A stretch of 64,000 nucleotides of DNA. Source: Xanthostigma xanthostigma. Its lineage: Eukaryota; Arthropoda; Insecta; Raphidioptera; Raphidiidae. Where the stretch lies: assembly GCA_963575645.1 (NCBI GenBank), contig OY754470.1, positions 9,928,501 to 9,992,500 on the forward strand, given 5' to 3'. Every line of letters begins with the position of its first letter. The first letter of the stretch is position 1. Below are positions 1 through 64,000 of this stretch, piece after piece. Below the pieces are notes generated by a model. That model saw nothing but the letters and a program-made list of their open reading frames with translations. It was not told the DNA's origin and searched no databases. The position numbers were made by a program, and so were the translations under genes.

Positions 1-430
1 ATATTAACTATATTCACACGACTATATTTACAAAGAGTTATTTATTTTAAACCAGATTTTATATAATTGCACTCAATGGTTTACACACACAAAAGTTTAT
101 TTATCTTCACAGTATAACTGAATGATTTATGTCGCAACGCCAGAGCACATGAACAACTCACGAACAACTAACCAACTGACTGACTTGCCAACCACTCCGC
201 TCGCAATTTATAGCTTCGTCCCCCGCCTATCGAATGTTTTGGAAGCATCTCAACCTTTTTACATGCATTGCATTCTCCAGGCAATTATAAGTAGGTCGGT
301 TTTTACCTGCTTTCCATTGTTGTTGTTGTGGTATGGAACATGCTATGGAGCCCATAGTCTTCCCAACAGGGGCGCGAAACAGTATATTTATATCACTGGA
401 ACACATCATAATATAGAACGCTTATTTTTT
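1..430 (+). repeat. Dispersed repeat, inverted partner at 46.43-46.75 kb
   Basis: Positions 1 to about 145, and again about 300-395, match the reverse complement of 46,430-46,751. Shared landmarks are a start resembling TTAACTATATTCACACGAC, the run TTTATTTATCTTCAC, ATGATTTATGTCGCAAC and CCCATAGTC-TCCCAA. No coding capacity is visible. Further on (about 520-630) there is weaker similarity to 40,620-40,830 (a GATATTCT/GAATATTCT motif, then AAAGCG, then a GGTTCCGA-AA-AATG block). It could be an LTR or other non-coding end of a retroelement, but no primer-binding site or gag/pol ORF was found. Confidence 0.5.
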
Positions 431-639
431 TATCTATTTACAGTTCTCTATTTTTTTCGTGATCTATTTATTTCCACGCAGCACAACCGTTCACTGGTTA
501 ACTGATTTGACTGTATTAACTGATTGACCCACTTCTTTGCTGCTGCTCCGCTTATGCTCTCGCATTCTGGGATATTCTCGAACATTTTAAAGCGTCGGTA
601 CTCCTCCATGAGGTTCCGAAAACAATGTGCGTATTGTTG

Positions 640-1850
640 TCTCCTCGCTACAATACTATAGTATTTCCCGCCAACATAATATATACCTATCACGTGAACA
701 GTACATGCTTAGTTAGGATGCAGAAAGTTTGTGATTGGTTCTTCTGTTGTGATGAGTATCGAGCCACCAATCAGATGCTTGCAGATGCTTTTCGGGTCTT
801 GGAATACGGTATAATATACGGTGAATTTGATTTAAAATGCAATAGAGATATGAATTTTATTAATATGGTAGCTATGAAAATCATAAATTCATTAGAAAAA
901 ATCGTTTCACATAAAACGCAACGTAGACCGGGCCTATATTGGATTTTGTGTGAAACGATTTTTATGTAGTAAATTAATGATTTTTGTAGCTAACTCATGT
1001 CGATATTGCATTTTGAATGAAGTTCACTGTATAAAACAGTAAGAAAATATATAGTCATTAGGCGAATTGATTTAATTTTAGTTTCCAACTTTTGTTTGTT
1101 TATATACTTTATCTTATTTATTGTCGCAAACATTTATTCAAAGAAAATACAACAGGAGACAGCTAGAAAATATATTACATATATACTAGTCTAAAACGCC
1201 TGTTGTAAATAAGAACAAAGAAAGAACATTGCATTGCCAGTGTCTGAATATTTTCTATTCGCAATAAATTATTATTTTATAATGAACTCTATAATTCATG
1301 CATACAAATAGCAAATGTCAGTTTTAGCTGGTATAATAACAACAGTGTTACGTTGCTTAGAGAACAATCTGATTTATTGACTAAATGAAAGGAAAAGAAA
1401 ACCAAACAAAAATATACTGTTAAAACAAAATGTCACAAAGGCAAGAGCATGAAAAAAACACTATATTTAAGAAACTATTTTTATTTGCATAAATCTGAGT
1501 CGAAAATGCTGGTGTTTCGAAATCACTTTTCGTATGTAATGTAGTATTTATACAGTGTTGTTCACGTCTCTTTATTTCATTTTAACATTTCCTCCAATGA
1601 GCACAAACAAACGTCTGTATTCGCTATGTGCAGCTGCTTGGAACGAAGGCGTTGAACGACAATGCGCACGTAGCGGCGAAAGATAGCAAACCTTCTGCTC
1701 GTGTACAATTGACATAAACCTAAGGTGAAAAATGACAGTTCGTAAATGCTGCATTATTAAATTATTGTAATAACTAATAATACATTAAAAAATAGTGATG
1801 TTAGCTTTTATTGTTTCTCAAAATATAAGCATAAGTTAATTCAAAGATAA
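640..1850. other. AT-rich stretch without recognisable gene
   Basis: Short open frames here have no domain that I recognise. One 26-bp motif at about 1594-1619 (core GAGCACAAACAAACGTCTG) recurs at about 3992-4017 and, inverted and imperfect, at about 3790-3820 and 4098-4130. It is probably the end of a dispersed element. Confidence 0.4.
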
Positions 1851-1851
1851 A

Positions 1852-3470
1852 AATGGATTTCCATCGTGAAAAAGCAGAAGTAAGTATCATAACCTTAATT
1901 TTACATTGACAATAATGTTCCAAAAAAATTCATGTGAACACACTATGAAAATATATATTTCATATAAAATAAATATAAGAATAATGAAATTTAATAATTT
2001 TTATGAAAATACAACTTGAATTTTGTTATTAAATTAATAAAATAAGACGTATCTTTTATTTTTTAGTGGATATACGTACATCCATTTGGAATCCTACATC
2101 ACAAGAGATCTAATTTGCAGTGCACATTTCATTGGGAACAAAAAGGGAGAAGAAGAACTGGGTCCTAATTACGTATCCAGCAAATTTTCTTCACCTCAAA
2201 GGAAACCAAAATTAAATGAGAATTGAGAATCAAGTTTTGACAAGACATCAACGTTTCATTAAACGTAGGCTACAAAATATTTCATTAGTGGGTTCAAGTT
2301 CAAAAAATAATAAAGATTCAAGTCTCAATTCAAAAAGTGCTGCAAATACGGAAGATAAATGTTCAGTGTATGAAAATAACTGACAGTGTACATGGCAATT
2401 TAATGATTGTTGATTCGAGTACCAAAAGCAGAAATGATGTAGAATGCCAAGCTGATATTTTTGCTTATTGTAATACCTAGTGTTAAAAAAATACTGTTTT
2501 GTAATAACATTATTCAAAAAGGCTCTAATACTTGTGATGCTCAAACTCAAACTGAGATTAATTGAAATAAATACCACAAAACAGTTTAGAAATCAGAAGT
2601 GTGGTACGCCCAGGGTTGCAGGCGTCTGGCTTTTTATGGTCGTGTCCGGCTTTTGTTAGGCTTTTGGCCTATGTACTTTTAATTATAGACTTTTTGATAT
2701 TTTTCAAGAGTTTGAAATTGCTATTTTTTAATAAAGATCTTTTTGTTTTTATCCAAAAGAATGGATATACGTTTTTGATTTGGTTAACAAAAACTTTTAG
2801 TATTTTGTTATATTTGTTTTGTTTTTTTTTTAATTTACCTATTAATAGATTACAGAAGACTGACCATTTTTCACTTCATCAATATCATAGGTATAAATAC
2901 AAATGATAATAATAGGTGCGTAGAACTGTTAATGTTGTTAATTTTATAACAAATCTGTGATTCACATTAAATAATTAATAAACAACTTTATTACGAACCT
3001 AACTGAGTTTTTTTTATTTTAAATGTGATGTTCGGCTTTAAAAAGGTGTGTTTGACTTTTAAAAAATGTATGTCCGGCTTTTAGGGCAAAATGTCCGGCC
3101 TAATACAGCGCCGAATCCGGCTTTTGAATTTTAAGGCCTGGCAACTCGAGGTACGCCTCAAAAATAGTTTGTCGAATGTCGATACAGCAGTTGAACCTGA
3201 TTGTGATGTACAATTAATTTGTTGATGATTCAATTACTTTTCAAGGAACAGTTACAAATGATAAACAGCTAAGAAATCTTTCTGGTGTATCATTTGAGAC
3301 TTATAATTATTTTCTGAACAAATTGACAGTTTCACAAAAAATTCAAATATCTAAAAATTAGACTATTTATTTTTCTTTTCAAGATGAAAACTGCTTTGAC
3401 ATTTACAGGAATAGGTGCAATATTTTCCGTACACAGGACAACACTGTCTAGAATTTTTATTCCACTTTAG
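1852..3470 (+). pseudogene. Decayed THAP-domain / DDE_4 (PIF-Harbinger-like) gene, split by a hAT element
   Basis: Pieces of one protein lie in order on the plus strand. At 2107-2226 a frame reads DLICSAHFIG followed by GEEELGPNYVSSKF, the signature of the second half of a THAP zinc-binding domain (CSxHF then the PNYVP-like tail). At about 2530 a DAQTQTE-like piece follows. Beyond the hAT insertion, 3234-3361 reads LRNLSGVSFETYNYFLNKL, and 3384-3470 reads LTFTGIGAIFSVHRTTLSRI. The last two resemble the HTH/DDE_4 part of THAP-containing Harbinger-like proteins. Frameshifts and stops separate the pieces, so it is dead. The first exon may be the short ATG frame at 1852 followed by a GTAAG donor. 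It may be an old transposase or a gene domesticated from one; the sequence cannot tell which. Confidence 0.65.
2611..3149. mobile_element. Non-autonomous hAT element, 539 bp
   Basis: It is flanked by an exact 8-bp duplication GGTACGCC at 2603-2610 and 3150-3157. The ends are imperfect inverted repeats: left CAGGGTTGCAGGC, right (reversed) CGAGTTGCCAGGC. An 8-bp target duplication and a CAGGG-type end are hAT hallmarks. Several copies of TCCGGCTTTT lie inside. The plus-strand open frame at 2601-2906 is incidental; no transposase is present. It interrupts the THAP/DDE_4 pseudogene. Confidence 0.85.
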
Positions 3471-3739
3471 AAAATCTAGCTGAAACAACATCAATTACAC
3501 AGCGATAGCTTTACCCTTTGGCACAGTTTGAGGGTGAAAATTTAAAGAATGATTTATTTTTTCAAAACCCGTTTTTAATATAGCATCCATACTTTTCACT
3601 TTTATCATTAACTTTATTTTTAATTCACGTTTTACTTGTTGTCCCATTTGACATAATGTATTTTAGTAGCAGTGGGTTCGCCGATAAATAACGCTAGATG
3701 TCTCCGCTTTGATGTTGCACATAGCGATATATGGTTTTT

Positions 3740-4275
3740 AGAAAATCACATAAAACCTCGAATGGCCGTAGTTTCCAAACTAAAAGAGATACAGACGTTT
3801 GCTTACGCTTATTGAATTCAGCGTATTTTTTTCTATAATCATTCTCAATTTCAAAAATGTATTAAAGAATTCGATTTTTGCAATTTTTTCAAGGCATACC
3901 CCTTTAAAAAATGCGATTTTTGACGAAAACCGAAATCTTTCGGAATTTTGGCAAAATCATCATGCTTACAGAAAGAAACACACCTGAATTCAATGAGCAC
4001 AAACAAACGTCTGTATGTCTTTTGGTTTAGAAATTATTTGCGTTTATAGTTTTCTGAAAATTACTTAAAACCTCCGAATGACCGTATAGTTTCCAAACTA
4101 AAAGAGATACAGACGTTTGCTTACGTTCATTGAATTCAGCGTATTTTTTTCTGTAAGCATTCTCAATTTCAAAAGTATATTAAAGAATTCGATTTTGAGA
4201 AAAAATGCTATTTTTGACGAAAATCGAAATCTTTCAGAACTTTGGCAAAATCATCATACTTTTAGATAAAAACAC
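3740..4275. repeat. Two direct copies of a ~240-bp repeat
   Basis: About 3740-3975 and 4045-4275 share long runs, including CCAAACTAAAAGAGATACAG, then TTGCTTACG, ATTGAATTCAGCGTATTTTT and a TTAAAGAATTCGATTTT block. Between them, at about 3987-4017, lies the inverted terminal-looking motif GAGCACAAACAAACGTCTG. The arrangement suggests two tandem insertions, or one duplicated element. No coding function. Confidence 0.6.
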
Positions 4276-4569
4276 GCTGAATCCAGCATGGTCGTAAAAT
4301 GTCGTGAGTCGTCCAAAAAAATAGTATTTAACCATCCCCCTTTACAAGTAACGCCAAAGACTTAGTGCCCCACGAGTTAGTACTAAAAAAAATAATTAAC
4401 AAAATTTGACCTACTTTTTACAAAGGTTTGCCATCACTGAACTGTAGTAGATGCATGCCTTTAGCTAAACTATAAAATATTGTATTTGCTTGCGTTATTT
4501 TCTTTTAAGGAATGTCGTGACATTCAATCTTGTAAATGTTGACTTTACACATGAAGATTGTACATAAGA

Positions 4570-5345
4570 TACCGGGTGAGTTAAAAGTCCCGGAACGGTT
4601 GAATATCTCGCATACTACGCATCATATCAAAAAAAAAATAAATACGTGTCAAATATTTTTCGCAAAACTATTTTTTGATACCACACATGACTCCCCACCC
4701 CCCACCTAGTTGGTGGAGGGAGGGGCAACTTTAAAATTTTAAATAGGAACCCCTATTTTTTATTTCAGATTCGGATTCTACGGGAAAAATTCAATCAGTT
4801 TTACTTCGATCGTTTTTTTCGATTCGCGACCGATGTCGCGGTAATCGCGAAAAACTTAAAAAAATCAATCCAATTTCGCAATAATGGATGACATTCCATT
4901 CACAATTTCGAAGTTCCCCTCCCTCCACACACTGGTTGGGGGGTGGGGGGTCATGTGTGGTATCAAAAAAAGTTTTGCGAAAAATATTTGATACGTATTT
5001 TTTTGTTTTTCGATTTTATGCGTAATATGCAAAATATCCTTTTCGAGAAATTATTGATTTTTTAAGTTTTTCGCGATTACTGCGACATCGGTCGCGAATC
5101 GAAAAAAAAGTTAAATTGATGTAATTTTTCCCGTAGAATCCGAATCTGCAATAAAAAATAGGGGTTCCTATTTAAAATTTTAAAGTTGCCCCTCCCCCCA
5201 CCAACTGGGTGGGGGGTGGGGAGTCATGTGTGGTATCAAAAAATAGTTTTGCGAAAAATATTTGACACGTATTTTTTTTTTTTTTTGATATGATGCGTAG
5301 TATGCGAGATATTCAACCGTACCGGGACTTTTAACTCACCTGGTA
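4570..5345. mobile_element. Compound foldback (long inverted-repeat) element, ~776 bp
   Basis: The ends are inverted copies: left starts TACCGGGTGAGTTAAAAGTC, right ends with GACTTTTAACTCACCTGGTA. The arms continue through ATATCTCGCATACTACGCATC, GATACCACACATGACTCC, a C-rich block and TTTAAATAGGAACCCCTA. A third copy of the C-rich/GATACCACACATGAC module lies inverted near 4905-4975, so the palindrome is nested. No ORF. A fragment of the inner part (GGTAATCGCGAAAAA) recurs near 12,550. Confidence 0.8.
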
Positions 5346-5479
5346 TATAGAATGTTAGAAAAACGATCACCTGTCTTAGTACAAGAATTCAAAACATGTT
5401 TTTGTAGTTTTTTTCGATGCCAACTTTAAATTATAGTTTATGTATAATTCAAATAGTTGATTAACGTCTGAATAGAATT

Positions 5480-5778
5480 CTTCAAATAAATAAAATTGTC
5501 GACCAATTTTTCTCAGACCAATATATTGACAAAAAATAATAAAATTACAAATCAATATTATTATATATATTACACAAGATGATACTTTCAATCTTTCGTG
5601 ATTTCTATTAGATAATAAATAACTTAATACTAATTAATTTTTATATTTTTAGATATTTCTGAAGAAAATCCAAATCCGGATCGAAACGTCATCTTGTGTT
5701 ATATTGATTTGTAATTTTATTATTTTTTGTCAATATATTGGTCTGAGAAAAATTGGTCGACAATTTTATTTATTTGTT
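5480..5778. mobile_element. Foldback element sharing ends with the 9.4-kb palindrome
   Basis: The left arm (about 5480-5580) contains AATAAATAAAATTGTCGACC and CAGACCAATATATTGACAAA. The right arm (about 5690-5778) is its reverse complement, and the spacer is about 110 bp. The right arm also carries AAATCCGGATCGAAACGTC, which occurs again in the element at 9,417-9,850. No coding capacity. Confidence 0.75.
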
Positions 5779-6488
5779 TATGAATAATGTTCGTAAATGA
5801 ATGGTAAACCGCGCAAAAACGTCACATTTGTTCGTAACGCCAACTCACCGAGTAGTCCTTCCGTGAAATTTACAAAACGCACCTAAAGAAGTTTTAGTTC
5901 AAACATTTGCCCAAAATAAGCTTAGGTTCAGACTGTAGGTGCGATCTTCAGAACCTAAAAAGTGAATCTACGCAAGTGTGACGTGTGACTGTAAAATATT
6001 ATTTTTTGTCTATAAAAAACTTTTTACATAATTTAGGCGATTATTGAAACAAAACAGTGTTCAGTGATTTCAGATTTACAACAATTTTTAGCGTTCTCCT
6101 TTATATTTATTTCATCCAAACCAAGTCGCGGACAAAAATTAATAATAAAAATGTCGTAACATATTTTTCGAGTAGCTTGTATAAGCACTTTAATATGCTT
6201 TACAATTTAAAATTAAATTCTTTATGTGACAGATAATCTAAGATTTACAAAAAAAAAAAAACAAACATTGCGTGTTTTTGTTGAGAAAAATTATATGATT
6301 TGTTTTAGAAGTGGCGTGTGAAATGAATTAAAATTTAAAATCACATATATAAGACTTTTTACTATATTTTTAATTTATTTTATTTTTATATGACGTTTAA
6401 ACTTAAAAAAAAACTGGCTTGTGCTAATTTTTTTACAGTTACCAAAATAGATTTATCTATTGAACGACGCGTGTTTCGTCTATAGGTA

Positions 6489-6636
6489 TATATGTTACGG
6501 TTAATACAAGAAAGTAGTTTATTCGCGAATTAATCGGCTAATTACCCGAATTAACCAATCCTTGACGTTGGTTAATTCGGGTATTAGCCGGTTAATTCGC
6601 GAATAAACTACTTTCTTGTATTAACCGTAACATATA
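6489..6636. mobile_element. Near-perfect 148-bp hairpin repeat
   Basis: The left arm TATATGTTACGGTTAATACA, continuing through TTTATTCGCGAATTAA, is matched by its reverse complement on the right, ending TGTATTAACCGTAACATATA. Arms are about 65 nt with one or two differences and a loop of under 20 nt. It looks like a small hairpin MITE; a transcript would form a long stem. Confidence 0.8.
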
Positions 6637-6888
6637 GACTTTTCCAAATAACAATATTGTTATTTATATAATTAACGAGTCTAGATTTAACTATAACTTT
6701 TTTTTATAATATATGGTTAATTAACCTCTACGTATATCTTACCTGTAACATACCGATTGTAAAATACTTACCTGACTACGTAACTCTTTATATACCAACA
6801 TAATGTATATTTTGTGCTAATGACCTCGAGTCGATGCACTTTTTTTCTTCTTAAAAAAATTGTTATTCATTTTGCAATACATACTTGA

Positions 6889-6964
6889 AAAAGTCTAAAT
6901 ATACAGACGAAACGTCGTACAATAAATAAATCTATCTATTTTTGTCCACATATCTGCGATTTTT
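6889..6964. repeat. Copy of the repeat that hosts the pogo-like element at 59 kb
   Basis: AAGTCTAAATATACAGACGA, then AACGTCGTAC, then TTTTTGTCCACATATCTGCG match, in reverse orientation, the two flanks of the TA-flanked transposon at 59,106-60,448. Here the TA at 6918-6919 is uninterrupted, so this copy is a paralogous empty site. Confidence 0.7.
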
Positions 6965-6969
6965 CTTAT

Positions 6970-8040
6970 TATTAATATATGTATATCATTTTAAAGAAAT
7001 ATTAGGTAGATACATTTTACGATTTTAGTTTTGCATATATTGTTAAAAATTTGTTATAAATCTAGAATTATACTAAGGCTATAATTTATTGCATCTAGAA
7101 ATTATTTATTGATAATTTTCAAATATAAATACCTATAAGTTGTTAAAACGTAAAATTTTTTAAGCGTAACAGTTATGATCCTTATCAGAACTTTGCTATC
7201 TTGCTTCCTATTAGATAATAAAAATCCAAAAATTCAATGCAAATGCAAAAATTAAAACAATGCCGTGCAATATTTCACCATTAATATAAAATTTAAATTA
7301 TTTTTAGATTTACTCTGACACGCAACCGAGAACAAAAATAATTGTATAAAATGGATAAAATAAAATAAGCGTGAAATCACAACAAAATAAAAAAAAAGCA
7401 ACATATAAATCAAACGTATGCATGTCGGGTTGTACGTATGAGTAGAAAGTAGTGCAAGTGTAAGCAGATATGGCGGGCTTACCGGGTATCATGTGGTGGA
7501 CGTACTGGGTCACTGTGTATGCATTCAGCAGTTTCGTAAAGTACAGCGACGTCTCAAACTTTTAAAAACTTAGGTTATATTATTTAAAGATAATTTTTCG
7601 CTTGAACTTTAAACTCACTTATACAATTAAATATTTTAAATTGTTCTATAAACTTTCGAATTTAAAATTTTCAAAATGTCGACTTGCTTTGTGTTACATT
7701 TAGCAATTTAAAAAAAAATGAAAAAACTATTATTAAAATTATAACGTTTTAAGAATTTAGACACAAAAGAATTGATATCTTCCCGCTCGCCAACTGTATT
7801 ATATATCAAAAGTTTGCAACTATAACTGTGCTAAACATGATATTGTTATGTCAGTTTGATTTGAACTTTTACAGAATTAAGTTAATTTTTATCTCGGTAC
7901 TAAAATATGCCTATATAATAAACAAATAAAAACATCAGGAAATAGAGACTTTCTGTCCAAAAGACTAAGTAGTTTTCATTTTTTTTATATGTTGTTAGTG
8001 TTGGGCCTGTACTCTAAAATCCAAATTTGCTACCTTGAAA
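6970..8040. other. AT-rich stretch, no gene recognised
   Basis: Only short frames without recognisable domains. No RNA gene or clear repeat was identified by eye. Confidence 0.4.
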
Positions 8041-8060
8041 TTTCGCTACACGTCACTTAG

Positions 8061-8163
8061 TATCGATAAATAGAACGAACTAATCATTCGAAGCCACAAA
8101 ATAATAAATTATTTATAAAAAAATTATTTTATTTCTCGTTATCGATGAGTTCGTTCTATTAAT
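8061..8163. repeat. Short inverted repeat around TAGAACGAAC
   Basis: TATCGATAAATAGAACGAAC on the left and GATGAGTTCGTTCTATTAAT on the right are imperfect reverse complements flanking an AT-rich centre. The sequence just after it (GGCCGAGATTTCAA and GTGTATACGA near 8190-8230) has inverted similarity to the segment at 15.74-15.87 kb. Confidence 0.5.
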
Positions 8164-8329
8164 TTTATTCTTACTACACTCATGACGCGCAGGGCCGAGA
8201 TTTCAACTTTTAAGGCCCGTGTGGTGTATACGATTTTTCTTCATATCCGCTCTAAAGTACGTACTTTCGTCAGCAGGGACGAAAGATCGACATTTACTCC
8301 CAGTGAGAACGGCAGGAGGAAAAAAATTC

Positions 8330-9045
8330 TCATGCGTATTTATACTCGTAGCTAGGGTTACCGCTGTCATTTAATATAATAAATAACAGGGAGTAAATGT
8401 CAAACTTTCGATCGAGGTATGAAGAAAATATATTTTTGTGGTTAATATTGTAATATAAAAGAGCGGAAGTAATAAGAAGTGAAAAACAACGAGTGTGCTT
8501 TTAGACCACACGACTGAAGTAAAACTTCTTCCTGCCATAATTTGTTATTATTCACCCGAAAATTCACAAAATATGAACTTTAAAATGAATTTACAATTTT
8601 ATTCACTTTAAACGTAGAATATTTAATGTATTGAACAAGATATTAATTTATTAAATTGTTCAAGAACGAAATGAACAGTATAATGTAAGAAGAAATAAAT
8701 ATAAACTTACAGATAATGAAAACAAAAGTAAGCGTAAATCTTTATGAAATATTATTTAGCTCTGCAAGTTAAGTACATTAACAAAACTTTTTTCTGTCAC
8801 CCGATAGCGCCACTAGCAAGTAAAGTATGTGTCATTCTATTGTTAGTACTGCATATATTTTCGGCCACCTGATGGCGCCACTAGCCAGTGAAGTTTTTGT
8901 CATCCTCTTTCTATCGTCACTAACTTATATCTCCTTCTCAACTTCCGTTCGCCTTGCCCGATCACATTTCCGTAAATCTCTCGTCACGCATTCACCAGCT
9001 TACTCCCCAAGTCAAGCGTGCGTAAAGAAGTTTTACTTCAATAAT
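8330..9045. repeat. Mosaic of short repeats shared with the 15.7-16.2 kb region
   Basis: GGAGTAAATGTCAAACTTTC and CGATCGAGGTATGAAGAAA (about 8390-8435) recur at 16.10-16.17 kb. GAAGT-AAAACTTCTT palindromes occur near 8514 and 9025 and again at 19.14 kb. A direct repeat GCGCCACTAGC-AGT-AAGT lies at about 8808 and 8875. The 92-codon open frame at 8827-9105 overlaps these repeats and shows no domain, so I do not call a gene. Confidence 0.45.
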
Positions 9046-9416
9046 CAGGAACAAACCCTGTCTAATCCAAATGAACATAATAGTTCAAAACCTACAAATA
9101 TTTAATTGAAAGGTTGCACTATGCAACAATATTTTAATTAATTATTATCCATTTCATCTACTCGTATTACAATAACATTAATTATACGTAGCTTTGAAAT
9201 TGATTTCAAATGTAGTGATTGTTTAATCTGCTTATGTAAATGTTAACAGATGTTAATTTTAGTTTATTGAAATAAATTATTCACAACTTTATTCTAAATT
9301 GCTGCAAAATGATTAAAACTGACAAATATTTAAATCATGGTTAATGAATTTTGAATAATTAAAATTTGTTAAATAATTAAAAATATACAAATCTTTGATT
9401 AACGTCTGATTAGAAC

Positions 9417-9850
9417 TCTTCAATAAATAAAATTATCGACCAATTTTTCAGACAATATATTAACAAACAAAAAAAAAAAAAAAAAAATTAATACATTAAC
9501 GTTTCGATCCGGATTTGGATCTTCTTCAGAACGGATCTAAAAATATAAAAAAATAATTAATAATTAGTTTCTATTTACTTTGAATGGAATTCGTGATAGA
9601 TATTTTTAAAATATAAATATTGAAAAAATAATATTTTTTCAATATTTATATTTTAAAAATATCTATCACGAATTCCATTCAAAGTAAATAGAAACTAATT
9701 ATTAATTATTTTTTTATATTTTTAGATCCGTTCTGAAGAAGATCCAAATCCGGATCGAAACGTTAATGTATTAATTTTTTTTTTTTTTTTTTTTTTTTGT
9801 TTGTTAATATATTGTCTGAAAAATTGGTCGATAATTTTATTTATTGAAGA
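9417..9850. mobile_element. Nearly perfect 434-bp palindrome (foldback element)
   Basis: The arms are about 210 nt each and almost identical, meeting near 9,631-9,634. The outer part is TCTTCAATAAATAAAATTAT followed by CGACCAATTTTTCAGAC, and it is mirrored to 9,850. Inside each arm are a long homopolymer A/T tract and AAATCCGGATCGAAACGTTA. The outer ends match the flanks of the repeat insertion at 62.66-63.24 kb, so it is a multi-copy family. No ORF. Confidence 0.85.
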
Positions 9851-9953
9851 ATTAAAAATATAGTTCTGCAACAAATAAATTGTTGTTAAATTGTTATTCC
9901 GCTATAACGTAGGAACCCACGTATTAAAATGTTAATTCACGTCTTTAATTTAA

Positions 9954-10176
9954 AGTAGTGTCGTTTAGAGAAGATAGCAGCGTCATTTCTGTGCACTTAC
10001 CAGTTTTGTTTTCTAACTAGGGGTGTTCCTAGGAATATGGTTACTTTGTTGTTCGTCGCAGTACTGCCTATTATTATTCCTGAAATTACGAATCACGCGC
10101 TACAGAAAGCTTTGTCCACTTTTCTTACCACGCAGATTCCCATCTTGCTACTATCTTCTCTAAACGATACTGCTCT
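9954..10176. mobile_element. MITE with TIR TATCGTTTAGAGAAGATAG (copy 1)
   Basis: Left end GTGTCGTTTAGAGAAGATAG, right end the reverse complement of GTATCGTTTAGAGAAGATAG. About 220 bp, non-coding. Other copies are at 16.93-17.18 kb and, with only one end, at 25.53 kb. Confidence 0.75.
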
Positions 10177-10340
10177 ATACATATCTGCGCATTGCATGTA
10201 TCGAGGGTGAAGCGAAACACTGCCTTCGTCTTCTATTGCGATCGCAAATTTCGAAGCGCTATCTTAACAATGTAAATTGTGGTTACAATTAATAACATAA
10301 TTGGTTCTGTAAGATTAACCTTGAAAATGTGTACCTATAA

Positions 10341-11046
10341 GGCTACGTACGCTCTATGCGGCTACCCGTAATGCGGCCAGCCGTCCGGTTGACCGCAGTG
10401 TACGGTTGAATCTGCGGTTGAATCTAATTTAACCAGACAGATTTTGTTTAACCAGAAATATATTTTGTTTAACTAAACAAAACGAACCATTTCTACAATG
10501 GACGTTGAAGAAGTTGTTTCTGTTTATTATATAATATACGATCGCTACATAAAAAATAAAAAGAAAAAAAAATACTTGATAGGTACATCTTTTCTTACAA
10601 ACACGAGGTGAAACCAGGCATAAGTATTGATATATTTTTTGAAAACCTCAAAAAATATGAAGACAAGTTTTTTGGTTACATGAGAATGCGTTTAAAATAA
10701 TTTGAATAATTATTTATTGAGTAATCTGAGCATTTTGTGTTCCAAAGTGATTGTCGGTTCTGGATTTCGATGATAAATTTTTCTGTATCGAACTCCATAA
10801 TGCAAATTGTCAGACAACAATAAGCACGACCACGCAGGTGACGATTAACCGCAAACTGACCGCACAGTGCGTACACGAACCGTGCGGTCAGCCGTCGAAG
10901 TGGCCGCAGCGCTCCAAGCAACCGGAACGGTTTGCGGGCAGCCGGAACGTAGTGCGAATGCATTTTTTTATATAATATACAGAATTTACGTATAGTTTAT
11001 TACTTGCGGTCAACCGGACGGCTAGCCGCATAGTGCGTATGTACCC
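10341..11046 (+). mobile_element. Harbinger-like non-autonomous element with transposase N-terminal relic
   Basis: Imperfect terminal inverted repeats: left GGCTACGTACGCTCTATGCG, right (reversed) GGGTACATACGCACTATGCG. Both are followed by GCCGTCCGGTTGACCGCA. The flanks are TAA and TAG, close to the 3-bp TWA duplication typical of PIF/Harbinger. Inside, from the ATG at 10,498, a frame starts MDVEEVVSVYYIIYDRYIKN followed by lysines. Further on FFENLKKYEDKFFGYMRMRL is followed by a stop; this resembles the KFFNYFRMS segment of Harbinger transposases. Frame breaks make it inactive. Confidence 0.65.
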
Positions 11047-11446
11047 TAGGGCTTTTAATAATTTTATTATACTTAGGAAAGAAAGACTATAATAGGATCG
11101 CTTGTCTTAAAATACATATCTAGAGCGCCCTTCTTAACGAGTTACTCATGACATTGTGCACATCTGTAAGGGTTGATCGACTATACAATGCGATATTTTC
11201 GGTTGAGTTGCCAATTCTGGCATAGTAATATATGGTTGAAGTACAATGTAGGCAAAAAAAAATAGTTGCATGCATTGACAGTACGGTATCATTGTAGTTT
11301 TTTTTATTGATTGGGGACGAATACAGCCTTATTATGATATTCTAAAGAATAAAAGCTGACTTTACTTGATAATAATTTGTCATTATGACATTTGCAGAAT
11401 CTAATATTTTGACGGTTAGTTAATCCATACTTCAATTAATACAAAC

Positions 11447-12384
11447 TAGTGATGTGCCGGATCGTTAAAAATGATATCCGCAGATACGGATCTGAATACG
11501 GATATTCGGTTTCAAGATCCGCGGATAAGGATACGGATCTTAACTTTCTTAGAGTACGCGGCGGTAAATATTGCACATCGACCTTTGGAAGGAGACTATC
11601 TGTTATGGGAAAAAGTTATTGACTTCTTTAAGAGTTAACTCTCATAACAGATTGTCTCTTTCCAAAAATCGATATGCAATATCTCATTATAAAGATAGTT
11701 TTTTATTAGTACCTTTGAGTTATGTACTATTGGTATGGTACTCACTATATACATTTTTGCAATATAAAGGTGCCAAATACGATTTTAAGAAATAAAAAAT
11801 AATCTGAATGGAACTTAACAGTTTTTCATTATTACCTAATGTAAACTTTTATTTTAAAACAATAATAATAATTTTATACTATTTCAATATAACTTTTATT
11901 TTATAAAAATATGATCACAATTATCTATTTCACTTTAATAGTGAGAAATTAACAATCGTTGGAAATAACGTAGACATAAAATAACAATTACATAAAAGAA
12001 TTTAGTTAATTACTACAATTATTAATAAAGATGATATTTAATTTTAAGCAGTTGACTCTACAACAGTTTGTGCAAGAAATGTCCTAAAAACAGCATCCCT
12101 TTTTCTATCTCATCTGCCGATATTTATCTTATAACACTTAGTTATCGCAGTGAAATATACAAGGGTCTTTTACATAAACACTTATAATTTACTATAGTTT
12201 ATACAAACGACAACAAAACAGAAATGCTAACACTAATCATCTATATATATAAAATTTCATCTATGAATTGAAAATTAATAAGGTAAAAGATCCGTAAAAG
12301 ATCCGCCATAAAACTAACGGATACGGATACGGATCTTGTTTCTCCCTCGGAGCTCCGCGGATACAGATATCCGGCACATCACTA
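11447..12384. mobile_element. Non-autonomous hAT element, 938 bp, TIR TAGTGATGTGCCGGAT
   Basis: Exact inverted ends TAGTGATGTGCCGGAT and ATCCGGCACATCACTA, flanked by the 8-bp duplication ATACAAAC at 11,439-11,446 and 12,385-12,392. Both ends are followed by GGATACGGATC-type subterminal repeats (about 11,475-11,540 and 12,285-12,370). The interior is AT-rich without a transposase. The 8-bp duplication and a TAGNG end fit hAT. Confidence 0.9.
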
Positions 12385-12689
12385 ATACAAACTAATTAAT
12401 CCAGGTATACAAGTACAGTATACATGTTATTCTGATCATAATTTTTAGTATCAAATAACTTCAAACACCAAAAATGCTATATCATGAATTCACTGTGGTT
12501 GGTTATTTTGTAATTAAAGAATGCATATTTTTTCCTTTCGAACACATGTGGCGGTAATCGCGAAAAATAAAAAAAGTCAATTATTTCTCGAAACGATCAA
12601 GAGGAACACGAAAAAGCATAATACTTTTTTAAAGCCATTCAATGATATCAGTAATGACTCCCCTATTACAAGTTAGCTAATAATCGCGA

Positions 12690-12815
12690 TCAGCTGTCAT
12701 TTGTGTATTTACGTATGTTTAGGAGGCTATGAAACGTCGATAAATTTTGATTCGACCCCTAGGTCCCACCATCCCACCGACGCCAATAGTGTAAGCGCCT
12801 TATGGCACTAATTAG
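12690..12815 (+). repeat. Dispersed repeat, inverted copy at 43.79-43.92 kb
   Basis: GAGGCTATGAAACGTCGA, AGGTCCC-CCAT, and GACGCCAATAGTGTAAG followed by GCCTTATGGCA are shared with the reverse complement of 43,795-43,915. A shorter relic (GACGCCAATATAGTGTA) is at about 20,895. Non-coding. Confidence 0.7.
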
Positions 12816-13220
12816 TTGTCATAAAACTATTTAATAACAGCTATAAAAAAAGCATCTATTATAGTTTTGTAAACCACAGTTCATTCGAGGATTATTAAGT
12901 ACCTGAACATCTGTGTTAAAATGAGTTAAAATAAATTTTCTTCTGTTCATTTTAAAATTACATGTAACGTCTAGACATTAAATCTGACGAAGATACGACC
13001 TTAAGTTTATTGCAGTTTGTCCAACCAGATGTTGCGGCGATCTTGCTCTCTACAATAATTGATTTTTATTAAAGGCACGTCCCGTCATCAGTGAAGAACC
13101 ATGTTGTGGCACAAGGGCATCTGACGTGACCGGATCGTTGAACTTTATTAATGGCCTTTCAGCTTTTTGATCTAAATCAATTGCAAAGGTATAAAATATC
13201 TACTTACATTCCTTTCGCTA

Positions 13221-13707
13221 TCGACCGGGATGACGTAGTGGTGAAAGCACTAGACTCGCACTCGGGAGGTACCGGGATCGAATCCCGGCGGGGGCAGATG
13301 TGGCTGGGACTTTTTCCTGTTGGTTCTCGCCGAGAAACGGTAATTCCTGTACCGGCCACCTTGTTGAGGTTTTTCATGGTTTCTCTCAATATAATTGCAG
13401 ATAAATATCTAGATGTTTTCTTATTCAAGGCCAACTCATATACTCAAAATTTGTCTACCTTATCCTAATGACCTAAAATTCCTTCATTCGCCCATTACTA
13501 TTATTAAGTGGAATTTTAAAATGCAGAAAATAACGGACAGTGTGATAGATGGAAAATAGTAGCAATGGTGCGAATGGCGTCTGTTATGAGAAACGGACGT
13601 TAAACGCATTATTATTATTATTATTACTACTATTATTATTATTATTACTATTACTATTATTATTATTACTATTATTATTATTATTACTATTATTATTATT
13701 ATTATCA
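13221..13707 (+). mobile_element. tRNA-derived SINE with 17-bp target duplication
   Basis: Exact 17-bp direct repeats TTACATTCCTTTCGCTA lie at 13,204-13,220 and 13,708-13,724. The insert begins with a tRNA-like head: A box TGACGTAGTGG (13,231-13,241) and B box GGATCGAATCC (13,275-13,285). A unique body of about 320 bp follows, then an ATT-repeat tail. It is missing from unit B of the duplication. The small open frame across it is incidental. Confidence 0.9.
13608..13705 (+). repeat. (ATT)n tail of the SINE
   Basis: Interrupted ATT/ACT trinucleotide microsatellite forming the 3' end of the SINE. The poly-isoleucine frame on the minus strand is an artefact of it. Confidence 0.9.
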
Positions 13708-14637
13708 TTACATTCCTTTCGCTAAACTGACAAAACATTTATTTATCTAGAATAAAATTGAGATTCTTAAAATTGTGTTGTGCAATTTGAAGGAAGATTT
13801 CCGTGGCACAGGATCATTAAATAAAGCGATACTGATATATTTTAATATTGTATTTATTATAATAACGTTCATCTGCAGAGTTATCTAGAAATAAAATTGA
13901 CAGTAATAGTTATAATTATTTGGGACTTAACATAATGTTTTTAATTTGTAAAACAGATGTTCATAATTTGTAAAACAAATGTTTTCTGTCTGTACTATGT
14001 TGAAAAATATTGAAAAATATTTTTAAAATCATGCTGGAAGTTGTTCTTTTTTGGGGCTTGTTTGAAATGAAAAATTAACTGCTTTGTGCTATTGCTGAGA
14101 TGTTAACGAGACAAAATTTTAAAAAAATGCGTCTTGAATTTATTAAGATCTCGCCAATATTTAAATAATCAAGATATTTAGACGAAATTGCAAACTATAA
14201 GATCGGTTATATATTTAAAAAAAAATGTCTTGGAACTCCTGGCAAATGTGAAACAAATTTAAGCGAAATTCTAGTTACAAAATTTCGCTCTGCTAACTAA
14301 CGAAATTCTAATAGCTAAATATCACCTTATAAATTAATTTCTCCTCCTAAAAAAATTTGGTCTTTCAATTAAACTACTTTGTATACCTATATTCTATGAT
14401 CAAATAATATTACTTTCTCTTTTTAGTGTCATGATATTTGAGAATTCTTGGCCTCTCAAAAATATGTAATTCGTGTCAAATATTGTGCTATCTAGATAAA
14501 ACACATCCTAAATGCATCTTTCAATAACGATGTTTTTTGTTTTGTTTTTGTAAACTAGTTTTATTTTCTTATATCATAATGTGAAATTAGTGAACTACGT
14601 TCCTACATTAGGAACAACAAAATTAGTAATATTAATC

Positions 14638-17600
14638 TTAAACATCTAGTTCATCTTTTGCTTCCATCTTAGTTATTAAAGTAACAATAGAGAATGCAAA
14701 TCTTACTACCTAAAACAATAATTATAAGTCTGTAATTTATGATTTAAAATTATGTTATTTTTGTCGACTTACATCAATCAAGGTTGAATTAGTAACTTCC
14801 ATAACTGCGAAAGCTTTTAATTTTTTAGGGTGCTGACTATTTTGCACCATCAGCATCATTCCTCGACGTACTTTGGGGCTGACATTCCACCATTCACTGT
14901 CATTTATTGCTTCTGCCACGGTTCCGCTCTAAATTTGAAATACAAAAAACAAACTGATAATCACCGCAATTTATGATTATTTAGTTCGATTTGTACATTC
15001 TATCTCGACTATACCAGGTTCTAGGTCGCTTTTTGTAATGTTTTTTCGCGCTCTGGAGTATTATTTTGACTAAAGAGTAGAGCTGTAAAAGTAACGAGAA
15101 ATTGTGTACCCGTATGTATTCGTTACTTAAAGAATCAATACCCGTTACTTTCGTATCGTTACGTTATTCGGTACTTTTGATACGACATACAATAGTGTAC
15201 TTAACAGCATCAAGCAATAAGCATGTAGCTTCGCACCAAAGCGCGTCGCATATGTGATACGACATGAGTCATGACTTAGTACTTTATGAATACTTATAAG
15301 TATAACACATTGTGTTCGTATAACCGTATCAAACGAATCGAACTGACATGGATACGAAACATGCGAGTAACGAAATGAATTTGTAAGTAACGATTCGTTA
15401 CTTCGAGTCAGACGATGTACCCGTTACTCAGTAACGAATACATACAGTTTGTTACAGCTCTACTAAAGAGGCTTTAAAATTAAATTGATAACAAATACGT
15501 ACCTCGTGCTGTAATTCCGATCCGTATATGGTATAGACAGACAGTTGATTTAACATGACTATCATATAACATATACTTTTGACGTTTCGTTCCAAATCAT
15601 CATCCTAAAAAGTTTTTAATTAAAATTACACTGATTAGCGTCATAAATATTTATAATCGTTTTCTATGTGTTAAAACAAAACCTGTCCAATTAACGGTCT
15701 CCTTGTGCCTTCTGAAATATCACAGCCAATAGCGACAATGAAAAAATAGTATACACCACAAGGGCCGAAATTGTGATATTTTTGCCCAACGTGCCATGAT
15801 ACCTGAGACGAAGCCGAGGGCATCATGACGTGAAGGGCAAGGTATCACACTTTCGGCCAGTGTACCTCGGTCGTAAGCACGTTTATTAGATACATTACTT
15901 ATTAATTACATAAAAACACAGATAAATCCCAAGCAAAAAGCTGTGAGGTTATACGTAAAAGCATGAATACAGCTGTTCACGACTATTAGCTAAAATGTAA
16001 TAGGGTTGCGATCTAAACAAGAGTTGATTGGTTGTTTTTGCTTTACTACCGCACGAACGTTCGAACATCCCGTATTGGTGCGTGTAATCCCACCAAGGAG
16101 TAAATGTCAGACTTTCTGCTTTACAATTGATGCCGAAAGTATGCACTTTCGATCGAGGTATGAAGAAAGAAATGTTTATTTAGCGTTTCTGCTCGTCTAA
16201 TAAAACCCACAATTTCCAGGTTTAAATATATCAATTAAAGTTTTAGTTTACTAAAAAATATATTAACAAAACGAAAATGTCAATTGACACTAAATAATAT
16301 AATCCTGACGGAAGCTGTTAAGAATTATTTATTTATTTTTATTTTGATGGTGAAGAAACATCGTTATTTTCAATTTAAAAGTTTTATGTTTAGATTTTTT
16401 TTCCTTAATAATGAATAAAATATACATAGGTCTCTTTTAAAAGAGAGCTATTTTTGCGTATAGCTTTCACAAGAAACCCCGATCTTTTGTGTTTTTATCA
16501 TCTTAGTCTACATAAAAAAATACTAAAAAAATTCCCATTTCACCGAACTCGAACAATAGTACATTGGCACTAGATCCACGTAACCCTAGCTCTTGATAGA
16601 ACAATGACTACGAATCGTTTACTAAACTAAAATTACTTTTAATATTATGACTTATTTTTGAAATCTACAAGTGCGCCTGTTTGGCATAATTCACTGTTAC
16701 AATAATGCTTACAGCCATAATTAAATATCCCAGAATACAAATTATCAAAGCCATCAAACATAATTGAAATCCCAGCATTATTTCGTAATTTTCTTTTATT
16801 TCTTCGGAGAAACTGAAAAAGAATACACATATGTAGATAATAAAATTATCCACGTCTTCGAAAAAGACTGATTTTTAACATCGCAGCGGTAGGTACTATT
16901 TGCGCTGACATTATTATTCGTAAAACTATTGTATCGTTTAGAGAAGATAGTAACAAGGTGGGGAATCTGCGTTGAATGAATAATGAAAAAGAGATCAGTA
17001 GTGGAGTGATTTGTAATTACAGAGGGGTAATCGCAGACGCTATCTGCACTGTCATTGGTGCGTCTCGACGAGCGACTAACAACTGAATGACCAAATTCAT
17101 AGGATCACAAACATAGAGTCGTCCTACCCTCAACTCGTTTGTGCGCAGAAATGACGTTATCATCTTCTCTAAGCGATACTACTCTAACGGGACTGCTAGC
17201 ATCGCGAAGTTACGTACTTTATTGGGCGGGGAGTATTAACCATAGAAATATAAGTAACTAGAGTTCGCTAGTTCGTATGCTTGCCATAAGTGAAAGTGTC
17301 CTCAGTTGAGGGAGAGAAAGATGTAGCGGGTCCAGAAAACCAGATATATGTTTACTCAAATCAGCATTGTTTTGTATCATTAGTTACCACAGAGATAAGG
17401 AACTTTTCTCTTTCTGAATTGCAGACACTTTCACGGCTCACTCGCGTCCTCTAGTATAATATTTCTATGGCATTTACAGAACTCGCCTCTGACTGAGCCA
17501 TAGGAAAACATATCGGCTCGTTCTGCAGGAAAATTAAACGAATACAATTTACGGAACAACACCGAATCGGCCATTTACCGAAATACAATTTGTCGAAAAA

Positions 17601-20600
17601 TCCACCAAAGCTTCGAATATTACCCGCTTTAGTACTTGTGCCGGTATAAAGAGGAGTACAAGCTTTTGTAGCAACCTGTGATTTCGAATTATTTCGAAGA
17701 AACTTGAATCGGAGATTCCCAGCGACGGTGAGATATTTTTCAGTGAACTGTATTCGTGTAATTTTCCTTCGGTGATCTATTTTCAGTGAATTTTCCTTGA
17801 TTCTTCAAAAACACCCGACGATTTAATTATAATACTGAAAATAATGGGAAGCTGCATTACCGGTTTAATTTTATGTGATGATTAACACACGAAATCAAGT
17901 CTTCAAAAGATTTTTTATCGTCGTTCATGTTCGTTTCTTCTCTACCAATCGTCCTTAGTTTGCATTTCAATAGTTTGTATTGCGCCAATGTAACTTGCAC
18001 AAAGAAAGCAAAAAGTAAATCATATCCCGTTATTCCACACACAGCGACTATATAGCTAACAAAAATCATGACGGCTGCTATTTCATAATTTGGACTCTTC
18101 TGGTCATCAAACGGCCACCTAAAGAAATGTTGTAAACCATTTTTAACCGGCTTCAAAAAAGAGAAGGTTCTATATTCGACGCGTATAGTTTTCCCTCTAT
18201 AAAAAAATCAATGATTTTCCAAAAAAACGGGAAGAGTTATTGTTTTCACCCTGATTTTCGAAAGTCGAGTTTTCGTCAGATCTCAACGTTTTGAGGTCCT
18301 AGGAAGCTATTCTGTCTATTTTGATGATGATGTCAGTAAGGCTGTATGTGTGTGTGTACGTAACGATGTGTTTGTATAAACCTATTTTTATACTTTTGAA
18401 CAGGGGTCCGATTGCAACGCAGTTTGCTGAACTTAGATTTCCTGAAAATTTGAAATAATTCGACCCAGTAGATTTTGAGAAATCTCAAAAATAAAATTTC
18501 AAAAATTTTTAGAAATTTGTTTTTTTAGAATATTTTCTAAATTTCTTTAGTGACCCTTTTTTGAAGGAGGTTCAATTTTTCAAGTTTTTATTTTAATTAG
18601 AGTCCATAGAGATGTACACATAATATTTAAACAGAAATAAAAATGTACCTACCTTCCCAATATTTGAAGTGATCTTTCCTTCCCTTCTTCTAACATAAAA
18701 GGGAAGAATGTATATAAAAAAACTGTTGCAATAGACATGAAAGCGTAAATGGCTGCTATACGCACTTCCAAAAACATTTGCTCATTTATTTGCGGAGAAT
18801 CAGACATGCTGTCAAGTGGCCAAAACTCATAACGCACTGTATTAAGCATTTTTCGCAAACGAGCTCTGTTCCATTGAGCAAATACTAACTTAGCTACCGC
18901 CTGCAAATAAAAAATGAATAGCACAAAATTGAGTGAAAGTACACTAGGAGTCATTTCGCACTAAGTCCAGACAAGTTATGTCTAATATCATTCAAAGCAC
19001 TTAGCACGCGAAAATTGTACGTCAGAATGCAACGAAAATGGATGCATGCATTCTATGATCTAATTCACAAAAAAGAATAAAATCGAAGCAATACACATTT
19101 TTCGAAGCACCTCCCTATGTATGAGGCCCTCGCGCGTTAGAAGTAAAACTTCTTAAATTCTAGCATTTGTTGTCGATTTTATTATTTCCGGATTAGAAAA
19201 TTTTGTTGCCGTGGATAATGACAATACTACGTACCGCGCATGCGTGCAGAGTGCGCATGATGCTTTGACAGAGAGAGTAGAAACGATTCCCCCACTCTTT
19301 GAAAATGTATCAATCATTTTTAAGCTTCGTGCATTGAGTATTCTAAATATACACATATATCGCTGGCAAAGATCGGGAGAAAGACTTAAACACTACGGTG
19401 CAGACATATATACGTCTGTCTCACTTATTATACTCTGAGTCTCGTGCGCTTGTCCGTGTATGGATGCGCGTCAGTTGCAGCGTCAGCTTGCACATGGAAC
19501 TAAGGACATGTTCTATTTTGGTAGCCAGGTAGCGGCGACTAGCAGGTCACGTGACTCACTCGCACCCGCTACCACCAGCGAGCAGCGCAGTCTGACCGAA
19601 GCAGTGCATTATAGGCGAGTAAACCATCACGTGCCACGTGGTTTATGTTCGATGTATGTTGTGATAATTCTATCTACAATTGACAGCCACAACTCGCGGT
19701 AGACTATAGCGAGTAGGAGTCGTAGTGTGACCGGGCTGCCCGCCGATGCTTGCTGGTGCTACTGTCTGCCGCTGATCAGCAGCGGCTGACAAGCAGCCTA
19801 GCAATATAGAAGTTATTAAATAGGTACATGAATATACTTATATTATACTGTGTAATGTCCATCTTACCACATATAAACAAGTCATCGTTGAAAGTGCTGC
19901 AAAAGCGTATAGAAAATTATCTAAATGCGCTATTGCGAACAGAAATTGACACACACCAAGCCCTATATAGAGGCACATCCAAAATATCCAGCATATGAAA
20001 TACCATAAACTGTTCTCTTCTGGCCATGCAAACGCACCATTGAGACAATATTTGGCAGGTTTAGATGCCCGTTCTACTATCCGAAGATGGTTATCTATAA
20101 AAATGCAATAATAAGATCTTTACAAAGCCAAGAAACATCCAATAGAACCGTTTTCTGTTCTGAGTGTCATAGGGACTGTGTATTATATGAATATACTTTT
20201 TTGTGATCTATGTGTTTAATATTATAAAGAGGTAAAGTGTGTAAAGTTGAATGTAGGAAGTACCTAATTTCCGAAAGTATTCATCCGATTTACAATTTTT
20301 TTTTCAAAAATATTTAGAAGTGATCTACGGGAATCGGGATGGACATAGGCTATATAGTATTAAGTTAAAATAAAAGTGCTTTTCGTGGAGATAAATTTTC
20401 TACTTAAGTCGACTTAAAAACAGCGGAAACCTACAAATACGGACAAAGCCGGAACGGTTAATATTAAATGCAGATTACGCATAAGTGCTAACCTTGAACA
20501 AAAAAAAACGGTGCATAACTGCTAGGAAAATAGTATATTTACTAATATGTGTACCTAATTATAAGAATTTTAACTTGTTTTTATCAATCCCAAATCTGCA

Positions 20601-21089
20601 CCAAATTATAATATATAAACCGATTGGTACCCATAGGCAAACTGGTGTTTTCAAAAATTTTTTAAGCCTGGTTTTTATCTTGTTGATTTTTTTAAATCTT
20701 TACAAATGTTGGTGTTTTTGGGTTTATAATTTTTTTCCTTGCCTGAATAAATACAACACTAAAATGGTTCCTTTTAAATAGACCTCGTACAGTTACGGGT
20801 TCTAACTTGTAATATAAATAGTCAATTCCAAAAATTATGCTAAATTATTCAGGATAAAGTAAATCGTCGAGATTTTGTGGTTCAATCAACCGACGCGACG
20901 CCAATATAGTGTATTATGTGCCATTTCCATAATAGAGGCAAATATACTAATGACGTATGTAAATCGTAAATATATAATGTAGTTTTGGAGTAAAATAAAT
21001 GTAGATTTGTTTTTTTTAAATTTTCGTGTTATTTCTTACTGACCTCGTTCGGAAATGTCTTCGGATTTTCGAGCTTTTGCGGAATTCAT
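14638..21089 (-). CDS. Odorant receptor A (7tm_6), 8 exons, 402 aa
   Basis: This is an insect odorant receptor, expected to form a ligand-gated cation channel with Orco in sensory dendrites. Exons (minus strand, 5' to 3'): 21,089-21,044; 20,094-19,868; 18,900-18,653; 18,118-17,861; 16,812-16,713; 15,604-15,503; 14,928-14,773; 14,709-14,638. Every junction has GT donor and AG acceptor, all phases join, and no stop occurs. The start is MNSAKARKSEDISER in exon 1. Family signs: many hydrophobic segments, and a C-terminal half with YTIYGSELQHE, then SEWWN, then PKVRRGMMLMVQ. This corresponds to the conserved YxxxGxxL, D/SW and xPxxLxAx region. The stop follows KDELDV. Lengths of the middle six exons equal those in paralogue B exactly. 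Intron 1 is 949 bp here but 138 bp in B because of inserted DNA. Ligand unknown. Confidence 0.93.
15078..15462. mobile_element. Non-autonomous hAT element, 385 bp, in intron 6 of receptor A
   Basis: Inverted ends TAGAGCTGTAAAAGTAACG and (reversed) TAGAGCTGTAACAAAC, flanked by the 8-bp duplication CTAAAGAG (15,070-15,077 and 15,463-15,470). Unit B has the uninterrupted site TTGACAAAAGAGGC. Many internal GTTACTT/AAGTAAC motifs; no ORF. Confidence 0.9.
15735..16195. repeat. Insertion block in intron 5 of receptor A, related to 8.2-8.4 kb
   Basis: Absent from unit B, where the flanking sequence ATATCACACCCAATAGC runs on into different sequence. It contains GGGCCGAAATTGTGATA and an inverted partner ATCACACTTTCGGCC, then GGAGTAAATGTCAGAC and CGATCGAGGTATGAAGAAA, shared with 8.39-8.44 kb. 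It is probably one or two transposon fragments. Confidence 0.5.
16929..17184. mobile_element. MITE with TIR GTATCGTTTAGAGAAGATAG (copy 2)
   Basis: Left end GTATCGTTTAGAGAAGATAG, right end ATCTTCTCTAAGCGATAC. About 255 bp in intron 4 of receptor A. Its left part, with the following GGGGAATCTGCG, is also in unit B at 25.53 kb, so it predates the duplication. Confidence 0.75.
17240..17470. mobile_element. MITE with TIR CCATAGAAATAT
   Basis: Inverted ends CCATAGAAATATAAGTAACT and (reversed) CCATAGAAATATTATACT, each followed by AGAG. About 231 bp, non-coding, in intron 4 of receptor A; not seen in unit B. Confidence 0.7.
19440..19800. other. GC-rich island in intron 2 of receptor A
   Basis: A stretch of clearly higher GC than its surroundings, with E-box-like CACGTG (GTGCCACGTGG), GTCACGTGAC and several CAGCAGCGGCTG-like words. 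It has no counterpart in unit B. The short open frame at 19,460-19,702 has no recognisable domain. It may be part of an unidentified insertion that fills intron 2 from about 18.98 kb. Confidence 0.35.
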
Positions 21090-21327
21090 ATTAACACGGC
21101 AAATATAAAGCTACTGTTTCAATTCGGTTTAGAATTATCTTTTTATATACATCTTGAAATTATATAACATTATTAATAATTTTTATTTGCTTTGATGTCT
21201 AAGAGGCATAATTAACTTATTACTTAGTTGTAGCTTGTATTAATCGAAATGTATTTATTTATTTATATATATAACGTTTTACACATAATATATGTACAGC
21301 GTGTTCACCGAAAGTGGTAACGGTGAA

Positions 21328-21815
21328 TAATAATAATAATAATATTTTATTTCACCACATTGACAAAAGAGTATATGGCATGTCCATAAAAAATTTAGAG
21401 TTACATATTAAAAAATTCATTAATGCTATAAAATTCTCTGCTTACTAAATCATTCTTTAACTTACTTTTCATGGTTTGCAATGGCAAAGATTTGATTTCA
21501 ACTGACAGATGGTTGTAAAGTTTGATACAGTTATAGAGCACACCTTTTTCAAAGGTAGTCAAGGAATGATCTGGCAAGCGAAAGTCATTGTTTCCCCTGG
21601 TGTTATACTTATGTAATAACTGATGGTTACTGAAAAGGCTAGAATGTTCTTTTACGAAAACAATACATTCATAGATGTATACAGAAGGCAGTGTCAGGAG
21701 TCCAAGAGCCTTAAAGATTCCTCTGCATGATTGTCTGGCGCTTAATTTGGCCATAATACGTATGCATTTCTTTTGTGCTTTGAAGATTAGCTCTGTATTA
21801 ACAGCACCCATAATT
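21328..21815 (-). mobile_element. 5'-truncated LINE fragment with (ATT)n tail
   Basis: The minus strand encodes a 136-residue C-terminal piece of a non-LTR reverse transcriptase (FKAQKKCIRIMAKLSARQSC, then HKYNTRGNNDFRLP, then YNCIKLYNHLSVEIKSLP), ending at 21,401. The 3' end is AATAAAATATTATTATT, a trinucleotide tail. The layout resembles the C-terminus of the full LINE at 53-57 kb (YNTRQNK, IYNKLPKSIR). Unit B lacks it: GATGAATAATTCGTGTATC is continuous there at 28.14 kb. Confidence 0.85.
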
Positions 21816-21996
21816 AAATTCGTGTATCAATCTGCTGAGTTATATTTTTGGTATTTCAAACTCGACCGGAAGTCTACATGCATGTTTTTTCAAATAGTAA
21901 CATATAGTTTTTTTGCAATTTCAAAATCTATTTTTTCTCTATAAATTCATATAAAATTTTCATAAGGATACATTTGAAAATATCCAGAAAAAAATT

Positions 21997-22204
21997 GGTT
22001 GTCTATAAAGTCGGTTTACGGACGAAAGTTTTACGTGATAACGTATTCCGTAATACATAACCTAAATTTTAGTAGCTGTCAAACTTGGGCCGAAGCATAC
22101 TGCGCTCTCGCTTGCACGCACAGGGTCAGGCGGAACGTTAGGAACGTTACACTTTTTCGTGCGTGCAGCTGGTGTTTCATCAATTTATAAGACGTTATCA
22201 CGTC
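21997..22204. mobile_element. Short copy of the GGTTGTCTRTAAAGTCGG element
   Basis: It starts GGTTGTCTATAAAGTCGGTT and ends GACGTTATCACGTC, with ACGTGATAACGT near the left end forming an inverted partner. A longer (553 bp) relative is at 39,855-40,407. The flanks are AAAATT and AAAATG; unit B has the uninterrupted GAGAAAATTGTTATCAAT at 28.29 kb. Confidence 0.8.
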
Positions 22205-23425
22205 AAAATGTTATCAATGTAGTAATTGTATTAATTGTAGACGCTGATGAACTTAGATGCGGACCATCTACGATCAACAATCCATTTTCTTTAGTTCTAT
22301 CAATTTCTAACTCAAAATGCAAAATGATGAAATGCGTGTAAAATTGTCGCATGGACATCCCCTATATTATGCACATTTGTACAATTATATATGTATGTAT
22401 TTTTTAACTTTGATGTCTAAAATGACATCTTACATTAATTATACATAAACAACAATTTTTAATTAAGTAATACCTCAAATTAAAAAGCTATTTTTAATGT
22501 GTTAATTGATTTCTCTTCTTAGTGAACAGTTATTGATAACACAATGTAAAAATACTAGAGAAAACATTATTTCTGCACTACTCGCTCTATGAAATACCTG
22601 TTTTATGAGCCCGTAAGATGTACCTAAGATGACCCATGATCCACTAGTGTTGTAATGAAAAACAAAACCGATCGCGCTGTACTGCAGGCATGAAAAGCGG
22701 ATATTTTTTAGGGTCGTGTCGAAAAAACAAATTCTACATCAATGGAACTGATGGTGTTATATTTTAACATTATCTTTCCTGTAGCTGTGTGATGATTTTA
22801 CAGTTCATGTTGTTCTGATACCATATGAGTATACCACAGATTATTGCTTCAGTGGTATAGACAATCTAAGCTCAGACAGTGGTACAATACTGGCAAGAAA
22901 TTAAATAAATATAATTAATTAAATAGATAACAGATATTACAATTTAACTTATTACAAGATTATAATATAAAATTGCCTTTTAAAAGAATAAATATTTATT
23001 ATTCAGACAATTTCAAATTCATCTAATAACAGGTTTTTAAATATGATTTAATTTTATATGACTTCACTACCCAAGCGTTTAAAACAACAAAAAACAATAT
23101 TACCCACTAGTCGTAAAACATTTACTTTTATTAAGCATTGAGATGGGGTGCAGAACAGTACATTTAATAAATATAATAATTAACTAGACCCGAACCATCA
23201 TTAATCAATAGTTTTTTTAATGGATTGGAAGTTCATTAGCCATTTAAGTTACATTTTAGATTTAAATTGTTGTGCAGAAAAGTATTTTCAATTTTATATT
23301 TATATTTTAGCTGTTGTCAACGTCTTTGTTGAACATTTTGTGATTTCCCTTAGCGTCAACCTTTTTCAATATTACTTAAAAATTTTTATGCGGTGAGGTT
23401 TGTTCTCGATACTATTTTTTCATAT
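22205..23425. other. Non-coding tail of duplication unit A
   Basis: Aligns with 28.3-30.17 kb in unit B, for example ACAGTTCATGTTGTTC, then GATACCATATGAGTATACC. No gene was seen in either copy. Confidence 0.6.
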
Positions 23426-24329
23426 TTGCAAAGGCATAAAATATCTACTGGCATTTTTATCGCTAAGTCTGATTATTTACACAGATAATTAAACTGCCTT
23501 TATTTAGAGTAAAATTGAGATTCTTAAAATTGTGTTGTGTTTGAAGGAAGATTCGCGTGGAACAGGGTCATTAAATAAAGCGACACTGATATTTAAAATT
23601 GCATTTATTATACTAACGTTCATCTTCAGAGTATTCTAGAAATTAAATTTACATAATAGTTATAACTATTTGAGAGGTGGCATAGAGATTTACAAAAAAA
23701 TATTGTTTTTAATTTGTAAAGCAGACGTTCTCTATCAACACTTTGTAGATTTCTAAAGTCATGGTGGAAATTATTTTTTGTTGGGGCTTGTAAATGAAAA
23801 AATAACTGCTCAGTACTGTTGCTGAGATGTTAACGAGACAAAAATTAAAAAAAAAAACGTCTTGACTTCGTTACGATTTCGCCAAAACCTTCGAGAAATT
23901 TAGACAATAATGAAAATAATAAGATCGGTTATATATTCAAAAAAAAAAAAAATGTGAGCCGCCGGGGAACTCCTGGCAGATGTGAACCATTTTAAGCGAA
24001 ATTCTAGTAACTAAATATTGCTTGTAAATTAATTTCATATACCGTAAAGAAATTAAACCTTGTGATGTTTTTTGTTTTTTACTAAACTATTTTGTAAATT
24101 CTTACATCAAATACTATTATTTTTTATTTTTAATGTCATGATATTTGAAATTGTCTAGTTCTCTGTGTTCTCTCAAAGAGATGTAATTCGTGTAAGACAA
24201 ATGTCCTAAATGCATCTTTCAATAACCATGTTTTTTGTTTTGTTTTTTAAACTAGTTCTATTTTCTTATATCATAATGTGGAATAAGTGTACTACGTTCG
24301 TACATTAGCAACAAAAAAAATTAGTAGTA

Positions 24330-27300
24330 TTATTCTTGAACATCTAGTTTAGCTTTTGCTTCCATCTTAGTTATTAAAGTAACAATAGAGAATGCAAATC
24401 TTACTACCTAAAACAATAATTATAAGTCTGTAATTTATGATTTTAAATTATGTTATTTTCGTCGACTTACATCAATCAAGGTTGAATTAGTAACTTCCAG
24501 AACTGTGAAAGCTTTTAATTTTTTTGGGTGCTGACTATTTTGCACCATCAGCATCATTCCTCGACGTACTTTGGGACTAACATTCCACCATTCACTGTCA
24601 TTTATTGCTTCTGCCACGGTTCCGCTCTAAATTTGAAATACAAAAAACAAACTGGTAATCACCACAATTTATGATTATTTAGTTCGATTTTTACATTCTA
24701 CCTCGGTGAAAACAGGTGCTTGGTCGTTTTTTTATGTTTTTTTCGTCCTCTCCAATAATAATTTGACAAAAGAGGCTTTAAAATTAATTTGTTTATAAAT
24801 ACGTACCTCGTGTTGTAATTCCGATCCATATATGGTATAGAGAGACAATTGAATCAACATGATTATCATATAACATATACTTTTGACGTTGCGTTCCAAA
24901 TCATTATCCTGAAAATGTTTCAATTAAAATCTCACTGATTAGCGTCGTAAATATTTGTAATCGTTCTTTATGTGTCAAAACAAAACCTTGTCACTCATTA
25001 ACCTCCTTGTGCCTACTGAAATATCACACCCAATAGCTGTTTACAAGGATTTTAAAATAACTGTTCTCGTAGAATTATCGTTATTTATATAGAGTTTATG
25101 CTCGGCTATTGAAAGTTAAAACCCCCAATTTCTAGATTTTAATATATCAGTTCGTTTTTCAGTTTAATATGAAAAATATGCATTGGTACTAAATAACCAT
25201 GATCGAAGCTATTAAGAACTAATTTTAGTGCGCCTCTGAATGGTAATGCTTAGAATAATTCATTGTCACAATAATGCTTACAGCTATAATTAAATATCCC
25301 AGAATACAAATTATCAAAACCTCCAGACACAACTGAAATCCCAGCATTATTTCGTAATTTTCTTTTATTTCTTCGGAAAAACTGAAAAAAGAATATATGC
25401 AGGTAATAAAATTATTCTCGAAAAAAACAGGTTCAAAAGAATATATGCAGGTAATAAAATTATTCTCGAAAAAAACAGGTTCCCAAGTTTTCGGCGGTAC
25501 CATTTGCGCTGACATCATTATTCGTAAAACTATATCGTTTAGAGAAGATAGTAACACGTTGGGGAATCTGCGACGAATGAAGAGTGGGAAAAGCGTTCAG
25601 CAGCGGCGTGATTTGTAATTTCAGGGCTAATCATAGACGATATCAGTACTGTTATTGGTGCGTCTTGACTAGTGATGAACATTACTAAATGGCCATTTTT
25701 ATAGGATCATAAACATGGACAAGTTGACAGCTCAGTAAATTGCGAGTTCAGAGAAAAAATTTTCAGTGAGCTGCATTCGTTAAATTAGCATTCGGCAACC
25801 TATTTTCGTTGAATTTTCCTTGATCTTTCAAAAAGTACGCAGACTGGATGAACTAATTATATTACATACTGAAAAAATAATGAAAATCTACATTACCGGT
25901 TTAATTTTATGTGATGACTAACACACGAAATCAATTCTTCAAAAGATTTTTTATCGTCGTTCATGTTCGTTTCTTCTCTTCCAATCGTCCTTAATTTGCA
26001 TTTAAGTAGTTTATATTGAGCCAGTGTGACTTGCACAAAGAAAGCAAAAAATAAATCATATCCCATTATTCCGTTAACACCCACTATATAGCTCACAGAA
26101 ATCATGACGTATGCTATTTCATAATTTGGACTCTTCTGGTCATCAAACGGCCACCTAAAAAATATTTTTAATCGACTTCCAAAAAGATGAGGTTCTTTAT
26201 TCGACGCGTATAATTTTACCATTCCAACCTACAAGTGGGGAATGGTACTAGTTTTTCAATATCTTTAGAAACATATTTATAGTATTTTAAACTAATAAAC
26301 AATGAAAAAGATTTTATTTACTGCAATATTGTTTCAATGGCTAATAATAATCATTACGATTACAGTAAAAAATTATGCTGTAACTGGAATTTAATCGTAA
26401 TGATTATTATTAGCCATTGATATTTATAGTAGTTATAATTAAATAGACTTCGAACTCAATTTGATATTGTACGCTTTTCAGTGACTTTTTTTGAAGGAGG
26501 TTCAGTTTTTTAAAAATTTTCTTAAATCCTTAGTATTAAGTAAGTGAAAAGTAACTCTAATAATTTAGAGTGACGATGATCCTGTTTAAATGTTGAAAGA
26601 TTAAAGGATGAATCCTGGTGCCTATTTTACCAGGATTCCTCCTTTAATCTTCCAACATTAATGTAAGTGATATACCTACATAAGATATTCAAACAGAAAT
26701 AAAAATATACCTTCCCAATATTTGAAGTGACCTTTCCTTCCCTTCTTCCAACATAAAAGGGAAGAATATATATAAAAAAACTGTTCCAATAGACATGAAA
26801 TAGTAAATGGTTGCTATGCGCACTTCCAAAAGCATTTGCTCATTTATTTGTGGAGAATCAGACATGCTGTCAAGTGGCCAAAACTCATAACGCACTGTAT
26901 TAAGCATTTTTCGCAATCGAGCTCTGTTCCATTGAGTAAATATTAACTTAGCTACCGTCTGCAAATAAAAAATTAATAGCGCAAAGTTTGTTGAATATGC
27001 GTTTTTTGCACATACCGCTGAACTGCGGTAGGTGCTCTATTATCGCTTTGTGCGTCAGAGCTGACTTTCGTTCATAAAAGAAGTTATATCTAGGTTAATT
27101 TTGCACTAAATCCATTTAAATTGTAGCTTTTTGAATAGAGGAGATTCTGTTCTATAAAACAGAACCATTTTTAGATCGGTTCGAGTTCATAAGTACCACT
27201 AAAATTGTAATTGAAAATCACGAACAGCAGTTGTCGGTTGGTCTGTACGTATGTACGTACGTACGTACGTATGCACGTCACGACTCTACAGATCGCCATT

Positions 27301-27907
27301 TTGGTCGGATCCACTTGGGTTACATTTTATTCACTTTGTTTACTATCAGACCAGAACCCTATTTAAATTCACTAAAATGTGTTTAGTAGTTTAATTTTTA
27401 TAAACAGTTTTATTTTTTTTCATCTATTGCATATCACATTAAAACGATTTTCTTACTACTTAATTATACGGTTATACACTGTAATATGCATCTTACCACA
27501 TATAAACAAGACATCGTTGACAGAGCTGCAAAAGCGTATAGAAAGTTATCCAAATGCGCCATTGCGAATAGAAATTGACAGACACAAAGACCTATATAGA
27601 GGCACATCCAAAATATCCAACATACAAAATTCCAAAAACTTTTCTCTTCTGGCCACGCAAACGCGCCATAGAGAATATATTTGGCAGGTTTGGATGCCTC
27701 TTCTACTATTCGAAGATGGTTATCTATAAAAATGCAATAGTAAAATCTGAATATAGTCAAGTAACCTCCAATAAAGCCGTTTTTCGTATTGAAATTAGAT
27801 CATCAAGAAGATTGAATCTACTTTTTTGTGATATTTTTATTTTCGTGCTATATCTACTAACCTCGTTCGGAAATGTTTTCGGATTTTGAAACTTTTTCGG
27901 AATTCAT
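24330..27907 (-). CDS. Odorant receptor B (7tm_6), 8 exons, 404 aa
   Basis: Tandem paralogue of receptor A. Exons (minus strand, 5' to 3'): 27,907-27,862; 27,723-27,497; 26,958-26,711; 26,154-25,897; 25,381-25,282; 24,908-24,807; 24,626-24,471; 24,407-24,330. All have GT/AG borders and consistent phase, and no stop lies inside. The start is MNSEKVSKSENISER. Exon 2 uses the acceptor TTTTATAG; the nearby ATTCAG would hit a stop. The C-terminal core is YTIYGSELQHE, SEWWN, PKVRRGMMLMVQ. By eye about 41 residues differ from receptor A, many in hydrophobic segments (10 in exon 2, 8 in exon 3, 8 in exon 4). The soluble block LLKCKLRTIGREETNMNDDK is identical. A CAA where A has its TAA stop adds a tail ending DVQE. 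Compact introns suggest it is nearer the ancestral layout. Ligand unknown. Confidence 0.93.
25391..25482. repeat. 48-bp tandem duplication beside the exon-5 acceptor of receptor B
   Basis: GAATATATGCAGGTAATAAA continuing to AAACAGGTTC occurs at 25,391-25,434 and again at 25,439-25,482. Receptor A has one diverged copy at the same place (16.82 kb). It lies in intron 4, about 8 bases upstream of the acceptor AG on the gene strand. Confidence 0.9.
25529..25720. mobile_element. One-ended copy of the TATCGTTTAGAGAAGATAG MITE (copy 3)
   Basis: Left end TATCGTTTAGAGAAGATAG followed by TAACACGTTGGGGAATCTGCG matches copy 2 at 16.93 kb. The right end is missing, so this copy was truncated after the duplication. 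Confidence 0.65.
26335..26419. repeat. Hairpin repeat, 85 bp
   Basis: CAATGGCTAATAATAATCAT followed by TACGATTA is mirrored by TAATCGTAATGATTATTATT followed by AGCCATTG. In intron 3 of receptor B; no counterpart in A. Confidence 0.75.
26590..26659. repeat. Hairpin repeat, 70 bp
   Basis: ATGTTGAAAGATTAAAGGAT then AATCCTGG is mirrored by CCAGGATTCCTCCTTTAATC then TTCCAACAT, with a loop of about 11 nt. In intron 3 of receptor B, absent from A. Confidence 0.75.
27246..27275. repeat. (GTAC)n microsatellite
   Basis: Tandem GTAC/GTAT tetranucleotides in intron 2 of receptor B. Confidence 0.9.
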
Positions 27908-28507
27908 ATTAACGCTGCAAATATAAAGCTACTGTTTCAATTCGGTTTAGAATTATCTTTTTATACAAGGCTTCAAATTATATATTATTAATATTTTTTA
28001 TTTGCTTTGATGTCTAAAAGGCATAATTAACTTATTACTTACAGTTGTCACTTATATATTAATTAAAATATATTTATTTATTTATACTCGTATATAGCTT
28101 CACACATATACAGTGTGTTCACCAAACGTGGTAACGATGAATAATTCGTGTATCAAACTGCTGAGGTATATTTTTTTGTACCTCAAAATCAACCGGAAGT
28201 TCTTCAAATGGCCACCTATATTTTCATAATCTCCATTTTTTTTCTATAAATTCATATAAAATCTTAAAGGTTGCATAAGAAAATATTCGAGAAAATTGTT
28301 ATCAATTGATTAATTAAATACACAGTAGTTATAGACGCTGATGAACTTAGATGCTGAGTATCTATTATCAACAATCCATTCCCTCGAATTCTATATCAAG
28401 TTGTGTCTCCCAAATCGATTATTCAATCTCCCAAACCAGTCAGTTTCTAACTCAAAAGATAAAATAAAGAAATGCGTGTACAGTTTTCGCGTGAATATCC
28501 TCTATAC

Positions 28508-28762
28508 CAGGGGCGGGCAAATCTTTTGATCGGCGGGCCACATATCTGATGACCGCGGGCCGTATGGCTGATGAAAATTTCACCGCGGGCCAAAAACTTG
28601 CAATTTGCAGAGCAAAAAAAAAGGTCCTCACATTCTATTTCCGCATTTGGAGAGCAAAAAAAAGTTAGTATTTTTCTTAAATTTTCTAAAATGCTTCGCG
28701 GGCCCGACAAAATTGCGCTGCGGGCCGGATCCGGCCCGCGGGCCGCCATTTGCCAAGGCCTG
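28508..28762. mobile_element. Non-autonomous hAT element, 255 bp, GC-rich
   Basis: Ends CAGGGGCGGGCAAATC and (reversed) CAGGCCTTGGCAAATGGC, flanked by an exact 8-bp duplication CTCTATAC at 28,500-28,507 and 28,763-28,770. Rich in GCGGGCC motifs. Unit A carries the empty site CCCCTATATTATGCAC at about 22.36 kb. The small frames across it are incidental. Confidence 0.92.
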
Positions 28763-30174
28763 CTCTATACTATGCATATTAGTACAATTATATATGTATT
28801 TTTTTTTGTCTTTGATGTCTAAAATGGCATCTTACATTAATTATACATAAACAACATTTTTTTATTAAGTAATACCTTAAATTACAAAGCTATTCTTTAA
28901 TGTGTTAATTGATATCTTTTCTTAGTAGACAGTTATTGATAGCACAATGTGAAAATACGGAGGATAACATTATTTCTACACTACTACGTATAAAATAGCT
29001 TGTTTATGTGCACGTTCACAGGCGTGTAAGATAGCCCATGATGCACTAGAGCTGCAATGAAAAACAAAACTGATCGCGCTATATATAGGCGTGAAGAGCG
29101 GATATTTTATAGGGAGGAGTGCAAAAAACAAATTGTATATTATTGGAACTGACAGTGTTATATTTTAACACCCTCATTCCTGTAGCTGTGTGATGATTTT
29201 ACAGTTCATGTTGTTCCGATACCATATGAGTATACCGCACATAAATTGCTTCAGTGGTATACAGTATAAGCTCAGACAGTGGTACAATACCGGCAAAAAA
29301 TTAGCTGATATTTGTAATATAAAATTGCCTTTTTAAAGAGTAAATATTTATTATTGAGACAATTCTGAATTCATCTAATATTACTGGGTTGCAGAATGGC
29401 TTGTCCAAAATATTGATTTGATTGATTGACTTTAAATTGTGATAATATAATTACAGTTTTCTTGCATAATTGGAAATCCCGTCATTGAGATTGTACTCAC
29501 ATAAACACAAATGATTGACCTACACAGAAAAAACCGCTAAATTTTTATCAAAATGTGTAGATTAATGTTGTTTTTAAGTGGAAACTATACAAAAAACAGT
29601 CCTTAATACATTTAAGCGTAGTTTGGAAAAATATCGCTTCAATCGATCAATTATTTTTCGAGCAGGATCGATTTAAAACTATAGGCTATGCTTTTCATAA
29701 GAAGAAATATTTAGGTATATTCACAAACTAAGGTCATTGTCAAATTAAATTTTTTGACAATCTTTTCTGCAACATAGCAATATGTCTCTTAAAATAATTA
29801 TATTTGATATGGCTTCATTACTCAAGCATTTAAACCAACAAGAAAAAATATAACTTTTGAGTATAAATTTTGAGATGGGGCACAGGACAGTTCATTTAAT
29901 AAATATAATAATTAACTTAAGACCCAAACCGTCATTGATCAATAGTTTTTTCATACTTTTTTATTGCATTTAAAGTTCAATAGCCATTTAAATTACCTTT
30001 TAGATTTAAATTATTGTCCAGAAGTGTACGTTCAATTATTATCTATATTTTAGCTGTTGTCAACATGGCTCATGTCGAACATTTTGTAACTACCTTTAGC
30101 GTCAACCTTTTTCAATATTACTTAAAAGTTTATATGCTGTGAGGTATGTTCTCGATACTATTTTTTCATATTTT

Positions 30175-31897
30175 CCTACTCCCTTACGTATGCAATGAAA
30201 AATGAATGATGTAAAATAGCAATATTGATTTTAGGGTTATTACCTTAAACCATCTTCATACATCTCTGTTAGCTGTTGGAAACTAGAAAAAAACAATGAT
30301 TTTATCACTTCATCAAAACAATTTTATTTTCAACTTCAATCAATTTTCAAGCTCAATACTCCGCCATCAGCAAAAAAAAAAAAGTTGCACAAGACACTAG
30401 ATTATTTATCTGTAAATCCGTGTATCCATTTTATCGTGACTTTTTTAAGGAAGTTGAGCCGTTTTACGAAGATAATGAAAAAAATCTGAAATAAAGTTTT
30501 TTTAATAGATTTTTTTATGACAACATTTTCTGTAAAAAATCCAAAATCATTCAGAGATTTATAAAGTTAAAAATTAAAAAAAAACTTTTACATATAGTCT
30601 TATGGAAAATATGTCAACCTAGCATGCAAACGGTACATTTTAATTTTTTGCAAATAACCAAATAATGTCAGCAGTTCCGAAAACTATGTAAAGCATCGAT
30701 GTCTTACGCATATTTTAATATTTTTTCCAATTTAATTAGGAGACTTTTAATCATTAAAAAAATTATTAAACCTTAGCACTTTTCGATTATGGACTTTTAT
30801 TCTTGACAATTTTAACAATTTTAACTGAATTTTCAACTTTTTAATGATTTAATTTTAATTTTTATTACTTCTATTTTCTTTTTTTAATTATTTACTGCAA
30901 AAAATATGTAAAATACAGATATTTACATAAATTTAATTTTTATAACCTAACTTTGTACAAAAAATTCAAAAGTTAGTCCATTAAGTAAAATACTGAAATA
31001 ATTAATTAATATTAAACAAAAATATTTATTTATGCCTTTATGACAATAATTTATTGGTATCATCGACTTATAACCTTTTGTAAAAAATTATTATGGAAAA
31101 GTTTCCATTTAGAATTCGACTTACTTTTGATTGGGACTGTAACGCATCAACCTCCGTAATTCCGTAAATATTAAAAAAAAGCTTTGTAATTATATGCAAT
31201 TGCGAAGAATAATTAATTTGTAGCAAAGATTTAAGTTTAGTTTAAAAAATTACAACCATTTGTATAATATTTTTAAAAAATCAATTAAAACACGATATGA
31301 AGGTACGAAACAGCAAATTACTTTCTAATGTCAAAATGATTTAGATGTTGTTGAAATAAGAGAAGCGTGAAGTGAAAGCGAAGAACTGAAAGATGATTAA
31401 GTCGCATACAGCTAATATTTCAACTATACTTGAGATGGATTATCGCCTAAGAACTGCACAACAGAAATGAAACTGCAGAACTTGAGACAAGCAATTTGTA
31501 CTGATGCATCGATTTCTAAATTTCAACCTAACAAAGACGCTTCCCGTACAATAGTGAAAATTGAGTTGTACCTATTTAAAAGAATTATTACTTTACTTTA
31601 TTACAGTACGATACGACCTCTAAGCTATCATATAATGCCACGGTATACAGTAAGTTCAGGTAGTCCATCTGAACTCAGTACAATAATTATATACCTACTT
31701 AGTTGGTAAACTATATATTTAATAATTTACTATATGAAGCATCTACTCAATGTGCGGTGAGTGAAGGCAACAAAGCGTATCGAAAATATATCTGCGTCTC
31801 TTTCTTCGATGTAATTCCCTGATTTCTCCGATGATAGGATTGGTTGATGTACTCGCATTTAATCAGAATAAAGTATCTCTATTTTCTATGATATTAA
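30175..31897. other. AT-rich stretch right of the duplication, no gene recognised
   Basis: Short frames only, without domains. The 80-codon frame at 31,467-31,709 shows nothing recognisable. Confidence 0.4.
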
Positions 31898-31994
31898 CAC
31901 GGGCGCACCCAACTTTTGGCGCAGGAGGGGGCAAATTAGAAATTTCTTAAGCCGAGTCCCCCGTGCTTGTTTTGCCCTCCTGGATACGCCAGTG
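31898..31994. mobile_element. Possible small MITE
   Basis: Left CACGGGCGCACCC and AGGAGGGGGCAAA; right (reversed) CACTGGCGTATCC and AGGAGGGCAAAA. The ends are imperfect inverted repeats; no convincing target duplication. Confidence 0.35.
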
Positions 31995-33004
31995 CTTACG
32001 GCTTAAACAAAGACAGAAGTATATGTTTGCACCCTAATGGTTCGATTGCGATTTTATTCCTATGCTCAGTATAGAATAAAAGTATATAACTGACCGCGAC
32101 GTATGCGATGTGTGGGGACAACAGTTTTCCAACGGCCAAGCGGGAAAAATCTAGAAATTGTAGTTTATGTACTGATAAACAAAAATTCGTGGTTGATGCA
32201 TCGAAAGAAAAAATTCCGTATGTACCAGTTCGTACCATTTGCTCTAACTATATTTTGTGTAAAGACATTACAATTTTAACTTACTCTCTGCATTCACATT
32301 TAGTTTTAAAACAGCTTTTAACCCCTTAACTCCTGAAAAATACGATCACCGCCAAAACTTTCTTTCAGAAAATTTATACGTATTTACATTTTATATTACC
32401 TACCATTTTTAATGCAGTATAATTAAATAATGATATATTAATAATTAAGAAATATTTAATGCATTATTATATCATTAATTTCTTGTTTACAAAAATAGCT
32501 ACATACCTACTCTCTAAAGTATATGCTGAATTACTTTTCGATGTTAAAAATACAAAATATAAAGTAAGCCAATTTTTACTGCAAGATATCTCGTTAAAAA
32601 GCTCAAACTGAAAGCATCTTATTAAGCTTTTAGGTTTTTTTTCATTACATCCGTTCAATGTAGATTAATTATTCACGTAATAATTTATTTATAATTAATT
32701 GATTAATTACGAGTACCAGGTACAATCTACGTAGACACATGATTAGAGCATAGCATACACGTTCATTTGTGTATGTAAATTACCAACCATTAAATAGCCT
32801 TAATTTACAGATGTAATGGGCTGGATTTGTTTACATCAGGGATGGAAAATTTATAAGAACTTAGAAACGATTTTAGAAAATAATAATTATTATTTCATAG
32901 TTTTTAAAAGCAAACTGTGTTTAATATAAAAATATTTCCTGATCATAGGCATTTGAACAAACAGATCACTTACAGCTCAACAATTTGTTATTCTTTTAAT
33001 CTAC
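31995..33004. other. AT-rich stretch, no gene recognised
   Basis: Open frames at 31,996-32,238 (minus) and 32,108-32,329 (plus) overlap each other and show no family features. Nothing else identified. Confidence 0.4.
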
Positions 33005-33009
33005 ATCAG

Positions 33010-33300
33010 TGATGTTAAAGATACAGCCTGGGGGCAGCATCCGGCCCTCAAGCCATCTCAATACGGCCCGCGACCAGAATCTACCCAGTGAGGAGTTTAA
33101 ACACTACGTATTTTTAAAATTGATGGATCCTCAAGATCTAGACAATTTACCGTTTTTATTACCTTTATATGAAAATTGATTTAAACTAAATAAACAAAGA
33201 TTTTAATTTAGTATGTGTTTTAGTTTTTAATTTAGAGTCTGGCCCGCTAACACACTAAATTCTTATAAATGGCCCTTTAGAAAAATCAGTCTGACACAAT
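33010..33300. mobile_element. Probable decayed hAT-like element
   Basis: CAGTGATGTTAAAGATACAG at the left, and GC-rich GGCCC/CGGCCCGCGACC words like those of the 28.5-kb element in an AT-rich background, then GTCTGGCCCGCTAACAC. Ends are too degraded to define. Confidence 0.35.
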
Positions 33301-33367
33301 AAAAAATTGCACGTAGATACCCTAATTCGAAAAACAAAAACTCTCTAAATTCTCATATACCTTACGA

Positions 33368-34270
33368 CAGAGGTCGGCAATCTTTTGAGACGGAAGAGCC
33401 AAAAGATACAATTTACAAAATTTCCCAGTTTTTAAAGATCCGCTAAACATTTTCGTTTCAGTATTATAGTATATTTTGCTTATATAGGTAAAATACTATC
33501 AGCGTTGCCAGACGACCCGATTTTGGCGGGACGTCCTGATTTTTAAATCAAAATTAAATGTCCCGCGCGGGACAGGCTCAGTCTCGCTTTTTGGGGATAA
33601 CTTTAAGAAGTTAAATCTTCACAGAAATATCATGAATAAGTAATTCTTATAAATAATTATTCTCTTATTGTAATTTGCAATTTGTAACACTCACTCCACA
33701 GACTATTGTTTGAAACGCCATATTTTTCTAATGAATAAAACTTTTTTGATTTTGATTTCTGTTATTTTTTATTATTCTGAAGACGAAATAAGACTCAACT
33801 ATTTAACGATAGAGTAAATCTGATTTAAAATATTATATTTTTATTAAAATACATTTTCTATGGCTATTTTTGCTATCTATTGTCACGTAAAAGTAATTTT
33901 AATTCAAATAAAAAGATAAATAGGTATTTGAAAATTTCTGATTATATACGTTTTTTACTATGTTCCGCTTTCGACGAAAGAATTCCGCTGTTTTCACTCA
34001 AAGAGTTCCAAAATCCTGACTTGGCAAAAAAAAAACTGGCAACGCTGAATACTATATATATCCGAGGACGACACGTCGCGACGGGGGCGGTTCGGATGAA
34101 ACGCGAATGGAAATGGCTGAGAGATATAGACATGGTACTCAATCATGAATCGATTTGATTTAAGGGTTTATATAATAAAATAATTATTTTTTGCGTATGG
34201 AACTGGAGAGCCGCAACTTTACATCAAAAGAGCCGCATGCGGCTCGCGAGCCATAGGTTGCCAATCCCTG
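33368..34270. mobile_element. Outer hAT-type element, interrupted by a second hAT
   Basis: Ends CAGAGGTCGGCAATC and (reversed) CAGGGATTGGCAACC, flanked by near-identical 8-mers CCTTACGA (33,360-33,367) and CCCTACGA (34,271-34,278). A GAGCCGCATGCGGCTCGCG palindrome lies near the right end. Without the inner element it would be about 347 bp. No transposase. Confidence 0.8.
33500..34047. mobile_element. Inner hAT element nested in another hAT, 548 bp
   Basis: Inverted ends CAGCGTTGCCAG and CTGGCAACGCTG, flanked by exact 8-bp duplications AATACTAT at 33,492-33,499 and 34,048-34,055. Size and ends resemble the element at 2,611-3,149. The small open frames at 33,880-34,158 and opposite are incidental. 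Confidence 0.92.
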
Positions 34271-34278
34271 CCCTACGA

Positions 34279-35097
34279 CAAAGATCAATTTTTTGTCATA
34301 TTGTTATACAGTGGGGAATACACTCAAGACCTAGCACCTTATATGGCACACTGCCAGAATTGCTCGAGATATCGCATCCATCTTCACGATAGACAGAGGA
34401 ACCAATCAGGAGCTCGGAAAGCCAGACGAAAATGACTGCCTACATGGAGAGAAACGGCATCGTCACTCTTGTGTTCTCCTTTTGCGCTTTTAGATACGAG
34501 GTCCCTTTGAGATTTAGTCCTGGTTACGTCCCTGAAGTATGTTGTGCACATAAATACCATTTTCGGTAAATCCCCTCAGAAAAACATATTTTCAGTGAAT
34601 TTACTGAAGATAAATAATTTACTCTAAAACCGCACATTAGCAATCATTTAAAATCAATTTTATGCATTTTCCTACATTCCACTTAGCAAATATTGTACAC
34701 AGTTCTACCAAGCGCACAACGCGTTGATTTGCATTACAGAGGCACTGGGATAATCCCTAAAGAAGCAGATGTGACAGACTTTCCCCTATACTCATACCGA
34801 GAAAAACAGTTTTGGTTTCAATCAATATGATTAAAATTTTTATGGTTTCTCTTAAACAATTTTAATCAACTGACGAGACATCTTTTTTATATTTAATTCA
34901 AAACTTTTCCTGCTACTTTACTTAGTCTTATGTAAGATGCGTGTGTCATCGCTTCATCTACGATACGAGATTAAAAATATAAAATATCTGTAATTTTTTA
35001 TGTGTATCATCTTAGTTCTTAGTATGGGCAGTAATTTTGTGAATGCAACGGAAATGCGGTAATAAAGTGAGAGAAGCACGCGCCATTCAATTTACTA
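34279..35097. other. No gene recognised
   Basis: Mixed AT-rich sequence with a slightly GC-richer stretch near 34.35-34.5 kb. No domain, RNA or terminal repeat identified. Confidence 0.4.
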
Positions 35098-35259
35098 CAG
35101 TGAAACCTGTAAAAATGATCACCCTGTAACCTGACCACCTCTCTACATTGACCATTATTTCAAGGAATCGGTCTAATTACTCTTACATTACACATTCTAT
35201 GTACAATGACCACGATTTTTTTTAGAACCGTAAGTGGTCAGTGTACACAGGTTTTACTG
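35098..35259. mobile_element. Pogo/mariner-type MITE, 162 bp, TA target site
   Basis: Ends CAGTGAAACCTGTAAAAATG and (reversed) CAGTAAAACCTGTGTACACT, flanked by TA on both sides. Inside, TGACCA/GTGGTCA words recur. CAGTRAAACCT-type ends with TA duplication are typical of pogo/Tigger-derived MITEs. Confidence 0.8.
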
Positions 35260-35565
35260 TATGACTCTTTGATGCGGTCTACAGTTGGCGCATGTGCTGC
35301 AGCGTGTTAGAGAGCGATAAAAGGAGAGAAAGAGAAAGAAGACACGGCTGCCGATCGTGCTGTTATAAATACAGTGTGAAATGAGATAAATTAAATAACT
35401 ATAGTATAGTTCATTTCTGAAAGTAAGTTGAATAAAGTAAATATTAATAAATTATATGTTGGCTATTTATCTAATGTCTGAAATTTTTATAGATTAAATC
35501 TTTAACCTCCTTACGTGATGAATTTTCAAAAATCCTTTCTAATTACTCGCCTACGTTATACAGTA

Positions 35566-36127
35566 TGTAAACACGTAAGGTGCACATAGAGAAATTAACA
35601 TTGGGAAAAAATAACTGGATCAGAGTGAGTCTTCAAATCTTGTTTTTCAATTTGACAGATAATATTCTTTTGCAAAATGAATTTGTATACTACCGAAGAA
35701 AATATTCAAATGATTACAACATAATCTTTTTTTTTTATGAATGTGTTATTAAATTCCCAAAAATACTTAAATATGGTGCGAGATCAAATATCTCCGCCTA
35801 TTCGTGTTGAACCTAAAGACATTGGGCCACTGATTTACCAACGCGCATACGTCATACCAGTCAGACAATTTTTGAATGAAATGTTTCCAAACAGATGGAG
35901 TTGTCTTTTGTTTAATTTTTGTACAAAAAAATTAAAATAATGATTTATAACAGATTTTTATTATTAAAAAAGCCATGTAAAATAAAAAAAAATCAAAATA
36001 AAATAGAAATCCTCAAGACTACCACGATAATTCAATAGAAATAACAATTTATGCAGTCATGGCTAACTCTGATCTAAGTATTTTTTTCCCAATGCTAATT
36101 TCCCTATGTGCACCTTACGCGTTTACA
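35566..36127 (+). mobile_element. TIR element with a relic of a mariner-like transposase
   Basis: Inverted ends of about 70 bp: left TGTAAACACGTAAGGTGCAC followed by ATAGAGAAATTAACATTGGG; right the same reversed, ending GTGCACCTTACGCGTTTACA, flanked by TA. Inside, a plus frame (35,737-35,940) contains RAYVIPVRQFLNEMFPNRW. This resembles the stretch before the last catalytic acid in IS630/mariner-type transposases (…YLxxxFPNRWIG). It then becomes unrelated sequence. Non-autonomous deletion derivative. Confidence 0.65.
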
Positions 36128-36129
36128 TA

Positions 36130-37070
36130 CATATATAAAAAGAACTCTTGTGTAAAATTTCATACTTCTAGATCCACCGGCTTAGGCTATGCGTTGTTTG
36201 TCATTTAGGTTTTATTAAGTAGAATAGTAGTAAGTGGTCCAAAAAACATCTCTTTTGATTTTAATCATTGTAGTTTCGTACATCCTTTGCAATTACTCAA
36301 ATCATGCAATTTCCAGAAATGCAATTTAGATCAAGCTATTTAAACTATACCTAGCTTGTTTGGAAACTGAGATTAACGACGCAAAATGGTTACAAAAAAA
36401 TCTATCGTAATTTATATTACTTATGAATAGAAATGTTTCTGCCATAAATACGTTATTATGTTATAAGCCTCAAAACATATGGCGTCATTTTTTTTAATTT
36501 TTATGAACACAAATTTTATGTTTACAATATTTACAATATTATCATAGCACAATTACGAATTTCTAGGTTAAGGTATGCTATTTGTCAGCCAACGAATACA
36601 ACCAACAATTTAGCTCATTAATACGTCATACTTACACTACGGAACCCTATCATGTGTGTGCCCAACATGCGCTAGGGCTAGCCCGATTTTTTTTATTACA
36701 GTATGTAAATCTATTACTCCACACTTTGTAAACCACAATAAATTATTTGACGTATTTTACTAGCATCATTAAACAAATTAGTTCTGATAGAGTTAATCTA
36801 ATTTAAATTAGACACGAGTAGTTCTGTACAGCGCTAGTGGCATTCTTTACCTTCTGTTATAAACTTTATAGGGGAAAACTATTCCCTAATAACGGCATAT
36901 ATACCGGATAGTGTAAAAAAAGGAAAACGCAACCTGGAAAACTGCACACCGCAAATACTTAATAGACACTCTTTCAACCGATGTGTCGCTCAAAAACAAA
37001 CGAGCATTCTATTTGTCTGTTTGCAAAAACGATATGCAATTTCGTATTTTTTGTATTTATTATGAGAGAT
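36130..37070. other. AT-rich stretch, no gene recognised
   Basis: No coding, RNA or terminal-repeat signal recognised. Confidence 0.4.
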
Positions 37071-37592
37071 AATAGTATATTGTGCGACTAGTGAGAGAAG
37101 GAGAAGATTCCATGAGCGTGAAATTTGCCGCACGAGCGCAGCGAGTGCGGTAAAACACACGCGAGTGGAATATTCTCCTTCGATCAATAGTCGCACATAA
37201 TACTTTATTCAACTAGCAGGAGTAATATGTAATCGGGGCCCTGATAAAAGAGGGAAAAATAATAAATCACTTCATTGATTGACGTACCACCGTCAGTGTA
37301 TACACAAGATTGCCATGATTTCGCTGAATTGCGATGCTGTTTTCATATAAGTATACAATACCGCCTACCACGTTCCTATTGGTCCAGAAGCTACTTGCAG
37401 TTTTTTTCATTATTTAGCGCTTGGGCTTGCTACTGAGTTTCTATTGGTCCAGAAAATTCATTATTACACTAGTGAAGTAATATATTATTTCTCCCACGCC
37501 AGAAAATTCATTATTACACTAGTGAAGTAATATATTATTTCTCCCACGTTTAGCAGGGCCCCGAAATTACATATTACTCACGCGTGTTGAAT
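37071..37592. repeat. ~510-bp repeat unit, copy 1 of a tandem pair
   Basis: Begins AATAGTATATTGTGCGAC and ends ACTCACGCGTGTTGAAT. It contains a large imperfect inverted repeat (AGAAGGAGAAGATTCCA versus TGGAATATTCTCCTTC, both next to GTGCGAC/GTCGCAC), the word ATCGGGGCCCTGATAAAAGA, and repeated CTATTGGTCCAGAA. The short frame on the minus strand is incidental. Confidence 0.85.
37449..37548. repeat. Perfect 50-bp tandem duplication
   Basis: CCAGAAAATTCATTATTACA running to TTATTTCTCCCACG occurs at 37,449-37,498 and is repeated without a difference at 37,499-37,548. It is not duplicated in the other two copies of the host repeat, so it is recent. Confidence 0.95.
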
Positions 37593-38090
37593 AATAGTAT
37601 ATTGTGCGACTAGTGAGAGAAGGAGAAGATTCCATGAGCGTGAAATTTGCCGCACGAGCGTAAAACGCACGCGAGTGGAATATTCTCCTTCAATCAATGG
37701 TCGCACATAATATTTTATTCAACTAGCACGAGTAATATGTAATCGGGGCCCTGATAAAAGAGGGAAAAATAATAAATCACTTCATTGATTGACGTACCCA
37801 GCGCCCTCGATGCACACAAGATAGCCATGAATTTCGCTGAATTGCGATGCTGTTTTCATATATACAATACCGCCTACCACGTTCCTATTGGTCCAGAAGC
37901 TGCGTGCAGTTTTTTTTTTCATTATTGCACGCTCGGGCTTGCTATTGCGTTTCTATTGGTCCAGAAAATTCATTATCACACTGTACGGCTCATTATTAGC
38001 ACTCTACGCGTCAACATGAAATAATCTATTATTTCTCCCGAATTTAGCAGGGCCCCGAAATGACATATTATCTACTCACGCGTGTTGAAT
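37593..38090. repeat. ~510-bp repeat unit, copy 2 of a tandem pair
   Basis: Starts at AATAGTATATTGTGCGAC directly where copy 1 ends and closes with CTCACGCGTGTTGAAT. Same internal order as copy 1, with CGCCCTCGATGCACACAAG where copy 1 has a shorter variant. Third copy at 62,684-63,155. Confidence 0.85.
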
Positions 38091-39290
38091 AAAAAAATTT
38101 TCACGTAGCTAGACATTAATTTGGACTCTGTACTTTAGAAACAAAATACAGATTATTCAAAGAAAAAAGTTCTTCTTCTTGCTAAATTTCTTGGTTCAAC
38201 ATGAATACTTTTTTATTGAATGTTTTTACGAAACAATAGGTATATATTATTAATATACTTATTCATTTTATTTTCCTCAATCAGTGCTGTGGACAAGGTC
38301 AAATACCGGTCTCGGACCAATCAAAATTTTCTGCAAAACATTCACCGTAGTTCAGCTATTAGATGACCGTCTCTAACACGAGTTACCTATTAAATATTCT
38401 CGCATTTTAATAATCTGTTTGCAACAAAACATACCTATTAAATTTATTTCTAATGAAACGATACACTGCACTAAGTTTAAATAGATTTTCTTACGCGACC
38501 TCCCTATAAAACAACTGTCCTTCATGCCTGTGTAGCGATAGTAAAATGATCCATTTTGAACTAGTACGTAAAGTAAAAAAATCGAAACATAGTCGTACTA
38601 AAAAATCCTTTTGGGAATTTTCATCTGTAGACGAGCTAACCACGTAAAAGACGTAACAATTTTTTTGTACAAATCGGGCGTATCCCCTAACCAAAATTTT
38701 ATCCAAACTCTTATATAAAAAGTAATTGAACTGTTTATTTGTACACCCAGTATATATCTTTTAGAGCGAAAGGGTATACAGCAATGCTTTTATATATTAA
38801 ACTGTGTAGTTCTTGCAAATTCTTGAAATTATTTAACACTTTATAATCATGCCACATACACACACATTCCTTTGTTTAACATGCATGCAGTGAAAACACA
38901 TTTTTCGCACTACCCTTCTGCTGTACATAAATAGTTAACAACTATTATCGCACAACGGAAATTAACCACTTTTTGCAACAAAACTTAGAAACTTTTAATA
39001 GAATCTCTGCAGTATAAATTTGTTAAAAAAGTAAATAATCAACGGCATATTAAATTTTCAATACCGTATCTTTAGTATAATATAGTAACAAAACTGACAA
39101 AACTGTTCTTCGTTGATGGTTAAAATATTTATTTACAAAAAGAAACGTTAACAAAAACTTAAAGTGATTCTCTATAATAATGCAAAAATGAAATAATAAT
39201 AACATAAATAACAAAAAACAACAATTACAACAATCAACTACTACACCACACAGAACATATATATCTCACAGATGTCTATTTATCTCTATA
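38091..39290. other. AT-rich stretch, no gene recognised
   Basis: No domain in any frame; the 71-codon minus frame at 38,491-38,706 has no recognisable feature. Confidence 0.4.
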
Positions 39291-40604
39291 CAGGGTGTCC
39301 CATTAAGAATGGGACATAGAACAACCGCAGATTCTCCAATTCAAAATAAAAAGATTAAGCGAAATATGCTTAGATAAAATGTTACTCGTTTCCGAAAATC
39401 GAAATACGGGGTGTTGAAGTTGAAAACTGAAAAATTATTAATGTCCATAATTTTTTTAATACACCGTATAATTTTACTCAAATCGGCACACTTGTTAAAT
39501 ATCATAAAATGCACCTAACAATAAAAAGATTAGTTCAGTACGCTCTACCAGTGGCGTACGGCAGGAGTAAGTAATGCTTGTATCCCTTCTAAATGTTACG
39601 CCGCTGTCTAAATTTTAATTTTGATTATAATTTTAATTTTTTTGATATTTTCTAAGTCAATAATGTACACTTGTTAGTTTGTTGTAAAGTCATTGGTTTT
39701 CGAGATATTCGCAGTTTTTTTAAGACAAAATTGTAAAAATGAATATTATTAATAATAATACAAATAAAAAGTACATGTCTATCTATCCTCGAAAACCAAT
39801 GACTACAACAAACTAACAAGTGTACATTATTGACTTAGAAAATATCAAAAAATTGGTTGTCTGTAAAGTCGGTTTACGGACGATAGTTTTACGTGATAAC
39901 GTATTCCGTAAAACATAACCTAAACCTCCCAAAATTTGGTTTTAATCCGCTTATCCTTGGTGTCGGAATGATAAGAAATGTCAAAAGTGACGTTTGCAAC
40001 TGTCAAAGTATTATGTTCTAATAATAATTAGTTATTCCAATACTTAACTTAGAAGGCGTTGCATTTCACAAAATACTAATGTCAAAAAATTGAATTAAAC
40101 ATTAGAACTGCAGCCGTTTTCATGTTGCATTTATACAGCTATTTTTCTATATAAATTTGTATAAAAAAACTGTTTAGGCAAATTCTGTTATACGAAATCT
40201 ATGTAAAATGTTCTCCTCTTTCGTTTAAGACTGGTTTCAAACCAATCTGATTTAAATTGAGCGAGAAATTAGCAAAAAGCACGCACAGGGTCAGGCGGAA
40301 CGTTACGCGTTACGCGTTACGAACGTTACACTTTTTCGAACATGCAGCCGGTGTTTTATCAATTTATAAGATTGGTGATTCATCAATTTATAAGACGTTA
40401 TCACGTCAAAAATTAAAATTATAGTCAAAATTAAAATTTAGACAGCGGCGTAACATTTAGAAGGGGTACAAGCATTACTTACTCCTGTCGTACGCCACTA
40501 GTAGAGCGAGTAACATTTTATCTAAGCATATTTCGCTTAATCATTTTATTTTGAATTGGAGAATCTGCGGTTGTTCTATGTCCCATTCTTAATGGGGCAC
40601 CCTG
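39291..40604. mobile_element. Foldback/TIR element with ACAGGGTGTCCCATT-type ends, interrupted
   Basis: Ends CAGGGTGTCCCATTAAGAAT and (reversed) CAGGGTGCCCCATTAAGAAT with TATA on both outer flanks. The arms are inverted copies over their whole length. They include TTAAGCGAAATATGCTTAGA, then GTGGCGTACG-CAGGAGTAAG, and meet near 39,735. The right arm is split by the element at 39,855-40,407. No transposase. Confidence 0.85.
39855..40407. mobile_element. GGTTGTCTGTAAAGTCGG element, 553-bp copy inside the foldback
   Basis: Starts GGTTGTCTGTAAAGTCGGTT and ends AAGACGTTATCACGTC, flanked by AAAAATT on each side (39,848-39,854 and 40,408-40,414). It contains GGGTCAGGCGGAACGTTAC and a short ACGCGTT tandem. 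Shares both ends with 21,997-22,204, which lacks most of the interior. The intact left arm of the foldback shows the uninterrupted target. Confidence 0.8.
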
Positions 40605-40608
40605 TATA

Positions 40609-41486
40609 TTTATTTTTAACACTTATTTATGTCGTTCATGCACTGTTCATTGACACTGACTTCTGACTGACTGCTAGCGCTGTTTATATAAGTTCTTCAG
40701 CCACCTTATGGAATATTCTAAAGCGTTCTAGACGCTTCGGCATTCTTCTATGTGGTTCCGATAATAATGCGTGTAATATTGCACGTAACAATGAACGCAT
40801 TGTTGTATATGCGGTTCCGACAACAATACGAACATTGTTGCCTACGCGACTCTGACAACAATGCACTGCGTGCGCTACAATATGTTTTAAAAAATTATTG
40901 TAATAGTGTGCAAAATATATATTTTTCAGCTAGTTTTGTTAAAAACGTAGGCTGCATGAGTATTGGAAAGGTAGATTTATCTCTCAGCGGGGAACATTTT
41001 CATCTTGCCTCCCATTGAGAAATTGGCAAATTCTTGAAACGAAATCTTCAGTCACGAATTTTTCTACCATATTTATCTTTATTTCCGAGAACAGCATGTT
41101 TTTTAAATATATTCAAATACATAACATCACTGTTTTTTTTTAAAGATTTTTATTTAGTAAAAACCTCATCAGTTTAATATGATTTTGATATCGTCATTTT
41201 TATCGAAGTAACAGCATTTTTTTATTGCTGATAGTTTATAATTTTTTTTATTTATATAAATAATAGTAAATCATTTTAAATGACTTTTGCTTGATATAAA
41301 CCATTATTAATCCCTAAAACATCACAGTTCAAAAGTCAGCCTCAAATACATATTGATGGCGTTCAGAGAAATCTGTTCATTCTCCTCAGTTGTTTTTAAT
41401 ATTTAAGGTTTGCTTGAGACACATTTTAAAACCATAAAAAAAATTAAAAATAAAAAGACGTTAAGAAATATATAAACATTAATTAA
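40609..41486. other. No gene; partial similarity to the window start
   Basis: About 40,620-40,830 shares scattered words with 120-640 (TTATGTCG, TTCTAAAGCG / TTTTAAAGCG, GGTTCCGA-AA-AATG). The segment GGAATATTCTAAAGCG then TTCTAGACGCTTC resembles alternating nGAAn heat-shock units, but this may be chance. The rest is AT-rich. Confidence 0.35.
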
Positions 41487-41726
41487 TTTGAAGGAAATTT
41501 ATTTGGTTGAGGAACAATTCAATGAAGCTTGTGGTCGACGCCGAAGTTTCGAAAATTATTATTATTTTTGACTGTTCATATTTGTATACCTACACTTTAT
41601 ACAGCTATATGAATCAATAAACTATTATTATTACATTATTATATGAATATATATAATTTTCGAAATGTCGGGCACAATGGTAAATCTTCTTTGAATTGTT
41701 CCTCAACCAAATAAATTTCCTTCAAA
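41487..41726. mobile_element. MITE with TIR TTTGAAGGAAATTTATTTGG
   Basis: Inverted ends TTTGAAGGAAATTTATTTGG followed by TTGAGGAACAATTCAA, mirrored on the right. Also inner TTTCGAAAATTAT / ATAATTTTCGAAA. 240 bp, non-coding. Confidence 0.85.
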
Positions 41727-42660
41727 TACTTGGAACAAACCAATACTAACAACTAGCAAAATTAATTAATTTTGTGACAATTATTATTATTAATTTATTC
41801 AACATATTTATTAACGTAAGTTTGTAACATGAATATTATTTAATTCAACACATTTATTAATTTAAGTTTTTTAACATGAACACTACTTCCTAGTTCATAA
41901 GCTCCGCTGCCATCTTGCCTCTGTTTTTCTACAAGACCACCAGGGTACACTCGTAGCGGCGTGGCTTTTTAAGACGTGGTGTTACAATTTACCATTTTTT
42001 TTGCGAAATTTTAGAACTGATTGTACCACAGAACGCTTGATGAATTAATTATCAGAGGCCATAAAAGAGAGACAAATGTTGGTACAAAATTAAAAAGAGT
42101 AAAATATACTACCCCTATACAGCAAAAATTATCAGTGATATCTTCCTTTAAAATAACTCGTAGGTCCGCCACTGTAACTTATGCTACGTAAGCAGAAATG
42201 ATCGTCACTACGAGCTGACCGTGCCATACTATAATATCCAGCTGCCCTGAGATCTGAACATGAAAGGCTGCAAAGGTCAATCGCACCTTAATTATACTAT
42301 TATCCAAAAACATACATATATGTTCGTGTAAAAAGGCGTCATTTTCGTCGTTTGACTGAAATAGAGAGCGACTGTATGCTGAAAATCACAGTCGTTTCGT
42401 TTCAGAATCTGAAGTGTGCGGAGAGATGACACTAACACTATTTTTCTGTCACGACCCCCAAACACCACACTTCCATTTCCTTATACAATAAAAATCGATA
42501 TACTATTCAATGCTGGAATTTACAGTGCTGTTAAATTTTTGTCTCACTTTAACTCCAGAAATGTTGATTTAGAAAATCACAAAAAAACTATACCGTTGTT
42601 TATTTTAACTAGCAGTAAAGCCATCGACTGTTACTGATAGACATGCCTTTGTTTTTTCGG
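41727..42660. other. No gene recognised
   Basis: Contains two diverged copies of ATTCAACA-ATTTATTAA-TAAGTTT near 41,797 and 41,848. No coding signal. Confidence 0.35.
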
Positions 42661-42679
42661 TTCACTAAGTGAGAAGGAT

Positions 42680-43300
42680 AGAGTATGCGTGTGGCCTATT
42701 TCTATTTGCTATGTTGAGAGAGATCGAGATTGGCCGCGCATGAGTGAGGGGGAGCGAGTCGCTCATAACGAACGACTCCCTTCTCGGAGCGAAGCGAGTC
42801 GCTCTTTTTTTGTGAATGCTCACTCCGAGCGCCATTGCTCTGTGCTGAGCTATTCTGTACTGTTGCATTCGCACATTTACAGAGCGCACACAGCACAGAC
42901 CACGGAGGCACTAGTTAATTTTGCACGTACGGAGTTATCTTTGCTGAGTCATTTAATGTTGAATGACACACTGTAAGTGTAATAGTACTAAACTTACATT
43001 GACGTCGTTGCCAAAGATATAATATTGTAACAATAAACATTATTATTGTTAAACTTTTATTATACTTTATAGTTTATCCGAAATGCGAATAATATGAGAT
43101 CAGAATCATATTAAAATGAGTTCAGAGCTGAGTGTGTGTATTGTGCTGTGCAATGTGACTCCTGAGCATGATGACAGTTCACACCTCTGCAGTCTGCACT
43201 CTTGTGTAGTACGTACTGTCTAGTGTCGCTCCTTTGAACGACTCGCTCTGAGCGACTCTTTTTAGTGAACGGAGCGCATGAAGCCAGCTCCCAATAAAGA
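42680..43300. repeat. GC-richer block with GAGCGAGTCGCTC palindromes
   Basis: GGAGCGAGTCGCTCATAACG followed by AACGACTCC and GCGAAGCGAGTCGCTC near 42,750-42,805 is answered in inverse by GCTCCTTTGAACGACTCGCT then CTGAGCGACTC near 43,229-43,258. It looks like the two subterminal regions of one non-autonomous DNA element of about 600 bp, but exact ends were not found. Overlapping short frames on both strands are artefacts of the palindromes. Confidence 0.45.
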
Positions 43301-43794
43301 GTCATGTGGACACATCATTACAACACATTCATTTTTGAGGGACACTTTTTATACTGCTAGGGCATATGTTCAGTAATTAAAAGTCTTTGAGCTACGACCT
43401 ATAGTTTCTTTGGGAAAAAATATAAGAAATAACAATAGCTGGCCAAATAACTGTATAGAAAATTGAATTAATGATTTATCGGCCTAACTGTGACAAATAG
43501 GAGCACCTTATCTCATTTCAGTTAGCTTCATTAGATTGCGTATTTGTCAATGCTCCTGGAAGATTTATATGTGCGTAAATTGTTTGAACTGCTGGGTCAC
43601 AAGAAAATCGTTTCCCCAGAGAGGTCTAGCCGTTAAGAAGTCGTGTGGTGGAAAATGGATATTGCGGTTCAGTGACGTGCGTTGTACAGTTCTTTAAAAC
43701 TCTTATAGCACGCACCTTTCAATTCATGTATTGTAAATAGTAAACGAAATCTATTCATGTTGATGAAATTCATGAATTATGCGTCTGTTCATTT

Positions 43795-43915
43795 AATTTA
43801 TTAGTGTATTTGCCATAAGGCACTTACACTATTGGCGTCGATCGAATGGCGGGACCTGGGGGTCGGACCAAAATTTCTCGACGTTTCATAGCCTCTTGAC
43901 TTTCGAAGGAGTTAA
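43795..43915 (-). repeat. Dispersed repeat, inverted copy of 12.69-12.82 kb
   Basis: Reverse complement shares GAGGCTATGAAACGTCGA, CAGGTCCCGCCATTCGA and GACGCCAATAGTGTAAG with the copy at 12.7 kb. Confidence 0.7.
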
Positions 43916-44990
43916 TTGATTTTAACTTTTAGACCACATGTTGAAATCCATCACCGCACAAAGCCTATTTAAAATTGGCCCAATCGGGCTACTTTAAGGG
44001 TGGGTTTTAGGGGTTGAAAAATATTTTTGGGCCCAAAAAAAACGAAAATTTTCTCCGAATCGTTCCAAAATTGAAATTTAACCCTTTAGTAATGATTAAA
44101 ATGTGCTACCAAAATTTTATAAAAATCGGCCTGACAGGAACAGACTTAAAAATTTTATGAAAACGTTAGTTTGTAGATATTGTTTATTTAGTGAAGAGTG
44201 AATTTAATTTGGTAAATTGATAGTAATATTGAAATTAAGAAAAAAAATACTATTTTAAAGGATGTAAAAAATTATAATGTTTACAGAAAAAAGTTAACAA
44301 TCAATGTATATACAGAGTGATTTTTAAGTTGATTCTCCTTTTTAACAGCGTGTAGAGATCAAATAGACGAACCAATATGTTAAGTAACTTTTTTACCAAA
44401 ACTCAAAAATAAGAGAGAAACAAGCGTTCAAAGTTTAATTATTTTTTTAAAATTTCATTTAATTAATTCAAAAGCCTGGTTAACAGATACAAAGAAATGA
44501 TTTTAGAGCTAGAAGATTCGACTAAACGTCAAATAAACGACCAAAAATCAAACTACAGATCTTACATGTAAAAACTTGAAAACAAATTATAAATTACATA
44601 ATCTTTCACACGCAGCAAACATTTTTTTGCAAAAAAATTGCTTTTAGAATACCTATGTATTATTTAACATCAAATTAATAAAAGTTTTTTTGGGATTGGT
44701 TTATGACTGCCACGAAGTGACGATGAAGATACATAATTCGACTAGTTCCGACAGGGTGAAAATACATGTTCTACTGTAGAGATAGTATTATTTTACAACT
44801 AAAATGAGGCTTGAGAATACCCAAACGTGTATACTGTATCTATATAGGGATGATGTTGTTTTCATGGCTTCTTCTAATTACAACTCTCAGTTTCCAAGTT
44901 CTAACCTGAGAAATGTTAGACGTATCAGTTGAAGTCACTAAATGTTATTCAAAACGATTTTGTTACTAGAAGTTTCAGGATTTCAGGATC
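43916..44990. other. AT-rich stretch, no gene recognised
   Basis: No coding or repeat structure recognised apart from simple A/T runs. Confidence 0.4.
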
Positions 44991-44995
44991 AGCAG

Positions 44996-45411
44996 CAGCG
45001 CTGGATTTACACTAGGGGCAGTAGGGGCTAGTGCCCAGGGCGGCAAATTTTCAGGGGCGGCAAAATTTGAAATGTGGGAAAACAATTTTTGGCGTTACTG
45101 AATATTCTTCGGAAAGTGGGATTGTGTTGAAATTATAAATATTTTTTTTTCAGTTAGGCGCGTTTGCTTTTGATAATATCTCGCAATTGATGAGCAATCA
45201 TTTTGTTTGTCAATTTATGACTTTTAATACGAAAAATAATGTTTTTTGTCTAATTATCCCATTTAAAAAAAAGACTTTTGACATAAATGAATCTTTTTAT
45301 TTATTTGAGAATTGTATACCGAACCTTTACTCCATTTTATGTAGGATTTAGATAATGGGGCGGCATTTTTCACGCTGCACCAGGGCGGCACTTAGAGTAA
45401 ATCCGGCCCTG
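44996..45411. mobile_element. Non-autonomous hAT element, 416 bp
   Basis: Ends CAGCGCTGGATTTACACTAG and (reversed) CAGGGCCGGATTTACTCTAA, flanked by 8-mers ATCAGCAG (44,988-44,995) and ATAAGCAG (45,412-45,419), one mismatch. GGGGCGGCA words lie near both ends. No ORF. Confidence 0.85.
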
Positions 45412-45419
45412 ATAAGCAG

Positions 45420-46002
45420 CTTAGACTTAACTTGTTTTAATAATCGTTAAGATCTTGAATCAAGGTACTTTTTCCTCTGATTTTAATAAATTTCATGCTT
45501 CTGTACACTACTGTATTGAAAGCTATTACAAAAGCTTGTATAAATGAATTATTTATTATATTATACTAACAAATGCATGTTCTGTTTTCATTAAGATGAT
45601 TCCTTTCTGCAGATCAGTTCATTATACAGAATATTAGAACAAGCGGTATTGCGTCAATATCCTGTATAGATAGAGCGAATTAATGTATAAAAGACGAGCG
45701 ATCCCATTACACAAACAACATATATAGCTCTGTTACATAATAATATGTTACAGATAACGTACTAATTTTCCAGTTGTATTTATTTTACCACATCTATATT
45801 AACTCGATTTTCGTGTCTGTTGGGCGGAACTTTGTAATTCATTTTAAACTAACTTCCTGTTGAGATGGAGACTTGAAATGTTTAACATAACTCCGAATTA
45901 GGTGACAATACGAGAAAATACTAAAATATAGAAAAAAAGAATTAAAGAAATTTTAATAAATAGATATTATTCATTCTTACTTATTTACCGTCGCGATCAT
46001 CA
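45420..46002. other. No gene recognised
   Basis: AT-rich; nothing identified. Confidence 0.4.
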
Positions 46003-46052
46003 GTCGTAGCTCAGTTGGTTAGAGCGTCGTGATAAAAACGCGAAGGTCATAT
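46003..46052 (+). mobile_element. tRNA-Ile-like head (SINE fragment or tRNA pseudogene)
   Basis: TCGTAGCTCAGTTGGTTAGA, then GCGTCGTGATAAAAACGCGA and AGGTC match the D arm and anticodon arm of a eukaryotic tRNA-Ile. The anticodon loop reads GATAAAA rather than a proper Ile loop, and there is no GGTTCGANTCC B box after it, so it is not a working tRNA. The following segment (ATATCGTGTCCATCG at about 46,079) recurs at 59,028 beside the pogo host repeat. Confidence 0.7.
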
Positions 46053-46429
46053 AATTATGATTAATTCGAATATTTAGATATCGTGTCCATCGTGATAACA
46101 ACAACAAGAAACTATTGCAGGTATGTTAGTTAGCAAACAATTTAGTAACAAAACAATATATTTTTCTAAATGTTTCTTTTAAATAAATGAGTATGGGTAC
46201 GTCACGAGATTCGCCGCTAGATTTCAAGCGCGCTGTGGCGCTGGAATTTGTAACGGTTTATATCTGTTGGTTCCACGCAATGCGTGTTTTGAAGCTGGAT
46301 TTGCACATAATTTTGATGCGCGCACAGTTCGAATGTTAACAAAAGAATTCGAAAGAAATTTTTTTATTTTAACAAATAAAAGTGTATTTTCAGATTTTTT
46401 TTAACTGGGAATTTGATTATATGGACGTC

Positions 46430-46751
46430 AAGGGCCGCACTTGTAGAATTCTGATACACGACCCAGTTCACGGCTTGTGAATATTATTGTTGCGTGCCCC
46501 CTATTGGGACGACTATGGGTTCTGTAGAATCTTTTAGCAACAACAATGGAAAACTGGTAGCCAAGTAAAAACCCGACCTTCTTGGAATTTTCTGGAGAGT
46601 TGTGTTGATTTAAGTCTGGTGTTGCGACATAAATCATCATAATGTGAAGATAAATAAACATTTGTGTGTGCAAAGCATTGAGTGCAGTTATATAAATCTG
46701 GTTTGACATAAATATTTTTTTGTAAATAGTCGTGTGAATATAGTTAATAGA
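46430..46751 (-). repeat. Inverted copy of the repeat at the window start
   Basis: Reverse complement aligns with 1-395. The 108-codon minus frame here lies wholly inside the repeat and has no domain. Confidence 0.55.
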
Positions 46752-46754
46752 CAA

Positions 46755-47280
46755 GTGTGCTGATAAACTTTGTTGTGTTGTAAATATTTTGTGTACATAA
46801 TTTGGACTTTTTATTCTTCTGTTACTTAGTTTTATTATTATTTGAAACTGTCGTTATTTTAATTCTGTTAACGTTATTATTACTATTAAGTTAAAGAAGT
46901 ACGCTTTCTTTTGTGTGATCAACTGTTTTGTTAAACATTTATTATTGTAAATAAATAATTTCCATCACGGACTAGAACAGTTTTGTTACATTATTATTCC
47001 TAAAAAAATAGTACCTACTCGTAATAATAATTTATAGAAGTAAACTGACAAAACAAAAACATAATCGGTTTGTGTTTTCTTTGTTTTCGTCATACAAACC
47101 ACATGGCGCAATTTCATATGCATACCTCGAGTCACACGTTTCTGATCTTACAGATTTATACTGAAATCTGCACACGCTGAAATGTTTTTATGCTAACAAC
47201 TGCTGTTGGTTTAAATAATTCAAGAAACGCTTTCATATTAGAAGTTGCTGTGCAATCACTCAATATATTTCTATATATAA
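46755..47280. other. AT-rich stretch, no gene recognised
   Basis: No coding signal. It could be the continuation of the repeat at 46.43-46.75 kb. Confidence 0.35.
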
Positions 47281-47400
47281 AACAAAGTCCCTCCACGGCG
47301 TCTGTCTGTCTGAACGTTATAAACTCAAAAACTACCTAACGGATTTTCATCCGGTTTTTCGCGAGGAAGGTTTTTGTATATATTTTGTACCAAAAAGACG
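47281..47400. repeat. Dispersed arthropod-type repeat with GTCTGTCTGTCTGAACG
   Basis: CGGCGTCTGTCTGTCTGAAC, then TATAAACTCAAAAACTACCT and AACGGATTTTCATCCGGTTT. This wording is characteristic of a widespread non-coding repeat in arthropod genomes whose class I cannot assign. Confidence 0.5.
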
Positions 47401-48084
47401 GTGTTTTGTCAAAAAAAAAAACTGTTTTCGTACCATGTAGCGACATCGGGTAGAATTTGCTCAAATATAGTTCAGACATTTCTGCGCTGTAGTCGTTTTC
47501 ATAGACACGTCTTTAATGAAAAACATTTTGCACACTTTTACATACGTTTTAAACATTTTTGCTCCCATATACCTACTTTTGTACCGCGCAGTCAGTGAAA
47601 AAATTTTAGGAAACATTGATCGTGAAGTGGAACCAGATTACTTATCTGCATTAAATTGTTCTAAACAGATACTATTTTATAATACGCGCCACGAAACTAA
47701 AAGGCTCGGAAGTTAGATGCGAATGTGGCCTTGCGCTTATGTACAGTCTGTTGAAAAACTACAAACTCGCTAGTCAACAAAACTAAAATAAAAATAACAA
47801 CTTGACAATAGCGTACTCGATTGTACTTTAAAGCAGGAAAGCGACAAGTGACAAAGGCAACGAGCGATAACGGCCAATCACCGACGTGCGCACGTTCCGT
47901 GCAGGTAGCTGGGAGGTGTTGGCAGTCTCAACGGCTCTAAAATGTGCCTTTGTGACGCTGTTTATGACTAACCTTCCGTGGCGCGTATTGTACATGCGGC
48001 GGTACAGCATAAGTTCGTTTATAGCGAAAAATGCAGGTTTTTTCAACTTCAGCAAAGCCTAATAATGGTTTTATTTTGTTTCAG

Positions 48085-48300
48085 ATATATAGCGATAATG
48101 GATCCACTTCGACCTCGAATGGGTCGACGGACCACATTGTGTATAGCATGTGGAATTTGGGTCCTGAGTACGATAATGTCGTGTCCAAATCTGGTGTTCT
48201 TCACCACATATGATCAGAAGTTAGGAGAGAATGACGTCAGGATAATCTGTTATTCAGAATGGCCCGATGGGCCCACAACACAATCATATCACGAATATGT
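48085..48300 (+). CDS. Tachykinin receptor, exon covering DRY-TM4-ECL2 (partial gene)
   Basis: Rhodopsin-class neuropeptide GPCR exon. The acceptor TTTGTTTCAG precedes it and the donor GTAAGT follows at 48,301. The first base completes the Arg of the DRY motif, then YIAIMDPLRPRMGRRTTLCI follows. TM4 is ACGIWVLSTIMSCPNLVFF, and the second extracellular loop holds the Cys expected to pair with TM3 (RIICYSEWPD). RYxAIMxPLRPRM is diagnostic of the insect tachykinin receptor (TkR99D/DTKR type) rather than the natalisin/TkR86C type. The exon ends EYV with two bases (GT) of the Val codon, completed by the exon at 63,738. Open frame upstream of 48,085 is intron. Exons for TM1-TM3 were not found in the window. 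Confidence 0.92.
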
Positions 48301-48802
48301 GTAAGTCTTTAATATATCAATACATACAACCGGATATATGCGAATTTTGTTTTATAAGTAATGATTTAAAAAATAGAAATCCTATATATATATTTATATT
48401 TAAGCGTACTTACAAAACAAGAATCAAGAGCTTAAGGAATTGCGTGCATAGGTATGAGTAACTCAACTGATAGGCAATAAATAAAATTAAAAATTAAAAC
48501 ATCAGAGTGCTTTTGTTGCCTCCATTTTCCGCCTTTACAACAATGATAGTGTCTCCAAGAACGGTCATAAAAAGAAACCATTAATTTTAATGTATATAAA
48601 CCGAGTATCGGTGTAAAGAGATAATTTATGAATATTGTGTTCATAAAGCAGTTCAGTGGCGTGCAGCGGCGACACAGTTTATTAAAGTCATTTCTTTTAT
48701 TTTCGCATAAATTTCGTTTTTTGTTAAATACATTTTCATTGGTATCAATTTTTATTTTTATTTATTATTCTCGATATACATAAGAAACATGGAACAGTTT
48801 TA

Positions 48803-49060
48803 GCACCCTCACTCTCAATCTCACTCTTTGACCTCACCCTCAATCTCACTCTTTGACCTCACCCTCAATCTCACTCTTTGACCTCACCCTCAATCTCACT
48901 CTTACCCTCACCCTAAACCTCATCCTCACCTTCAATCTCATCCTCAACCTCATCTTCAACCTCATCCTCAACCTCATCCTCAACTTCATCCTCAATATCA
49001 TCCTCAACTTCATCCTCAACTCTATCTTCCACTTCATCCTCAACTTCAACCTCAACATCA
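48803..49060. repeat. Minisatellite in the tachykinin-receptor intron
   Basis: About three copies of a 25-bp unit (CAATCTCACTCTTTGACCTC plus ACCCT) pass into a 12-bp unit CTCATCCTCAAC repeated many times with variation. Open in several frames on both strands, which explains the repetitive Leu/Asn and Glu/Val predictions; not a gene. Confidence 0.95.
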
Positions 49061-51330
49061 AGGATAGGACACTTTTGGCCGGCTCTGGATAAGTTTAGTT
49101 GTTTTTGTTGGTAAGTTCTGAACTCCCAAGCCAAACTTTCGGACTTTTCAAACAGTTTGAATTCGATGGTAGCACTTCTAGGCTTTTAGAACTAGTCGGA
49201 GCTTATTGAACTGCTAAAACCAGGCTCTAAGAATCCGATAATTTAACTAACAAACATGCAGTTTAGTCCGATGTGTTGTGTCTAAATTTTGATTGATTGA
49301 TTGAATATACGCTTTAAGAGCTCAAAACAATTCTAGAACTTATCAACAAACACATTAACGCAAGCGAATCAACCAGCGAAATTGCCATTCGCGATATAAA
49401 GCAGGCGGCAAGTAATAATTTTTTAAAGCACAGAAAAATTAATAAATACTTCAAATTTTTCGTTCTCAAAATTAACATATGGCAGCTCGGAATTTTTAGA
49501 TGCTTAAACGTCAACCGGTTTGTAATCATGCTTACCCTACAAAAATAACGATATTCCAATGATTTTGGTTATTTTAAAATCTTTCAAGGATATATATCTC
49601 TGAGAGCGTAATAACTTTTTGAACACTCAGTTTTTACATTCATGATTATAAACATTAAACAATTTTGATTTTTTCCACGAATTTGAATTAATCTAATAGC
49701 AATGTAATATAATATGTTCTGTGATCTCGATTTAAAATTCAATTCTGTAACATTATAGCTAATACGTGTCACGGTGATTTATCGACAATAAATACAGCTA
49801 TAAAATAATGATAATAGTCTTTAAAAATGTCTCTTTTGACGAATTTTTTAAAATCGCATCAAAATATACTTTGACTTGCACTGAAGCATGATATTACATC
49901 AGACCCTGATCCTTCCACTTCCAACCCTATGTAGTAGAGATATTGCTCAGTTGCGTGTATACAGAATGTGTATAAAAATATTTAAATAATAAACGTAAAA
50001 TTTTCAATTCTTATTCGTTAATAAATCTGTAGTAATTAATTATACTAATATTGCATATTTCCCATACCACTTATACTATAGTGTTAACCAAGTGCGTATT
50101 ATACGTTCATCAACTTCCGGTTCCGTATAGGGCATATAGAGTATTATTTCGTCATCAGTAGATTGCTGCCACCGAAAATTAAAAAAACTTGTCAACTTAT
50201 CTTATTCAAAATAATTTCGTTAAAAATATATATAAAGCGCTACTGTCTTGATTTTTTCAGATATTCAAACCACGTGATTACAATGTTAGAGCTGGTAGGG
50301 CACATTATTAACAACTTTAAGAGGTTATATCTCGTGACATATTCACCGAAAAAAAGTAATTTAAGAACTTTTATTGCATTTTTAAAAACCTGTCCAACAA
50401 TACCCCATGCAATGAGGTGCACGATAATACAAATGTTCATCCCTCAGTTCCATGTGTGGAAAGCTACCCTTATTTTTTTTTTTTTTTTAGTAATTTCATT
50501 ACAAAATTATATAGCGGTTGATATAAGACTCCTGCCTGTAAAATTTCATCAGAATCGATGGAAATATGGCGGAGTTGTAAGGTTATGACGTACGGACAGA
50601 CAGACGGAGCCCTAAAAATTAATGTGTCCATCATACATTAATTTTAAATTATGTATAATGCACCTATGAAATTGATGACATTAGAAATAGGTATTTATTG
50701 AAATTTAGAAAAAACCTCTGAAGTCTAAAAAAGGCCAATATTCTTTTCTTCTATCAGGTTCAAGTTTAATGAAAAAATTAACTTATAGTTATAAACGGAA
50801 CTTGGCACTAAAATTGTTTCAATTATAATTAATTTTCAATTTGTAATTAATTTTTAAGTACTTAAACGTGATTAACTTTTTCACAAATTAAGAGGCACTT
50901 CTAAACGAGGTGTTCTTTGATTTAACCTTACAATAATATGACTGTAGAATGTGTTCTTAAAATATTTAAATTTAAATATAAAACAGAATACAACCGACTA
51001 ACAACATGCTTAAATATAATTGTCAGAACAATATAACTTGTATTTCATATACTTAATCGTCTTTATGTATGTATTAACATAACTGCATACTTAGTTTAGA
51101 CTTTATAGTAATAAATCAGTTAATTTTCAAAACAAAAAGCACTTGATAGCGTTATTAAAGCAAACTTTATAAAACGACAACATTAGTATGGAACTATATT
51201 AATTGTTTACTTTTTAAATCCTAATAGGCGAAACACTAGCTCTTATTTATCCGGCTCCTTTGCCTGTACGAATGATTAAAATCCACCGCGAATTTAGAAC
51301 TCTTCAATATTTATTTAAACTAAAACATAA
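49061..51330. other. Intronic AT-rich stretch
   Basis: No exon recognised. At about 50,540-50,615 a dispersed-repeat signature occurs: AAAATTTCATCAGAATCG, TGGCGGAGTTGTAAG, GACAGACAGACGGAGCC. The 141-codon frame ending at 50,588 runs into it and shows no domain. Confidence 0.4.
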
Positions 51331-51671
51331 TAAATATAGTTTAAAAAAAACTAAAAAACACGCTTTATATCAAACTAAAAAGTGAAAAATAAATATAGTT
51401 TAAAAAAAAACTAAAAAACACGCACTATATCGAACTTAAAAGTAAAAAATAATTTTTTTAAAATAAGCTTAAAAAGCGTGGGGCGCTTTGTTCTACATTT
51501 TCGTACATCGAGCGCCCCACGCTTTTTAAGCTTATTTTAAAAAAATTATTTTTTACTTTTTAGTTCGATATAATGCGTGTTTTTTAGTTTTTTTTAAACT
51601 ATATTTATTTTTCACTTTTTAGTTTGATTAAAGCGTGTTTTTTAGTTTTTTTTAAACTACATATATTTATT
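51331..51671. mobile_element. Foldback palindrome with internal tandem units
   Basis: Mirror-image arms centre near 51,501. The core AAGCGTGGGGCGC / GCGCCCCACGCTT is followed outward by AAGCTTATTTTAAAAAAATT and by two tandem ~70-bp units carrying ACTAAAAAACACGC and AAACTAAAAAG. Right of it lies the tRNA-like sequence at 51.73 kb. No ORF. Confidence 0.85.
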
Positions 51672-51731
51672 TTCCACTTTTTAGTTCGATTTATTGTCAA
51701 AAATTTGCCGAAAAATAAACATTTTTTTTTT

Positions 51732-51820
51732 TCGGCGTGGACGGGATTAGAACCCACGACCCGTGATGCCGAGAGTCGACGTCAGCGAAGACCCGTGCCT
51801 TAGACCGCACGGCTGCCAGT
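51732..51820 (-). mobile_element. tRNA-like sequence (class II tRNA type), probably a SINE head
   Basis: On the minus strand GGCAGCCGTGCGGTCTAAGG resembles the A-box/D-arm of a Leu/Ser-type tRNA, a long middle follows, and GGGTTCTAATCC is a near-perfect B box followed by CGTCCACGCCG and an A-run. The 5' acceptor strand does not pair with the 3' end, so a working tRNA is unlikely. Confidence 0.6.
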
Positions 51821-51888
51821 GCACTTACTGATTGGCATATTATACCGCTACATAAACGACTTGCTGTAGTGCAAATGAAAATTACAAA

Positions 51889-51922
51889 CATACATACATA
51901 CATACATACATACATACATACA
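51889..51922. repeat. (CATA)n microsatellite
   Basis: Eight or so tandem CATA units. Confidence 0.95.
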
Positions 51923-52019
51923 AACTTACAAGTGAAGTTAATATAAAGCGTGTAATAAAAAAAACAATGCCTGAAAATTATGAACATATTTGAACTAATC
52001 AATTTTCTGGAACAGCATT

Positions 52020-52531
52020 AAAGGACCCCGCACAAACCCTATGGGGTTTCGTTCTCGATTAAATTGATCGAAAATGGTTTTATTTTATAGTTTAAAGGTT
52101 ACTAAGAAAAAGTGTCCATGGGCGCATAGCCTAAAAATAAAATTTTAAATACAGATATGTTTAGTGAGGTTTTAGATAATTGAATTCACAAACATGTTCC
52201 GTGTTCAACTTTTGTGCTTTTCTTTAGAAATATAAAAATAGTCGAAAACTAGGGTAATGTTGGAAGGTGTCACCCTGTATAAAATAATAATGTCATATTC
52301 GGATTTAGCGCACTCGAAAATATATTTCTAGAGCTTAGGATGTTTTAAGATTGTGAATTCAATGGATATCCCTATATCTAAAATCTCGCTAAACATATCT
52401 GTAGCTAAAAATCTTTTGGTTTTTAGGCTATGCGCCCATGGATACTTGTTCCTAGTGACCTTTATACTAGAAAATAAAACCATATTCGATCAATTTAAAC
52501 GGAGAATCAAAAAGTTTGTGCAGGGTTCTTT
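52020..52531. mobile_element. Long-TIR (foldback) element, ~510 bp
   Basis: Arms of about 110 nt: left AAGGACCCCGCACAAACCCT, then ATTAAATTGATCGAAAATGG, then TCCATGGGCGCATAGCCTAA. On the right these appear reversed as TTAGGCTATGCGCCCATGGA down to TTTGTGCAGGGTTCTTTT. No coding capacity; the short plus frame is incidental. Confidence 0.85.
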
Positions 52532-53357
52532 TGCTTAACTTTTCGATTAACTAAAATAATGAAAAACCGTATGTGCTCTTTTTTCTCTGATACTGTTAAA
52601 GAATGACATAAATTATCCCGAAAAGACGAAATATTTGAACTAAAGTAAACCGACGTCCAAACAGAAAAACACGTATGAGTTATGATATCGCTGCAGAAAT
52701 AACTGGAGAAATTTAGCACATAAATTTAAGACAACGCTAAGTTAAGTAAGAACTCTAAATTCAATGTACAACCTCTTGAAATCTTTAGGAACTAGGGTTG
52801 GAGAAATTCTTATTCATCTTTCATTAGAATTTGAAAGAGTGCATACGATCCATGTTCAGAATATTCATTCTTTTCTGTGTTATTTCCAAGGTATAAATAT
52901 TTATCCTCCCAAGGAAATATTAATGGCCGCCACATACCTTATAATACCTAACCTATAAACGTGGAGTATTATATTATGTACAGTTTGCTCTTGTAAATTT
53001 ATTTGAATTGTTTATTATCCTTTTCTGAAGTGTATAGTTGTAAAGCATTAAAGTTAGTGGAATTGGGTTAGAATAAAACATTACTTTGTAATACTTTTTT
53101 TGAGGTGTTTTTTTGAAGTGTAACGTTCCTACAATTTAACTAGCATCGTAGTAAATTTACCTATTTGTGATTTTAGTAAGTTAATTTTTTTATATATTTA
53201 TATTGATATATGTAAAGTTTTTATGTGTCAATAACTACCATTGTTAATGTATCTATGTTTTCTTCCTTTTAAATAAGACTGTTACTTACTTTTTTTATTA
53301 AAATCAATGTCGTGGACTGTGCTTCGGTTAATGTAAATTCGTGTAAGTGGATTAATT

Positions 53358-54482
53358 ATGTCTTATGGCATGAAATGTCCGCTATGTCTAGTTAAAACTG
53401 GCCGATATGATGATACTATTGTCTGTAAGCAGTGCAATTTGTGTTTTCACATCAATTGTGTTGGTTTATCCATCGACGCTTTTAGTGATATGAAAACTAG
53501 TAAATCAATAAAAGAATGGGTGTGTCCGCAGTGCACTAATTCATCTAGTCCTTCACTAGTTGGTGATACCACTGATAAAAGTGACAAAACGAATAATGAT
53601 AATTTAACTCCTCGAGCTGAAGAGGATTTTTCTCAATTAATAAATCTAAATTCAGAAGCAAAATTGGATCTGATTCTTAAATATCAGCTTAGTACGAATA
53701 GTGCTATTTTTTCTTTATCTAAACAAGTTTCAGAATTGAAATCAATCATTGAATGCAAGGATGAAGTTATTAACAAGTTGCAAGTTGAAATTTTATCCTT
53801 AAAATCTTTAATAAAGCTCCCAGCTAAGGCTACATACGCGAAAGTGGTTTCTCATAATAGTCCAAATGATAATCATTTATTTAAATCAAATGCTTTGCCT
53901 ACTCAGTCTGCTGTTAATATTACAGTCAGTTCAAATTTAGAACAGGTTCGTAAGGATAACCGTACTGACTCGCAGGCACAGTCTTTACCTAGCAACCCCA
54001 AAGATAAAAATGAGATCATTACTACTGATTTGATTAACAATTCCGATATCAATTCAGCTGATGTGAAGATGAAGAAGAATAAGTTATCTGATAGAACGGA
54101 CGATCCTGACTCTGATGACTCGGTTTCGCCGTCTCCAAATTGGACTACAGTTCGTAAGCGTTCCAGGAAGCAGAATTTTATTCAGGGAACTTGCGAAGAT
54201 GTTAATATTAAAATAAAAGGTGCACCTCGCAAGGAATTTTTACACATTTACGGTTTGGATCCTTCAACTTCTGAAAATGAGCTTACTTCATATTTACAGC
54301 AATACGCTTCTAATGTAATTTGCGAAAAACTCCAAGCCAAGCATCCTTCACTATATTCATCTTTTAAAATCACTGTCCTAGAAGAGGAGGCTGAAAAAAT
54401 CAAAACAGTAGATATATGGCCAAAAGGTGTCAGATTAAATAAATTTTTTCATCGCATTCAAAAACATCTTGGGAATGGTTAA
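53358..54482 (+). CDS. LINE ORF1: PHD-finger protein, 374 aa
   Basis: First ORF of a non-LTR retrotransposon; such proteins bind element RNA and help target-site priming. The N-terminus has a complete C4HC3 PHD-type zinc finger: Cys7, Cys10, Cys23, Cys26, His31, Cys34, Cys56, Cys59 (start MKCPLC, end WVCPQC). A coiled-coil-like stretch follows near residues 95-155 (LNSEAKLDLILKYQL, then QVSELKSIIECKDEVINKLQ), then a polar Ser/Asn/Asp-rich region and a basic cluster (RKRSRKQNF). The C-terminal domain has IYGLDPSTSENELTSYLQQY, resembling an RRM-like fold of CR1-group ORF1 proteins. It ends in TAA, overlapping the open ORF2 frame. No stop or frameshift, so the copy looks young. It lies in sense orientation within the tachykinin-receptor intron. 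Confidence 0.88.
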   Translation: MSYGMKCPLCLVKTGRYDDTIVCKQCNLCFHINCVGLSIDAFSDMKTSKSIKEWVCPQCTNSSSPSLVGDTTDKSDKTNNDNLTPRAEEDFSQLINLNSEAKLDLILKYQLSTNSAIFSLSKQVSELKSIIECKDEVINKLQVEILSLKSLIKLPAKATYAKVVSHNSPNDNHLFKSNALPTQSAVNITVSSNLEQVRKDNRTDSQAQSLPSNPKDKNEIITTDLINNSDINSADVKMKKNKLSDRTDDPDSDDSVSPSPNWTTVRKRSRKQNFIQGTCEDVNIKIKGAPRKEFLHIYGLDPSTSENELTSYLQQYASNVICEKLQAKHPSLYSSFKITVLEEEAEKIKTVDIWPKGVRLNKFFHRIQKHLGNG

Positions 54483-54520
54483 ATCAGAACGTTCATTCTC
54501 GTCATCTTAATACTATAAGT

Positions 54521-57388
54521 TTGCGTAACAAAACTAATATTGACTTCGGAGCAGATGAAACAAATGAATTTAAAATTGTTCATATGAACGTCCAGTGCAT
54601 TTCAAACAAAGTTAGTTCTCTTGAAGTCTTTTTGTATAAATACAGACCTAATATATTATGTGTAAGTGAACACTGGCAAACTAAAGAAGGCCTCGATGCC
54701 ATTCACCTGGAAGGATATAGAAAAGTTGCTGATTATTGCAGAATTACGGGCTCCCATGGAGGCACTGCCATTTTTTGTGATGATAGCTGTAATCTTGAAG
54801 TCGAGCAATTAACTTTGAATCATTACTGTAGTGATTATAACTGTGAGATTTCAGGTGTTGATTTTATTTTTAATAACAGACTTGTACTAACTTTATTAGT
54901 TCTCTATCGATCACCAAACAGCGATTTTACAGTTTTTATTGATAACCTTTTTGATTTATTGTATGATCTAGTTACTACTAAGAGATATATAGCCCTTCTT
55001 GGTGACTTCAATGTTGATTTCTTATCAAATTGTAGTAACAAAATGGATCTATCTGATTTATTTAACTGTTTTCTTCTGAAACAATGTGTGAATGTACCAA
55101 CAAGGGTTAAAACATTGCTTGATTACGTTGTCACTAATGTCGATTGTGGCGCGTATGACGTTGCAGTACTAGATGAAGGCATCTCTGATCACGCAGCACA
55201 AATGATCTCTTTCAAAACAAATTTACTGTCAGTTGTTAATGACAATATTAACTGCGACAAATTCTATCACTGTAGGTCGTTCAATAAATCTAATCTTGAT
55301 CATTTTAACTTTTTACTTGCTAAGACCAATTGGACAAGCATTTTGAATAATGATAACGTTGATGTCTGTTTTAATTGTTTTAACGAAACATTTCTATGGT
55401 GTCTCAATGTGGCTTGCCCACTGCTTAAAAGGAAAGATACTTCAAAAATTAAACGTCACGCATGGATTACTGACGAAATAATTTCAGACAGCCATGCAGT
55501 CAAACAATTATTTCATCTCAAAAACATATTAAAAAATGACATAGTTAACCATTATTACAAATATATCAAAACGAATTATCACAAAAACCTATCTAATACG
55601 AAACGGCTCTATTACGAATCGTTAACTGATAGAGCTAGCAATTCATCTAAGCAATTATGGTCTAATATCAATAATGTTTTAGGGCGAAAGAAGGTCCAAC
55701 GCAATAATGTGCAGATAGACTATAATAACATTTTATTGACTGATTCTGTTAAAGTCGCCGAAGCGTTTTGTTGCTTTTTTTCTTCTGCAGCTAGCAAACT
55801 AGTCAATAATAATTTTACGCCTGTTCCGTCATCATCATGTACAACCATATCCCACATTAATAACAACTTTTTTATCTTTCCTGTCACGAATTTTGAGACA
55901 CTTAATATTCTACAAAGTCTTGACAGTTCTAAGTCAACTGGTATGGACAGCTCTTCAAATTTCTTACTCAAGGCGTGTGCAATTAATGTAGTCGATGTTC
56001 TTACACATCTTGCAAATCTATCCTTTAGTGCTGGAATCTTTCCTTCTGCACTTAAAATTTCTAAAGTCATTCCATTGTATAAAAAAGGCGACACTAAATC
56101 TATGGACAATTATAGACAAATTCACTTATTGTCAACTATTTCCAAAATATTAGAGCGTTTAATGTTTTCTCGTCTAACATCCTATTTGAATACTCACAAA
56201 CTTATTTCCTGTTTCCAGCATGGCTTCCAAGCTGGTAAATCGACCTGTACAGCGTCCTTTGGTTTCATTGAATTTATTTACAAATCCATTGATCAAGGCA
56301 GATTTGTTGCGGGCATCTTTTTTGATCTTTCTAAAGCCTTCGACTGTGTTAACATCTCATTTTTAATGTCTAAACTTTATTCACTTGGTATAAGAGGACT
56401 TGCTGCCGACTGGATCTCTTCATTTCTCTCAGAGAGATATATGACGGTTCGAAATGGTAACGTACAGTCAAACTTGTATAAAATTCAATTAGGTGTGCCC
56501 CAGGGTTCTGTGCTCGGTCCGCTATTATTTTTAATTTATATAAATGATCTGCCAAAACATGTTCTTCATGATCACATTACCATGTTTGCTGATGATACAT
56601 CCATTGCCCTATCTGCAGGTTCCGCAGTGGAACTAGTAACTAAAATTAACTCCACTATTATCAGCTTCCGAAATTGGTGTGAGGCTAATCGGCTCGTTAT
56701 GAACAATGACAAAACATCCATAATTTTTTTCAGATCTAAAAGTAACCATTGTTCCTTAAATAGCAACCTAGCGTTTTCCAAGTCCACCAAATTTCTAGGC
56801 GTTTTTATTGATCAACATCTCAGCATGTCCGAGCATGTTGATTTCGTGTGCAAAAAACTTTGTTTTCACTTTTATTCCATCAGATCTCTTAGCTCAACAT
56901 TTAATATCAAAGCTCTGCTCAATGTATACTACAGTTTCGTTTATTCAGCTCTAAGCTTTAATGTCGTTATTTGGGGAAATAATTTTCAATGGAAAAGAAT
57001 TTTTATTCTTCAGAAGCGTATACTGAGACAAATTTTAAAACTTGGTTATAGGGTATCCTGTCGTCCCTACTTTATTAAATTCAAAATTCTTACATTTCCT
57101 TGCATCTATATTTTGGAAATGGCTAAATATGTGAAACAGAATATTACTTCCTTTGTTCATAATAATGAAGTACATGATTATAATACGCGTCAAAACAAAA
57201 ATGTTTATATAGGCAATTACCGGCTCAGTTTTTATAAAAAAAGTCCTGTGTGTGCTGGCAGTGCTATTTATAATAAATTACCTAAATCAATCCGGCGCAT
57301 CAACGACTTTAACAGCTTCAAGCGTATTTTAAAAAAAATTTTAATTGAGCAATGTTTTTATTCCCTAGACGATTTTTATAACTCATAA
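54521..57388 (+). CDS. LINE ORF2: APE endonuclease - reverse transcriptase, about 955 aa
   Basis: The frame is already open across the end of ORF1. 54,521 is a TTG, and the first in-frame ATG is at 54,587 (MNVQCISNKV), just at the start of the endonuclease. APE-type endonuclease motifs: MNVQCISNK, SEHWQTKEG, GGTAIFC, LLGDFNVDF and GISDHAAQ. Reverse transcriptase motifs: KVIPLYKKGD, NYRQIHLLSTISKILERL, HGFQAGKST, FDLSKAFDCV, GVPQGSVLGPLLFLIYINDL and the catalytic FADD (about residues 689-692). The C-terminal tail is YNTRQNKNVYIGNYRLSFYK then IYNKLPKSIRR. No internal stop. With ORF1 intact, this copy may be able to move or have moved recently. Overlapping minus-strand frames are shadows. Confidence 0.93.
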   Translation: MRNKTNIDFGADETNEFKIVHMNVQCISNKVSSLEVFLYKYRPNILCVSEHWQTKEGLDAIHLEGYRKVADYCRITGSHGGTAIFCDDSCNLEVEQLTLNHYCSDYNCEISGVDFIFNNRLVLTLLVLYRSPNSDFTVFIDNLFDLLYDLVTTKRYIALLGDFNVDFLSNCSNKMDLSDLFNCFLLKQCVNVPTRVKTLLDYVVTNVDCGAYDVAVLDEGISDHAAQMISFKTNLLSVVNDNINCDKFYHCRSFNKSNLDHFNFLLAKTNWTSILNNDNVDVCFNCFNETFLWCLNVACPLLKRKDTSKIKRHAWITDEIISDSHAVKQLFHLKNILKNDIVNHYYKYIKTNYHKNLSNTKRLYYESLTDRASNSSKQLWSNINNVLGRKKVQRNNVQIDYNNILLTDSVKVAEAFCCFFSSAASKLVNNNFTPVPSSSCTTISHINNNFFIFPVTNFETLNILQSLDSSKSTGMDSSSNFLLKACAINVVDVLTHLANLSFSAGIFPSALKISKVIPLYKKGDTKSMDNYRQIHLLSTISKILERLMFSRLTSYLNTHKLISCFQHGFQAGKSTCTASFGFIEFIYKSIDQGRFVAGIFFDLSKAFDCVNISFLMSKLYSLGIRGLAADWISSFLSERYMTVRNGNVQSNLYKIQLGVPQGSVLGPLLFLIYINDLPKHVLHDHITMFADDTSIALSAGSAVELVTKINSTIISFRNWCEANRLVMNNDKTSIIFFRSKSNHCSLNSNLAFSKSTKFLGVFIDQHLSMSEHVDFVCKKLCFHFYSIRSLSSTFNIKALLNVYYSFVYSALSFNVVIWGNNFQWKRIFILQKRILRQILKLGYRVSCRPYFIKFKILTFPCIYILEMAKYVKQNITSFVHNNEVHDYNTRQNKNVYIGNYRLSFYKKSPVCAGSAIYNKLPKSIRRINDFNSFKRILKKILIEQCFYSLDDFYNS

Positions 57389-57540
57389 GTTGTATTTATG
57401 GTACGTTTTTATTTCTATTCTGCTTTAAATCTTGTACTGCTTTAAATCTTGTACTTTTGTATGTATACTGACTTGTCATATTCAAACTATGTTTGACGTT
57501 ATGATGAATAAAATATCTAATCTAATCTAATCTAATCTAA

Positions 57541-59057
57541 CGCCATCGGTTGGATTTTTGAGTGAACGTCACAATATTCAACAACAAGAGCAAGGAGTAT
57601 AGTGCAGTGTATATATTTTATTCTTTAACTATCTTTTCTACCTGATATTTTGCTTGGTGAATTGAAAGAAAATTTTATTCTAGCGAATAAATTTGTTTCA
57701 AGACTAGTAACTTCTATTTTTAATAGTGTTCGGTGAATATGGGCATTAATCTCATGCATCGATATTACCCTACCGTACTATAAAAAGCTTTACTTGCTAA
57801 ATAACGTATCGCTTTATGGACTTTACTGTAATTTTGTAGATTTCGTGGTAATTTTATCAACAATATTGCAGTTTGGTTTTAAAATAATAATATAATTTTA
57901 TTCAATTCAGCAACAAAAATTTTATTTTATTAAACACTGCAGAGCTGTACGATAGTAACTTTTATAATAATTCATAATTGATTTTTTTAAAAGTAATTTT
58001 ACAGAAAAAATACGAGTATTGTATAACAAAAATAGATTGATATGAAATGCACAGTTCACGCGATAATTGTTGACTAAAATGTTATTTTCTCCAACAACGG
58101 GAAACATTGTCTAAGCCCTCGCTCTCTGGGCGTAATGTGTTGTATTACAGCCCAATGCATGGACGCCTACTCTATTTATGTAAGCCTTGGGGACTTCGTG
58201 CAGAAAAAGCTTTCTGCACGAATCTGTTGGCTCGCTATGTAGACTCGCAGTGTTATTTTTATTGCAAGCGCCACTGAGGATATTATTACTTTTATGCGAG
58301 TTAATATCCCCATTGGAAAAGCATATCATGAGCTTATATTTACTTCTTCACAACCATTTTTACTAATAAAGTTATAGAACAACGCTAATATAAATATTAT
58401 TTTATTATTTTTAGGGTAGACAGTCTTAAGTCATGTTTTTAGGGTTCTTTTGAACCAATTCTAACCGCACCAAAATAGTCAAAATGATCCGCTGTCCGTT
58501 CGTCACGCACAAGTCACAAACGACCTGTAACTTTTAAGGGGTTAGGGAAGTTGAAATTTGGCTATTATCGAATTCTGATTTTGACGCTCTCCCGTCCAAT
58601 GCCGGCGCTATACGATGCTACCAACACTGTCCAACGTACGTTCGTCGCATCGTGTGGCCGACGGTCAAACCTACGAGCTTCCAATGTAGAGCGTCCAACG
58701 TTCGCGTTTGACTATGTTCCGGCTGTTGTCGGTATTCTTGACCCGAGTCAAAGGAAGCCTCCAACGTTCGAAGGAAAACATTCTTATGCTTTAATGTACG
58801 GCTACACGATTCGATCGAATATTATGTCAATTCGTAGTGTTTTGCTAAATACTGTTTCAGTGTTTATACTTTATAAAGATTATTTTTGTTCTGATTTATT
58901 TGTGTTTTAAACAGGTACGGTTATTACATTATCATTTTATATTTAGAAACATAAGCTTCCCGTACAAAATCCATTACTTTTTGCGCTATATTTTATTAAA
59001 GTACTAACTGTACCTAATATATATTAGATATCGTGTCCATCGAGATAATAATTAATT
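57541..59057. other. Intronic stretch, no exon recognised
   Basis: A GC-richer segment at 58,580-58,760 (CCAACACTGTCCAACGTACG, GCGTCCAACGTTCGCG) probably belongs to a transposon end. The 119-codon frame over it has no domain. ATATCGTGTCCATCG at about 59,028 recurs at 46,079. Confidence 0.4.
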
Positions 59058-59105
59058 AAAAAAATCGCAGGAATGTGGACAAAAAATTAGATATATTAAT
59101 ATGTA

Positions 59106-60448
59106 GGGGAGACCGAGGAGAGTTGTGACAATTTTTATTTTAATTAATATATCTCAGTCAATAAACATTTTATATCTATGAGTTGTATGAGTTAATGTAG
59201 CTCAATCTATACTCTTTAAGAAATAATCATCAAAATTAATTAAAGTATTAAGGTTTCTGAGAAAATCTACGAAAATAAAAATTACTCCCCGTGTCACAAC
59301 TCTCCTCATACCAAGGTAAGTTGTGACAGACACCAAGGTGAGTTGTGACACCTATGTATTTAGATTATTTGTTAAATAAAAAATACCATTATAAATAAAT
59401 AACACATTTCTTTCGAACGAAGTACTTAATTTATTATTTGGTATACATGTACGTACTAAAATAACATAATATTCAGTCAAAAATTAAAATTTAATTAGAT
59501 AAAAAATTATGGCACACGTATTGAAGCTCGCCCCCAGTGCAAGCTTCGTGAGACCAGCCTTTGCATTCGAGACACTGTACCCACTTCTCTTTTGATTTAC
59601 TATTGACAAAGGTCTCAAGGCAACACAAGCAAAAACAATCATTTTCTGCATCTTCTTCGGCTTCATCCTCTTCATCATCAACTTTATTTTTCTTATTAGT
59701 CTTCTTAATTTTTTTAAGGTTTCTTTTTTTTATCACTTAAAACGCGTTTTTTTACATTTTTTATCTTTCGTCTAGCTTCTATGGCAGCAATTTCATCCTT
59801 GGTAGGTGTATCAGTAAGCACAGCAGATTTGATCTTGCATCTATTCGGTTGGTTCCTTTTTCTTGCCGGAGCTTTTGACAATGGCCTAAGTAACATAAAT
59901 TTCTACACTACTCATACCCCTATCAGTCTTTCGTTTATATTTATTTGGCATTCTGAAACAAAAAAAATAGCAATTTACCATGCAATATGACACCACAAGA
60001 CAAATAAAAGAACCTTGCCAGAGAAATAAACAATACTAGGAGAGTTGTGACAAGCTGTCACAACTCGCCTAGGTGCAAAAAATAGTGAGGCGGTCAGAAT
60101 AATAATTCTTATTGTCGAAATAAGATGTCAATACAAAAAAACAATACTACGCTAGGAAACTTGAAAGACCAAAGCATATAAGAAAAAATATCATAACAAT
60201 GCAAACATAATACATAACGAAATATATGTAATCAAAATTTTGGTAAAAAACTTACTTTTGGAAATTTTTTGTACACTAATGTTGTATATTCACAACCGCT
60301 TTCCGCGCACTGTTATCGCGTACTGCGTCAAATAACGAGTCCCAAAAACAACAAACGAGCGCTGTTGCGAGTTCGCTAGTTTCGCTAGGTTCCGAGAAAT
60401 CGACGATGTCACAAAACTCTCCTCTGTCACAACTCTCCTCGGTCTCCC
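59106..60448 (-). mobile_element. Pogo/Tigger-type DNA transposon, 1,343 bp, internally deleted
   Basis: Terminal inverted repeats GGGGAGACCGAGGAGAGTTG followed by TGACA (left), and the same with GGG (right, reversed), flanked by TA on both sides (59,104-59,105 and 60,449-60,450). The TIR core GAGAGTTGTGACA recurs inside in both orientations (near 59,288-59,305, 60,040-60,071 and 60,410-60,435), as expected for transposase binding sites. It retains only the C-terminal transposase remnant. It lies inside another repeat whose intact copy is at 6.9 kb. Confidence 0.88.
59491..59896 (-). pseudogene. C-terminal remnant of a pogo-like transposase with PHD-like finger
   Basis: On the minus strand a first frame (59,896-59,714) reads KSAVLTDTPTKDEIAAIEAR and then lysine-rich sequence. 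A second, shifted frame (59,736-59,491) continues with an acidic run and FVNSKSKEKWVQCLECKGW then SHEACTGG and YVCHNF. LTDTP plus a WVQCxxCxxWxHExC finger is the usual C-terminus of insect pogo/Tigger-type DDE_1 transposases. The CENPB-like DNA-binding and catalytic DDE parts are missing, and the two frames are offset by a frameshift. Confidence 0.7.
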
Positions 60449-60506
60449 TACGGCGTTTCGTCTATAGATTTAGACTTTTTTTTGTCCACAATCCTGCGAT
60501 TTTTCG

Positions 60507-62683
60507 TATTAATTACTAACTGTAATAATTACACGTTAATTTAATATTTTATTGATTGTATTTTGTATTATTTATCTTAAATTATATTGAAATTACGTTT
60601 TTGTTGGTATTTTATATTTGTTCAATGCACGATCGAACTTTCGGGTCAACGTTCATAACATCATGTAGCGCCAGCTTAAGTTTCATACGAAAAACAGTGG
60701 AGCGTCGTTTATCCGAACGTCGATCAACTGAACGACCGCTTAACCGAACTACTACGCCTGCCCGACTCTCGCTACAATCCCCTTTCTCGACTATTTGAAC
60801 TTTTTTTAATTATTTCCTATTTGTCATTAAAGATATATTATAACGAAATATATTTTTCATTCACCTGTACATAAATATACAGTACGTATACCTGTATGTA
60901 TGTGCGAATCAATACAGTTCAGTTATCCGAAAAAAAAAAACGATTTATCGAACACCAATGTCCCCCAATTACTTCGGAGAATCGACGCTCTAGTGTACCT
61001 GAAAATCCTAAAAAACCTAGGCAAGAATACCAGAGTAAGGATTCCCGTTACTATTGTATGGGTTAGTGTCATTTGTAAATGGAATGTTGACTAAATGAAC
61101 AAGAGTAAAAAAAAAACAATATGCTTCTAAAAAAATATTTTTTATTTAATATCAACTTAAAATAAGCTTTTTGAGTTATATACGATTTACCCCATGGAAC
61201 AAATCTTGTTATTTAAATGCATATCCGTGTAAATTTAATTATAAAATACACTTTTAGTATTTTTTCTGCATAATATTATTATGGTCACAAAGCAAAACGG
61301 CTTATGGTAGTTTTTGAGTAAAATCAATCTACTATTTAAGTTACTGGATCGAAACATTGTAAGGGCTATTATAATTAGAGGAAAATCTCAAGGAGACAGG
61401 GTTTTAATACCATAAACTGATCTCAGGATAACTGTAAACAAAGCCCAGAGGCAAACACTTAAGGTAGATGGCATTCATTTAGAAAAACCAGTTTTTCACA
61501 CGCCCAGCTGTATGTGATTTGCTTACGTTTATCGAATCCACGAAATCTTTATGTTTTTGCAAAAGATGATAAAACAAAAAACATTGTTTTTAGGGCCGTC
61601 ATAAATTAAAAGCTAGTTTGAACTTATGAATTTTTTAATCAATTGTACAACGGATTCAACGCGGACGGTAAAAACTAGATTAAATATAAAATGAATTAAG
61701 TAAGTACTACATAATCGACATAATAACTTTGCTTTATAACCACAGATATAAAAAAAATTATAACAATGTGTTTTTTAAAAGTATCATAATTGTTTAAAGG
61801 CAAGAATAATTAATATTTGATGTGTTTAACTGTGTGTTCGTTGCTTCATGATTTTATTATCGTTCTTTGAACGTGAACTTTGAAGTGGATGTAATTTAAT
61901 TATTTCAGGAAATATGGATGAATGAGTACAAAACATTCCGGTGGAGAAATTAAGTTAATGATTTTGAGATTTTTTTACGAGTAGTATTTTTTAAATACCC
62001 CGGAACTTTGATTATACAGTTAATCACGATAAATTAAATTTCTAAATATTTATTTATGAAATAATTTTTTATAACGTATTTTATCTACCAAAAAAAGTCC
62101 GTTATTGTTAGATATAATAATACTTAATATTAAATTGGATATATGAACTTTGTATTTGGATTTAAAAATTATCGTATTGAAATTATTGTTTAGCTTATTT
62201 TAAGAATAATTTGTTTGTTGAAATTAATTAATGCTATAACTTGTTATTTTAAAAATGTATTTTTTTATAGTTCAGTCTGTATTGTTTCTTTAATGTCAGT
62301 CATGTTAAAGAATAAATTGAACATTAGCTCACGTAATATTAACCACAATTCAGAAAGTACATAAAATATTCGAAAGAATGAAGTTTTAAACAATGTACTT
62401 TATTGCAGACTATTTATTAAATTCCTCAGATTCATTACAAATGACACCTCACAAAAAGGAGAATTCCAGACACTAAGCCAGGGGAAAAGTCTCAATGTAA
62501 TGGCGGCATTTCTGGCAAATAACTTATACAGGGTGTAGATATTTTATCAATCTAACTCCACAAGTGGAGAATAATTTTTTATAATAGTTAATTATATTCA
62601 ATTCATTTAATTAGTTGATTTATTGTTTACTCGTTTTTTTGTGATATAAATCGTTGAATAACGTCTGATTAGTACTCTTCAAT
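60507..62683. other. Intronic AT-rich stretch, no exon recognised
   Basis: No domain in any frame. About 60,690-60,740 (GGAGCGTCGTTTATCCGAAC, GAACGACCGCTTAACCGAAC) with TATCCGAAA and TATCGAACACC near 60,920-60,955 looks like the subterminal part of a pogo-type MITE; ends not defined. Confidence 0.35.
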
Positions 62684-63238
62684 AATAGTATATTGTGCGA
62701 CTATTATCATCGAAGGAGAAGATTCCACTCGCGTGTTACCGCACTCGCTACGCTCGTGCGGTAACACGAGAATGTCAATAGTCGCACATAATACTACAAC
62801 GAGTAATATGTAATCGGGGCCCTGATAAAAGAAGGAAAAATAATAAATGACTTCATTGATTGACGTACCCACCGCCCTAGTTGCACACAAGATGGCCCTG
62901 ACTTTCGCTGAATTGCGATGCTGTTTTCATATATACCGCGTTCCTATTGGTCCAGAAACTATGCAGTAATAATTCATTACCGCGGTACAGTTTCGGCACG
63001 CTACCGCGGTCCTATTGGTCTAGAAACTATGCAGTAATACATTATTGTACAGTTTCGGCTCATTATTAGCACTCTACGCGTCAGCATGAAGTAATTTATT
63101 ATTTCTTCCAAATTTAGCAGGCCCCGAAATTATATATTACTCACGCGTGTTGAATAAATAAAATTATCGACCAATTTTTCAGACAAATTTTTTGTTAATA
63201 TATTTGTCTGAAAAATTGGTCGATAATTGTACTTATTG
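62655..63238. mobile_element. Foldback element of the 9.4-kb family, interrupted
   Basis: Left flank AACGTCTGATTAG then ACTCTTCAATA, and right flank AATAAATAAAATTATCGACC followed by an inverted CTGAAAAATTGGTCGATAAT, match the outer arms at 9,398-9,850. The ~510-bp repeat unit is inserted at the CTTCAATAAATAAA point. Confidence 0.75.
62684..63155. repeat. ~510-bp repeat unit, copy 3
   Basis: Begins AATAGTATATTGTGCGACTA and ends ACTCACGCGTGTTGAAT. Shares AATCGGGGCCCTGATAAAAG, ATTGACGTACCCACCGCCCT and CTATTGGTC-AGAAACTATG with copies 1 and 2. Its CGC-rich internal palindrome is shorter. Flanked by AATA on both sides, judged against the uninterrupted copy at 9.4 kb. Confidence 0.85.
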
Positions 63239-63737
63239 AAAACTTATGTCATAGGTTATTTTTGAGGTTCGATAACTAAAGAAAACCGTACTATTTTTTC
63301 TACTAAGTACCTACTTTTAAGAAATTTAATTAAATCAAATCATTATATAAATTTACATACCTTTCTAAGAAATACCTCTGAACCACAGCCCTACACCCAT
63401 AAATACAACATCTAATGTCAGCTGTCACTAAGGTGTGACATCACAAGCGTTTTCACAATTACTTCAAAATAAAAAGATAAAAATTCAATAAGTTGCGTTA
63501 TTTAATTTATTGCTGAAATAATGTTTTTTTCGGAAATAGTAGACGTGTACCAACATTATAGAACTGAATTCCAAAATCTGTCACGTCCCTAACCCGCAAC
63601 GTTGGCAAAGCATTTCGTTTAATGACTGTGGTCAAAACAACAAACCTCAGGCGTACTTTTCTCGAATCTAATTCGTTTCTATTATTTTTGGTCAAATTTA
63701 AGTGATGAAGAAGTGACGTTTTGTGATCATGTTGCAG
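63239..63737. other. Intron sequence before the next receptor exon
   Basis: No repeat recognised. It ends with the acceptor GATCATGTTGCAG at 63,725-63,737. The 124-codon minus-strand frame at 63,507-63,881 is a shadow across the real exon. Confidence 0.6.
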
Positions 63738-63888
63738 ATACAATGTGGTATTCATGTTTCTCACGTATTTCTTGCCGATCGGCTCGATGAGTTTCACGTA
63801 CGCGCGAGTCGGCCTCGAGCTTTGGGGCTCACAAAGCATCGGAGAGTGCACACAGCGACAGCTGGAGAACATCAAGAGCAAACGAAGG
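63738..63888 (+). CDS. Tachykinin receptor, exon covering TM5 and third intracellular loop
   Basis: Follows the acceptor TTGCAG and ends at the donor GTACGT (63,889). The first base joins the GT of the previous exon to give Val, producing EYV-YNVVFMFLTYFLPIGSMS without a break. TM5 is VVFMFLTYFLPIGSMSFTYA. The loop has RVGLELWGSQSIGECTQRQL then ENIKSKRR, the hallmark third-loop sequence of insect tachykinin receptors. It ends in phase 0, so the next exon should begin with the VVKM stretch leading into TM6, right of the window. The intron between this and the previous exon is 48,301-63,737 (15,437 bp). Confidence 0.95.
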
Positions 63889-64000
63889 GTACGTAGTCTA
63901 CATTCTGGTTTCTACAATATCTAAAGCACACCTTACACTACGCCTATACTTCTTTGTTCTTAAAGAAAAAATTCCAGCCAATTGGGCGACGGGACCATTC

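Follow-up and report, generated by a model that had tools for sequence, protein, structure and literature searches.

Tandem duplication of a predicted odorant receptor gene with readable edges in Xanthostigma xanthostigma

Two abutting copies and their predicted genes

The window, meaning the whole stretch of 64,000 nucleotides analysed here, is animal DNA with spliced genes, and it is AT-rich (32% G+C from base counts). When the window is compared with itself by BLAST, collinear direct matches run from 13,742/23,499 to 23,427/30,173. They belong to two units that lie head to tail:

13183..23427, minus strand: unit A of the duplicated pair, 10,245 bp
23428..30173, minus strand: unit B of the duplicated pair, 6,746 bp, with no bases between it and unit A

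A global alignment forced on units A and B has 6,237 gap-free columns at 75.0% identity, a figure that includes stretches without real similarity (41-59% identity, in the central parts of introns 2 and 3 and at 21,373-22,364). The final 37 columns of this alignment are 94.6% identical. Blocks picked around the BLAST matches (hereafter anchored blocks) comprise 4,662 columns and are 85.4% identical, a value biased upward because the blocks were selected for similarity. Outside the units there is no such resemblance: the 1 kb to the left of the A start aligned with the 1 kb to the left of the B start no better than shuffles did (66 of 200 reached the observed score), and the same was true of the 1 kb to the right of the B end and the 1 kb to the right of the A end (35 of 200). 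The locus is therefore a tandem segmental duplication, with two direct abutting copies and single outer flanks. A preliminary description of this DNA had proposed these head-to-tail units, and the self-BLAST, the alignment and the flank shuffles bear it out; similarity past the outer edges, which it had named as evidence to the contrary, was not detected in the 1-kb flanks.

The edges can be read almost to the base. At the start of A, ...GATCTAAATCAATT is followed by GCAAAGG; at the A/B junction, ...TTCATATTT is followed by GCAAAGG; and at the end of B, ...TTCATATTT is followed by TCCTAC. B does start directly on the A end, as had been described, with the junction at 23,427/23,428 rather than 23,425. 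The B-start word quoted in that description occurs once on the plus strand, at 23,428. Its counterpart opening unit A (GCAAAGGTATAAAATATC) is present and differs by one base, and the first duplicated base of A is 13,183 if two ambiguous T's are assigned to the flank and 13,181, the position originally given, if they are not. The A-end word of that description is found in two places, 23,411 and 30,157, so it does close unit B, where the last duplicated base is 30,173 and not 30,174.

Each unit holds one predicted odorant receptor gene, and the genes are accompanied by two short noncoding blocks that are identical in both copies:

14638..21089, minus strand: predicted odorant receptor gene A, 402 aa encoded in 8 exons, with GT-AG ends at all 7 introns
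21044-21089, 19868-20094, 18653-18900, 17861-18118, 16713-16812, 15503-15604, 14773-14928, 14638-14709, minus strand: exons of gene A
24330..27907, minus strand: predicted odorant receptor gene B, 404 aa encoded in 8 exons, with GT-AG ends at all 7 introns
27862-27907, 27497-27723, 26711-26958, 25897-26154, 25282-25381, 24807-24908, 24471-24626, 24330-24407, minus strand: exons of gene B
21099..21147 (A) and 27917-27965 (B), minus strand: 49-bp block that stops 9 bp short of the ATG and carries TATAAAAAG at the upstream end
22776..22815 (A) and 29177-29216 (B), minus strand: 40-bp block, 1.7 kb (A) and 1.3 kb (B) upstream of the ATG

The gene models are based on the agreement between the two copies, on splice signals and on the protein family. 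Exon lengths are equal in the two genes except for the last exon (72 nt in A versus 78 nt in B). Gene B lies upstream of gene A in the direction of transcription, with 3.2 kb from the B stop codon to the A start codon. Both proteins (2/2) match Pfam 7tm_6 (PF02949) over profile positions 4-313 of 313, with E-values of 8.1e-43 for A and 4.5e-44 for B and scores of 147.1 and 151.2 bits against a curated cut-off of 25.8. The sequences of solved structures were searched with protein B only, which matches seven distinct sequences at E up to 1; six are named odorant receptor, Orco or OR, and one is MhOR5. The best of these are 8v3c_D (OR28, E 2.3e-12) and 8v00_D (OR10, E 1e-11), and the weaker matches are Orco chains, ApisOR5 and MhOR5. 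In a simple hydropathy scan we saw several hydrophobic stretches and no clean set of seven. Both predicted genes appear intact and functional-looking. A pseudogene in either copy was considered and rejected for the predicted models, given their open frames and GT-AG introns. A and B would presumably be transcribed and act as odour-gated channels with Orco.

Within the 49-bp block, TATAAAAAG is TATA-like and precedes the ATG of both genes, and we regard this block as a putative core promoter. The 40-bp block is possibly a regulatory element. An AATAAA-type word is common to A (13,853) and B (23,604).

Using tblastn with both proteins, we found no match outside the two units in the window below E 1.5, a search that distant relatives could escape. 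Pfam likewise found 7tm_6 in 0 of 23 other frames (of 190 stop-to-stop frames of at least 60 aa), and here too distant receptor relatives may escape. Among viral contigs, no relatives of protein B fit the patterns used.

Several other features lie elsewhere in the window. On the plus strand, 47972-48301 is an exon-like frame that matches Pfam 7tm_1 (E 4.3e-9) and, among 21 solved sequences, matches the substance-P receptor best (E 6.2e-9); it probably belongs, as an exon, to an insect gene for a tachykinin-like neuropeptide receptor. Near it, 48804-49061 is a minisatellite with the 25-bp unit CCTCACCCTCAATCTCACTCTTTGA and shorter units. A non-LTR retrotransposon occupies 53358-57388 on the plus strand, with a PHD finger frame followed by an endonuclease and reverse transcriptase frame, and these are the only two start-to-stop frames of at least 150 aa in the window. 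Two adjacent repeat copies, 84.5% identical, lie at 37069-38102, and a third copy is found about 25 kb away at 62678-63168.

Divergence of the copies

Proteins A and B have the same residue at 361 of 402 aligned positions (90%). Estimates of dN and dS are 0.053 and 0.190 by NG86, 0.052 and 0.193 by YN00, 0.048 and 0.154 by LWL85, and 0.052 and 0.166 by ML. The four methods give dN/dS values of 0.27-0.31, so protein change has been held back, which suggests that purifying constraint acts on both copies. In the anchored blocks, noncoding columns differ by 17.0% (K2P about 0.20) and coding columns by 7.5%.

The copies also differ in their inserted elements:

13221..13707, plus strand: A-specific insert, presumably SINE-like, with a 17-bp target-site duplication (13204-13220 and 13708-13724) and an empty site in B
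15078..15462, no strand assigned: A-specific insert in intron 6, presumably hAT-like, with inverted-repeat ends and the 8-bp target-site duplication CTAAAGAG
28508..28762, no strand assigned: B-specific miniature insert, presumably hAT-like, with the 8-bp target-site duplication CTCTATAC and a similar uninterrupted site in A
21332..21816, minus strand: A-specific insert 5' of gene A (less certain), with an uninterrupted counterpart in B and no clear target-site duplication
29378..29783, no strand assigned: B-specific segment (less certain), with 44-nt inverted-repeat ends that are 77% complementary, absent from A
16931..17179, no strand assigned: inverted-repeat-ended element in intron 4 of A, whose first part aligns with B, up to 25719

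For all three inserts with target-site duplications (3/3), the other copy has a similar uninterrupted site; that of the intron 6 insert is CAAAAGAG in B, one base different from CTAAAGAG. Read by eye, the SINE-like insert has a tRNA-like box B and an ATT tail, and ARAGORN found no tRNA in it. By eye, the insert at 21332..21816 looks like the 3' terminal part of a non-LTR retrotransposon, and Pfam found no match in it. Since the first part of the element at 16931..17179 is in B too, this element probably predates the duplication; a further copy lies inverted at 10068-10170. Neither RNA families at the gathering threshold nor tRNAs were found.

Unit A is longer than unit B by 3.5 kb, a gap that the preliminary description had put down to later insertions. 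Private inserts are indeed present, three of them with target-site duplications and empty sites, but together with those duplications they account for 0.90 kb of A and 0.26 kb of B, a net 0.63 kb, or 0.71 kb when the two less certain inserts are included. Later insertions were therefore rejected as the entire cause of the gap, most of which consists of intron and flank length differences that are unpolarised: A-specific segments in introns 1, 4 and 5, and central stretches of introns 2 and 3 and of 21,373-22,364 that are unrelated between the copies. These could be the result of deletion or replacement in either copy.

Two introns of gene B contain small repeats of their own. Intron 4 has a perfect 48-bp tandem duplication (25387-25482, two copies), and the 100% identity of its copies suggests that it is recent. 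Intron 3 has inverted repeats at 26334-26420 (29-nt arms, 100%) and 26589-26659 (31-nt arms, 94% complementary), and the stretch that holds them is without similarity to intron 3 of gene A.

Divergence between the copies is lowest in one tract at the 3' end of the gene:

14506..14992, minus strand: low-divergence tract reaching from the 3' flank through exon 8, intron 7 and exon 7 into part of intron 6, a gene-conversion candidate

In this tract 22 of 486 columns differ, a score reached by 0 of 2,000 column shuffles; across settings the result was 0/2,000 in most cases and 0.047 for noncoding columns alone under the strictest mismatch penalty. The longest gap-free run between A and B (419 columns, 228 of them coding) is located there, as is the lowest noncoding 100-column window (3 differences), and the two copies of intron 7 have 2 differences in 63 columns. 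Between 14,640 and 14,975, 4/110 noncoding columns differ, versus 584/3,343 outside (Fisher P 2.5e-5, for a tract chosen post hoc). Between the coding parts, dS is 0.065 in exons 7-8 versus 0.224 in exons 1-6, third positions differ at 3/75 and 39/327 (P 0.057), and amino acids at 4/75 and 37/327 (P 0.14). When single columns were permuted, the lowest window had P 0.005; permuting blocks, which preserves local rate variation, gave P 0.053 (10 columns), 0.087 (20) and 0.189 (30). Gene conversion over exons 7-8 is possible, and the tract could instead reflect local constraint on the 3' end. That the pair is a mosaic, in which gene conversion keeps the 3' exons 7-8 alike while exons 1-6 diverge, is a tentative reading that we hold slightly on the doubtful side. 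In solved receptors the C-terminal part lines the pore and contacts the co-receptor. We take exons 7-8 to be this C-terminal part and exons 1-6 to hold the odour-binding part. If the pair is a mosaic, receptors A and B would combine a common channel machinery with changing odour specificity.

Origin of the duplication

The sequence shared at the junction is 2 bp, in keeping with the earlier estimate of at most 2-3 bp. At least 2 bases are shared by 19.5% of 200,000 random pairs of places in the same region, so microhomology was rejected as a positive signature, and blunt joining fits as well as microhomology does. The junction does not distinguish between slippage, end joining and template switching. 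The preliminary description had ascribed the receptor pair to one event, by exchange at microhomology or by slippage; the tandem anatomy agrees with this and a single event is the simplest account, while microhomology as the cause is not supported.

It is very probable, in our judgement, that a whole odorant receptor gene with its promoter was copied by one non-homologous tandem duplication, followed by private insertions and by divergence under purifying selection. The unit ends, their exact abutment, the open frames with splice signals, the coding constraint and the private inserts are the observations here; from them we infer the singleness of the event and the repair pathway. The ancestral segment, about 6 kb or more, would have contained one complete receptor gene flanked by about 2.3 kb on its upstream side and about 0.9 kb on its downstream side. 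A single non-homologous event, either end joining or template switching during replication, would have placed a second copy beside it in the same orientation. Because each daughter gene received its own promoter, splice sites and 3' region, both would have been kept intact and, with purifying selection acting on them, would then have diverged until their proteins were 90% identical. Transposons would have inserted separately into each copy afterwards.

False tandem duplications occur in assemblies of heterozygous insects, and two alleles of a heterozygous locus may be joined head to tail in this way. Ordinary allelic divergence is usually a few percent at most, and the noncoding divergence of 17% (K2P about 0.20), the many indels and the private inserts put this pair well above it. 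An artefact of this kind would also be expected to bring flanking sequence along, whereas the edges here are sharp, so we consider it very improbable. Unequal crossing-over (NAHR) between homologous repeats around a single-copy gene is well known to produce tandem gene copies where genomes are rich in repeats. It requires homology between the sequence to the left of 13,183 and the unit ends, where we find 2 bp shared and 1-kb flanks that score like shuffles. The repeats may have decayed past recognition. We give this route marginally less credence than the assembly artefact. Larger in scale is the idea that a receptor array arose through repeated events and then contracted, with the pair as its remnant. 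Large tandem odorant receptor arrays exist in ants, according to a preprint (PMC12393541). Against such a history, the tblastn search of the window detected nothing that could be a further array member, within the reach already stated, and a single event explains the ends most simply; we regard the remnant as unlikely.

Against the single non-homologous duplication that we prefer, a third copy may conceivably have been gained and then lost. Insect receptor families expand through tandem duplication, and the breakpoints of old, fixed tandem pairs are often unreadable by now. The duplication is a known kind of event and appears to be an ordinary but well-preserved case of insect receptor family growth. 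Since the edges, the junction, elements that predate or postdate the event and the two genes, both apparently intact, are readable together, the order of events (element insertion, duplication, private insertions and possible conversion) can be tested in relatives. Among the papers listed by the literature searches, where coverage of subscription papers is thin, none deals with this locus, and we do not claim its absence from print.

Comparison with known systems

The pair resembles tandem insect odorant receptor genes (PF02949, 7tm_6) in consisting of whole-gene copies, head to tail on one strand and both predicted intact. It is unlike such genes generally in that only two copies are seen in the window and the breakpoints are readable.

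For copy-number variants in Drosophila, one source (PMC4056370) reports that 41% of the breakpoints show microhomology of at least 2 bp at simple ends and 35% are blunt, that the role of homologous recombination (NAHR) is negligible, and that the variants form largely without long homology. The A/B junction fits this breakpoint spectrum. The comparison is a loose one because the variants in that source are mostly short and few are tandem duplications; they are also segregating, whereas the A/B pair is diverged (dS 0.15-0.19) and spans several kb.

Ant and bee odorant receptor tandem arrays show transcriptional interference, and ant tandem receptors interact through read-through and antisense transcription, as stated in the preprint (PMC12393541). 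Like the genes of these arrays, A and B are same-strand neighbours, with B upstream of A. The arrays are known with their transcriptional interference, whereas the A/B pair is known here from sequence alone. With B located 3.2 kb upstream of A, a transcriptional interaction between B and A similar to that in ants is conceivable.
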